Positions 1 through 38,658 of a stretch of 38,658 bases of DNA are shown in pieces. Origin of the DNA: a virus; IMG/VR virus record IMGVR_UViG_3300025617_000052, positions 1-38,658 of that record, one strand, 5' to 3'. How positions within the stretch are numbered: the stretch's first letter is position 1; each line of letters starts with the position of its first letter. The notes below the pieces were generated by a model. It was not told where the DNA came from and did not search any database. It saw nothing but the letters and a program-made list of their open reading frames with translations. The position numbers were made by a program, and so were the translations under genes.

Positions 1-3000
1 TGCTACGAACTTTACCATTTCCTAATTTAGCACTTGCTCTTGCACTTGTGCCATCTTCAACAAGCGATCCTTCGATAATTACTTCTGGAGGTGTAATGTA
101 TCCGCTTCCTGGATTAGTAACTAAAATAGCTGTAATACGTCCGCGACCCATATATGCAATAGCTTCTGCACCTGTGCCGCCACCGCCAACTAATCTTACA
201 ACAGGACGTTCTACATATCCTTCGCCCGCATCTCCGATTACAATTTCAGTAACTTCAAATCCTAAATTATCTAACCAGTTCTTGCTAGGATATTGATTAA
301 CAATGTCCGAAGCAGCAACAATTTCTCCGTCAATAATTTTTACATCCTGAGGAATAATCTTGCCTTCAGTTTCGCTATAATAAGGAGGAAGATCAAAGTC
401 TGTTACAACTGTATTAGAGTTTTCAGTCTTTTCATATGAACTTACATATTCACGTATCTTAGTTCTGTATGGTTTTGCTTCTTCTACGTAGTCTTCGTAA
501 CTAGGCAAGCTATCGTTTTTAAATGTGATAGTCTGCTCTAGTTCACCTACGTTGTGTTTAGCTTTTACAAAACTTGTTTTAAATGCCCAGTCAACATTTG
601 GTTGTTCTGAGAATACATAACGTAGACTTGCAAAGAATAGTTTGTTGTATTCTTCTTCTAAATCGTTAATAAAGATATTATCACGAATAGTTTGAAGCAT
701 AATACGTAATTCTTGTACAGGCTGTACATCGTAAAATACTTTATCAAAAGATGTTCCGTCAAATCCAGCATTAGCTGTTAAACTATCGTAGATACTAGTG
801 CTAAACTGTATAGTACCATTTTCTCTGCCGATGGTATCATAATTAACAGTATAATCTGCGTTTGGTTGATTGTTAACCTTTTTCAGTAGTAACCAACCGC
901 CTGTACCAACATTTTTAATTTTAACAATATCACCTAGCGAGTCGTCAATTAATTGTAGTTCATAACTTTGATTAACTAAGTGATCAATAGCTGTTGTTTC
1001 ACTGTATCCTGTAGCGTACCAATCGATATAATCCCAATACAAGTTTACATCATATGCTTGACTTTCTGCACGGTTCCATTCAGATCCGTTCCAGCTGTAA
1101 ATACTCCAGCGTCCGTTAATAGTTGCATCAGCTTGTACAAGAGTTGCAAATCTACGAATAACCAGTCTTGCATTTTGACTGTAATTTTCGCCACTGTCTA
1201 AAATTTGTATACGAGTTATTTTACCTTCACTATCAATTTGTATGTCAAAGTCTGCGCCTTGACCTGATGGATCAACAATCTCGTAAGTAGGTACAGTTTT
1301 ATACCCTCTACCAGGATTAACAATATTTGCTTCTTGAATCTTACCGTCTACAATTAATAGGTCAATTTGCGGTTGCTCAACATTAGCAATACTTACAAAT
1401 CTTAGTTCTGCTTCAGTGTCAATAGTTTGATCCCATTCGCCGGTTAGTACTGACGGTGCAGGAGTGCTTTGTGTTAACGGACTAATATCATATTCTTCAG
1501 CAATTAGATTTTTCTCTAGTACACCGTTAACACGCTCAAACAATTGTTTAAGTGCTTCGAAACGATTTACAAACCAGCTCTGTCTTGGATTATTTAGATT
1601 ACCGTAACGCTGCTTAGGCGATAGGTTTGGATCAGGTACAAACCTATCCTGTCTGTCATAACCTACTAAACTGTCAAACCATTTTTGTTCTACAACACTG
1701 TTTGGTTTACTTGTTGCTAGACCGTCACTTACAATTTGATATTCGCTGTGAATATTTTGTTCTTGGTTTTCAATAGTCCAGAAACGGAAGTTAATTGCAA
1801 CGTCATTGCCTCTAATTAAACTTTCACAGTTATAAATTGCAAATCTGTTGTTGCCTAATAGAGCAACAAATTTGTGTCCTTGATTTTCTGGATTTTGTAT
1901 AAACTGTTTAACTTCAAATGCACTAATAGTTCTTGTAGGAAGATTAGGCACAGTCTTTTTGTTAGCAACCCAGAAGTAATAGTAAGTTGTGAACGTTCCA
2001 CTAGCACTGTCGTACTCTCTACTAGTAGAGTAAGCGTTATTACCGTACTTACTAGTACCACTAATGCCTTTGGTTAATCCGTTTTCAGTATCAGCTTTGG
2101 CATCCCATTCGCTAGGTGTTAGTGTAGTCTTAACCCATTCGTATACTTCAATAGTGTTGTTTTCGAACAGTTGACTAAACTTGTTAACACTAGTAACAAT
2201 ATCACCTTGATAAGGATTAATAAATTTTGCACTGTCAATGTCCCACCAAACTTTACCAACAAACTTTTCAGCTGTGTGTGCTAGTTCGTCTACGTTTACG
2301 TTTAGTGTAGAATCTGCATCTTTAAATGAGTATACAGCCGGATCATAACTAGTCTTAAATGATATTTCTTGTTCAGCAGGTCCAGCAATCTTACCTTGTA
2401 TAGGATCAATATAATCCAAGTAAGAAATAATTTCTTGATCTTTAGTATCGTATAAGAATACACCATTAATCTTGCTAACGTCTACAGGGTCAATCGGTTG
2501 CTTATAGAACGTCCACGATCTAGCTGTTGTGCCTTTTCTAAAGTTAACAACCGAACCAGTACCTTCTGCAATATCTAATCTAGGAATACTTACATAAACA
2601 TGATTGTTTGATACCAATACTTGATCATCAAAGTATTCGCTATTAATAGCATAATTGTAATCTTTTGCAAAGATATATTTGTCGCCTATAAGCTCATATA
2701 TAGACACTGTTCCGCTAGCACCTGTGCCTCTTGACACTATAGCAAGTGTTTCGTTACCAAAATTTACTTTCTTTCCGAAACCTGTGTTGACAGTTCTAAG
2801 TCTGCCATAGAGCGTTTGTGATAATACAAACTCACCGTTTGTCTGTGTATAAATGTATACTGCACCGTTGTTACTTGCTACATCATCGTTGGTACTTGCA
2901 GAAACTGCAATAGTTTTACCGTCATTACTAATTGATATATTTTCAGCATAGGATTCGTCTGCAGATGTTAACGACTCAATTGCTTGACTAAACACATATC

Positions 3001-6000
3001 TGTCGTTTAACTTTCTGTAAACTAGAACTTGCGGAGCTTGTTGATTGTATTCTGCTGTTGTAATTAATACTCCGCCGTCTTGGCTTGCATCAAAAGATTC
3101 GCCAAACGCTGTAAGATCTTGTTGTCCAAGTACACTGTCATCAAAACCAAAAGTTTCTGTTACTGGAATATATCCTAATATGTCTGCTCTGTTTTCTAGT
3201 TCTGTCCAGAACATACTATTCCAAGAATTAGCACCCAAGTTTGTGTTAGCACTGTAGAGTTTACCATTAAACTCTACAATATCTTCTTCAGCGTAAGGTA
3301 TGCTATTATCAAACTCGCCGCGATATGCAGGATCTATACCAAGTTTCCAAACACCGTCGCCTGAATTTTTAATTATATAAATTTTACCAGACTCAACTGT
3401 ACTGTCATTTGCATTTTTTGCACCGGCTGCAAGTATAAATGCAGTATATGCATCGCCATCTTTTACAATCTTAATGTCTGTACCTAGTTGTGCTCCATTA
3501 TCAGCATCATTAACACTATAATACCCATTTAGAATGTATCTATCAGAATCGTCACGTTCGTAAATTGCATAAGCGCCTTCATAAATTAAGCCGCTTGCGT
3601 CTCTGCCGGCAGTAACCGGAATATTAAATACCTGTTTCCAGTCTAGGTTAAACGTTTCTGGGTCAGCTACTGCTCGCTCAATGCCTGCTTTAGCTTCCGT
3701 TACATAGACATAATACTCATAGTTCTCAATAAAGTTAAACTGACCTACAGGAATTTCTTCATTTTTCTCAATAACAACTAGTTTGCCAGCAACATCATTA
3801 TCTAATTTATTATCAAGAATGTCACCGATTAAGCGAACCGTACTATCTGTTTCTGCAAATGATGCTCTACCAATATCGTCGTTATTAATACCTAGCGCCC
3901 AGCCGTCTGTTGCGTTTCTTACAAAAATTCTTGCTCTGTCAAACAGTCGAATAACAAATGCAACCGTTGCACTTGCATCGCCGTCTGGATCAACTAGCGG
4001 ATCCCCAACTTCCGGAATGTAAGGATTACCGTAGTTTGGATTATAATCAATATCATCTGGGTTAGGAGAGCCAACTGTATCAAAGTTAGTGTAGCGAACT
4101 TCGAGCCATCCATCCCAAATATCTGTAATTTGGTGTAGATTGTTATTTAGGTAATCCCAAGGAAGACCGATTGCTTCTGGGTCTTGAACTTCGCCTAGTG
4201 GTGTAGTTCTTAAAGTATTAAACCAAAGTTTAAAATTGTCGCCTGCACTAAAATCTGTACTTTCAACAGGTAGTCTAAGAATCCAGTTAAGGCTTAGACG
4301 CTCAATTTCAGTTTGGCCTTCAATGTAACTCAAAGACTCAATATAACTAATTTCTGTTACATTGTCATCAGTATCGTTTTGTACATTATTATAAATGTTA
4401 TAATACGGTAATGTAGTATATGTAACTTCTTCAGATTTTGCAATATAGCGTACTACAAGATTTGCATTAGTTTCTGCTACAACGTTGCTATTAAATGAAG
4501 TTCCGACATTAATATACCAGAAGTTTTCAAAATCGTTGTACTTTTCGTTTCTAGGGAATACACGCTCGTATTCGCCAATTAATACATTGCCGTTTGCATT
4601 AAAGATTTCACCTGTTTCGTCAATTGAACCGTTAATATTGTTGACATAGATAATTGTTCTGTTGTCGTCAGTTGTATATCTGTACACAACTGTTGCACGG
4701 CCAGTAACTGTTGTTACTATATCGTCAACTTCAGGAATAGATTGCGTACTATCAACTCTAAGTACATCTTCAACTTTAGCGATAATTTCATGTTCGCCGT
4801 CGATAAAGTTTTTAGTTATAACACTGTGTGACTGGAATGGCAAGTAACCGTTTGGTTGTAGCCATGTATACTCATTCCATTCTAGTACTAGTTTGTCACC
4901 TATTTTAGTTGACTCGAACTGAGAACTATTAGCTCTAATCAATAAGTGATCAGTAGCGTCTTGCTCAAAACTATAGTTGCCGCGTACAATGTATTCTACA
5001 TCTGGATAATTTGTTCCAGTATATAAGTCTTCTTTAACAAATACATTTGAGTCAAAAGTATTAAGTGTTGTAATTTCTTGTGGTTCAATTGACTTATTTG
5101 CCTGCCATAACTGTCCTTTATAATTTACAACACTACCTTGAGGTACGCCAACATCTTTTAGATCGTCCCAGTTGCCTTTATAACTAGATCTAACGTTTGT
5201 AGCATAAGGTGCACCGACAATGATATACTCGCCGTCCGGTGATACTGCAACACCTTCGCCAAAGCGACTTTCAAAATCAAACAACGTGCCAGTTTCTTCA
5301 AACTTTTGCGATAAAGTAAAGTTACTTACTTCGTTAGCACGAGTAAAGATGTTAAGTGAGCCAATCTCGTCTGGACTTTGACTTATTTCTCCGGGCTGTC
5401 CTACTACTAACACTTGGTTATTTGATGTAACATCAACGCTAGTACCAAATAGATCAGGACCTTCTGAGTTTGTTAGTGTATTAGTAACACTGTAAACATC
5501 GTTATTTTCTAGTGTAACCCAACGATTATTACCAATATCATCAATCCAAAGTTTATCTTTGTTTTGTAGAGACACTTCGTTAATTTTGTTGTTAACTTCG
5601 TCAACTGAGCTTAGTCTAACTGTAGCCAGTTTAACAAGTGTTGCACTAATATCTTCTTGATTTCCGCCACTAGCTTCGATAGTAATAATATCATTTACAA
5701 ACGATAGTACCTTGTAATAGCCGTCTTGTTTATTTGCATTTCTTAAACCAATATAATCGCCAGCAGTTACATTAGGATTAATATCAACTTGTAGTGCTAA
5801 TCCTTCTAGTACTTGCTCTATGTTAACTACACGCACATTTGTATCAAGCACTTTGTATACGTTCCAAGATCTTCCTTCTGATGCTACCCAAATATAATCG
5901 TTGGCAACAGTAGTAGAAATATCTAAGTTAAGAATATCAGTAAATTTGTCAACTGCATGTTCTACGTCATCTCGGTCAACGTATCCAGCAGTTTGCAAGA

Positions 6001-9000
6001 ACCCTTCAGTAAAGTATGTTGTAGGGAAAGGTTTATGATCGTAATTTTTAGTTTTTAAGTATACATCATTTCGTGTTAGATTTAATACCAAACTGACATC
6101 ATTAGGATCTACTCGCTCTACTAGTTCTACAGGCTGAGGACTTAGTCTGTAATCTTCTTCTGGAATAATTACTTCAAACTCATCAAAGCCACTGTTAGCA
6201 CCATATTGTCCTAGTCTAATAGCCCATTCTTCGTAGAACTCTAAACTGTCTTTGCTTGCACTACCTAGTTTGTCAAACAATTTAGTAAGTGCATTTTGTG
6301 TTCCTTTGTCACGAATAAAACCTTGATAGAACTTGTATTGACTTGTGCTGTCAGGAATAATATTTTCTAAATATTTTCTTGCTTGATAGCCAATAAAGTG
6401 TTGTGCAAGTTTTTGTTGTTCAGTATCAAAGTTATTAGTTTCTAGGCTATAGAAATCTGTAAACTGGTTAGCTTTGTAATCAAAGTTTGCCAACAGTTGA
6501 CTTTCTGGCTTAGAACTTAGTCTATTCCATTGTTCGTCAATGAATGTTTCTGTACCTGTAATTGACTGATTAGCAGCATAAAAGAATTGCTTATACTTAA
6601 CTAAGTCACCGATTGTATATGCTTGCCAAGGTTGCCACGCTGTTACCTGTGCTTCATCATATATAAATCCAGGAATGTTTAATCCGCCATTCCAGTCATC
6701 TGAACGATAGCCAAGAGCACGAATTCTTTCTTGACGGTATCCGCTAGCCTTGTCATAAATTACATCACCAAACACTGTTTGATTGTCAATTACAACAACA
6801 TGTTCTCTTTGTACAACAGGAATCTTAACATGATAAATGCCTTCTGTTGTATTACGAACTTTAAGTCCAAAAGAATTTGTTTTATCGCGTACTGTATTAC
6901 CAAACTCAGTAACCAGTTTCTTGCCGTCTGCTTTTAATAAGCTGTAGTCAAAGAAGTTATCAAATATATCGTCAACTACTGCATAGTCCTTTTCAAACTT
7001 TAAGAAGTTAGCAGCAGGGCTTAAACTAATAACTGTTCCTGCCTTCCAGTTTTGTAGTGTCCAGAACATGAACTCTCTTGCGCTCAATGCCCAGTTTTCG
7101 ATATTTTCTAGATCTTTATTGAAGTTATCAAATACAAACCCTATACTTTCTAAATACTTTCCATAACCTATTAAAAAGTCAACTACTTCTTGTATGCTTC
7201 TGTAGGTTGTACCGTAAGGAACAGTTGATATTGTAGTAGCAAAGTTTTTACGGAATTGTGCAGTGGCGCCGCCTACTAGAGGAAGTTCAGGCATTTTTTG
7301 GAAATTGTCTGTGTTAAATTCGGTAGAGCTGCTATGGGTTGTTTTTACTCTATAAAATTCGTTGTTGAATCTTACAAGTTGTCCTTGTGCATAACGTTTG
7401 TTTTCGTCCCAATCTAAAAACGATTCTGTTACTCCTCCAACCCTTACTAGAGGATCGTTATTAAACTCAACTGGCTTGTATATTTTAAATTCAGGCGATG
7501 TTTTGTCATACCCTTTTACGATAAAGCCTTGTGCTTGTTTTTCAATAATTACACCACTATAAGAATACAAGTCAATCGGTGTACTTGTGTTTAGTATAAT
7601 TTGATAGTTTTCATCTGGAACAAAAATGTTGCCTTCATTTAGTGGCGTTCTACTGTCTAATATTAGGCGTAGTTTTTCTTTTGCACCAAACCCTGCTAGT
7701 TTAAATCCTAGTTGATTAGACAAACTAGTTAATGTGTTTTTGTACTGTTCGTACATCAACCCAGTGTTGTCTGTTAGCAGTCCTTGCATATAGTTTACAA
7801 GACCTGCTGTGTATACTCTGCCTTCACCTGTGGTAATTGCAGGGAAAACAACATCATTTAGGGACAAGCGTTTGTTAGTAGTTGAGTAAACTAGTTCGTC
7901 TGCACTATTTCTTATAATTCTGCTTCTGTCGTATGCAAGTCCAAATACTTTTGCAGGTTGATTTACTAACCATGCAACAATTACAGAAAATGCATGTTCA
8001 CTGCTTCTTCTCCATGCTGTTTCAATAGGACCTTCGTCTCCGAAACGCATGCTGTCTTTTTGTGTTGTGGTCAAAAACTTTTGTGCAACACTTGATTCAT
8101 CTGGTGATAATAATTTACCTTCTGAATCTACAGGAATATAATTCATTAGATCAGTGTGCTTGTACTTGTTATCGTATCTAGGGTTGTTAGGATCACGAAT
8201 GTATCCGTTTTGAATATCTTCCCAAATTCTAAAATTATCTTTGGTGTATGGAGCAGATCCGTATTCATCGTCCCACCATGCAGGTTTAACCGTAAAGCCT
8301 AGGCATTCCCAAGGCATTGTGTGAGGACGATCAGTTCCGTAATAGTCTTTGTAGATTGCTCTCCAATAACCCGGAATAGCTTGACCATTTGGAAATGCTC
8401 CTGTGTAATAGTTCCAAGTAAACGAGTTTAATCCGTCATACCCTGCATTTTGAGTGTAGTCAACACTACCAACTGTTGTTAACCAGTCATTAAAGTCAAC
8501 AATCATACTAGGTGCAATTGAGAAACGATCAAATCCAGTAGGTCTGTCAACAGTGTTAATAAAATCGTTTACATCAAATACATCTGGATTGTATTCAATT
8601 TTAATATTGTTGTAGATTCTTAATTCTAGATCTAAAATTAAATCATCTCTAAAGTCTTGGTATGCTCGTGTAAGACTTCCGTCGTGCCCTTGTATCATAG
8701 GAACAAACTCGGGATACATATCAATTGACGTATTATCCTGTGCAACTTTTTCTAAAGAGTTAGTTGGAGCAAACAGTATTGTCGGTGAACCATCAAACAT
8801 TAGTGCTGTAACTTCACCTTGAGAGTCAGCTGCGCTTGCTGCTGCTTCAGTTGTATATAAAGGATAAAAATATCCTGTTTGTGGTGCTAGTTTTGCATCT
8901 ACTGCTGTATCAAGATTACCGTATACTTTGTATGCAACATCTTCTTGCGCAGTACCTGATTGGTATGTATCGTCTTGAATAAGTTTTGGAATATACTTGT

Positions 9001-11947
9001 TCCACATTCCTAGTTTTGTAGGTGTTGGCGGAATCCAGCATCCGTCTGTTGATTCGTACTCAAAGACTTCTACAGTGTCGCCAGGCTCAGAATATGCAAG
9101 AATTTCAATGAAGCTGTTTTCATTAAACACATAATCTCTAGCATGTGTTAGCTGACGCCCGTTTAGGTATACTAAAAATGCACGTTCTGTAAGCTGTGTT
9201 AGATCAAACTGTGAGCTGATTGGAAAGAAATTGTTGTCGGTGTCAAACACTTCATATGTAAACTTTTCAAAGCCACCAAACGGAACCATGTCTGAAAAGT
9301 AAAACGGATCCTTTTCAGTTTTAGGACTAGTTAGCTCAAGTAATACTTTGTCTACAAATTGTTTAGTAGTACCATCGAAGCCTGATCCGTCAGCAGTTTG
9401 TAAAAATGCTCTTTTAAACTTAGAATATTCTGTTTTAGCATGTCTTACTGCTTTAACAACGTCAAATTCTTTTTGTGTAAAGTGCAAGATTGGAAGATTA
9501 ATAGATCCACTGTGCTGTACAAAACGAGTACCGTAAGGTGAAATATCGCCTAGGTCACGTAGATTGCTAACACCTGGATATTTACCTGCGTAATCTTCTA
9601 AGTTTTCAACAATGCTGTTTACATGGTCAATTACTTGTCCAAGTGTAAAATCAGTAACATTTTCGTTTTGTGGATTATTCTGTAGATTTACAGGAAACTC
9701 ATAAAACCCCTTTTCAGTTTTAGCAGCACTACTTTGTGTTTTGATAACAATTTTATCATCAGTTGTTAAGTTGTTTTCAAATCTAACAAGTGATTTTTGA
9801 TTTATTCTATTAACTTCGTAGTCGGTATTTTCTAGTAGTTTGTTGTTGTTTAGATATACTTCAATTTTTAAATCGTTTAAGTCGCCGCTGTTTTCATAAA
9901 CATCAACAGGAAAATTATTTCTAATTTCTACTGTGTTATACTGACGTGTAACTTTTTGTACAGACTGACCTGCTTTGGTCCATGGACTAACTGTTTCAAA
10001 ATCTGTTAAGCTGTTGTACACTCTTAGTAGAGCACTATCGGTTGTTGCTGTTAGTACGTCTGTTAGATTTTGGAATGTAAATGTATCAGTTTGGATATTA
10101 AAGTCAAAGATAATATCGCCACTGTTTTCAATACTTCTGTAGGATAATGGAAATCCTAATTCTGTATCATCAGCACCGGTACCTTCTCTATAAGAGAAAA
10201 GTTTAGTGCCTGCAAATGTGCTGCTTTCTAATTCGCTTAGACTGTTTCCAGCAACACCAAACAAGTCAAATCGCGGATGCTGATTAAAGTCTGTTTTTTC
10301 TTGTGCAACTGCCCACTGTGTTCCGTTGTAGTAAAAGATCTTGCCGCCATATGTACTACCGTCTTTTACAAAAACAGTTTCGTTTGTTTGTGGCTGTGTA
10401 TCGTCAACTTCTACTAGTGCAATCTGTGTTTCTTGTGTTGCTGTTGCAGGTCCGCTATGATTAATAAACTTAACTTCAAAAATTCTACCGTTAACTAGAA
10501 TGTCTTCGTCTGCTGCAAATAGCACACGCATTCCTTGCACTAAATCAACACCGTCTACGTTGTAACCAATACTTCCTTCTACAGTAGAAAATACATCTTT
10601 AGTTTTTAAATCAATTAAGTCTACTGCTTGCTTTGCGCTTGTACCAAAGTTAAATAGTTTAAGACCTGCACGATATTCAATAATAGGTCTTGTTGCACGA
10701 TAGTTTTGATCAATATCTGCAGGCGTTCCGTTGACCAGTGCCGACGTTTCAATTACACTACGGTGCGTCCATTGATTGTAACGAGACCAGTAATTGCTGT
10801 CAGGTGCAGCTCTATTGATTACAATATAATCTTTAACGTCTGAGTATCCTTTAGCATCATCAAAAGGAAGTTTATCAAACGGATTTGCATCAAATTCAAT
10901 TTCTTCGTCGCCAATGTAATCACCGGTAATTTCTAGATCAGTTTCTGAAATTAGTTTAATTGACGTGCCGACGCCTTCAACATACCATGCACCTTGTGCA
11001 TATTTTTCAGGTGTAACATCACCACGAAATTCTACCTTCATACCGTTTGACAAAGCATATCCGTTTGTCATAGTATAAGATGATTTTCCTAAAATTTCTC
11101 TGTCTACATCAATAGAAGAATTTTCTTCTGCATCACGAATAATAATTAAACCGTGAATTCTTTCATCGTTGTCGTTAGTATAAAACAGTCTGTCCGGTGC
11201 AGTTAGAGGAACTTCAAATTTAATTGTTCCTTGATCAACTGAGTTAGCCGACAGGCCAACTGAATACAATGTATCATCTTGTAATACTGTGTTAAATCTA
11301 ATACTGAATGGCATATCAGGCGTATCAATGTCAAACACATACTTCTGTCCTCTGTACAGTGTAAGTGTTTCGTTGACTACTGTATTTTCTTCTCTAAAAC
11401 CGTAAGCAACGTTATCTACATTGTCAACAGGACGTACTCTAAACTCAGATTCAATGTCACGAAGCTCGCCTATTACAGCAATACTATCAGGACCGTTTGG
11501 CATCCAGTAGTATTCACGGAAGTTAACAAACTTATCCCAGTCAATGTGTGGTTCCCAAGCATAGTATTCTTGAGTGTTAAGCAAACTGTGATCAGCAACA
11601 TTTCCGTTTCTAATCTTTACACCGTTAATAAAATCAATGTAGTCAGAATAAACATCAACGTTGCCGATTGCATCTCTGTGTACCACAGCAGGTTCGAACT
11701 GATAGTTTTCTCTTTCTGCACTTACATCAGTAATATAGTTGTCTAAATTTTTAAATGCTTTAGAATCTTTACGTCCAAAGTATCCATCAATCTTTTCAAC
11801 TACGCCTGGATTGATTAGTTGATCTAAAGTAGAGGATAAAAATTTCTCGTTAGCTACTGTTCTAAAATACTTAGGTAGAAACTGAGAACTTTTTCTATTC
11901 TTATTTGCATCCTTACCAAGTGGGATATTGTTTTCATCTTGGCTCAT
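1..11947 (-). CDS. Giant baseplate/tail structural protein, C-terminus cut by window edge
   Basis: One open frame runs without a stop from the ATG at 11947 (MSQDENNIPLGKD) through 3982 codons to the left edge, so the protein is larger still. It starts 2 bases after the gp6 stop, the slot of T4 gene 7 (a wedge protein of about 1030 residues) and of the vrlC-type structural genes of marine T4-like phages. Recognisable parts in order: four short aromatic modules like chitin-binding CBM5/12 (about residues 1508-1553, 1768-1810, 2258-2296, 2873-2917); FG-GAP-like beta-propeller blades in two blocks (about 2145-2252 and 2918-3120); and glycine-rich GxGY...P repeats near the end (about 3526-3605 and 3895 onward). 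No signal peptide or membrane segment is evident. I infer a virion baseplate or side-fibre protein that may touch host glycans. The exact T4 homologue is uncertain; the coding call is secure. Confidence 0.9.
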   Translation of the reverse strand, partial: MSQDENNIPLGKDANKNRKSSQFLPKYFRTVANEKFLSSTLDQLINPGVVEKIDGYFGRKDSKAFKNLDNYITDVSAERENYQFEPAVVHRDAIGNVDVYSDYIDFINGVKIRNGNVADHSLLNTQEYYAWEPHIDWDKFVNFREYYWMPNGPDSIAVIGELRDIESEFRVRPVDNVDNVAYGFREENTVVNETLTLYRGQKYVFDIDTPDMPFSIRFNTVLQDDTLYSVGLSANSVDQGTIKFEVPLTAPDRLFYTNDNDERIHGLIIIRDAEENSSIDVDREILGKSSYTMTNGYALSNGMKVEFRGDVTPEKYAQGAWYVEGVGTSIKLISETDLEITGDYIGDEEIEFDANPFDKLPFDDAKGYSDVKDYIVINRAAPDSNYWSRYNQWTHRSVIETSALVNGTPADIDQNYRATRPIIEYRAGLKLFNFGTSAKQAVDLIDLKTKDVFSTVEGSIGYNVDGVDLVQGMRVLFAADEDILVNGRIFEVKFINHSGPATATQETQIALVEVDDTQPQTNETVFVKDGSTYGGKIFYYNGTQWAVAQEKTDFNQHPRFDLFGVAGNSLSELESSTFAGTKLFSYREGTGADDTELGFPLSYRSIENSGDIIFDFNIQTDTFTFQNLTDVLTATTDSALLRVYNSLTDFETVSPWTKAGQSVQKVTRQYNTVEIRNNFPVDVYENSGDLNDLKIEVYLNNNKLLENTDYEVNRINQKSLVRFENNLTTDDKIVIKTQSSAAKTEKGFYEFPVNLQNNPQNENVTDFTLGQVIDHVNSIVENLEDYAGKYPGVSNLRDLGDISPYGTRFVQHSGSINLPILHFTQKEFDVVKAVRHAKTEYSKFKRAFLQTADGSGFDGTTKQFVDKVLLELTSPKTEKDPFYFSDMVPFGGFEKFTYEVFDTDNNFFPISSQFDLTQLTERAFLVYLNGRQLTHARDYVFNENSFIEILAYSEPGDTVEVFEYESTDGCWIPPTPTKLGMWNKYIPKLIQDDTYQSGTAQEDVAYKVYGNLDTAVDAKLAPQTGYFYPLYTTEAAASAADSQGEVTALMFDGSPTILFAPTNSLEKVAQDNTSIDMYPEFVPMIQGHDGSLTRAYQDFRDDLILDLELRIYNNIKIEYNPDVFDVNDFINTVDRPTGFDRFSIAPSMIVDFNDWLTTVGSVDYTQNAGYDGLNSFTWNYYTGAFPNGQAIPGYWRAIYKDYYGTDRPHTMPWECLGFTVKPAWWDDEYGSAPYTKDNFRIWEDIQNGYIRDPNNPRYDNKYKHTDLMNYIPVDSEGKLLSPDESSVAQKFLTTTQKDSMRFGDEGPIETAWRRSSEHAFSVIVAWLVNQPAKVFGLAYDRSRIIRNSADELVYSTTNKRLSLNDVVFPAITTGEGRVYTAGLVNYMQGLLTDNTGLMYEQYKNTLTSLSNQLGFKLAGFGAKEKLRLILDSRTPLNEGNIFVPDENYQIILNTSTPIDLYSYSGVIIEKQAQGFIVKGYDKTSPEFKIYKPVEFNNDPLVRVGGVTESFLDWDENKRYAQGQLVRFNNEFYRVKTTHSSSTEFNTDNFQKMPELPLVGGATAQFRKNFATTISTVPYGTTYRSIQEVVDFLIGYGKYLESIGFVFDNFNKDLENIENWALSAREFMFWTLQNWKAGTVISLSPAANFLKFEKDYAVVDDIFDNFFDYSLLKADGKKLVTEFGNTVRDKTNSFGLKVRNTTEGIYHVKIPVVQREHVVVIDNQTVFGDVIYDKASGYRQERIRALGYRSDDWNGGLNIPGFIYDEAQVTAWQPWQAYTIGDLVKYKQFFYAANQSITGTETFIDEQWNRLSSKPESQLLANFDYKANQFTDFYSLETNNFDTEQQKLAQHFIGYQARKYLENIIPDSTSQYKFYQGFIRDKGTQNALTKLFDKLGSASKDSLEFYEEWAIRLGQYGANSGFDEFEVIIPEEDYRLSPQPVELVERVDPNDVSLVLNLTRNDVYLKTKNYDHKPFPTTYFTEGFLQTAGYVDRDDVEHAVDKFTDILNLDISTTVANDYIWVASEGRSWNVYKVLDTNVRVVNIEQVLEGLALQVDINPNVTAGDYIGLRNANKQDGYYKVLSFVNDIITIEASGGNQEDISATLVKLATVRLSSVDEVNNKINEVSLQNKDKLWIDDIGNNRWVTLENNDVYSVTNTLTNSEGPDLFGTSVDVTSNNQVLVVGQPGEISQSPDEIGSLNIFTRANEVSNFTLSQKFEETGTLFDFESRFGEGVAVSPDGEYIIVGAPYATNVRSSYKGNWDDLKDVGVPQGSVVNYKGQLWQANKSIEPQEITTLNTFDSNVFVKEDLYTGTNYPDVEYIVRGNYSFEQDATDHLLIRANSSQFESTKIGDKLVLEWNEYTWLQPNGYLPFQSHSVITKNFIDGEHEIIAKVEDVLRVDSTQSIPEVDDIVTTVTGRATVVYRYTTDDNRTIIYVNNINGSIDETGEIFNANGNVLIGEYERVFPRNEKYNDFENFWYINVGTSFNSNVVAETNANLVVRYIAKSEEVTYTTLPYYNIYNNVQNDTDDNVTEISYIESLSYIEGQTEIERLSLNWILRLPVESTDFSAGDNFKLWFNTLRTTPLGEVQDPEAIGLPWDYLNNNLHQITDIWDGWLEVRYTNFDTVGSPNPDDIDYNPNYGNPYIPEVGDPLVDPDGDASATVAFVIRLFDRARIFVRNATDGWALGINNDDIGRASFAETDSTVRLIGDILDNKLDNDVAGKLVVIEKNEEIPVGQFNFIENYEYYVYVTEAKAGIERAVADPETFNLDWKQVFNIPVTAGRDASGLIYEGAYAIYERDDSDRYILNGYYSVNDADNGAQLGTDIKIVKDGDAYTAFILAAGAKNANDSTVESGKIYIIKNSGDGVWKLGIDPAYRGEFDNSIPYAEEDIVEFNGKLYSANTNLGANSWNSMFWTELENRADILGYIPVTETFGFDDSVLGQQDLTAFGESFDASQDGGVLITTAEYNQQAPQVLVYRKLNDRYVFSQAIESLTSADESYAENISISNDGKTIAVSASTNDDVASNNGAVYIYTQTNGEFVLSQTLYGRLRTVNTGFGKKVNFGNETLAIVSRGTGASGTVSIYELIGDKYIFAKDYNYAINSEYFDDQVLVSNNHVYVSIPRLDIAEGTGSVVNFRKGTTARSWTFYKQPIDPVDVSKINGVFLYDTKDQEIISYLDYIDPIQGKIAGPAEQEISFKTSYDPAVYSFKDADSTLNVNVDELAHTAEKFVGKVWWDIDSAKFINPYQGDIVTSVNKFSQLFENNTIEVYEWVKTTLTPSEWDAKADTENGLTKGISGTSKYGNNAYSTSREYDSASGTFTTYYYFWVANKKTVPNLPTRTISAFEVKQFIQNPENQGHKFVALLGNNRFAIYNCESLIRGNDVAINFRFWTIENQEQNIHSEYQIVSDGLATSKPNSVVEQKWFDSLVGYDRQDRFVPDPNLSPKQRYGNLNNPRQSWFVNRFEALKQLFERVNGVLEKNLIAEEYDISPLTQSTPAPSVLTGEWDQTIDTEAELRFVSIANVEQPQIDLLIVDGKIQEANIVNPGRGYKTVPTYEIVDPSGQGADFDIQIDSEGKITRIQILDSGENYSQNARLVIRRFATLVQADATINGRWSIYSWNGSEWNRAESQAYDVNLYWDYIDWYATGYSETTAIDHLVNQSYELQLIDDSLGDIVKIKNVGTGGWLLLKKVNNQPNADYTVNYDTIGRENGTIQFSTSIYDSLTANAGFDGTSFDKVFYDVQPVQELRIMLQTIRDNIFINDLEEEYNKLFFASLRYVFSEQPNVDWAFKTSFVKAKHNVGELEQTITFKNDSLPSYEDYVEEAKPYRTKIREYVSSYEKTENSNTVVTDFDLPPYYSETEGKIIPQDVKIIDGEIVAASDIVNQYPSKNWLDNLGFEVTEIVIGDAGEGYVERPVVRLVGGGGTGAEAIAYMGRGRITAILVTNPGSGYITPPEVIIEGSLVEDGTSARASAKLGNGKVRS

Positions 11948-11949
11948 GT

Positions 11950-14900
11950 TTAATTACTTCCTCCGCTCTGAATACCTGTATTAACGGTTCCTGTAGAACT
12001 AACAAATGCTCCTTCGCCTGCATTGATTCTTGAAGCTGTTATACTATCAATTATTTCAATATTGTCAACAGTTGCATCACTAATAAAAATTTCGTTTTCT
12101 TCTGATTTAATTTCGTACATACTACCAAATGTTTGATCTTCCTGAACAGGCACGATTATAAAGTTAGTTATGTCTGGAGCAACACTGTTCATTACATACG
12201 TAGCTAGTTCTGTAAAGTTAAACGACTCTCCAAATGTCCAGTTGTCAAGTGCAAAAAATTGATTCATTGCTGCAACAATTCTTGATTTTATATCATTGTC
12301 ATTTACAACTTGTTCTGGATTTTTAACTACTTTAAATACTGCTTGAAGTTTTTCTTCTGCTTTGCTTCCGAATAACACTTTATATTTTACTGGATGATAA
12401 ATTATTTCATCACTAGTAGCTTTGTATTGATTAATTTCTTGACCGTAATTTAAAAACAACTGATCCGAACTTGGCGGTAACGGTTCAGTTGATGTAGAAT
12501 TTGCAAGATACTTTCTAAAGTCTGCATCATATTGTCTTGTTAGAATGTAAGTATCAATGATATTTGATGCACCTGGATCAATTCTGTTGTTTTCGTCAGC
12601 ACTGTGTATGTATTGAAATTTAATTTTGTCTCTTCCGACAAACGCTTTGTAGTCTGCTGTTAGTACTAGAATATTTGTTTGTAGTGTTTTAAATACGTCT
12701 GCATCTCTAATATAGAAAATCTGTCCATTATCGTATTGTGTAAACGAACCAATATCTGCTTCAGTGTTTACTGTTCTAATAGTAGAAGCAGATTCGCCGT
12801 AATAAACATAAATCTCAGAATCTTGTCCCGAACTTACTTTTTGTAAGAATACTAATTTATCTTGTGGATTAGTTTCTTCGTCAACTAGTTCTTCAAAAAT
12901 ATCTGGATCATCAATAATACCGTCGTCGTTTCGATCATAAAATCCAACTTCAACTTTTTTACTATTAATGTATCCGTCAACGTCTGTAAACTCTGAAACA
13001 ATTTCCCAAATAAAATCTGTATTAAATGCTTGTGTACTGTCAGGTTGTGTGTTAATATTTAGAACGTCAACTTTATCTTTGATTAACTGACCTGTTTTGT
13101 TGTCGTATATTTTTTGTTTTGCATCAAAGTAAAAATTAATTTCTTCGTCACTCTCAAATACATAACGAAGACCTCTAGTAGTAATTGTATATTTTTCACC
13201 GTTAGTTTCAAACAGTAGCAACCAACTTGCATCTAGGTTAGCTCGCGTTGTATCACCTGCTTTACCGTTACTAAACTCGCCGGTAATGTTTAAGTTTTCT
13301 TTTAAGATAACACGCCATTGTCTAACATTTTGATCGTAGCGCAAACCAAATGTTTTGTATGCAAAAATTTGATCAATCATTTGTGTTTTAACATCTGCAG
13401 GAAGGAGTCTTGTATACTTTGGCCTTACTTCGTCTAGTACTGCACCTGTAGGAATAGTTTCATTCAGTGCAATTGCACCTGCTTCATCAGCTGTTAGTTC
13501 TACACCACTATCAAATACACTTAATACCCGTACCCATTTATAATACGCTGCTCCAGGAACGCCTATTCCTGTTCCGACTCTAATAGCATAATTGTCAGTT
13601 GTGTCAAAGTATGTGCCCGTTGGTGCAACAAATTTAAGTAGCGCACCTGACTCAACATAGCGCAAGGCGCCGCCTGTAAATTCACCTAACCGAAAACGGT
13701 CTGTTCCGTTGGTTAAAAATCCTGTAGAGCTATTAGATGCTGTAGTAGTTTGATCGTAAGTTGCATTTAAATCATTAACAATAATACGTGCATAGTTTGC
13801 ATGATAGAAATTGTTGATATTTCTAGTTGCCAGTAATGGTTCAATTAAGTTAGCAATTTGACCTTCGATATCTGTTTGATTGTTAAATGTAAAGCTATTT
13901 TTATTGCTTACATACTCTTTGTAAAGTACGCCGTCTTTGGCAAACAAATTAGTGCTAGAATACTTGCTAGTAGGATCTTTAAGATCAAAATATCTGCTAA
14001 TACCACTGCTGGTACGATTTGTGCTTTTTACTTTAATAATTTCTTGACTTATGCCGAGCGGAATAACTTGATAGTCTTCACCTGTGATCATTCTGTTTTG
14101 CGAATAATAAGTTTGCGGAGCATTACGTTTGATACTTGCCGTAGTTTCGCTAATGCTTGCATTAGAAACAGTTTCTTTAAGTGCTAGTGCAACTGTAACA
14201 GTTTGTATGCTTCCGTTTCTTGCAACATAATCAATAGACATTGTTACATTACTAATGTCGCCTGCGCGAATTACAAACTGTCTGTTTGCACTTGTGCGAT
14301 AGTAGATACGGAAACTACCACGAGGTAAGTTGCCAAAAATGCCGTCACTAAACAGTAGGTTAATTCTATCATCTACTCTAGTTTGTACAGCATAAATATT
14401 TCTCAGATTCTTTTCAATTGAGTTATAAATTACGTTGTTGCCAACAGCACTGTCAACTCTTGACCATAAATTACTTTCAATACCTAAACTATTTAAACTG
14501 TACAAGAAAATATCATCGTTATTAATATTTGTAGCATCAATATTAATTACTTGATTTGCGCTGGGAGAACTAACACTAAACTCTCCAGTTTGTATTGATC
14601 CTTGGCGAAAATGCATAAAGTAACCTGTGTTAGCACTACCGTTCCCGCGGCCATCTTCTCTGTAGAGAAATGCCATACTGTTACCAGGTAGTGGAGGTTC
14701 TTCTACAATGTTAGAATCTTTAATTGTGCTGCTTACAACTTCAAACTGTGTGTTTAATCCATTAACAGATTTACTAAAACTATATTTCGGAATGTTTCTA
14801 TTAGTTGCATTAAAACGATACTGTTGTGTTAGTACACCGTTAATAGATTCAGACTTGTTTGGTTTACCAATAATACCATTAGCAGGAAGTGCAGCATTAA

Positions 14901-15378
14901 GAATTTTATTAAATTGTTCATACCAGTTTGAGTTGCTTGGATCGTTCCAAATAATATTTTGTCCGGCTAAGTTAATGCCGTTTGAGTCAACTAGTGATTC
15001 TGTCGTACGCACACTTTCAATTTTAAGAAAACCATTTGCAGCTCTATTACGTTTAGGATTATACGCAAGAGTACGTGCTAGACGTAGTACACTTTCTCTT
15101 CTGTCAGCAAGTTCAAGAAAGTTTTCTCTAGCATTAAGGTCAACACGGAAAGCAATATTTTGACCTAGGAAAGCAATAAGGTCAATCAGTGCTAGATATT
15201 CGCTTGACTCAATATAATCATTAAAGTCTTCTGGATAATTTTGTCTTAGGTATGTGATCATAGAGCGACGAAGATTATCAAAATCGTAGCTCTGGAAATC
15301 TGCATTGCGGAACGACTGATAAACTTTTTTCCAGTCTTCTGCAATTAATAATCTGTTTTGTCTATCTGTTGCTGACAT
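11950..15378 (-). CDS. gp6: Baseplate wedge subunit gp6
   Basis: The protein has 1142 residues, against about 660 in T4, as is common in marine T4-like phages. gp6 forms the inner ring of the baseplate wedges and joins them around the hub. The N-terminus is typical of the family: an aromatic stretch (DFQSYDFDNL), then ALIDLIAFLGQNIAFRVDLN and a basic segment (RLARTLAYNPKR). A middle GEDYQVIPLG segment and a C-terminal region with NFTELATYVMNSVAPDI also fit. The start at 15378 is preceded by GAGGAAAG at good spacing and by a late-type AATAAATA element. It lies between gp25 upstream and the giant structural gene 2 bases downstream, matching the order in T4-like phages. Identity is confident; the role of the extra length is unknown. 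Confidence 0.88.
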   Translation of the reverse strand: MSATDRQNRLLIAEDWKKVYQSFRNADFQSYDFDNLRRSMITYLRQNYPEDFNDYIESSEYLALIDLIAFLGQNIAFRVDLNARENFLELADRRESVLRLARTLAYNPKRNRAANGFLKIESVRTTESLVDSNGINLAGQNIIWNDPSNSNWYEQFNKILNAALPANGIIGKPNKSESINGVLTQQYRFNATNRNIPKYSFSKSVNGLNTQFEVVSSTIKDSNIVEEPPLPGNSMAFLYREDGRGNGSANTGYFMHFRQGSIQTGEFSVSSPSANQVINIDATNINNDDIFLYSLNSLGIESNLWSRVDSAVGNNVIYNSIEKNLRNIYAVQTRVDDRINLLFSDGIFGNLPRGSFRIYYRTSANRQFVIRAGDISNVTMSIDYVARNGSIQTVTVALALKETVSNASISETTASIKRNAPQTYYSQNRMITGEDYQVIPLGISQEIIKVKSTNRTSSGISRYFDLKDPTSKYSSTNLFAKDGVLYKEYVSNKNSFTFNNQTDIEGQIANLIEPLLATRNINNFYHANYARIIVNDLNATYDQTTTASNSSTGFLTNGTDRFRLGEFTGGALRYVESGALLKFVAPTGTYFDTTDNYAIRVGTGIGVPGAAYYKWVRVLSVFDSGVELTADEAGAIALNETIPTGAVLDEVRPKYTRLLPADVKTQMIDQIFAYKTFGLRYDQNVRQWRVILKENLNITGEFSNGKAGDTTRANLDASWLLLFETNGEKYTITTRGLRYVFESDEEINFYFDAKQKIYDNKTGQLIKDKVDVLNINTQPDSTQAFNTDFIWEIVSEFTDVDGYINSKKVEVGFYDRNDDGIIDDPDIFEELVDEETNPQDKLVFLQKVSSGQDSEIYVYYGESASTIRTVNTEADIGSFTQYDNGQIFYIRDADVFKTLQTNILVLTADYKAFVGRDKIKFQYIHSADENNRIDPGASNIIDTYILTRQYDADFRKYLANSTSTEPLPPSSDQLFLNYGQEINQYKATSDEIIYHPVKYKVLFGSKAEEKLQAVFKVVKNPEQVVNDNDIKSRIVAAMNQFFALDNWTFGESFNFTELATYVMNSVAPDITNFIIVPVQEDQTFGSMYEIKSEENEIFISDATVDNIEIIDSITASRINAGEGAFVSSTGTVNTGIQSGGSN

Positions 15379-15397
15379 GTGCTTTCCTCTTATAAAC

Positions 15398-15405
15398 TAT
15401 TTATT
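15398..15405 (-). promoter_or_regulatory. T4 late-type promoter element for gp6
   Basis: Read leftward this is AATAAATA, matching the NATAAATA form reported for T4-like marine phages and 7 of 8 bases of T4 TATAAATA. It sits 19 bases before the gp6 ATG and leaves room for the GAGGAAAG ribosome site. Initiation about 6 bases downstream would give a leader of roughly 13 bases. Confidence 0.6.
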
Positions 15406-15436
15406 TGATTGAGAAAAGTGCGCACTTAATCTTGTA

Positions 15437-15880
15437 TTATAATAAGCCGTTGTCTTCGTCAAATTGTAGCTTGAGCTGTTCGGAGATATTATAAGGAAGA
15501 TAAGTTAACACACACTCTATTTGTAGGCCGCTTTCGTATGAATTTACAAACACTTGATCAGCCTGTACTCGAGGATCGCTGTTAACAATAGTAGTAACAT
15601 TTTGTGCAATAGCTTCTTTGAGTGTTTCAGTAAGTGGCTCAAACAGGGCGTCCCAAATAATACATCCAAACTCAGGATTTTCTAATTTCTCGCCCTGGCG
15701 GATATGAAAGTGATTGAGTAAATCTTGTTTAATAAGACCAATATCATACAACACAAAACTATTGTTTTCTTCGTTTACTGTTGACATTCCTCTGTAGGCT
15801 TTTGAGCTCACAGGAGGTTTTTGTGCAGCGGCTGTCTGCACTTTGATATTTTTATAAAGGTCTTTTTCTACACTACTCAT
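15437..15880 (-). CDS. gp25: Baseplate wedge subunit gp25
   Basis: The protein has 147 residues (T4 gp25 has 132). It belongs to the GPW/gp25 family, which holds the sheath-facing side of the wedge and is also found in type VI secretion baseplates. The family signature is visible: LYDIGLIKQDLLNHFHIRQGE, then LENPEFGCIIWDALFEPLT, then a conserved beta region ending LTYLPYN. The ATG at 15880 has no ribosome site, only TTATT between it and a GATAAATA element. The first internal Met (residue 32) follows an AGAGGA set too close. The upstream residues KAYRGMSTVN look like the usual family N-terminus, so I keep the longer start. Confidence 0.88.
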   Translation of the reverse strand: MSSVEKDLYKNIKVQTAAAQKPPVSSKAYRGMSTVNEENNSFVLYDIGLIKQDLLNHFHIRQGEKLENPEFGCIIWDALFEPLTETLKEAIAQNVTTIVNSDPRVQADQVFVNSYESGLQIECVLTYLPYNISEQLKLQFDEDNGLL

Positions 15881-15885
15881 AATAA

Positions 15886-15893
15886 TATTTATC
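15886..15893 (-). promoter_or_regulatory. T4 late-type promoter element at gp25, possibly leaderless
   Basis: GATAAATA on the minus strand ends 5 bases before the gp25 ATG. With the usual late-promoter start about 6 bases downstream, the first transcribed base would be the A of the ATG. The same geometry is seen at 34255-34262. Confidence 0.6.
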
Positions 15894-15917
15894 CGTCTCT
15901 AGATACGCTAGTTAAAC

Positions 15918-16664
15918 TTATGTTGTTGTATCTGATCCTGCTTGTGCTGCGGCTGTACCATCAACTGGTACATCAAATTCTGGAGGCACTGTCCAGTTTC
16001 TTTTAATATGTTTTACATACTGACTGTTATCTCTAAATCTGTAGTTAGAAATTTTTGCATCGTTACTTTGGTTTCCTCCTAAAACTTTTATAACACCATT
16101 TGACGTAATTTCTTGAATAAATCCAATATGGCCGCCACTTCGAGTTAAACTTTTAAAAACTACAATATCATGTTTGCGAATATTAGAAGTATCTCTCCAA
16201 TCAACTTCTCCTCCCCAACTGTTAAAACCTTGACTGCTCATTGTTCTTTCGGTCGGAATGCCTGCTGTATGTAATACCCAGCTAACAAAAGCAGCACACC
16301 AAGCATAGGCCATGTCGTTACCGTCTCTAGTATAGTTGTTATTACAAACTTGATAGCACTCTAAAATTCTTGGATTACCTGGACTGCCTCTTTCTTGCCA
16401 ATCCTGTGCAAGAACATTATTGAGAATTGCGTCAAGTCTTTCGTATCCTGGATTTTCTGGAATAGGTCCAGGAGTAATATTAGGATTTGGTGTGTATTCT
16501 CCTGGAATTCCTGCTTGTCGGCCTCCTGGACCTACAACAGGGTAGTCTCCTTCTAAATCAAGATAGTTGTATCTGCCTGCTTCTAATAAAGCATTCCAGT
16601 CTGCGTTATCTGCAAATTCTAAAGGATTTGCTACGGTTGATGGTGGTATAACTACTTGTCCCAT
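15918..16664 (-). CDS. CHAP/NlpC-P60-type peptidoglycan hydrolase
   Basis: The protein has 248 residues. The core at about residues 75-215 looks like the CHAP-like TIGR02594 cysteine hydrolase family: AWCAAFVSWVLHTAGI with likely nucleophile Cys123, a GGHIGFI motif with likely catalytic His179, and LGGNQSN, typical of these enzymes. They cut amide bonds in peptidoglycan. The Pro/Gly-rich N-terminus and the Ala/Thr-rich tail look like linkers. No signal peptide is seen. The start lies 1 base after the gp5-like stop, with AGGAC inside the end of the upstream gene. Sitting between the spike and gp25, it is more likely a virion-associated entry enzyme than a late-lysis endolysin, though it could serve both. 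Enzyme class is fairly sure; the role is inferred. Confidence 0.78.
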   Translation of the reverse strand: MGQVVIPPSTVANPLEFADNADWNALLEAGRYNYLDLEGDYPVVGPGGRQAGIPGEYTPNPNITPGPIPENPGYERLDAILNNVLAQDWQERGSPGNPRILECYQVCNNNYTRDGNDMAYAWCAAFVSWVLHTAGIPTERTMSSQGFNSWGGEVDWRDTSNIRKHDIVVFKSLTRSGGHIGFIQEITSNGVIKVLGGNQSNDAKISNYRFRDNSQYVKHIKRNWTVPPEFDVPVDGTAAAQAGSDTTT

Positions 16665-16665
16665 T

Positions 16666-19497
16666 TTATGATGTCCTCACAATGCCATTTAAATCATTAT
16701 CAATACTTGCATTTCTGCGCCATGTAACACCGTCGTCTGCAATATATTCGTACAATTGTCCGCCGGCTTCGTTGTCTCTAATAGTAATCGATGTACCTGG
16801 CGTTGCCGGAGCAAACGGTCCAGCACCACTTGCTACATCTGATTCTAAATCTACTGATGCTCTGTAGGTTGTAATACTATCTACTGTGGACACAAAGTAG
16901 CGTTCTTGATTAACATCTGTAATCCATGCCGGATCATAAGTGCCATCTGCTAAAAGTTTATTTTCTAAGAAACCTAAATCTTTAGGACGACCTAGTTCGT
17001 AGCCTCTGTCTGATCCGGCAATTGCCATACGCATATTTCCTAGTGTATCATAACCAAAATCTCTATAACGTTCTTTTAAATATGCTGCTGTAACTGCAAC
17101 ACTAAGCTCAACATCTGAAAGAAGCGGAGTTGGATCGTTAACAATTGTAACTCCAAACGGATTATAATCAGATTCGAGACCTGGATTAATTAATCTAGGC
17201 AACTGTTGCGATGCCAATCTTCCGTAACGTTGATGATTTCCTTTACCTGTTAACTGTATCAGTCCTCGACCAACAAACTTTGCGCCATCGCCCGGAGCTA
17301 GATTCCCTAGCTCAACACCTTTAGCACTACCAGGACCGTAAACTAATTCATAAAAGTTATCATAATCTTGTTTAATTTGTGTGAGTTCTGCATCAGTTAC
17401 TCGACGTGCGCCACGGAAAATACTTCTAATACGATCATTAGCAGTTCCTGCATAACTAGCTTCTTTTATTAGTTGTAAGTTTGATTCTGTTTCAGCGCAT
17501 GCAATAGCAGCATACACTTCTTCTTCATTAAATCCTTCAGCAAATAGTGCGGCGGCGAAGACTCTAGATATTTCTTGTTTTTCAATTCTTATCGGTTCAG
17601 GATCTTGTGGAATATCTACGCCGTCAATTGGAGTAAATCCTCGACTACCTTGTACTCCGCCACCACTATTATAGCTGTTAGGACCTGCACCAGGTTGTGA
17701 CACTGTGCCGCCTGGACCTCGAGTAAATGTATCTGGTGTACTCGGTGGATATTGTTCTGGGTTTTGATTACCAGCACGAGTTTTATCTGGAGTAAATTCT
17801 TCTGGATTAATATTTTCGTGTTGGAACCAAGGTTCGTGCTCAGGACGTCTTGTTGTAACAAGTGCAGGGTCTGGAGGACCGCTTTGTAATACAACTGGCT
17901 GAGGTGGTATTCCAGCAAGACTTGGCGTAGGAGGCTCGGGTGGCGTAGTATTTTGGATATCAACTTTTGTATCTGATTTAATTATAGTATCAGACGCCGA
18001 CTTTAACCCAATGGTTGCATTTGATTTAGCAAGTATACTTCCTTCTGCTGTTAGGCCAAATACATTTCCCGAGTTTATTTTAAAAGCAAGATCACTATGT
18101 AAATGTATTTCTGCTTCGGCTGTAATTTTAGTAGTTCCTAAACTTTTGCTAGTAATATCTCCGTCTGATGTAATTTTAACATATCCGTGTCCTTCAATAC
18201 CAACACCGGTAGGTGATCCAAGAGCAAGATTTTCTCCACTTATTACACTTTGTTGTTGTGCTGCAACAATACTACCATTGCTTGAAGCATATATAACTAC
18301 ATCTTCGTGAGAGTTAATAGAAGTGCTTTTGCCGCTGTTAGTATTTAAAACTGTGCCTGCTTGTATGTGCGTTCCTTCAAGACTAAGTGTTTTAACTTTT
18401 TTGCCAACAATGTTAATATCTTCTCCTGCTGTTAGGTTAATATCTCTATCAGCAGTAAAATTTAAATCTTGTTGTGTCCTAACACTTACACTATCTTGTG
18501 CATAAATGTCAATCTTACCGTTACTAGACATTTCTATCCAAGACGTTCCTCTGCTGTTAGAAATGTAAATTAAATCTTCTGAATTGTGTAGCAGTATTTG
18601 GTGTCCTGTACGTGTTCTAACACGCACTAGTTCATTGTGAGGAATGCTAGGATCGCCGCCGGATTCGCCAGCTTCTACGTTTGCATATTCTTGAGGGCTA
18701 TCTTTAGGAGATCCTTTTCTTTGTAAACGTTCGTCGCCGTCATCCATTACAAAACTAGAACCACCTAGTCTTGATCTAGGATAATTTACACCACTAGTAT
18801 TTGATCCGTAATTTCCTCTCGGAGCACCTGGACGTCTGTCTAGTGGTCCAGGGGTGTTAATACCAAAAACTGTGCTCGGCGTTTCTCGTCTAGCACTAGT
18901 AGAAGTTATACCTCTTACTTCGTCTTCTAATAGTCCTTGTTCGATAAGGGTGTTAACAAATTCTGCATTTGCAGGTTTTGCATAGTTATTAGGTTGAGTC
19001 CCTTGAAATTGGAAGTTTTTATTAAATTCAACTGCCGGAAGTTTTTTACCTTGCAATTCTCCACTAGCAGAACCATCTGCAATATTAGCTGTAGCAGGAG
19101 TACTTCCAGGTACCATAAAATTCATATATTCGTCTTGTACACAACCTATCCAATAAGCTTGGTTAATTTGGCCTTCGACTAAAATTACAAGTACTCGTGT
19201 TCCTGGATCAGGCGGTACCATCCACATACCGTAGCTTTGCTGTGAACTTCTATAATCGTTATTTTGCGAACTAGATGCAATCGGTGTTACACCGTAAAAC
19301 GGCATAAGATACCTTGCATTAATAATCTGTCCTTCCGAACCGTCGTCATTTGCACTAGTAACATTTGTTAATAGTTGTACTCGCAGGTCTCCAGAATATC
19401 TTGCATCTAAATGATCAACTACTTTTGCTAAAAACGGTCCTGATCCTGAATTTGGAAGTGTGTTATTTGCTCCAGCTGATCTTCTATCTATTGCCAT
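16666..19497 (-). CDS. gp5: Baseplate hub/tail lysozyme gp5-like, with C-terminal GH19-type domain
   Basis: The protein has 943 residues. Residues about 20-140 look like the gp5 OB-fold (SGDLRVQLL, PPDPGTRVLVILVEG, YWIGCVQDEYMN). Residues about 300-520 resemble the gp5/VgrG beta-helical spike, with short periodic repeats such as DINLTAGEDINIVG. A Pro-rich linker (about 520-640) leads to a lysozyme/chitinase-like domain at about 640-845, with CAETESNL (Glu669 and Glu671 are candidate catalytic acids) and GRGLIQLTGKGNHQRYG, the hallmark of GH19-type enzymes. In T4 gp5 the lysozyme lies between the OB domain and the spike and is of another family; here it is at the C-terminus. It is the membrane-piercing spike that also degrades cell wall. 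It abuts the hub gene upstream with no gap. Confidence 0.82.
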   Translation of the reverse strand: MAIDRRSAGANNTLPNSGSGPFLAKVVDHLDARYSGDLRVQLLTNVTSANDDGSEGQIINARYLMPFYGVTPIASSSQNNDYRSSQQSYGMWMVPPDPGTRVLVILVEGQINQAYWIGCVQDEYMNFMVPGSTPATANIADGSASGELQGKKLPAVEFNKNFQFQGTQPNNYAKPANAEFVNTLIEQGLLEDEVRGITSTSARRETPSTVFGINTPGPLDRRPGAPRGNYGSNTSGVNYPRSRLGGSSFVMDDGDERLQRKGSPKDSPQEYANVEAGESGGDPSIPHNELVRVRTRTGHQILLHNSEDLIYISNSRGTSWIEMSSNGKIDIYAQDSVSVRTQQDLNFTADRDINLTAGEDINIVGKKVKTLSLEGTHIQAGTVLNTNSGKSTSINSHEDVVIYASSNGSIVAAQQQSVISGENLALGSPTGVGIEGHGYVKITSDGDITSKSLGTTKITAEAEIHLHSDLAFKINSGNVFGLTAEGSILAKSNATIGLKSASDTIIKSDTKVDIQNTTPPEPPTPSLAGIPPQPVVLQSGPPDPALVTTRRPEHEPWFQHENINPEEFTPDKTRAGNQNPEQYPPSTPDTFTRGPGGTVSQPGAGPNSYNSGGGVQGSRGFTPIDGVDIPQDPEPIRIEKQEISRVFAAALFAEGFNEEEVYAAIACAETESNLQLIKEASYAGTANDRIRSIFRGARRVTDAELTQIKQDYDNFYELVYGPGSAKGVELGNLAPGDGAKFVGRGLIQLTGKGNHQRYGRLASQQLPRLINPGLESDYNPFGVTIVNDPTPLLSDVELSVAVTAAYLKERYRDFGYDTLGNMRMAIAGSDRGYELGRPKDLGFLENKLLADGTYDPAWITDVNQERYFVSTVDSITTYRASVDLESDVASGAGPFAPATPGTSITIRDNEAGGQLYEYIADDGVTWRRNASIDNDLNGIVRTS

Positions 19498-22326
19498 TTA
19501 TGCTATTCCTCCAGTAATATTGTTTATAGCATTTTGCGCTCCGCTTGTAGCTGTATTGAGAGCAGATGTTGCTTCTCCAACTACTCCTTCAACTTGTTGT
19601 GTAGCACCACTAACTGCTCCTTGCACTTGTCCTTGGACATTGCCTAGTGCGCTAGTAAATTCTCCTTGAAGATCATTAAATCTACCTAATGCTTGATCAA
19701 TACCTAGTTGATCAAGCCCAATATTACTAAAAATATTTTCTGCTACACTTTGTACATTATCGATACCAGGGATATTAGAAACAAGATCTAACACGTTAAC
19801 TGTACCAAACTGTTGTATATTTCTAGTAATTAAGTCTTCTACTTGGTCAGGTGTAGCTCCGGAGTTTTGCAGTTCAGCAATTAATCTTTCAGGAACTTGT
19901 TGTTCTTGAATTAGACTTGCATTTTCGTCTGTAGCTCTGTCTGCAAGACGTTGATTTCTACGTCTAACTATTTTAAGTTCTTGCGTAAACTTACCCATTT
20001 CAAAACTACTACTAAGAGTTGTTACCATATACAATCCACTAAAGTTATCAACATCAACAAATTCTTGCGGGAAACTGTATGTTCCGTCGTCTTTTATATC
20101 AACCGGAGTTCTAAAGTTAACAATAATATCGTTTTGACCGTTTTGAAAATCTGCTTGTCTATCTGCATTCACGTTAAACAAGTTAGACTCCCTTGAAATA
20201 TAATTTCCCATATGAGAATCTGATAGCCAAAACGGATCTCCCCAAATTTGCATTGTTGCAGTAATTAAGTCTGTATTACTGTTCACAATTGCATCATTAA
20301 ATCTTCTAGCTGTTCTTACAGAAACATCTTCAGCTACGGCGCCTGCTGACGGTCCTGCACCGCTGTTTGGATCTCTTTCTGATGTTGCAGGGCTTTCTGT
20401 TCTATTACCTTCGCCGACATCTCTTGCAGTGCCTCGTAACCCGTCGTCGGGTGCTGAAGAAGTTTGTGCTCCTGTATTTGCTGCGCCGTTATTTCCGTCT
20501 GGTGCAAGTGCAGCATAAAATACATTTCTAAATTGTAGATTAAAATCTAATATATCATCATTTTTACCAGTATAGATGTAATCATATTCTTTGGCTGCTT
20601 GACTTCTTAAACTGTCGTATCCTTGATATGCTTGATTAGGAGCAGCAAATACACTGTGGTGTACTTTATAAGGTACTACTCGATACACATACAATCTAGG
20701 AGAACGTCCGCTTTGCGCTTCTTGACGAGGATTTTTTACGTTAAAAACTTGTGACTCAATTCTAAACCAAGGAACCATACCGTTTGCATCTGGTGTTGCA
20801 AAACTGCCGATCTCGTCACCTAGGTCACTAATACATACAAGTTCTTCAATAATCCTCTGTATCTTTTCGCCTTGTTTAAACTTAACCTCTCTTTTCTCTG
20901 GATCAATAGTAATATTATCACGAGTAAAAATATTTTCTTCTTCGTCATGTACAAAATTAGCTTGGATATATGGATTTGCTCCAGGGCCAAGCGGGTCACT
21001 AATGTTGATACCCGAATTACCAATGTCATTAACATTGGCGGGATTTTCATTATATTGTTTAATTGTTTCTGATAAATTGCTTCTTCTTAATGTATAGCCC
21101 GATTGTTCTTCAAATAATGTTTCAATTAATGCTCTGTCTTCTCTTCTATCTAATTGTATACCGTTGTGTATAGAAGCCAATGCTTCGTCAATATCATAAT
21201 CTCTACTGTTAGCCTGGTTAGGAGAAACTGTTGCGCCTTCATCTCTAACTCCTCGTTCGAGAACTGATTCAAATGCAGCCCTGTCTTTAGGAAATATAAA
21301 AATATATTCGTCTTGCTCATGCACATATGTGTTTTCTTGATTTTCTAACAAATGAGTATTAATACTAGATGCTAGTGACCTAAATCCAGTCTGTAACATC
21401 TCATTCATATTTCTTCCGGACACGCTTATGTCAACAGGTATATTTTGTACAATATCACTAAATGCAATTTCATTGTACGGCACTAGTGTTAAGTCGTAAA
21501 TACTGCCGCTTTGACCTGCATTAAATTGTCCGCCTGTCCAACGACAACCTAGTACCCTTCTGCTATCAGGAACATCATACAAGTTTCCGTCACTATCATA
21601 ACCTTGAAATTCGATAATTAATGCCATAGGTGCTTCGAGATAATTGCCTTGATCAGCGCCAACGCATGCTAATTCTAATGCTTGAGGCAATAGACCCATG
21701 GAGTAAGGTTCTGTAACTTGACAAGTAATACGAGTTGCTGTTGTGTGTCTTGATCTTGAATTAGGAGATACTACACTCTTAATTTCAAGATTATCAATAA
21801 AAAATTCTATTTTGTTTCCGTTAATTTCAAATGCCGTAAGAGCTTTAGCATCGCCGGCTCCGCCTGTGGACCTCATTACAATATTTTCTGGCGGTCGTTG
21901 TCTAATAGTTTGTTCGGGTAAGTTTAATTCTTCGTCTGTTAGTACAGCAAGTGTAATAATGTAGTTATAGTGCGTATATTCTTTAAGCCCATTTTGTAAA
22001 GGTAAACTTACTGGACCAGTATTTCTAGAATTATTACCGCCTGTAAGTGTTTGAGGAAGAAAAGAAGTCGGTAAATTGTCTAAATCACCCATTGCCAATC
22101 CGGGTAACCGAGGAGCAGCAAAATTTGCTATTTCTTGTTCTACATTAATATTTAAACTTTCAAGACTAGCAGGAACAATATCTAACTGCTCAACATAATT
22201 AGTCGCTTCACTTAGACCCCTAGCAATAGGATCAAGCCCGAAGTCGTTAATAGCATCAGTAAGGTTTAGTTCACTAGCTACATCAGTGTTTTGTAAAAAT
22301 TGTCTAGGGTTTATAAATCTTGCCAT
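19498..22326 (-). CDS. Large baseplate hub protein, gp27 position
   Basis: The protein has 942 residues and lies between gp53-like and gp5-like genes, where the hub subunit is expected. Visible features fit T4-like hub proteins of marine phages: HYNYIITLAVLTDEELNLP near residue 120, a QVTEPYSMGLL segment near 210, ATMQIWGDPFWLSDSHMGNY near 700, and SSFEMGKFTQELKIVRRRNQ near 770, resembling the end of a tube/hub-type domain. The last 150 residues or so are Ala/Gln/Gly/Val-rich and may form a helical coiled coil. T4 gp27 has only 391 residues, so homology is inferred from position and a few motifs rather than length. The stop directly abuts the next start, suggesting coupled translation with the spike protein that sits on the hub. 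Confidence 0.62.
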   Translation of the reverse strand: MARFINPRQFLQNTDVASELNLTDAINDFGLDPIARGLSEATNYVEQLDIVPASLESLNINVEQEIANFAAPRLPGLAMGDLDNLPTSFLPQTLTGGNNSRNTGPVSLPLQNGLKEYTHYNYIITLAVLTDEELNLPEQTIRQRPPENIVMRSTGGAGDAKALTAFEINGNKIEFFIDNLEIKSVVSPNSRSRHTTATRITCQVTEPYSMGLLPQALELACVGADQGNYLEAPMALIIEFQGYDSDGNLYDVPDSRRVLGCRWTGGQFNAGQSGSIYDLTLVPYNEIAFSDIVQNIPVDISVSGRNMNEMLQTGFRSLASSINTHLLENQENTYVHEQDEYIFIFPKDRAAFESVLERGVRDEGATVSPNQANSRDYDIDEALASIHNGIQLDRREDRALIETLFEEQSGYTLRRSNLSETIKQYNENPANVNDIGNSGINISDPLGPGANPYIQANFVHDEEENIFTRDNITIDPEKREVKFKQGEKIQRIIEELVCISDLGDEIGSFATPDANGMVPWFRIESQVFNVKNPRQEAQSGRSPRLYVYRVVPYKVHHSVFAAPNQAYQGYDSLRSQAAKEYDYIYTGKNDDILDFNLQFRNVFYAALAPDGNNGAANTGAQTSSAPDDGLRGTARDVGEGNRTESPATSERDPNSGAGPSAGAVAEDVSVRTARRFNDAIVNSNTDLITATMQIWGDPFWLSDSHMGNYISRESNLFNVNADRQADFQNGQNDIIVNFRTPVDIKDDGTYSFPQEFVDVDNFSGLYMVTTLSSSFEMGKFTQELKIVRRRNQRLADRATDENASLIQEQQVPERLIAELQNSGATPDQVEDLITRNIQQFGTVNVLDLVSNIPGIDNVQSVAENIFSNIGLDQLGIDQALGRFNDLQGEFTSALGNVQGQVQGAVSGATQQVEGVVGEATSALNTATSGAQNAINNITGGIA

Positions 22327-22327
22327 T

Positions 22328-22627
22328 TTATCTTCCTAGTACTGTTCTAAGTCTGTCACCTTTTGGCAAATAAATCTGTGTTCCGGATACAAAATCAAAA
22401 ATAGGATCTTTGATTACGTCCATATTTCTTTGAGAAAAAACCCACCATAGTTTAGGATCGTCATACAGATCATACGCAAGTAAATCAGGGCGGTGTGTAT
22501 ACTGCGGTTGTATTGTGTAAAGCACATCATCAGGCTCCGACGGAACTGGACGAATTCTTAGTTTGTCTAAATAAAATTCTTTTGTTTTAGTTTTGCCCCA
22601 AGGACTTGCTGTTGAGTATCTTGCCAT
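22328..22627 (-). CDS. gp53: Short baseplate wedge protein, gp53-like
   Basis: The protein has 99 residues. The motif is distinctive: QPQYTHRPDLLAYDLYDDP, then LWWVFSQRNMDVIKDPIFDF, then a short end GTQIYLPKGDRL resembling a LysM/tail-X-like fold. This is the pattern of the short gp53-type wedge proteins of marine T4-like phages; T4 gp53 is 196 residues. It overlaps the gp48-like stop by one base (TAATG) and ends 1 base before the hub start, so translation is probably coupled. gp53 normally clamps neighbouring wedges into the closed six-part baseplate. Identity rests on motif and position. Confidence 0.72.
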   Translation of the reverse strand: MARYSTASPWGKTKTKEFYLDKLRIRPVPSEPDDVLYTIQPQYTHRPDLLAYDLYDDPKLWWVFSQRNMDVIKDPIFDFVSGTQIYLPKGDRLRTVLGR

Positions 22628-23532
22628 TAAATATATCCTGTACCGTTGGTTACATAATCACCATTAATAAAGCTGTTTAGACTAAATCTTTCTGTTTGTG
22701 CTCTACTGTAAATAGGCTGTACTTGAATTGTAATTTGACTTTCTGACGGAGCATAGCTTACAGCACTACCAGGTTGATTATTAACAAATTGCGGTCTTGA
22801 GTCTGTATCAACAGTTCGTGTACCAGAATCGACACCTATTTCAGTAGCAATATAATCAACATCTTGGGGCATGTCGATTGTAAAGTTAGTTACAATAACA
22901 GGAACATTGTTAAACACATAGTCGCCATAGCCGTTTAATTTTACAACAGGAGGTGGAGCACCTTGCGGCTCACTTTGACCATAGTACATTTTAGTAATAC
23001 TTCTTAAGTAATGCATTACTGCAACCCAGTATTGCGCTTCTAGAGAATTTTGTACAATAAATGAACCTGTAATAACTAACTGATCAACTTGGCTGTTCTC
23101 ATATGCATAAAAAGGATAATTAGTATGTACAGGATGAACTGCGCTATAGTTTGCGCTGTGACTAATAATCATTGTAGGAGTATAAGGAAAAACTAAGCCG
23201 CCAGTAGTTACAAGAGGTTGTAGTAAAGGACTGCTAGAGTAAGTTGGATCTGAAGGCATACTGAGTTTAACACGCCAATCTTGTTCTCCGGGTGTAGAAA
23301 ATCTAGCAGCAGTTTGTACTTGTTGTGTAGGAATTCCGTTTTGAGGTAATCCAGCAGATCTAATACGCCTCATAAATCCTCGGGCGTCACCTGTAAATTC
23401 TCGAACAGCGTCTCGTGCAAACTCTAAACCTCGTTCAAGAATGTTACTTCCTTGTTGTTGAGGGGTTGACGCAGAAGGTAACTGGCCGCTAATTCTTAAT
23501 CGTCTTAAAGCTTCGTCATCATATTGTGACAT
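22627..23532 (-). CDS. gp48: Baseplate tail tube cap, gp48-like
   Basis: The protein has 301 residues (T4 gp48 has 364). The C-terminal half carries a tube-like pattern: LVFPYTPTMIISHSANY, NYPFYAYENSQVDQLVITG, EAQYWVAVMHYLRSITKMYY, then KLNGYGDYVFNNVPVIVTNF. This matches the tail-tube-initiator proteins (gp48/gp54 type) of T4-like phages, which cap the baseplate and seed tube polymerisation. The N-terminus is Gln/Arg-rich and likely extended. The start has AAGGAG at good spacing. It is the first gene of the leftward baseplate operon, just after a late-type element. It could be a merged gp48/gp54 function, since no second cap gene is seen here. Confidence 0.75.
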   Translation of the reverse strand: MSQYDDEALRRLRISGQLPSASTPQQQGSNILERGLEFARDAVREFTGDARGFMRRIRSAGLPQNGIPTQQVQTAARFSTPGEQDWRVKLSMPSDPTYSSSPLLQPLVTTGGLVFPYTPTMIISHSANYSAVHPVHTNYPFYAYENSQVDQLVITGSFIVQNSLEAQYWVAVMHYLRSITKMYYGQSEPQGAPPPVVKLNGYGDYVFNNVPVIVTNFTIDMPQDVDYIATEIGVDSGTRTVDTDSRPQFVNNQPGSAVSYAPSESQITIQVQPIYSRAQTERFSLNSFINGDYVTNGTGYI

Positions 23533-23553
23533 AAGATAATACTCCTTATACTT

Positions 23554-23561
23554 TATTTAGT
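23554..23561 (-). promoter_or_regulatory. Late-type promoter element for the baseplate operon
   Basis: Read leftward this is ACTAAATA, 7 of 8 matches to NATAAATA. It lies 21 bases before the gp48-like ATG, and a start about 6 bases downstream leaves AAGGAG in a short leader. Its edge base overlaps the TTGACA of the divergent gp55 promoter. Confidence 0.45.
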
Positions 23562-23589
23562 TGACAAAATTAACTGCGTAGTTTATAAT
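23561..23589 (+). promoter_or_regulatory. Perfect sigma70-type promoter for gp55
   Basis: TTGACA at 23561-23566, a 17-base spacer and TATAAT at 23584-23589 match the bacterial housekeeping consensus in every position. It lies just upstream of gp55, as expected for an early or middle gene read by unmodified host polymerase. The transcript would start near 23596, leaving about 15 bases with AGGAG before the TTG start. Confidence 0.85.
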
Positions 23590-23611
23590 GTATATAAATT
23601 AGGAGACTGTC

Positions 23612-24445
23612 TTGAGAAAACAAAATTATTTAAATAACAAAGACATACTAGCAGAAATTCATAAATCTAAGAATACTTTTTGTAGTTATGTTGAACCGGA
23701 ATACAATCGATACGATATTATTTTGCCTAGTATAGATAAGATTAATCGTCTTACTATTGCAGAAGCAAAGCGCAACAAAGCAAAAAGACTTAGTCAAGCA
23801 GCATACGAACAGGCAAAGGCCGAAAAGAAACGTGTTAAGCAAGCTGACTGCGAAGTTCCTTACACATCTATTACCAAAGAAGAACTAATATTCCGTGTAA
23901 TGACATTTGACCACATTCCAGAAGAACCAGGTCGTAAAAAGAATCCAAAAACAGTAGCAGACACGAAAGTAAAACTAAACTTTCCTCCGTTTGTACACTA
24001 CAAGTTTAACGAAAACGACGAACTTGTTCTTGTAGGTAAATCACACTGGGAAGGCGGAATGGACAACGGTCACTTTAACAGAGACCACGGGCAGGCTACA
24101 AACAAACTTGCACTAATGTGGATGAAGTTGTGTGATCGTTATGCAACAAGAGGAAACGTTCGTGGATATACATACAACGACGAAATGCGAGGACAAGCAA
24201 TCCTGCAACTTGCTCAAATTGGTTTGCAGTTTGATGAATCAAAGTCTAACAATCCGTTCGCTTACTACACTGCGGCGGTTACTAACTCGTTTGTAAGAGT
24301 TATTAATATAGAAAAACGCAATCAAAACATTCGAGACGATATTTTAGAAATGAACGATCTTGATCCTAGTTATACTAGACAGCATGCAGGCGAGTGGGAA
24401 GCATCAGTCAAGCGAGACCAAGAAGCGCGGAAGAACGGAAACTAA
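23612..24445 (+). CDS. gp55: Late-transcription sigma factor gp55
   Basis: The protein has 277 residues (T4 gp55 has 185). gp55 replaces the host sigma factor and directs RNA polymerase to the TATAAATA-type late promoters. The sigma region 2-like core is at about residues 145-240: HWEGGMDNGHFNRDHGQATN, then GYTYNDEMRGQAILQLAQIG, FDESKSNNPFAYYTAAVTN and SFVRVINIEKRNQNIRDDIL, a typical gp55 pattern in marine T4-like phages. The first 100 residues are a basic, Lys-rich extension. The start is TTG, chosen because AGGAG lies 6 bases before it and the frame is open from there. The tail ends in hydrophilic residues, so the hydrophobic sliding-clamp-binding end of T4 gp55 is not evident. Divergent from the baseplate operon it should activate. 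Confidence 0.87.
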   Translation: MRKQNYLNNKDILAEIHKSKNTFCSYVEPEYNRYDIILPSIDKINRLTIAEAKRNKAKRLSQAAYEQAKAEKKRVKQADCEVPYTSITKEELIFRVMTFDHIPEEPGRKKNPKTVADTKVKLNFPPFVHYKFNENDELVLVGKSHWEGGMDNGHFNRDHGQATNKLALMWMKLCDRYATRGNVRGYTYNDEMRGQAILQLAQIGLQFDESKSNNPFAYYTAAVTNSFVRVINIEKRNQNIRDDILEMNDLDPSYTRQHAGEWEASVKRDQEARKNGN

Positions 24446-24449
24446 TTGG

Positions 24450-24478
24450 TTGACTTTCATCTTGTTTGAGTGTATAGT
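24450..24478 (+). promoter_or_regulatory. Sigma70-type promoter for gp47/gp46
   Basis: TTGACT at 24450-24455, a 17-base spacer and TATAGT at 24473-24478 give a near-consensus promoter in the gap between gp55 and gp47. It would start transcription near 24485, with AGAGGA before the TTG start of gp47. Confidence 0.75.
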
Positions 24479-24507
24479 AGTAAGAGTTATAACAAGAGGA
24501 TTCTATT

Positions 24508-25518
24508 TTGTTTAAAAAAGCAGCGGTGTTTACAGACATCCATTTTGGCCTAAAAGGCAACAGCCGTATACATAACGACGACTGTGAAGCGTTTATTGAC
24601 TGGTTTATTGAAACTGCACAAGCTAACGGTTGCGAAACTGGTATTTTCTGCGGCGATTGGCATCACAACAGGAACAGTCTTAACCTCACAACTATGGATG
24701 CAACTATTCGCAGTCTAGAAAAGCTAGGTGCTGCTTTTGAGCAGTTTTATTTCTTTGACGGCAATCACGATTTGTACTATAAAGACAAGCGTGATATTAA
24801 CAGCACAGCGTTTAGTAGATACATTCCTGGAATTACGTTTGTAGACAAAATTACAACTGTTGACGATGTAACACTTGTTCCTTGGTTAGTAGGCGACGAG
24901 TGGAAACAAATGAGTAAGCTAAAAAGCAAGTATGTTTTTGGTCATTTTGAGCTTCCTAGCTTTTATATGAACGCTATGGTACAGATGCCAGACCACGGCG
25001 AACTTAAAGGTGAACATTTTAAGAATCAGAAATATGTTTTTTCAGGACACTTCCACAAGCGTCAAAAGCAAGGTGCTATTCACTACATTGGTAATGCATT
25101 TCCACACAACTATGCAGATGCATGGGACGACGAACGTGGTATGATGATTCTTGATCGTGAAAACGACAAAGAACCTGAGTACATTAACTGGCTAGATTGT
25201 CCTAAGTATCGAACAGTTAAGTTAAGTCAACTGTTAGATGACACACAAAACATCATCAAAAGCAAAATGTATCTTCGTGTTACACTTGACATTCCTATCA
25301 GTTACGAAGAAGCGCAATTTATTAAAGAAACTTATATTACACAATACGATTGCAGAGAAATTACACTAATTCCACAAAAACAAATGGAAGAAATTAGTAC
25401 AGACATTGACATTCAGCAGTTTGAAAGTGTTGATCAAATTGTATCTAAAGAAATTACTGCTATTGATAGTGATAATTTTAACAAAAAGACACTCCTAGAC
25501 ATATACAATGAGTTATAA
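24508..25518 (+). CDS. gp47: Recombination endonuclease subunit gp47 (Mre11/SbcD-like)
   Basis: The protein has 336 residues (T4 gp47 has 339). It is the nuclease partner of gp46, processing DNA ends for recombination-dependent replication and host DNA breakdown. Metallophosphoesterase motifs are in order: FTDIHFG (Asp10, His12), FCGDWHHN (Asp50), DGNHD (Asn86, His87, Asp88) and SGHFHKRQ. These are the metal-binding residues of the Mre11/SbcD fold. The start is TTG at 24508, 7 bases after AGAGGA; no ATG gives the intact first motif. The stop is followed directly by the gp46 ATG, so the two subunits are translated in step. Confidence 0.93.
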   Translation: MFKKAAVFTDIHFGLKGNSRIHNDDCEAFIDWFIETAQANGCETGIFCGDWHHNRNSLNLTTMDATIRSLEKLGAAFEQFYFFDGNHDLYYKDKRDINSTAFSRYIPGITFVDKITTVDDVTLVPWLVGDEWKQMSKLKSKYVFGHFELPSFYMNAMVQMPDHGELKGEHFKNQKYVFSGHFHKRQKQGAIHYIGNAFPHNYADAWDDERGMMILDRENDKEPEYINWLDCPKYRTVKLSQLLDDTQNIIKSKMYLRVTLDIPISYEEAQFIKETYITQYDCREITLIPQKQMEEISTDIDIQQFESVDQIVSKEITAIDSDNFNKKTLLDIYNEL

Positions 25519-27291
25519 ATGATTAAAATTAAAGACCTCACAGTTAAAAACTTTATGAGTGTGGGTAATCAGACCCAGGCTGTTGACTTTAACCAGCAAC
25601 AGCTAACATTAGTGCTTGGCGAAAACTTAGATCAAGGCGGAGACGATAGCGGAAGTCGTAACGGTACTGGTAAGACTACTATTATTAACGCACTGTCCTA
25701 TGCATTGTACGGTACAGCACTTACAAATATTAAACGCAATAATCTTATCAATAAGACCAACGGCAAAGGTATGTTAGTTACTCTGCATTTTGAAAAGGAC
25801 GGACAAGACTATAGGATTGAACGAGGACGTTCTCCTAATGTTTTAAAGTTTTTTATTAATGATCATGAACAAGAACTAACAGACGAGTCACAGGGAGACA
25901 GTCGCAAAACGCAAGAAGACATTAATGACCTGTTAGGTATGAGTCATGATATGTTTAAACACGTTGTTGCACTAAACACCTATACTGAACCGTTCCTTAG
26001 TATGCGTGTTAATGATCAACGACAGATTATTGAGCAGTTGTTGGGTATTACAATTCTGTCCGAAAAGGCAGACAGTCTTAAAGATCAAGTTCGACAGACT
26101 AAAGAAGCAATTACAGAAGAAACTGCAAAAATTAATGCTATCCAAAGTGCTAATGAAAAAATACAAAGTACTATTGAAAACTTAGAACGCACACAACGTG
26201 CATGGCAATCTAAAAAGCGAACAGATGAAGAAAATCTAGTAAATGCAATTGACGAATTAGAAAAATTAGACATTGATGCAGAACTAGAAGCACACGAACA
26301 ACTAGCTAACTGGACTGAATTAAACAATGCAATTGTGGCTCTTAATAAAGAAAAAAGCACACTAGAGAGTGCATTACTACGTGCCACTAAATCTGTTGAA
26401 AAAGCTGAAAAAGACATCGCAAATTTGGAAGACGCTACATGTTATACATGTGGACAAGAACTGCATGCTGATAAAAAAGCAGAAATTGAGTCAAGAAAAA
26501 CAAAAGAGTTAAACGATGCAATAGCTTATCAGACAGAAGTTGCAGATAAATTAGAAGAAGTACTAAAAGGTCTATCTGACATTGGTAATATCAACGGACG
26601 TCCTAACACTTTTTACGAAACTGCAAAAGAAGCATATGAGCACAGAAACAATGTAGACAACTTAAAGCAGGCACTAGCAAGCAAACAGCAAGAAGAAGAT
26701 CCATATCAAACACAGATCGACGATCTTACTAATACTGCTATCCAAGAAATTGACTGGACTCCTGTAAACGAACTTACAACTTACAAAGAACACCAAGAAT
26801 TTCTGCTTAAATTGTTAACTAATAAAGATAGTTTTATTCGTAAAAAGATTATTGATCAAAATTTAATGTATTTGAACAATCGACTAACTTATTATCTTGA
26901 TCGTTTGGGTTTGCCGCATCAAGTTGTGTTCCAAAATGATCTAAATGTAGAAATTACACAACTAGGACAAGATTTAGACTTTGATAACTTATCGCGAGGC
27001 GAGCGTAATAGACTTATACTAGGTATGAGCTTTGCATTCCGTGATGTTTGGGAAAGTCTATATCAAAATATCAACTTGTTGTTTATTGACGAGTTAATTG
27101 ATAGCGGTATGGACACTGCCGGAGTTGAGAACTCTCTAAGTGTTCTTAAGAAAATGGGTAGAGAACGTGATAAAAATGTATTCCTAATTTCGCACAAAGA
27201 CGAACTAGTAGGAAGAGTCAATCACGTGATGAAAGTTGTTAAAGAAAACGGCTTTACAAGCTATGCAAACGATATTGATATTGTAGAATGA
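25519..27291 (+). CDS. gp46: Recombination endonuclease subunit gp46 (Rad50/SbcC-like)
   Basis: The protein has 590 residues (T4 gp46 has 560). This ATPase controls the gp47 nuclease. Motifs: Walker A SRNGTGKTTI with Lys52; a Q-loop-like VALNTYTEPFLSM; a long coiled coil interrupted by the zinc hook CYTCG (Cys308, Cys311); the ABC signature NLSRGERNRL near residue 491; and Walker B LLFIDELID near 520, followed by a LISHKDE switch. All parts expected of a Rad50-type SMC protein are present. It starts on the base after the gp47 stop and its stop overlaps the next gene by 4 bases (ATGA). Confidence 0.94.
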   Translation: MIKIKDLTVKNFMSVGNQTQAVDFNQQQLTLVLGENLDQGGDDSGSRNGTGKTTIINALSYALYGTALTNIKRNNLINKTNGKGMLVTLHFEKDGQDYRIERGRSPNVLKFFINDHEQELTDESQGDSRKTQEDINDLLGMSHDMFKHVVALNTYTEPFLSMRVNDQRQIIEQLLGITILSEKADSLKDQVRQTKEAITEETAKINAIQSANEKIQSTIENLERTQRAWQSKKRTDEENLVNAIDELEKLDIDAELEAHEQLANWTELNNAIVALNKEKSTLESALLRATKSVEKAEKDIANLEDATCYTCGQELHADKKAEIESRKTKELNDAIAYQTEVADKLEEVLKGLSDIGNINGRPNTFYETAKEAYEHRNNVDNLKQALASKQQEEDPYQTQIDDLTNTAIQEIDWTPVNELTTYKEHQEFLLKLLTNKDSFIRKKIIDQNLMYLNNRLTYYLDRLGLPHQVVFQNDLNVEITQLGQDLDFDNLSRGERNRLILGMSFAFRDVWESLYQNINLLFIDELIDSGMDTAGVENSLSVLKKMGRERDKNVFLISHKDELVGRVNHVMKVVKENGFTSYANDIDIVE

Positions 27292-27503
27292 TTGAAGACG
27301 ATACTCACGACGAATTAGTCAAAGCATTTATAGAATATTCTAAGGCAAACGAAATCTGGGAAAGAAATCGCAGCCACCGTACTTACTTTACAGCAAATAG
27401 GTGGCTGCGAGAAATTCGCAGATTAGCAAAGGCACGACAACTAACAAATAAAGAATATTTTAAAGAACACGTACAGGATCAGAAAAGAAAAGGCAACTCA
27501 TAG
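27288..27503 (+). CDS. Small basic protein downstream of gp46, function unknown
   Basis: The protein has 71 residues and is charged and helical in look, with no domain I can name. A segment rich in Arg and aromatic residues (RNRSHRTYFTANRWLREIRR) could bind nucleic acid, but that is a guess. The ATGA overlap with gp46 supports coupled translation and a real gene. Small proteins in this slot occur in other marine T4-like phages as far as I recall, without an assigned role. Confidence 0.65.
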   Translation: MIEDDTHDELVKAFIEYSKANEIWERNRSHRTYFTANRWLREIRRLAKARQLTNKEYFKEHVQDQKRKGNS

Positions 27504-27521
27504 GCATCGGTAAGTACACAC

Positions 27522-27971
27522 ATGGAGTGGACTTATCAAGGCAAAGTAATAGAAACAATACCAGACGAATATGAAGGCTTTGTTTATCTCATTACCAATC
27601 TAACTACTGGGCAAAAATATATAGGCAAAAAACTTGCAAAATTTAAAACTACCAAACCTCCACTCAAAGGCAAGAAAAATAAACGCAGAGGCAGCAAAGA
27701 AAGCGATTGGAAAACCTATTGGGGTTCATCCGATAGACTAAACGCCGACGTTGCGGCACTAGGCCCAGAAAACTTCACAAGAGAAATCCTATACCTATGT
27801 AAAGGCAGGGGCGAAATGTCCTATATCGAGGCAAGAGAGCAATTTGACCGCCGTGTATTAGAGAGCGACGAGTATTACAATGGAATTATTAATGTTAGAG
27901 TTGGCGGTTCCGATAAATTGCGACAGGCATTGCTAGAACATAGCATCAAGGCAAAACAATCCAACACATAA
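27522..27971 (+). CDS. GIY-YIG-like endonuclease
   Basis: The protein has 149 residues. The N-terminus carries a recognisable variant of the GIY-YIG motif: GFVYLI (residues 19-24) and KYIGKK (32-37), followed by a Lys-rich loop and DWKTYWGSS (about 66-74), a block shared with T4 Seg-type nucleases. A later Glu in YIEAREQF may be the metal ligand, and NGIINVRVGG resembles the end of the fold. The C-terminus has no obvious second DNA-binding domain, so it may be a stand-alone nicking enzyme or a degenerate homing nuclease. It is followed by a long non-coding, hairpin-rich stretch. No intron is evident around it. Confidence 0.68.
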   Translation: MEWTYQGKVIETIPDEYEGFVYLITNLTTGQKYIGKKLAKFKTTKPPLKGKKNKRRGSKESDWKTYWGSSDRLNADVAALGPENFTREILYLCKGRGEMSYIEAREQFDRRVLESDEYYNGIINVRVGGSDKLRQALLEHSIKAKQSNT

Positions 27972-28096
27972 GGTTGGCGGGCCAGTTTAGAAATACCGCT
28001 GTGGAAAAAGCTGCCGTATAGGAGCACACGTAACATGCTGAGCGGCATCCGGTAGTAGGATGTTTGATTGGCATAGATGGAATGTTGGCTGTCGAA

Positions 28097-28169
28097 AAAC
28101 TGCACATTACACATAAAAACTCTTTAGCACAGGAACGAAGCGAGAGGTAATGTATTATAAACTGCACAT
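28097..28169. repeat. Direct repeat of AAACTGCACAT
   Basis: The 11-base word AAACTGCACAT occurs at 28097-28107 and again at 28159-28169, each followed by an A-rich ACATAAA-like stretch. It lies inside the non-coding region and may reflect duplication within a structured RNA or a protein-binding site. Confidence 0.45.
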
Positions 28170-28358
28170 AAACTTGCTTTATGTACATTTTATGTTACAT
28201 ATGTCGACGTAGGTTGGGAAAGGTCAGAGCCCATTGTGTAGCAGAAAACACCTACTTCCAAGTCTCGGCTGGTGGCGAACTCACATGAAGCACATTTTCG
28301 AGTTTGATGGAACCGTAACAGGTTCCGTCTGACTGAAACAATCTACATGAAACTTAAA

Positions 28359-28380
28359 CATTATGACTTACGTCATAATG
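28359..28380. repeat. Perfect 9-bp inverted repeat, 4-base loop
   Basis: CATTATGAC and GTCATAATG flank the loop TTAC. No T-run follows on either strand, so it is not a standard intrinsic terminator. It could be an RNA hairpin or a dimeric protein-binding site. Confidence 0.7.
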
Positions 28381-28419
28381 CGTTTCATATATAAATCATT
28401 TATATCACGCATAATTAAA

Positions 28420-28474
28420 TACGAAGTAAGTAGTTTGAGCGATAGCGATAACTAATATCTACGAAGTAGATATT
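28420..28474. repeat. TACGAAGTA repeated 40 bases apart, second copy in a hairpin
   Basis: TACGAAGTA is present at 28420-28428 and at 28460-28468. The second copy is the tip of a perfect stem AATATCTAC/GTAGATATT with loop GAA. Between the copies is a tandem GCGATA GCGATA (28439-28450). They lie just upstream of the late-type element for the next gene and could be regulatory. Confidence 0.5.
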
Positions 28475-28485
28475 TAAATAAGTGA

Positions 28486-28493
28486 GATAAATA
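28486..28493 (+). promoter_or_regulatory. T4 late-type promoter element for the 28525 gene
   Basis: GATAAATA fits NATAAATA. A start about 6 bases on, near 28499, leaves a 26-base leader with the ribosome site AAGGAAA before the ATG at 28525. This points to late expression of that gene, in line with a virion role. Confidence 0.55.
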
Positions 28494-28524
28494 ACTTTAA
28501 CTAGTTGACAAAGGAAAAATTCTA

Positions 28525-29124
28525 ATGAAAGTTTACGAAATTCTCAGTGAAAGCGATATTGATAACATCGACGAAGCACCTGCTGGATTTATTGGACAAA
28601 CTGCACGTAAACTAGGTGCAAAAGCTCTTAATAAAATTGGCATGAAAGGTACTGCTGCTAATATGGCAACAAAAGCTAATGTTGGCGATGAAGCAAATCG
28701 TATTAGACAAGAATTAGATCAATACATGGCAGGCTCAGGAATCAAGAAAGGTCAACTAGAAGTAAATGACTTCCTTGCTTTCCTAGCTAATGCAGGATTT
28801 GATAAGAAAACATCAATGAACGCTATTCGTAAATATCACAAAAAGAATAAAGCTGATCCAATTCAAACAACACTAGTTGCTAGTATTGAAGAAAGTGTAA
28901 TTTCTGAAGCAATTCCAAACCAAACAATTGACAAAGTAATTATGGATCTTGTTAAATTAGGATTTAAAAAGCAAGCAGGTGGCAAACAAGCTCGCAGTAA
29001 GTATGCAATTACACAACCTGGTGCTAAAAAATCTACTGCTAAAGCCGGTGCAAAATCAGTATCTGATGCTGAAAAACAAGCTATAGATCTTCTTAAAAAA
29101 GCCGGATATAATGTTACTAGATGA
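28525..29124 (+). CDS. Putative internal head protein, possible gp21 substrate
   Basis: The protein has 199 residues, Lys- and Ala-rich and basic, with no named domain. It begins MKVYEILSES, where Leu7-Ser8-Glu9 then Ser10 fits the (L/I)-x-E cleavage rule of T4 prohead protease gp21. The same LSES word is found near residue 39 of the gp23 start in this window. A second match, VISEA, lies near residue 127-131. Short basic proteins with cleaved leaders are packed in T4 heads (internal proteins), so a head role is plausible but inferred. The C-terminal part (GGKQARSKYAI, Ala/Lys-rich linker) could bind DNA. It has a late-type element and AAGGAAA. Its stop lies directly next to the convergent gp51-like stop. 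Confidence 0.75.
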   Translation: MKVYEILSESDIDNIDEAPAGFIGQTARKLGAKALNKIGMKGTAANMATKANVGDEANRIRQELDQYMAGSGIKKGQLEVNDFLAFLANAGFDKKTSMNAIRKYHKKNKADPIQTTLVASIEESVISEAIPNQTIDKVIMDLVKLGFKKQAGGKQARSKYAITQPGAKKSTAKAGAKSVSDAEKQAIDLLKKAGYNVTR

Positions 29125-29355
29125 TTAGAAAAACGGCAAATTAGTATCTTTTGTCGTTTTTAAGTTTTCTTCTATTAATTTTGTTAAAATTTCTCTATCT
29201 TCAAAACCTAGTGCATATGCTTCGTCGAGAGTCATTCCGCCTCTCATAAACCATGAAAGTTTAAATGTATCGTGTTTTATCTGTTTTACATCTGTGTCAA
29301 GGATCTTAACTTCTTCTAAGATTTCGTCAATAGAGAGCGTTAAGATCCTGAGCCG
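29125..29355 (-). CDS. gp51-like -1 frame extension of gp26
   Basis: A 76-codon open frame continues after gp26 in the -1 frame and ends at 29125. The conserved-looking part reads KLSWFMRGGMTLDEAYALG then EDREILTKLIEENLKTT, like the small gp51/tail-assembly-chaperone segments of T4-like marine phages. It has no ATG, GTG or TTG before the Met inside WFMRGG, near codon 40, so it has no credible start of its own. It is open back to the slippery run AAATTTTTTC in the last codons of gp26, so expression as a gp26 fusion of about 357 residues is the simplest reading. It lies opposite the tape measure gene, where phages usually place frameshifted tail chaperones. The name gp51 is inferred; T4 gp51 itself is larger (about 249 residues). 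Confidence 0.65.
   Translation of the reverse strand, partial: RLRILTLSIDEILEEVKILDTDVKQIKHDTFKLSWFMRGGMTLDEAYALGFEDREILTKLIEENLKTTKDTNLPFF
29129..29161. terminator. Bidirectional intrinsic terminator between convergent genes
   Basis: The arms AAAAACGGCAAA (29129-29140) and TTTGTCGTTTTT (29150-29161) form a 12-bp stem with one G-T wobble and a 9-base loop. On the plus strand the stem ends in a T-rich run, and on the minus strand it ends in TTTTTCTAAT. It sits between the convergent stops of the 28525 gene and the gp51-like frame, inside the end of the latter. Confidence 0.65.
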
Positions 29356-30197
29356 AAAAAATTTGCACTGTCAAACGATAACGGAACATCAAATGTTTCT
29401 GGTGCACCGTTTTCGATGTCCTCTGGAGTAGAATTAATTGTTAGAGGTTTTGCTACAAACTTCTTACGTTGTTCATCGATATGATCAGTTAACGCTCTAA
29501 ACAAATCTTTGTCTGCATTATTAACAAACTCGTCAATATGTTTTTTGTTAGTAACAACTTCTTCATCAATTTCGATAGACTCAATTGATTTTTCTAAGTT
29601 AGAAACTGTAATTTCAGTTAGTTTTCTAAAACTTTCTTGGAATACACGAACTTTTTCACCATCTGAAATTTTTTCATCGTTTAACACTCTAAAAATACGT
29701 TGTTCTTCAAATGTTTTAATAGCAGTATCAGTAAACTCTTTGTAAGAAATAGGTCTTAAATGAATAATCATTCCATTAACTTCAACAGTTGATATAAACT
29801 CTTGACCAATAAATCCATCTAAAATCTGACGTAGATCAAGAGCAAATGATTGTTCAGTACCGGTAACTGGAGTTTTAGATGCAAAGTCCATTTTTTCGCC
29901 ATAGCTTGCAATCCTCATTGCAACTAAAATTGTATCTAAATCAATAATAGGAAGTTTCCAAGCGTCTTTAATATTAGGCATACAGCTTTGAATAATATCA
30001 ACGGTAGACTGGCCATTTAACAACGCATCTGGTGTTTTAATCATAATCTCGTCTTTGGCTGTCATAGAAAAAACTGGTAACTCACCGTTTTCAGGCATTT
30101 CGATTGAACCTTCAGGCCAAAATTTACCTCCTGAAGGTAATTTGATATAGATTTTAGGCTGTCTAAAAAATTTCTTAAGTGGATTATTATCCGACAT
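29340..30197 (-). CDS. gp26: Baseplate hub assembly protein gp26 (T4_baseplate family)
   Basis: The protein has 285 residues (T4 gp26 has 208). Family features: an N-terminal YIKLPSGGKFWPEGSIEMP, a MTAKDEIMIKTPDALLNGQS block, VAMRIASYGEKMDF, and a C-terminal acidic helical region. This is the T4 gp26 family needed for hub assembly around the tape measure. The start at 30197 has AGGAGC at good spacing and a TATAAATA element further upstream. It is transcribed against its neighbours, an isolated leftward gene. The last codons contain AAATTTTTTC, which reads as two overlapping in-frame slippery heptamers, so a fraction of ribosomes may continue into the gp51-like frame. Confidence 0.85.
   Translation of the reverse strand: MSDNNPLKKFFRQPKIYIKLPSGGKFWPEGSIEMPENGELPVFSMTAKDEIMIKTPDALLNGQSTVDIIQSCMPNIKDAWKLPIIDLDTILVAMRIASYGEKMDFASKTPVTGTEQSFALDLRQILDGFIGQEFISTVEVNGMIIHLRPISYKEFTDTAIKTFEEQRIFRVLNDEKISDGEKVRVFQESFRKLTEITVSNLEKSIESIEIDEEVVTNKKHIDEFVNNADKDLFRALTDHIDEQRKKFVAKPLTINSTPEDIENGAPETFDVPLSFDSANFFGSGS
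29355..29364 (-). promoter_or_regulatory. Candidate -1 frameshift slippery site in gp26
   Basis: Leftward the bases are A AAT TTT TTC in the gp26 frame. Both A AAT TTT and T TTT TTC fit the X XXY YYZ rule for -1 slippage. The gp26 stop follows four codons later, and the -1 frame stays open for 76 codons. Confidence 0.65.
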
Positions 30198-30209
30198 GTT
30201 TATGCTCCT

Positions 30210-30217
30210 GATAAATA
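30210..30217 (+). promoter_or_regulatory. T4 late-type promoter element for the tape measure operon
   Basis: GATAAATA fits NATAAATA and would start a rightward transcript near 30223, about 54 bases before the GTG of the tape measure gene. It faces the leftward gp26 element at 30242-30249. Confidence 0.45.
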
Positions 30218-30241
30218 CATTACGTAAATATGTATCAATTG

Positions 30242-30249
30242 TATTTATA
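30242..30249 (-). promoter_or_regulatory. Consensus T4 late promoter element for gp26
   Basis: Read leftward this is TATAAATA, an exact match to the T4 late consensus. A start near 30236 gives a 39-base leader containing AGGAGC before the gp26 ATG. Confidence 0.65.
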
Positions 30250-30276
30250 TACGTATATAACTAGGAATTTAGAATA

Positions 30277-32496
30277 GTGGCTGAAGAAATCGAAATCAAG
30301 AACGTCGGCGGTAAAGGAGTTGCAAGTGAAGCAACTCTTAAGAGATTGCAAGAAGCAATGACTGCTATGGCACGACAGATGGGTGCTTCTAATGATCAAA
30401 ATTCTAAAGCATTTGATGCATATAAAAAATCACTTACTCTTGCAACAGATAAGCAAAGAAAAAATACCGAAGCTGTTGACGAAAATACCGAAGCTGTAGA
30501 ATCTAATACAAGCGCACTTGGTAGTATTGCTGGCGCCTTAGGCGGCGCACTTATGTCTGGTATTACTAGTGTTGCTGGTAGTATGTTTGGACTTGGAAAA
30601 GAACTATTAGTTGGCGGAGACAAACTATCTGATTTTACTCGACATGTTCCGTTAGTTGGAGGAGTTCTTACAGGTGTTGTAGGTTATTTTGAAGAGTTAA
30701 CTGACACCTTCCAAGGACTGAGCAGTCAAGGTGCATCATTTAATAATAGTATAATTGAAATGAGAACATCTGCTTTAGAAGCAGGTTTAAACTTTACTAG
30801 ATATACTGAACTAATATCTCAGAACAGTGATCGTTTAACTTTCTTTGGCGGAACAGTTACACAAGGTGCTCAACAACTAGGAAGATTTAGTAAAGAGTTT
30901 AGAACAAGCGGTGTTGGTCGTAACTTAGCCGCGATGGGCTTTACTGTTGAAGAACTAAATGAAGGCTTGTTAGATTTTGCTCAATTAGAAGCTCGAGTTA
31001 CTGGACAAAGAATTAGAGACGAACAGCAATTAATAGACGGCACAGCTAGTTATTTAAAAGAGCTTGATCAATTAGCAAAACTTACAGGTACAAGTCGTAG
31101 ACAACAAGCAGACCTAATGGCACAACAAGCGGCAGAAGCAAATGTTGCTGCAAGAATGGCTAATATGTCTGACGAAGAACGAATTAGATTTCAAGGCAAT
31201 TTAAATGCTGTTTCAACTTTGCTTCCAGGGTTCAGCAATGCATTTAAAGATTTAACTGACGGGATTCCACAAACTGAACTAGGCGAAAGATTATATTCCA
31301 TGGTTCCTGAGTTTGCAAGATTAGCTGAAAATGCTGAAAACTTGTCTTTAGAAGAACTAGACGAAGGTTTAAGAAGAGTTGCTCCGCAGCTAACAGAATT
31401 TAGAGATAGTATGGGCGCTGCTGCTGTTACAGCAATAGGTGATCAAGATGCGGGCTTCGCAGCACTATTTGGAGCAATGTATCAGTTTGAAGAGTATATG
31501 GCTAGAGCTTTTGATCCGGAAGCTGCTGCCGAAGAAGCAGCGAAACGAGAACTAATAACAACTGGTTTAACAAACATGTCTACTGAGGTCGAAAGAATCA
31601 GGAGTGATATATTATTAAAGTTCTTTGAAGAAGGTGGTGTTGGTGCAAGAGTACAATCATTTTTAGAAAGTGTTACAGAGGAAGACATTAATGCATTTAG
31701 TACTACCTTAAACACATTTATGGATTCTTTTAATGCAGATCCTGGACAAGCAATTTCAGATTTATACAAAAACATAATGGACTATCTGTTCGGATATGTT
31801 GAAGAAGGCGGTCCTGGAAATATGTACGAGCGTCGAGTTGGCGGAGTGCTTGAACCTATGCTTGAAAGTATCACAAACAGCCTCAAAGAAGGATTTACAT
31901 CACTACTTAACAATCCTGAATTAAGACAAGTGTTAAGTGATTCATTTAGAAGTTTACTAAGAGGTATAAATAATTCTGGCTTTATTGGAGATATGATGGT
32001 CGATGACGATCTATTATTATCAGATAATGAAAGACAGCTAAATTCTCAAATTGAAGCTCTGCAAAATCGAATTAGAGAAGCTGAATTAGATCGCGGCTAT
32101 GCTAGTAGTTATGGTTATGACGCATCAACTTCGGCAGAAGAACTTCAGCGTATGAGAGACGAACTTGCTAATCTTCAAGCACAAATTCCAACAAGACTTG
32201 TTGGTACTTACGGTGCTACTGGTCGACTAACAGAACCTAGAAACACTATTGCACGAATACACGCAGGAGAACGAGTTCTAAATCCTCAAGAAGCAGCTGA
32301 ATATAATAATTCGACTACTAGCAGTGATACAAGTTCAGCAACTACTGCTGTTGCAAGCTCTCAACAACAAGTCTCAGAAAGTATTAATAGGTTAAATACT
32401 ACAATGAGATCAATGGTTACTATGATGCAAGAAAATAACAAACTGACAAAACAAACAGTAAATGCAATTGCTGAATCAGGCAATATGATAGGTTAA
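30277..32496 (+). CDS. Tail tape measure protein (gp29 role)
   Basis: The protein has 739 residues (T4 gp29 has 590). It looks like a tape measure: helical and coiled through most of its length, with a hydrophobic Gly/Ala-rich stretch at about residues 80-115 (GSIAGALGGALMSGITSVAG), a Gln/Ala-rich middle, a coiled coil near 590-640 and a C-terminal NTIARIHAGERVLNPQEAAEYN motif seen at the ends of many tape measure proteins. It sets tail length and travels with the DNA during injection. The start is GTG at 30277, with TAGGA about 10 bases upstream; the sequence from MAEEIEIKNVGGKG is the only well-placed option. Beside it lie gp26 and the gp51-like extension, its likely chaperones, and the portal gene follows 5 bases later. 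Confidence 0.75.
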   Translation: MAEEIEIKNVGGKGVASEATLKRLQEAMTAMARQMGASNDQNSKAFDAYKKSLTLATDKQRKNTEAVDENTEAVESNTSALGSIAGALGGALMSGITSVAGSMFGLGKELLVGGDKLSDFTRHVPLVGGVLTGVVGYFEELTDTFQGLSSQGASFNNSIIEMRTSALEAGLNFTRYTELISQNSDRLTFFGGTVTQGAQQLGRFSKEFRTSGVGRNLAAMGFTVEELNEGLLDFAQLEARVTGQRIRDEQQLIDGTASYLKELDQLAKLTGTSRRQQADLMAQQAAEANVAARMANMSDEERIRFQGNLNAVSTLLPGFSNAFKDLTDGIPQTELGERLYSMVPEFARLAENAENLSLEELDEGLRRVAPQLTEFRDSMGAAAVTAIGDQDAGFAALFGAMYQFEEYMARAFDPEAAAEEAAKRELITTGLTNMSTEVERIRSDILLKFFEEGGVGARVQSFLESVTEEDINAFSTTLNTFMDSFNADPGQAISDLYKNIMDYLFGYVEEGGPGNMYERRVGGVLEPMLESITNSLKEGFTSLLNNPELRQVLSDSFRSLLRGINNSGFIGDMMVDDDLLLSDNERQLNSQIEALQNRIREAELDRGYASSYGYDASTSAEELQRMRDELANLQAQIPTRLVGTYGATGRLTEPRNTIARIHAGERVLNPQEAAEYNNSTTSSDTSSATTAVASSQQQVSESINRLNTTMRSMVTMMQENNKLTKQTVNAIAESGNMIG

Positions 32497-32501
32497 AGAT
32501 A

Positions 32502-34259
32502 ATGTCGTGGAAAAAATATTTTACACCAGTACCGACAGGTAATGGCACAGACGGAAGCGTAAGTCCAATTAGCGGACGAAACGGAGGACAAGCCGGCCCT
32601 GCCCGGTCTAACTATTCATCGTTTTTGCCTGATGTTTATGTAGGTGCACCTAACCGTATTGAGCGTTACGGTCAATACAATACTATGGATTTAGATTCAG
32701 AGGTTAATGCTGCACTAGATATTTTATCAGAATTTTGTACACAATTTAACAAGCAAAATAGAACTAACTTTTTATTAGACTTTAAAAAAGATGCTACTAA
32801 TACAGAAATTAAAGTCTTAGAAAACATGCTACAACAGTGGTCAAAGCTAAATGACTTTGAAACACGCATGTTTAAAACTGTTCGTAACGTATTCAAATAC
32901 GGTGATGCTTTCTTTATTCGTGATCCTGAAACTAAAACTTGGTATCACGTTGATCCTGCTAAGGTTACACGCATTATTGTAAACGAAAGCGAAGGTAAAA
33001 AACCTGAGCAATACATTGTCAAAGACATGAATATCAACTTCATGGACAAAGTAGCAACTACTCCGTTCCAAACTAACGGCAACATAACTGGAGGCGGAGA
33101 CGGATACCTACAAGGCGGTGTTCGTGGCATGGTGGGTAATACTAGCCAAGGTAGTGCAGCAGGTGGACGCTTTGGACTAGATAAAGAAACTGAGATTGCA
33201 ATTGATGCAGAACATATGGTACATCTAAGTCTTTCTGAAGGACTAGACAATAATGCACCATTTGGCAACAGTCTGCTAGAATCAATCTTTAAAGTTTACA
33301 AACAAAAAGAATTGTTGGAAGATGCGATTATCATTTACCGTACGCAGAGAGCGCCTGAGCGTAGGGTGTTTTATGTTGATGTAGGCAACATGCCTAGTCA
33401 TTTGGCGATGCAGTTCGTAGAACGTGTAAAAACAGAGATCCATCAAAGACGTATTCCGTCGAAAACAGGAGGAGGAACATCAGTTATTGACAGTTCCTAT
33501 AATCCACTTTCAACAAACGAAGACTACTTCTTCCCTCAAACTGCTGAAGGTCGTGGGTCTAAAGTAGAAACACTACCGGGTGGTACTAACCTAGGCGAAA
33601 TTGACGACTTAAAATACTTTACTAATAAACTTATTAGAGGTTTACGTATTCCAAGTTCGTATTTGCCAAGTGCAGCACAAGACGAAGGTCAAGGTGCATT
33701 TAATGACGGTCGTGTTGGTACAGCGTATATTCAAGAACTGCGCTTTAACAACTATTGCGAACGCTTGCAAGGTTTAATTGTAGAAGTGTTTAATCAAGAG
33801 TTTAAACGCTACTTACTAGAAAAAGGTGTAAACATTGATGTTGCAATGTTTGATGTAAGACTACAACCGCCACAAAACTTTGCAAGCTACCGTCAATCAG
33901 AACTTGATAATCAGCGTATTGGTACGTTTGGTCAGATTAGTGCAATTCCTTATATTTCAAATCGCTTTGCGCTAAAACGTTTCTTAGGCCTAAGCGAAGA
34001 AGAGATTGCAGAAAACGAACGCTTATGGCGTGAAGAAAATGACGAGAATCTGCAACAACCGCCAACTGACGCAAGTGCAGAAATGCGCGGTGCTGGAATT
34101 AGTGGTGCAGGTATTGAAGCTGACATGGGCGGAGCAGAAACTGAAACAGATGTCGACGCTGGCGGGGAAATGGCAGGAGATGGAACACCACCAGAATCTG
34201 CTACAGATACAGACTTAGGTGCTGCTCCGGCAGGCGCAGAAGCACAGCAAACGATATAA
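32502..34259 (+). CDS. gp20: Portal vertex protein gp20
   Basis: The protein has 585 residues (T4 gp20 has 524). The dodecameric portal at the head vertex nucleates assembly and passes DNA. Family signatures: MSWKKYFTPVP at the start, DVYVGAPNRIERYGQYNTMD, LDILSEFCTQFN, FKTVRNVFKYGDAFFIRDPE, YRTQRAPERRVFYVDVGNMP, and PSSYLPSAAQDEG. All are standard in marine T4-like gp20, a marker gene of the group. The C-terminus is a low-complexity Ala/Gly/Asp/Glu/Thr tail of about 50 residues. The stop codon lies inside the TATAAATA promoter element of the next gene. Confidence 0.95.
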   Translation: MSWKKYFTPVPTGNGTDGSVSPISGRNGGQAGPARSNYSSFLPDVYVGAPNRIERYGQYNTMDLDSEVNAALDILSEFCTQFNKQNRTNFLLDFKKDATNTEIKVLENMLQQWSKLNDFETRMFKTVRNVFKYGDAFFIRDPETKTWYHVDPAKVTRIIVNESEGKKPEQYIVKDMNINFMDKVATTPFQTNGNITGGGDGYLQGGVRGMVGNTSQGSAAGGRFGLDKETEIAIDAEHMVHLSLSEGLDNNAPFGNSLLESIFKVYKQKELLEDAIIIYRTQRAPERRVFYVDVGNMPSHLAMQFVERVKTEIHQRRIPSKTGGGTSVIDSSYNPLSTNEDYFFPQTAEGRGSKVETLPGGTNLGEIDDLKYFTNKLIRGLRIPSSYLPSAAQDEGQGAFNDGRVGTAYIQELRFNNYCERLQGLIVEVFNQEFKRYLLEKGVNIDVAMFDVRLQPPQNFASYRQSELDNQRIGTFGQISAIPYISNRFALKRFLGLSEEEIAENERLWREENDENLQQPPTDASAEMRGAGISGAGIEADMGGAETETDVDAGGEMAGDGTPPESATDTDLGAAPAGAEAQQTI

Positions 34260-34262
34260 ATA
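34255..34262 (+). promoter_or_regulatory. Consensus T4 late promoter overlapping the gp20 stop
   Basis: TATAAATA is an exact late consensus. It overlaps the gp20 TAA and ends 5 bases before the ATG at 34268. The predicted start about 6 bases downstream falls on the ATG itself, implying a leaderless message. Confidence 0.6.
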
Positions 34263-34267
34263 GTATT

Positions 34268-34513
34268 ATGCATTTACGAGAATTCTTTTATTTTGATCGA
34301 GAAACTATTGAACCTGTTGAAGACAAAGGTTATGACCCTTCAATGGACGATTCTGTTATGAACAGAAGTGATACTCGTAAAACACGCCTAACTCTGCGTC
34401 AGATTAACAAAGCACGTAAAGCATCTGAATTACACAATGAAGAAAAAGACAAAGAACTATTCTTTATTAGACAGATGTACGGAATAGCTGCGAACACTGA
34501 AGCAGGAGTTTAA
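34268..34513 (+). CDS. Small conserved head-operon protein, function unknown
   Basis: The protein has 81 residues. MHLREFFYFDRETIEPVE is followed by MDDSVMNRSDTRKTRLTLRQINKARKASE, a charged helical stretch. Proteins of this pattern often follow gp20 in marine T4-like phages as I recall, as structural or core components, but no function is established here. T4 genes 67 and 68 lie in this slot; the acidic gene downstream fits gp67 better, so this might fill the gp68 position. It has no ribosome site and a late promoter 5 bases upstream. Confidence 0.72.
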   Translation: MHLREFFYFDRETIEPVEDKGYDPSMDDSVMNRSDTRKTRLTLRQINKARKASELHNEEKDKELFFIRQMYGIAANTEAGV

Positions 34514-34516
34514 TAC

Positions 34517-35146
34517 ATGTCCCAAGCCTTTGTGTGCGGCAATGGTGAAAGTCGCAAAGGTATTAATTTAGATTATCTAAAAAACTATGGTAAAGTATTT
34601 GCTTGTAATGCAGTTTACAGGCACTATCGTCCTGACTTTTTAATTGCTGTTGATGTTAAAATGATATTAGAAATCAATCAACATAAATGGCAATATGACA
34701 ATCAAGTATGGACTAATCCTAATAAAGCATACAACGGTATGGTTAATTTAAACTTCTTTAATCCTAGCAAAGGATGGAGTTCAGGACCCACAGCACTATG
34801 GATGGCTAGCAGTCACGGATATGAAACTATCTATATGTTAGGCATGGATTTCCGCGGCAGAATGGACGACAAAGGGCAATACTCTAAAGTAAACAATATT
34901 TTTAAAGATACACAAAATTATAAAAAGAGTTACGATCCTGCAACATATTTTGGTAACTGGGAAAGACAAACATTAACTACTATTAAAAATAATCCTAACA
35001 AAAGATATATAAGAGTAATAGAAGACAATGACGATTTTGTTCCAAAACATTTGAAGGATTTGTCTAACCTAGAACATATGAAAAAGTCAGATTTTAAAGA
35101 AAAATTTGAAATTTCTCGTGCCTCGCCTCAAAATACTCCGTTTTGA
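34517..35146 (+). CDS. GT42/DUF115-like protein, possible glycosyltransferase
   Basis: The protein has 209 residues. The N-terminus has a nucleotide-binding-like loop, FVCGNGESRKGINLDYLKNY, then FACNAVYR and DFLIAVDVKM. In the middle, SSGPTALWMASSHGYETIYM then LGMDFRG. This order (GNGxS, CNxxY, SG...GY.EIY, G.DF) recalls the CstII-type sialyltransferases of family GT42 and the MptE/DUF115 fold. Key active-site residues cannot be aligned by eye, so substrate and activity are unknown. It lies 3 bases after the small gene and inside the head operon, an unusual place for a sugar enzyme. It may modify capsid or tail proteins, or be a moron-like insertion. Gene reality is well supported by length and frame; function is a hypothesis. 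Confidence 0.6.
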   Translation: MSQAFVCGNGESRKGINLDYLKNYGKVFACNAVYRHYRPDFLIAVDVKMILEINQHKWQYDNQVWTNPNKAYNGMVNLNFFNPSKGWSSGPTALWMASSHGYETIYMLGMDFRGRMDDKGQYSKVNNIFKDTQNYKKSYDPATYFGNWERQTLTTIKNNPNKRYIRVIEDNDDFVPKHLKDLSNLEHMKKSDFKEKFEISRASPQNTPF

Positions 35147-35176
35147 GCCTATTATCTGTACATATTTTGTTAATTG

Positions 35177-35184
35177 TGTAAATA
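35177..35184 (+). promoter_or_regulatory. Possible late promoter for the gp67-gp21-gp22-gp23 operon
   Basis: TGTAAATA matches NATAAATA at 7 of 8 positions in the 78-base gap before the acidic core gene. It sits inside an inverted repeat, TGTGTA (35175-35180) and TACACA (35189-35194). The likely leader of about 35 bases includes AAAGGAGA. The match is imperfect, so confidence is limited. Confidence 0.35.
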
Positions 35185-35224
35185 ATACTACACAGCCTTA
35201 CGTATCATTTAAAGGAGACAAGAA

Positions 35225-36127
35225 ATGGCAGATTTATCAAAAATTGAGCAAATGCTCGAATCGCTTGTCAATGAAGACAAAGCAAAAGCAGAAGAACTTT
35301 TCCACGAGTTTGTGATTGAAAAGTCAAGAGAGATTTATGAAGGACTACTAGAATCAGATCTAGAAGACCTAGACGAAGCAGACGACGAAGAAGTAGATGA
35401 GTCAGAAGACGATCTAGATGAAGCTACTGATGAAGAAGTTGACGAGTCTGAAGAAGAAGTTGAAGAAAACTTTGACCTAGAAGAATTTGAAGTCGAAGGC
35501 GACGACGAAGATGAAGGCGAAGATGACGACATGGATATGGACATGGACGACGAAGGTGACGACGAAGACACTGAAGAGCGTATGGACGATCTAGAAGACG
35601 CACTAGCTGATCTACAAAAAGCATTCGACGACATGATGTCAAAAGATGGTGGAGATGACGAAGAAGGCGACATGGATGACATGGGCGGCGATCCAGCAGA
35701 CGACATGATGGGCGACATTGAAGACAAGCCAGAAGAAGAATCATTTGCTTTTGAAGCTGAAGAAGATGACGAAGATGACGAAGAAGTTGACGAGTCAGAC
35801 AAGTCAGAAGCAGAAACAATGAGAGAATATGTTGAAAAAGTAACAGCTAAAATGGGTGACAACGGTGCAAACACCAAGTCAACTGTAGCTGGCGCTAACA
35901 ACATGGGCGGAACTACTGCTAACATCGCACAAGGTGGCGACGGTGGCAATGGCGGTACAGAAGGCGGCCTAGCAAAACCTTCAACAACAGAAGAAAATGC
36001 AGGCAACGTCAATGTACCAGGCGGCAAGGCGAGCAAGTCAATGAAAGCTCAGCCAAACGGCCACGGTGCTGAAAAGAAAGGCAAAGGCGAAAGCGGGGCC
36101 GATACTAAAAGCACTATCGGATCCTAA
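35225..36127 (+). CDS. gp67: Acidic prohead core protein, gp67-like
   Basis: The protein has 300 residues. The first 55 residues (EQMLESLVNEDKAKAEELFH then EFVIEKSREIYEGLLES) resemble the N-terminus of T4 gp67, the 80-residue prohead core protein. Then comes a very acidic stretch at about residues 45-190, full of Asp and Glu with short DEEVDES repeats, and a Gly/Asn-rich tail. LLES near residue 43 fits a gp21 cleavage site. gp67 is cleaved to a small acidic internal peptide in T4. The order portal, small gene, acidic core, protease, scaffold, capsid matches the T4 head operon. The ribosome site AAGGAGA is strong. It is much longer than T4 gp67, mainly in the acidic and tail parts. Confidence 0.72.
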   Translation: MADLSKIEQMLESLVNEDKAKAEELFHEFVIEKSREIYEGLLESDLEDLDEADDEEVDESEDDLDEATDEEVDESEEEVEENFDLEEFEVEGDDEDEGEDDDMDMDMDDEGDDEDTEERMDDLEDALADLQKAFDDMMSKDGGDDEEGDMDDMGGDPADDMMGDIEDKPEEESFAFEAEEDDEDDEEVDESDKSEAETMREYVEKVTAKMGDNGANTKSTVAGANNMGGTTANIAQGGDGGNGGTEGGLAKPSTTEENAGNVNVPGGKASKSMKAQPNGHGAEKKGKGESGADTKSTIGS

Positions 36128-36137
36128 GGAATAGTTA

Positions 36138-36770
36138 ATGTATAACTTAACTGAGAACTTATCATTCGACCAAGCACAGATGGTCGTTGAGACGACTGAA
36201 AACTCAAGAGGAGGTAAAGACCTCTATCTAAAGGGAATCTGCATACAGGGAGGTGTACGTAACGCCAACCAACGTGTGTATCCTGTAAATGAGATCGGTA
36301 GGGCTGTGAAAACGCTCAACGATCAGATCAGTGGCGGATATTCAGTTCTCGGAGAAGTTGATCATCCTGAAGGTCTTAACATTAACCTAGATCGTGTATC
36401 ACATATGATTACTCAAATGTGGATGGACGATGCAAACGGTTATGGTAAAATGAAACTCCTACCTACTCCGATGGGACAACTAGTACAAACAATGATTGAA
36501 TCAGGTGTAAAACTAGGCGTCTCATCGCGTGGGTCAGGAAACGTATCAGAAGACGGTAGCGGCACAGTAAGTGATTTTGAAATTATTACTGTAGATGTTG
36601 TGGCGCAACCAAGTGCTCCGGGGGCATACCCAACTCCAATTTACGAGCACCTAATGAATACCAAGGGTGGGTATAAGGCATTTACTCTAGCAACAGAAGT
36701 TAGAGAAGACACTAAGGCACAGAAATATTTAAAGGAATCGTTGGTGAATATCATCAACAAACTCCAATAA
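36138..36770 (+). CDS. gp21: Prohead core protease gp21
   Basis: The protein has 210 residues (T4 gp21 has 212). This serine protease (herpes assemblin-like fold) cleaves core and capsid proteins during head maturation, after (L/I)-x-E. Catalytic motifs are visible: GEVDHPEG with His76 and LGVSSRGSG with Ser130, followed by the ITVDVVAQPSAPGA block. The start is chosen because AAGGA lies 8 bases upstream. It lies between its substrates, the acidic core protein and scaffold gp22, all in one rightward operon with 10-15 base gaps. Confidence 0.93.
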   Translation: MYNLTENLSFDQAQMVVETTENSRGGKDLYLKGICIQGGVRNANQRVYPVNEIGRAVKTLNDQISGGYSVLGEVDHPEGLNINLDRVSHMITQMWMDDANGYGKMKLLPTPMGQLVQTMIESGVKLGVSSRGSGNVSEDGSGTVSDFEIITVDVVAQPSAPGAYPTPIYEHLMNTKGGYKAFTLATEVREDTKAQKYLKESLVNIINKLQ

Positions 36771-36785
36771 ACTAGGAGAAACGTA

Positions 36786-37886
36786 ATGTTGGATGCACTG
36801 AAATCACTCTTTGAAGGCGCTGGTCTTTCTGAAGAAGTGCGTACAGAAATTCAAGAAGCATGGGAGCAGAAGGTTGAAGAAAATCGTCTGTCTGCTACTG
36901 CTGAACTACGTGAAGAATTTGCTCAAAAGTATGAGCATGACAAGCAGACTATGGTCGAAGCTGTCAATGCCATGCTAGAAGATAAGCTAGCTGAAGAATT
37001 ATCAGAACTTGCAGAAGATCGCAATCAACTAGCAGAAGCAAGAGCAAAATATGTTGTAGCTATGCGTGAAAACGCAGAAACGCTAAAAGGCTTTGTAATG
37101 GAGCAACTTAGCAAAGAAGTTACAGAACTTCACGAAGATCAAAAGCTAATGGCTGAAAATTTCAGCAAGCTTGAAGAATTTGTTGTAGAAGCACTTTCAA
37201 AAGAAATTGCAGAGTTTTATGAAGACAAACAGGATTTAGCCGAAACAAAAGTTCGACTAATCCGTGAAGGAAAAGCACATCTTGCTAAAGTTAAAGACAA
37301 CTTTATCAAGTCAAGTGCAAAAGCAGTTGCAGAAGCAGTTGATAAAGGACTTAAGAGTGAAATTTCAACTCTTAAAGAAGATATCGAAGCTGCAAGACGT
37401 AATGACTTTGGTCGTAAGATCTTCGAAGCATTTAGTAACGAGTACACAAACAGCTTACTAAACGAAAAGTCAGAAACTGCAAAGCTACTAAAAGTTGTAG
37501 AGTTAAAAGACAAGCAACTTGCAGAAGCAAAAGCGGCAGCAGATGAAAAAGCACAACTAGTAGAAAGCAGAGATGCTGAACTTCGTCGTGCAAAAGATCT
37601 AGCTGAACGCAAAGAAATTATGAGCGAACTTACTGGACCTTTAAGCAAGGAACAAAGTGCGATCATGACAGACTTACTGGAATCAGTACAAACAGCCAAA
37701 CTAAGTTCGGCGTTTGACAAATACCTACCAGCAGTAATGCAGGGTAACACTCCAGCAAAGAAGAAGGCAGTATTATCAGAAGGCACGGAAGTGACAGGCA
37801 ATAAGAAAGTTAATCAAACTATCGATAGTGACTCAAGCAAGAACGCAAACGTTATTGAACTAAGACGTCTTGCAGGATTAAATTAA
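36786..37886 (+). CDS. gp22: Prohead core scaffold protein gp22
   Basis: The protein has 366 residues (T4 gp22 has 269). It is almost wholly charged coiled coil, rich in Glu, Lys and Ala, with a typical N-terminus (MLDALKSLFEGAGLSEEVRT). gp22 forms the inner core on which gp23 assembles and is then degraded by gp21. Candidate cleavage sites include VLSEG near residue 337. The ribosome site TAGGAG precedes the ATG. It sits directly between gp21 and gp23, as in T4. Confidence 0.9.
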   Translation: MLDALKSLFEGAGLSEEVRTEIQEAWEQKVEENRLSATAELREEFAQKYEHDKQTMVEAVNAMLEDKLAEELSELAEDRNQLAEARAKYVVAMRENAETLKGFVMEQLSKEVTELHEDQKLMAENFSKLEEFVVEALSKEIAEFYEDKQDLAETKVRLIREGKAHLAKVKDNFIKSSAKAVAEAVDKGLKSEISTLKEDIEAARRNDFGRKIFEAFSNEYTNSLLNEKSETAKLLKVVELKDKQLAEAKAAADEKAQLVESRDAELRRAKDLAERKEIMSELTGPLSKEQSAIMTDLLESVQTAKLSSAFDKYLPAVMQGNTPAKKKAVLSEGTEVTGNKKVNQTIDSDSSKNANVIELRRLAGLN

Positions 37887-37896
37887 GGAGAAAATG

Positions 37897-38658
37897 ATGT
37901 CAGAACTATTAGAAGGACGCTGGCAGGATACGAAATCAGCACTTCTTGAAGGCCTACAAGGCAACAAGAAATCAGTAATGGATGTTACACTAGAAAACAC
38001 TCGTAAGTACTTGTCAGAAAGTGCTACAGCGGGTGCTACTTCTGCAGGTAACGTTGCTACACTAAACCGTGTTATCCTACCAGTAATTAGACGTGTGATG
38101 CCAACAGTCATCGCAAACGAACTAGTTGGCGTACAGCCAATGACAGGCCCAGTTGGTCAAATTCACACACTACGTGTACGTTACAGCGACACAGCTGATG
38201 ACGCTACAGCAGGTGAAGAAGCACTGAGCCCATTCAAGATTGCACTTGGTTATTCAGGTGACGAAGCTGGATCAGACGCAGGTAAAGCAGCAAGCACATC
38301 AACACTTGAAGGTGCAGCTGGTAACCGTATGTCAATTCAGATCTTGAAGCAAACTGTCGAAGCTAAAACTCGTAAGCTATCAGCTCGCTGGACTTTCGAA
38401 GCTGCGCAAGACGCACAAGCACAGCAAGGCATCGACATTGAAGCAGAGATCATGGCTGCACTAGCACAAGAAATTACTGCTGAAATTGACCAAGAGATCC
38501 TAGCATCTCTACGTTCACTAGCAGGTGCTGCTGAATCTGACGTACAATACGATCAGGCAGCAGTATCAGGTACAGCTACATTCGTAGGTGATGAGCATGC
38601 TGCACTAGCAGTTATGATCAACCGTGCATCTAACAAAATTGCACAGCGTACACGTCGT
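37897..38658 (+). CDS. gp23: Major capsid protein gp23, 3' end cut by window edge
   Basis: The first 254 codons are present; T4 gp23 has 521 residues. The N-terminal propeptide reads MSELLEGRWQDTKSALLEGL and is followed by ENTRKYLSES, where Leu39-Ser40-Glu41 then Ser42 is the likely gp21 cleavage point, then LNRVILPVIRRVMPTVIANE and LVGVQPMTGPVGQIHTLRVR, the hallmark start of mature gp23 in T4-like phages. Two adjacent ATGs exist at 37894 and 37897; the second is chosen because AAGGAG lies 6 bases before it. gp23 builds the head hexamers. Confidence 0.94.
   Translation, partial: MSELLEGRWQDTKSALLEGLQGNKKSVMDVTLENTRKYLSESATAGATSAGNVATLNRVILPVIRRVMPTVIANELVGVQPMTGPVGQIHTLRVRYSDTADDATAGEEALSPFKIALGYSGDEAGSDAGKAASTSTLEGAAGNRMSIQILKQTVEAKTRKLSARWTFEAAQDAQAQQGIDIEAEIMAALAQEITAEIDQEILASLRSLAGAAESDVQYDQAAVSGTATFVGDEHAALAVMINRASNKIAQRTRR

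Follow-up and report, generated by a model that had tools for sequence, protein, structure and literature searches.

A RaK2-related jumbo myophage encodes a 4,939-residue virion protein, probably in the T4 gp7 role, with a predicted integrin-like propeller

Results

We analysed a 38,658-nucleotide stretch of viral DNA (IMGVR_UViG_3300025617_000052; the window), the minus strand of which carries a single 3,982-codon open frame at positions 2-11947. We consider it probable that this frame encodes the N-terminal 81% of a virion protein from a jumbo myophage related to RaK2, and that the protein most likely acts in the role of T4 gp7. The initial annotation had described a frame of at least 3,982 codons that runs off the edge of the window; indeed, it starts with an ATG at 11947 and is still open at base 2. 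On leftward extension, the stop was reached in an overlapping contig, IMGVR_UViG_3300025608_000522 (L037), which shares 1,935 bases with the low-coordinate end of the window with no mismatches. The gene continues at L037:3-4808, with the stop at L037:4806-4808, 957 codons further on. The window frame joined to this contig gives a protein of 4,939 residues and 555 kDa (the giant), of which the window holds residues 1-3982.

The giant is the "largest ORF" of the RaK2 family (PHROG 10938, "virion structural protein"; E=0, 1,032 bits, best stretch at residues 1084-1768), and its source is a RaK2-related jumbo myophage. Named members of PHROG 10938 include RaK2 ORF070, CBB_236, PBECO4 gp538, PA5oct gp355 and Atu_ph07 AUZ94962. 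A tblastn search matched the giant to 57 phage records at 24-31% identity, and almost all of these belong to the RaK2-like jumbo group (RaK2, K64-1, CBB, PBECO4, 121Q, PA5oct, MIJ3, Atu_ph07, Munch and SCTP-2 among them). It bears the marks of the family, namely an N-terminal LPxxxxT motif, a KG[TS] motif and a C-terminal EAKPYRTKIR block. The RaK2-like giants share with it the order after gp25 and gp6, two conserved halves and the KG[TS] motif, and are 25-29% identical to it over the full length; unlike the 4,939-aa protein analysed here, however, they measure 3,326-4,449 aa (RaK2, 3,326; PA5oct, 3,857; Atu_ph07, 4,449). Phage records gave no match at the DNA level, the sequence of the giant matched no solved structure, and NCBIfam gave only matches at chance level.

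Virion mass spectrometry, to which the initial annotation looked for evidence of the protein, has detected its homologues. The sequence record of PA5oct gp355 carries an ESI-MS/MS note, and CBB_236 was found in virions with 21 peptides (7.7% coverage; PMC5259590). Phage phAPEC6 gp245, a 382-kDa protein which adjoins the baseplate wedge protein gp244 and is probably an orthologue of the giant, judging from its size and neighbour, was found with 17 peptides (7.6% coverage; PMC7247149). The detected relatives mostly lack the propeller described below, and the phage analysed here is not among them.

The gene order in the region is gp46-gp47-gp55, diverging from structural protein-gp53-structural protein-gp5-lysozyme/hydrolase-gp25-gp6-giant; RaK2, CBB and PA5oct have the same arrangement. 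The minus strand encodes the gp53 baseplate wedge protein (22328-22627; PHROG 7145, E=4e-26; Pfam Phage_gp53 just under the cut-off), a gp5-like hub protein with a lysozyme-type region (16666-19497; PHROG 13211, E=2e-51; PHROG 181, endolysin), the gp25 baseplate wedge/sheath initiator (15437-15880; Pfam GPW_gp25, E=4e-9) and a gp6-like baseplate wedge protein of 1,142 aa (11950-15378; PHROG 10646, E=5e-292; PHROG 219, E=1e-23). The gp6-like protein, too, is enlarged (660 aa in T4). A separate gene between gp5 and gp25 (15918-16664, minus strand) encodes a CHAP-domain hydrolase; in RaK2 and CBB this place is taken by a lysozyme gene. Beyond the giant lie a 201-aa protein and then fibre-like proteins. 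On the plus strand, a gene for a SegE-like GIY-YIG homing endonuclease (27522-27971; Pfam E=1e-35) adjoins gp46, and the head-gene block includes a gene (34517-35146) for a 209-aa protein with a weak match to CST-I alpha-2,3-sialyltransferase (E=2e-4, under the Pfam cut-off).

The conservation profile and alignment reveal two conserved halves of the giant separated by a variable middle. The first half, a scaffold common to RaK2-like phages (5798-11947, minus strand; residues 1-2050), begins with LPxYFRTxxNxKFLxxTLDQL. The window part of the second scaffold half (2-2500, minus strand; residues 3150-3982) ends in glycine-rich repeats that cyanophage baseplate proteins also have. In the halves (about 1-2050 and 3100-4300 in the full protein), near relatives are 40-60% identical to the giant and RaK2-like isolates about 20-35%; in the variable middle, identity among near relatives is 15-26%.

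The middle contains an FG-GAP (integrin-alpha-like) beta-propeller interrupted by an insertion (2510-5500, minus strand; residues 2150-3146; Pfam FG-GAP_2, E=2e-7, above the cut-off). An AF2 model of it (31 homologues) had a pLDDT of 85.5 and a pTM of 0.67, and residues 2150-3146 aligned by VIA-align with integrin alpha heads at Z up to 34.5 (rmsd 3.2 A, about 355 residues). In the sequences of both the giant and a compact relative (L013) we counted seven propeller repeats by eye. On the model, then, the propeller that the initial annotation had glimpsed is genuine, with a seven-bladed integrin-alpha-like fold. The second repeat is split by a beta-rich insertion of about 696 residues (3107-5194, minus strand; residues 2252-2947). 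Freshwater relatives (L013, L015, L017 and others) have a compact seven-repeat propeller without this insertion, with breakpoints near residues 2251 and 2948. In another clade, that of L102, a YHYH domain (E=5e-37) follows the first propeller repeat, at about residues 2182-2382 of its giant, in the part of the propeller region that holds a different insertion in the present clade. Where the present giant has about 1,000 residues of propeller and insertion, those of RaK2, CBB and PBECO4 are reduced to about 100. The integrin alpha-subunit shares with the giant the propeller fold (Z 31-34.5 over about 355-370 residues, 14% identity) and a large domain inserted in one repeat; unlike in the integrin, however, the propeller here is part of a phage virion protein, and the insertion is a different, larger one inside repeat 2.

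The sugar-binding-like modules proposed from the sequence also proved to be present, as carbohydrate-binding-type modules. A chitin-binding-type CBM_5_12 module (7319-7411, minus strand; residues 1513-1543) was matched by Pfam at E=2.4e-14 for the protein (53.5 bits, cut-off 26.2). The model of a second, CBM_5_12-like module (6518-6652, minus strand; residues 1766-1810) matches fibre/baseplate proteins of two Agrobacterium phages, Milano (Z 8.3) and 7-7-1 (Z 7.7), over about 45 residues at an rmsd of 1.3-1.4 A. Weaker CBM_5_12-like copies lie in the insertion near residues 2270-2300 and 2880-2910, the latter at E=3e-4, under the cut-off. The idea that the protein grew by adding such modules holds only in part. 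The propeller with its insertion accounts for about 1,000 residues and the two clear CBMs for about 90, which is only about a third of the roughly 3,900 residues beyond the length of T4 gp7. We rejected the modules as the main source of growth; the greater part of the excess is a conserved scaffold that RaK2-like phages without a propeller also possess.

The variable display section, as we call the propeller and insertion with the flanking chitin-binding-type modules, probably docks fibres or binds host or matrix glycans, and the giant may contact the host. There is close to an even chance, though, that the propeller and CBM-type modules are purely structural, docking fibres or bracing the wedge with no host contact. 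Such a role would agree with that of T4 gp7, a peripheral frame which carries gp9, gp10 and gp8 (PMC3004832), and with that of the gp7 orthologue of phage XM1, a protein of 242 aa which binds tail spikes (PMC10457771); the genes that follow the giant, moreover, encode fibre-like proteins. However, no other part of the protein is nearly as poorly conserved as the display section, in which whole domains are gained or lost, a pattern commoner for surfaces that face variable partners. Fibres vary too, so this is not decisive, and gain and loss of whole domains with large variation fits fibre binding and host or matrix glycan binding alike.

The giant likely fills the role of T4 gp7, as judged by position and a short motif rather than proven by homology. 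The proposal that it occupies the T4 gp7 slot was borne out as to place: the giant follows gp25 and gp6, and the gene after gp6 in T4 is that for gp7 (1,032 aa), a large protein at the baseplate periphery. As to homology, the two have no significant sequence similarity. The great length of the giant, which the initial annotation had set against that of gp7, is not exceptional for the slot. The genes after gp25-gp6 in cyanophages encode 4,225 aa (ACG-2014f, annotated as baseplate wedge initiator), 5,195 aa (P-SSM2), 6,280 aa (WH25-B) and 7,312 aa (P-SSM4, annotated as gp7), and the gene in the gp7 slot of Sinorhizobium phage phiN3 encodes 1,006 aa. Because the occupants vary so widely, size says little in the slot after gp6. 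The two longest cyanophage genes (L123:7120-25962 and L124:5145-27083; 6,280 and 7,312 codons) are among the longest of the phage genes covered here. The cyanophage giants resemble the present one in lying directly after gp25-gp6, in their thousands of residues and in their glycine-rich repeats; however, sequence similarity is confined to the repeats, and their KGT motif lies near residue 200-700, not 1,880.

The motif in the giant, FYQGFIRDKGTQNALTKLFDKL (6266-6331, minus strand; residues 1873-1894), resembles FYSTKGIEASYKFLFKVL of T4 gp7, and its FY and KG[TS] are retained in nearly all aligned relatives. The T4-like proteins share FYSxKGxxxSxxxLFKxLYxE, and a gp7 HMM recognises this motif (hhalign, 82%) in the giant of WH25-B. 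In RaK2-family giants, FYxGxIxxKGTxxxLxKLF stands in a comparable position and is conserved nearly family-wide. When the whole giant was scanned against the gp7 motif profile, the windows with the KGT motif scored top, at a probability of only about 24-25%. When the profiles of the giant family and T4 gp7 were compared in full, the probability was 1.2% and the top alignment fell in the insertion. The motif HMM scored gp7 sequences no better than reversed decoys, and when a composite of the N-terminal and KGT segments was compared with a gp7 mini-profile, random placements scored equally high. An AF2 model of residues 1565-2165 had a mean pLDDT of 72 and a pTM of 0.36 and was unreliable in the motif part (pLDDT below 50). 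Foldseek with this model returned only small barrel domains and none below E 0.001; searched against the PDB, the model brought up no gp7, which proves nothing.

The giant could instead be a baseplate protein that is not the equivalent of gp7, if gp7 had been lost and an unrelated giant had taken the slot after gp6. The lack of significant similarity to gp7 would fit such a replacement, as would a published analysis of pelagimyophages and cyanomyophages, according to which these lack T4 gp7 and VrlC appears to have substituted for it (PMC7029224). We think replacement unlikely, however: the giant lies directly after gp25-gp6 in all relatives, the motif resemblance falls at its best-scoring place, and no alternative candidate for gp7 was seen among the genes read. 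In addition, gp7 is highly divergent, forming up to nine clusters (PMC3037559). The gp7 role thus remains our preferred reading.

The giant gene is real, single and unbroken. The chance probability of a frame this long, based on the stop frequency in the other five frames of the window, is about 1e-139. The G+C content by codon position is about 0.49/0.35/0.25 and constant along the whole frame, and therefore no hidden frameshift is seen. Contig 3300025608_000013 (L005) shows no mismatch to the window across the gene's first 10,139 bases. The nearest relative (L038, 4,948 aa) aligns with the giant in one BLAST segment, residues 1-4939 to 1-4948, at 54% identity. Numerous environmental relatives carry the gene uninterrupted from end to end, at 4,266-5,266 aa, so it is not a false join, and isolate genomes have the same single gene. 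The frame is broken by a shift or gap, through either sequencing error or real decay, in three relatives (L017, near 18601-18610; L029, near 13828-13848; L096, 8070-9410), and contigs 000013 and 000522, from the same metagenome, break within the gene with an overlap of 127 bases, a point that the window itself spans. An assembly or frameshift artefact that fused two genes, which these breaks might suggest and which the initial annotation had named as a possible refutation, was rejected on the unbroken relatives and the codon composition, and we give it a negligible chance.

Discussion

The protein family itself was already known, as were its size and its occurrence in virions. As far as tested, what is new is the integrin-like fold, one repeat of which is interrupted, the series of relatives with no propeller, a compact propeller or inserted domains, and the candidate motif shared by position with gp7.

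We propose the following arrangement. One copy of the giant (we infer this number) would sit in each baseplate wedge, bound to the gp6 dimer, and would form the outer frame of the baseplate. The two conserved halves (residues about 1-2050 and 3150-4300) would make up the wedge frame together with the gp6 dimer. Between them, the seven-repeat propeller and its roughly 700-residue insertion, flanked by the chitin-binding-type modules, would form the variable display section; the propeller and CBM-type modules may project from the rim and dock fibres or touch sugars of the host or matrix.

A more tentative proposal, on which we would place rather less than even odds, is that the propeller is a docking cassette. 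The same wedge frame has no propeller in RaK2 and CBB, a compact one in the freshwater relatives, one with a YHYH domain in the L102 clade and one with the CBM-bearing insertion of about 700 residues in the present clade. By exchanging domains in the propeller loops, the phage might then alter the surface that it turns towards hosts or fibres, in a parallel to integrins, whose I domain sits in such a loop.

The slot after gp6 is elastic, with occupants of 1,006-7,312 residues among T4-related phages, and the RaK2 lineage has kept a large fixed frame while exchanging the display section. Should this section make contact with hosts or fibres, host-range evolution in jumbo phages would involve the baseplate frame as well as the fibres, and attention should then turn to the propeller loops.

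Follow-up and report, generated by a model that had tools for sequence, protein, structure and literature searches.

The one large gene-free stretch in the window, by which we mean the whole 38,658 nt of viral DNA analysed (IMG/VR record IMGVR_UViG_3300025617_000052), probably encodes a stand-alone, trans-acting, structured noncoding RNA of ~500 to 530 nt on the + strand, and this RNA would constitute a new phage RNA family. That the stretch is a real structured RNA on this strand is strongly supported by comparison with relatives, which shows a predicted compact multi-helix fold with a pseudoknot being kept under selection. The closest analogue in kind, not in sequence, is the GOLLD/ROOL class, and by this analogy the best reading is that of a trans-acting RNA or ribonucleoprotein (RNP) scaffold. 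Large structured phage RNAs are few and their functions largely open; the family described here is common among the phage contigs fetched, and analogous multicopy RNAs lie unannotated in culturable jumbo phages of E. coli, Cronobacter, and Salmonella. That makes the system open already to deletion, RNA-seq, and pull-down tests, and a pair of direct repeats that change in concert within the RNA gives a specific molecular clue to follow.

The gene-free stretch and its relatives

Positions 27972 to 28524 form the only large gene-free gap in the window, and the + strand holds no open reading frame of at least 50 amino acids between 27971 and 28525, which confirms the half kilobase without a gene noted in the preliminary description. 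Two overlapping minus-strand frames (27875-28114 and 27946-28188) are inconsistently present in relatives. The next-largest apparent gap, 29125-29339, holds a minus-strand gene of ~70 to 80 amino acids that is kept in relatives (cluster 5), so the statement that all other gaps are shorter than ~80 bases was essentially right. Lacking the usual start, this gene (29125-29340) escapes ordinary ORF calling. The locally higher G content reported for the region is real but weak, at 22.2% versus 18.6%, a level reached by 15% of same-size stretches. The borders first proposed, 27972-28485, roughly held, but conservation starts at 27950, inside the SegE-like gene, and ends near 28473. A decayed gene, raised earlier as the counter-explanation, was looked for and is excluded, since the + strand of relatives offers only short runs without a stop codon (median, 54 amino acids) and compensatory pairs dominate. 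ARAGORN found no tRNA in the window, neither ARAGORN nor Rfam gave a tRNA or tmRNA match for the RNA, and no Rfam family matched the whole window at gathering thresholds or the region at E≤5.

The SegE-like protein encoded just before the RNA, used as a query against viral contigs, identified 80 loci, and a homologous noncoding region, 66 to 95% identical, directly follows SegE in nearly all of those with enough downstream sequence. A scan with the 20-mer TTGGGAAAGGTCAGAGCCCA gave at least 119 stretches, and an nhmmer profile search finds the RNA in 199 fetched loci, a number that includes overlapping pieces of the same contigs. Loci were also fetched by gp46 alone, to avoid selection by the RNA or by SegE; where at least 1,500 nt follow gp46, the RNA is present in 45 of these 48 loci, and the remaining 3 contigs end inside SegE. 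Many IMG/VR contigs (e.g., L010, L013, L014, L016, L024, and L027) likewise stop inside SegE or in the RNA's initial 150 nt, where assembly was probably broken by the shared sequence. In cultured phages, no DNA resembling the noncoding part was found beyond chance level, and one further candidate, the Lentisphaeria metagenome-assembled genome L202, matches the motif only and lacks the RNA.

Covariation, predicted fold, and concerted repeats

When folded as a single sequence, the region lies below shuffled controls, a check suggested earlier, but only modestly so (+ strand z, -2.0; - strand z, -3.8), and the case therefore rests on the relatives. The covariation analysis across related phages, also suggested at that stage, used 93 dereplicated sequences with a mean identity of 72.5% and found compensatory pairs. 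Within a defined structure of 80 pairs in 17 helices, 92.1% of cells are paired versus 80.1% in shuffles, and 52 of the 80 pairs have changed on both sides (804 such cells versus 255 in shuffles). Sliding the partners by 1 to 3 columns lowers pairing to 34 to 44%, a control that leans toward the structure because the latter was derived from the same sequences; the null that keeps the tree and the per-column rates does not lean, and under it 17 column pairs reach E≤0.05. Many G-U exchanges occur among the covarying pairs, which identifies + as the RNA strand, and one long-range helix crosses the core helix (Table 1), thus forming a predicted pseudoknot. The at least six clean hairpins originally seen are borne out by this helix set, and the structured RNA suspected from them is strongly supported by conservation, compensatory change, and the pseudoknot in relatives.

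Under the tree-based null, E is about 0 at 28001-28029, where all five pairs of the inner hairpin 28010-28015/28021-28025 have changed on both sides, and for three pairs of the pseudoknot helix, which is extended by 28100-28103/28241-28244 in about half of the sequences. The core helix shows an independent UA-to-CG change, giving GCAGG/CCUG, in the divergent copies L120 and L342-L351. The SegE gene overlaps the RNA by ~22 nt, counted to the end of its stop codon, and the 5' border motif stays with the RNA where ORFs of ~70 to 90 amino acids intervene after SegE (L160, L147, and L101), even with SegE 200 to 300 nt away. The ORFs of this size that lie between SegE and the border differ among L160, L147, L104, L188, and L195, and some contain CxxC. 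One subgroup carries other sequence in place of the initial ~150 nt, with matches beginning at model position 156 to 166. A promoter or terminator was not found for the window's own copy.

Table 1. Features of the RNA element and its upstream genes in the window
Feature	Position	Strand	Evidence
gp46/SbcC-like recombination gene, synteny anchor	25519-27291	+	PHROG 77, E 5.6e-107
SegE-like GIY-YIG endonuclease gene before the RNA, not required	27522-27971	+	PF19835, E 1.4e-35; PHROG 447
Whole conserved RNA element (best-estimate extent)	27950-28475	+	Homologous stretch in 199 fetched loci; covarying 3' hairpin
5' border motif GGCAAAACAATCCAACACATAA, overlapping SegE stop codon	27950-27971	+	Conserved directly before RNA
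Helix 27976-27980/27996-28000	27976-28000	+	99.4% of cells paired; 2 pairs changed on both sides
Helix 28001-28003/28027-28029 around hairpin 28010-28015/28021-28025	28001-28029	+	UA to AU in 15 sequences
Helix 28035-28041/28068-28074	28035-28074	+	98.5% paired; 3 pairs changed on both sides; E about 0 (tree-based null)
Hairpin 28076-28080/28089-28093	28076-28093	+	97.8% paired; 5/5 pairs changed on both sides
Long-range pseudoknot helix 28109-28113/28235-28239 (predicted)	28100-28244	+	98.1% paired; 5/5 pairs changed on both sides
Hairpin 28120-28123/28143-28146, loop GGAACGA near-invariant	28120-28146	+	97.8% paired; 3 pairs changed on both sides
Core helix GUAGGU/ACCUAC (28209-28214/28250-28255), nested UGGG/CCCA, near-invariant AAAGGUCAGAG	28209-28255	+	99.8% paired
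Direct repeat R1 (ACATGAA)	28283-28289	+	Changes jointly with R2
Hairpin GAUGGAACC/GGUUCCGUC between R1 and R2	28306-28329	+	98.7% paired; many G-U/A-U and G-U/G-C exchanges
Direct repeat R2 (ACATGAA)	28345-28351	+	Changes jointly with R1
Variable hairpin ATTATGAC/GTCATAAT	28359-28380	+	9/9 pairs changed on both sides
3' hairpins 28433-28452 and 28455-28473	28433-28473	+	13/13 pairs changed on both sides

The 7-base repeats R1 and R2 lie 62 bases apart with a hairpin between them. Across phages they take forms such as ACATGAA, ACATAAT, ACGTGAA, GCATAAA, GTATGAA, ACAGGAA, and ACAGAAA, among others, and their first six bases are identical to each other in 93/93 sequences, whereas permutations average 60 and reach at most 69. 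By parsimony, the repeats undergo 16 and 17 changes, of which 15 are joint (same branch, same substitution), and nowhere else in the alignment do several variable columns form such a concerted run. No strand complementary to the repeats occurs inside the RNA, and no further copies or complements of them occur in the window. The pattern suggests a co-evolving trans partner that is contacted twice, and it may also reflect a role of the element at the DNA level. We know of no parallel in GOLLD/ROOL-type RNAs.

Genomic setting and analogues in cultured jumbo phages

Relatives in the window clade share the gene order gp47-gp46-orf71-SegE-RNA-(variable genes)-baseplate hub. A mobile cassette of segE plus the RNA was considered for this clade and rejected because the position after gp46 is conserved. 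The RNA is also found in a different phage (L120, L344, L345, and L346), with no gp46 found in the L344-L346 records, which are fragments; in L351, no SegE occurs in the short upstream sequence, the contig starting ~1.6 kb upstream. As the RNA is not tied to its neighbors on either side, it would most likely act in trans, which is the simplest reading of this independence. Between gp46 and SegE, L148 and L343 carry a putative hydroxymethylbilane synthase gene (hemC), judged by eye from sequence only.

The closest cultured relatives are jumbo phages, as judged by gp46 and portal proteins (Phosso, PA5oct/Paride, and others; 48 to 49% identity). Their slot, flanked by gp46 and the baseplate hub, contains unannotated gaps of 663 nt in PA5oct (L215, 5518-6180), ~1,014 nt in Phosso, and 804 nt in GAP32, and no gap in Atu_ph07. 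Compared with shuffles, folding is far stronger for the PA5oct and Phosso gaps (z, -8.0 and -6.5, respectively, with 20 shuffles) and modestly so for that of GAP32 (z, -2.8). The GAP32 element is present in 31 records; GAP32 itself has five copies, and 121Q, Munch, XaC1, and Hallingskeid have four to five each, whereas each record checked in the window clade, with contigs of up to 331 kb, has one. In GAP32 (NC_019401.1), the copies lie at 35298-35671, 98805-99151, 177397-178200, 261519-262104, and 340742-341187, and the syntenic slot of 121Q is at 326.5 to 327.3 kb. The GAP32 copies are unannotated, paralogous structured RNAs of ~0.6 kb by prediction, with compensation in 62 of 101 predicted pairs among 26 cultured-phage copies. 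A perfect extended -10 element, TGnTATAAT, lies upstream of 21 of the 26 (0.026 expected per 170 nt), so the cultured RNAs look like independent transcription units. The 0.6- to 0.8-kb RNAs of GAP32, 121Q, Munch, Hallingskeid, and XaC1 and the PA5oct and Phosso slots resemble the window RNA in being syntenic, noncoding, and highly structured. Neither nhmmer nor two covariance models gave a significant match between the window RNA and the cultured-phage RNAs. The slot in several cultured phages is also predicted to hold a large unannotated structured RNA; position and style are all that it was found to share with that of the window.

Part of the 1-kb noncoding slot of Phosso (L216, 5710-5839) shows a sub-threshold match to Rfam EGFOA (RF02955), reaching 29 bits and E 0.0015 with the full model, below the gathering score of 37.7; in the window, EGFOA has no match.

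Candidate function and alternative explanations

GOLLD and ROOL are large phage or prophage RNAs (PMC12286853; cited in PMC7567579), and homo-oligomeric RNA complexes are one feature of this class. Like them, the window RNA is phage-borne, several hundred nucleotides long, and not protein-coding, with an ornate predicted fold and an apparent action in trans; unlike them, it has no covariance-model match to the class, measures ~520 nt, and carries concerted heptamers, and while GOLLD and ROOL are often found near tRNA genes, the window has none. Phage ICP1 produces an abundant ~800-nt noncoding transcript (PMC7567579) from a similarly large, ORF-less locus with a different gene context, and neither the cultured-phage nhmmer profile nor a covariance model matched ICP1. 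The papers searched on jumbo-phage noncoding RNAs, which covered the ICP1 and phage K transcripts and reviews, do not describe the window RNA, which apparently forms a new structured family, although an earlier mention is possible.

Among the options offered in the preliminary description, a trans-acting RNA, regulatory or structural, fits best. It could share a transcript with gp47-gp46-SegE or start from a promoter close by, be released at the conserved 5' border, and, like GOLLD/ROOL-type phage RNAs, function in the infected cell as free RNA or as an RNP. The near-invariant core loops might contact a conserved partner, and the two heptamers a co-evolving one, for example, a dimeric RNA-binding protein or a target RNA.

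It could instead be speculated that the RNA acts in cis, as a leader or riboswitch for the internal-protein-like genes downstream, since it often directly precedes a + strand gene and a late-promoter-like ATAAATA, seen in just 12 of 107 loci, is enriched ~10-fold behind it. We consider this improbable for an element so large, given that the downstream genes fall in 25 clusters across relatives, that L087, L130, L153, and L104 have the following gene on the other strand, and that the slot RNAs of GAP32, 121Q, and BF face minus-strand genes. To a similar degree, we doubt that it serves the SegE-like nuclease, either as a guide or cofactor resembling omega RNA or as a processing element of the SegE mRNA. 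The position directly 3' of SegE in nearly all window-clade loci would suit such a partnership, as would a short protein in which GIY-YIG is the only recognized domain; yet close SegE homologs in the cultured phage Melnitz, cyanophages, and rhizobiophages lack the RNA, L120 and L344 have the RNA without SegE and with phage terminase genes after it, other genes intervene in L160, L147, L349, and L350 (a 341-amino-acid gene in the latter two), and a guide-like segment was not found.

The chance that the hairpins and direct repeats act in DNA, as a replication origin or as a recombination or nuclease site, appears very small: the element adjoins the gp46/gp47 recombination genes and the heptamers resemble recognition sites that co-evolve with a protein, but the G-U exchanges and the pseudoknot point to RNA, and the cultured analogues are multicopy, scattered, and equipped with promoters. 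The nuclease target once proposed is unsupported, and a replication start may be an additional role of the element. A self-splicing intron or other ribozyme, for which the long invariant loop stretches (AAAGGUCAGAG and GGAACGA) and the pseudoknot could be cited, we regard as extremely improbable, since neither a catalytic core nor an Rfam intron or ribozyme match, even at E≤5, was detected and no gene is interrupted, the flanking ORFs being complete and variable.

Extending the preferred trans-acting reading, it is conceivable, though rather unlikely, that a new class of phage RNA machine is conserved at a single genomic position throughout T4-related jumbo phages, with two identical recognition heptamers that co-evolve with a trans partner, each lineage re-targeting its RNA by changing both heptamers. 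The genes downstream of the RNA, at 28525-29124 in the window and in relatives, vary and often start with MKVYEILSES or MKLNDILTES, which presumably resemble the capsid-targeting N termini of T4 internal proteins.

Follow-up and report, generated by a model that had tools for sequence, protein, structure and literature searches.

The window, i.e. the whole stretch of DNA analysed here, comprises 38,658 nt (positions 1 to 38,658 of the IMG/VR virus record IMGVR_UViG_3300025617_000052) and carries on its minus strand a gene of the T4_baseplate family, gp26, whose 3' end overlaps a second open frame. The family assignment was obtained with Pfam PF12322 (E 3e-12, 47.1 bits, the curated cut-off being 24.5), and gp26 also matches PHROG 150, baseplate hub (E 1.7e-17). 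A sequence search with the gp26 profile against PDB chains gave no match. The features of the locus are as follows.

30277..32496, plus strand: probable tape measure protein gene, divergent neighbour of gp26
30242..30249, minus strand: TATAAATA, possible T4-type late promoter of gp26, weak
30205..30209, minus strand: Shine-Dalgarno-like AGGAG of gp26
29340..30197, minus strand: gp26, 285 aa, predicted short form (TAC-N, lambda gpG-like)
29358..29364, minus strand: overlapping heptamer A_AAT_TTT in the X_XXY_YYZ register, not conserved
29355..29361, minus strand: slippery heptamer T_TTT_TTC in the X_XXY_YYZ register, conserved
29340..29342, minus strand: zero-frame stop TAA of gp26
29125..29355, minus strand: -1 frame extension, 76 codons plus stop, putative TAC-C (lambda T-like), apparently homologous to the gp51 C-terminus (selection, alignments, hhalign, model)

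The string TATAAATA was rejected as a late promoter, as its frequency in the window is not above chance (3 copies, 4 expected). A late sigma factor gene is found at 23612-24445, and together with SbcCD-like recombination genes, the portal and the prohead protease it marks a T4-like virion region. An uninterrupted minus-strand frame (2-11947) of at least 3,982 codons runs off the window end and adjoins baseplate wedge genes; it is perhaps a giant tail-fibre or adhesin gene. A free-standing SegE-type GIY-YIG endonuclease (27522-27971, plus strand; PF19835, E 1.4e-35) sits between the gp46-like gene and the gp26 region.

A tape measure is the probable product of the gene at 30277-32496. Several homologues in this position match tape-measure families of PHROG (phrog_58 with E 1.8e-16, phrog_167 with 2.5e-12, and others) and the RaK2 counterpart is annotated as similar to tape measure, while the window's own product had no match to these families. 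The length of this gene varies widely across relatives, mostly between 688 and 1245 aa. Pfam gave nothing useful on 31 homologues, and direct comparison with T4 gp29 as a way to its identity was dropped after giving no match. Note that the first-pass annotation had placed gp26 beside the tape measure: a probable tape measure does adjoin it, as judged from the homologues, but it lies on the opposite strand, unlike in lambda. In one relative (locus L019, 3676-5871) about 2.2 kb separate the tape-measure-like frame from gp26, as against less than 110 bases at the other loci; the extra DNA may be an insertion or a broken gene.

The slippery heptamer and the -1 frame

The zero frame of gp26 ends with the codons GCA AAT TTT TTC GGC TCA GGA TCT TAA, and the minus strand reads AAATTTTTTC at 29364-29355. 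Relatives were collected by one gp26 scan of IMG/VR, which gave 80 loci (2 of them copies of the window's own sequence), and with 4 GenBank jumbo-phage loci added, 66 distinct junctions were available. The first-pass annotation had described two overlapping in-frame slippery heptamers just before the end of gp26. Both are present in register; however, alignment of the gp26 ends upholds only one of them. NNT TTT TTC precedes the stop in 66/66 distinct relatives with a readable junction, so that a non-slippery junction was found in none, and the -1 frame is open in all. The codon before TTT TTC is variable (AAT 53, AGT 7, CAT 3, GAT 2, GCT 1), therefore the conserved unit is T_TTT_TTC. A_AAT_TTT is incidental and was rejected as a second functional heptamer.

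The conservation of the site was also evaluated at the codon level, using 44 representatives with less than 90% identity. The two slippery Phe codons are TTT in 44/44 and TTC in 44/44, whereas the share of TTT in four other conserved Phe columns is 74-85%. They are the only invariant columns among 58 conserved ones, for which the median share of the major codon is 0.57. Part of the constraint on the final C of TTC is explained by the -1 frame, where this base begins an Arg codon; this in turn points to translation of both frames. Between the slippery TTC and the gp26 stop there are 3 sense codons in the window and exactly 1 in 62/66 relatives. The zero-frame stop one codon after TTC is often followed by a second in-frame stop soon after, and this arrangement is possibly part of the signal.

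After the two Phe codons the -1 frame begins RLRILTLSIDEILEEVKILDTDVKQIKHDTFKLSWFMRGG, reads FF-RLRILTLSIDEILEEVKILDTDVKQIKHDTFKLSWFMRGGMTLDEAYALGFEDREILTKLIEENLKTTKDTNLPFF-stop over 76 codons and stops at 29127-29125, so the predicted fusion has 281 + 76 = 357 residues. A segment of this kind is rarely open by chance, since only 0.12% of composition-preserving shuffles remain open over 76 codons. The extension is exactly 76 codons long in 61/64 complete relatives and open in all. The mean number of stops is 0, as compared with 7.4 and 7.2 in the other frames, and a pN/pS of 0.22 (1.4 and 2.1 in the other frames) indicates that purifying selection acts on the -1 frame. The SWFMRGG block, which the first-pass annotation had regarded as conserved-looking, has invariant W, R and G in 41 sequences; the 76 open codons and the lack of a usable start were likewise borne out. 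In the window, the -1 frame has no ATG before that of MRGG, which lies at about its 37th codon, and GTG and TTG are likewise absent up to there. Searches of Pfam and PHROGs with the 76-aa extension alone gave no match.

Alternatively, the -1 frame could be a gp51-like gene in its own right, with ribosomes re-initiating past the gp26 stop or using a rare start codon. It is annotated as such in P-SSM2, KVP40, 121Q and Phosso, an AAGGA-like string follows the slip site in many relatives, and the junction codon is ATG in 7/66. We consider this improbable. The junction codon takes its first base from the end of the codon before and the other two, TA or TG, from the gp26 stop; an ATG there simply reflects a TGA stop, and in 55 relatives the codon is ATA, GTA or CTA. 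Normal start codons in relatives, which the first-pass annotation had named as evidence against its proposal, are thus encountered in a superficial sense only. Moreover, ATG, GTG or TTG is found at no conserved place: the stretch from the last -1 stop to the slip site lacks any of the three in 66/66, and in 38/66 they are also missing from the 18 codons that follow the slip. In the alignments the conserved part of the -1 frame starts at FFR, inside gp26 and upstream of any ATG. An independent gene would also leave the invariance of TTT TTC and the RNA stem (see below) unexplained.

A putative RNA stem after the heptamer

Folding of the window suggests that a frameshift at this site may be assisted by an 11-bp stem formed by the following two arms (z -2.9).

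29339..29349, minus strand: putative stem 5' arm AGGAUCUUAAC, 5 nt after the heptamer (folding, synonymous-recoding test)
29300..29310, minus strand: putative stem 3' arm GUUAAGAUCCU; 11 bp with a 28-nt loop (p 0.007 against synonymous recoding)

The stem starts 5-6 nt after the heptamer, and in many relatives the 5' arm is at about the same distance. Elements that stimulate -1 frameshifting usually lie about 5-9 nt downstream, though a site can do without one. The relatives differ in the 3' arm, whose end falls near +43-46, +59-63 or +80-83, counted from the heptamer start. The null distribution was generated by keeping the 5' arm and replacing every codon after it by a synonymous one drawn according to the codon usage of the genome concerned, a design chosen because it separates RNA pairing from protein constraint. 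The stem exceeded this null at p<0.05 in 17/27 representatives with less than 70% identity, with a Fisher p of 9e-16, and a repetition of the test at the junction gave a mean z of 2.0 and a Fisher p of 3.8e-13; these p values are to be read with the restriction that Fisher's method treats related sequences as independent. The same test gave no signal at 13 control positions, nine in gp26 and four in the extension.

The pairing was also followed through the alignments. In a fixed +61 register 88% of the cells are paired and two-sided changes number 9 versus 2.5 in shuffles, in a subset that was picked because its members have that stem. In the wider sequence set, 22 stem cells are changed on both sides versus 11.4 in shuffles. 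The near stem is 76.6% paired in its alignment register. We note that in many relatives the same 5' arm can pair with either of two 3' arms (alignment columns 13-22/35-44 and 13-23/52-62), and alternative hairpins on a shared arm could compete or switch.

Among 12 named phages (listed in the next section) the stem test was passed by P-SSM2 only. S-PM2, Aeh1 and KVP40 show low folding energy (p 0.017-0.03), and the RaK2-like phages gave no stem signal in the folding and recoding test. The stem is thus undetectable in most named jumbo and T4-like phages and, as far as their sequences tell, cannot be a universal requirement. In the open-licence papers searched we found no earlier report of the stem or of the membership of this uncultured clade.

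The shift could in principle occur in transcription, with the RNA polymerase slipping on the T6 run and producing some transcripts in the shifted frame. The site is a six-T run and is preceded by A's in many relatives, yet six T are short for bacterial transcriptional slippage, which needs about 8-9 T, and apart from HTVC008M no relative compared here has a lengthened run. Since the register of the heptamer and the ribosomal spacing of the stem both indicate a shift by the ribosome, we regard polymerase slippage as very unlikely. Finally, a gene split in a single contig by a frameshift mutation or a sequencing error, which could look alike in a lone sequence and would make the -1 frame a relic, can practically be dismissed: this junction recurs in isolates and in each of the 66 distinct relatives, drawn from many metagenomes, and purifying selection acts on the -1 frame.

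Named phages and the relation to gp51

The site and the -1 domain recur in P-SSM2, Syn9, S-PM2, HTVC008M, KVP40, Aeh1, PhiW-14, GAP32, RaK2, XbC2, Kaldavass and Munch. In these 12 named phages gp26 ends in T_TTT_TTC, the variant in HTVC008M being T_TTT_TTT directly before the TAA stop, and the -1 domain has 57-71 residues after FF. The -1 piece is annotated as a short 'gp51' (the -1 frame is the annotated gp51 in P-SSM2 and KVP40), as a hypothetical protein, or not at all. In T4, gp26 and gp51 both belong to PF12322 and gp51 carries an extra C-terminal part; the two genes are separate, divergently transcribed paralogues. Frameshifting is said to be kept in several T4-like groups, with T4 using separate genes.

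The extension was compared with gp51 C-termini using hhalign. With jumbo-phage sequences as a bridge the probability was 94.8% (E 5.5e-8), and without this bridge 68% (E 4.8e-5). This is good evidence that the extension is homologous to the C-terminus of gp51, as far as a short domain can support it. Cyanophage gp51 has been described as strongly reduced, with about 20% of the usual length and without the first ~200 residues, and gp51 as missing in Aeh1 (Sullivan et al. 2010, PMC3037559). In Aeh1, reading gp26 in the -1 frame reveals the domain reported as missing. A -1 reading would most simply explain both the short cyanophage gp51, whose N-terminal part would be gp26, and the 'missing' gp51 of Aeh1. 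The annotation of a core tail gene of very abundant phages would be corrected in this way, as the cyanophage 'baseplate hub catalyst gp51' would be the C-terminal half of a frameshift product.

Structure models were built from alignments of the window and the IMG/VR loci only. The extension is predicted to be all-helical, and the mean confidence of the gp26 and extension models is high (pLDDT 86 and 88, respectively). When searched against PDB structures, neither model gave a match with E below 0.001, and no solved chaperone was matched. The PA5oct homologue has no ESI-MS/MS tag while neighbouring virion proteins are tagged, which fits a chaperone that is absent from the virion.

Proposed mechanism and comparison with known systems

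We conclude that gp26 and a gp26-gp51 fusion are very probably produced by a -1 frameshift, as the short and long forms of a tail assembly chaperone of the lambda G/GT type. The arguments for this are the invariant slippery codons, selection on the -1 frame, the lack of a start for it in the window's own sequence, the putative stem, the homology to gp51 and the probable tape-measure neighbour. The site, the coding nature of the -1 frame, the lack of another start in the window and the stem rest on comparative sequence evidence, and from these we infer the slip itself, its efficiency and the chaperone role.

According to the proposed mechanism, the ribosome would slip by -1 at U_UUU_UUC in a fraction of the readings, probably helped by the RNA stem 5-6 nt downstream, so that one message would yield gp26 alone as the major product (TAC-N) and the 357-residue fusion as the minor one (TAC-NC). 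Following the lambda G/GT model, gp26 would coat the tape measure protein in many copies, a few copies of the fusion would recruit tail tube subunits via the gp51-like helical domain, and both would leave the finished tail. In T4 the same pair would be supplied by the two paralogous genes 26 and 51.

A broader reading, which we consider likely though with more reservation, is that, the T4 group apart, phages of the T4 superfamily encode gp26 and 'gp51' in a single gene expressed via a U_UUU_UUC frameshift. In the present clade the slip would be tuned by a stem with a constant 5' arm, 5-6 nt from the heptamer, and a 3' partner that would have moved among three places by lineage, and in T4 the 26/51 pair would have replaced frameshifting by gene duplication. 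This would be a case where frameshifting and gene duplication yield the same two products. T4 gp26 and gp51 are listed as hub assembly chaperones in a T4 review, and their roles in hub assembly have been disputed (PMC3004832); they now become testable as a tail assembly chaperone pair.

The frameshift itself is not new here. Vladimirov, Gautam and Davidson (2022) dealt with T4-like chaperone genes and are cited in PMC12846349 for poly-T -1 frameshift signals in TAC-N genes; as far as this citation goes, frameshifting in T4-like chaperone genes has already been proposed, and by our reading it concerns the same gene pair. The first-pass annotation had drawn the parallel to lambda G/GT in a T4-like phage, which the comparative tests support but which was thus not new. 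In the Vandenendeviridae and Andersonviridae (PMC12846349) a -1 shift likewise takes place at a T-run ending TAC-N and the -1 frame is conserved without stops. These are, however, other phage families, with a conserved GTTTTT and another heptamer context.

In lambda, gpG and gpGT act on the tape measure and the T part recruits the tail subunit; frameshift chaperones are described as widely conserved in long-tailed phages 'except T4' (Atkins et al. 2016, PMC5009743). As in lambda, the locus studied here would give a short and a long product with a common N-terminal part, the heptamer is near the end of the first frame, and a probable tape-measure gene adjoins. Unlike in lambda, the heptamer is T_TTT_TTC, the family is PF12322, the tape measure is divergent rather than downstream, and many members have a putative stem after the heptamer. 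T4 itself shares the family PF12322, and the C-terminal part of its gp51 resembles the extension. It differs in having two separate divergent genes and no frameshift, whereas here one gene is continued in the -1 frame.
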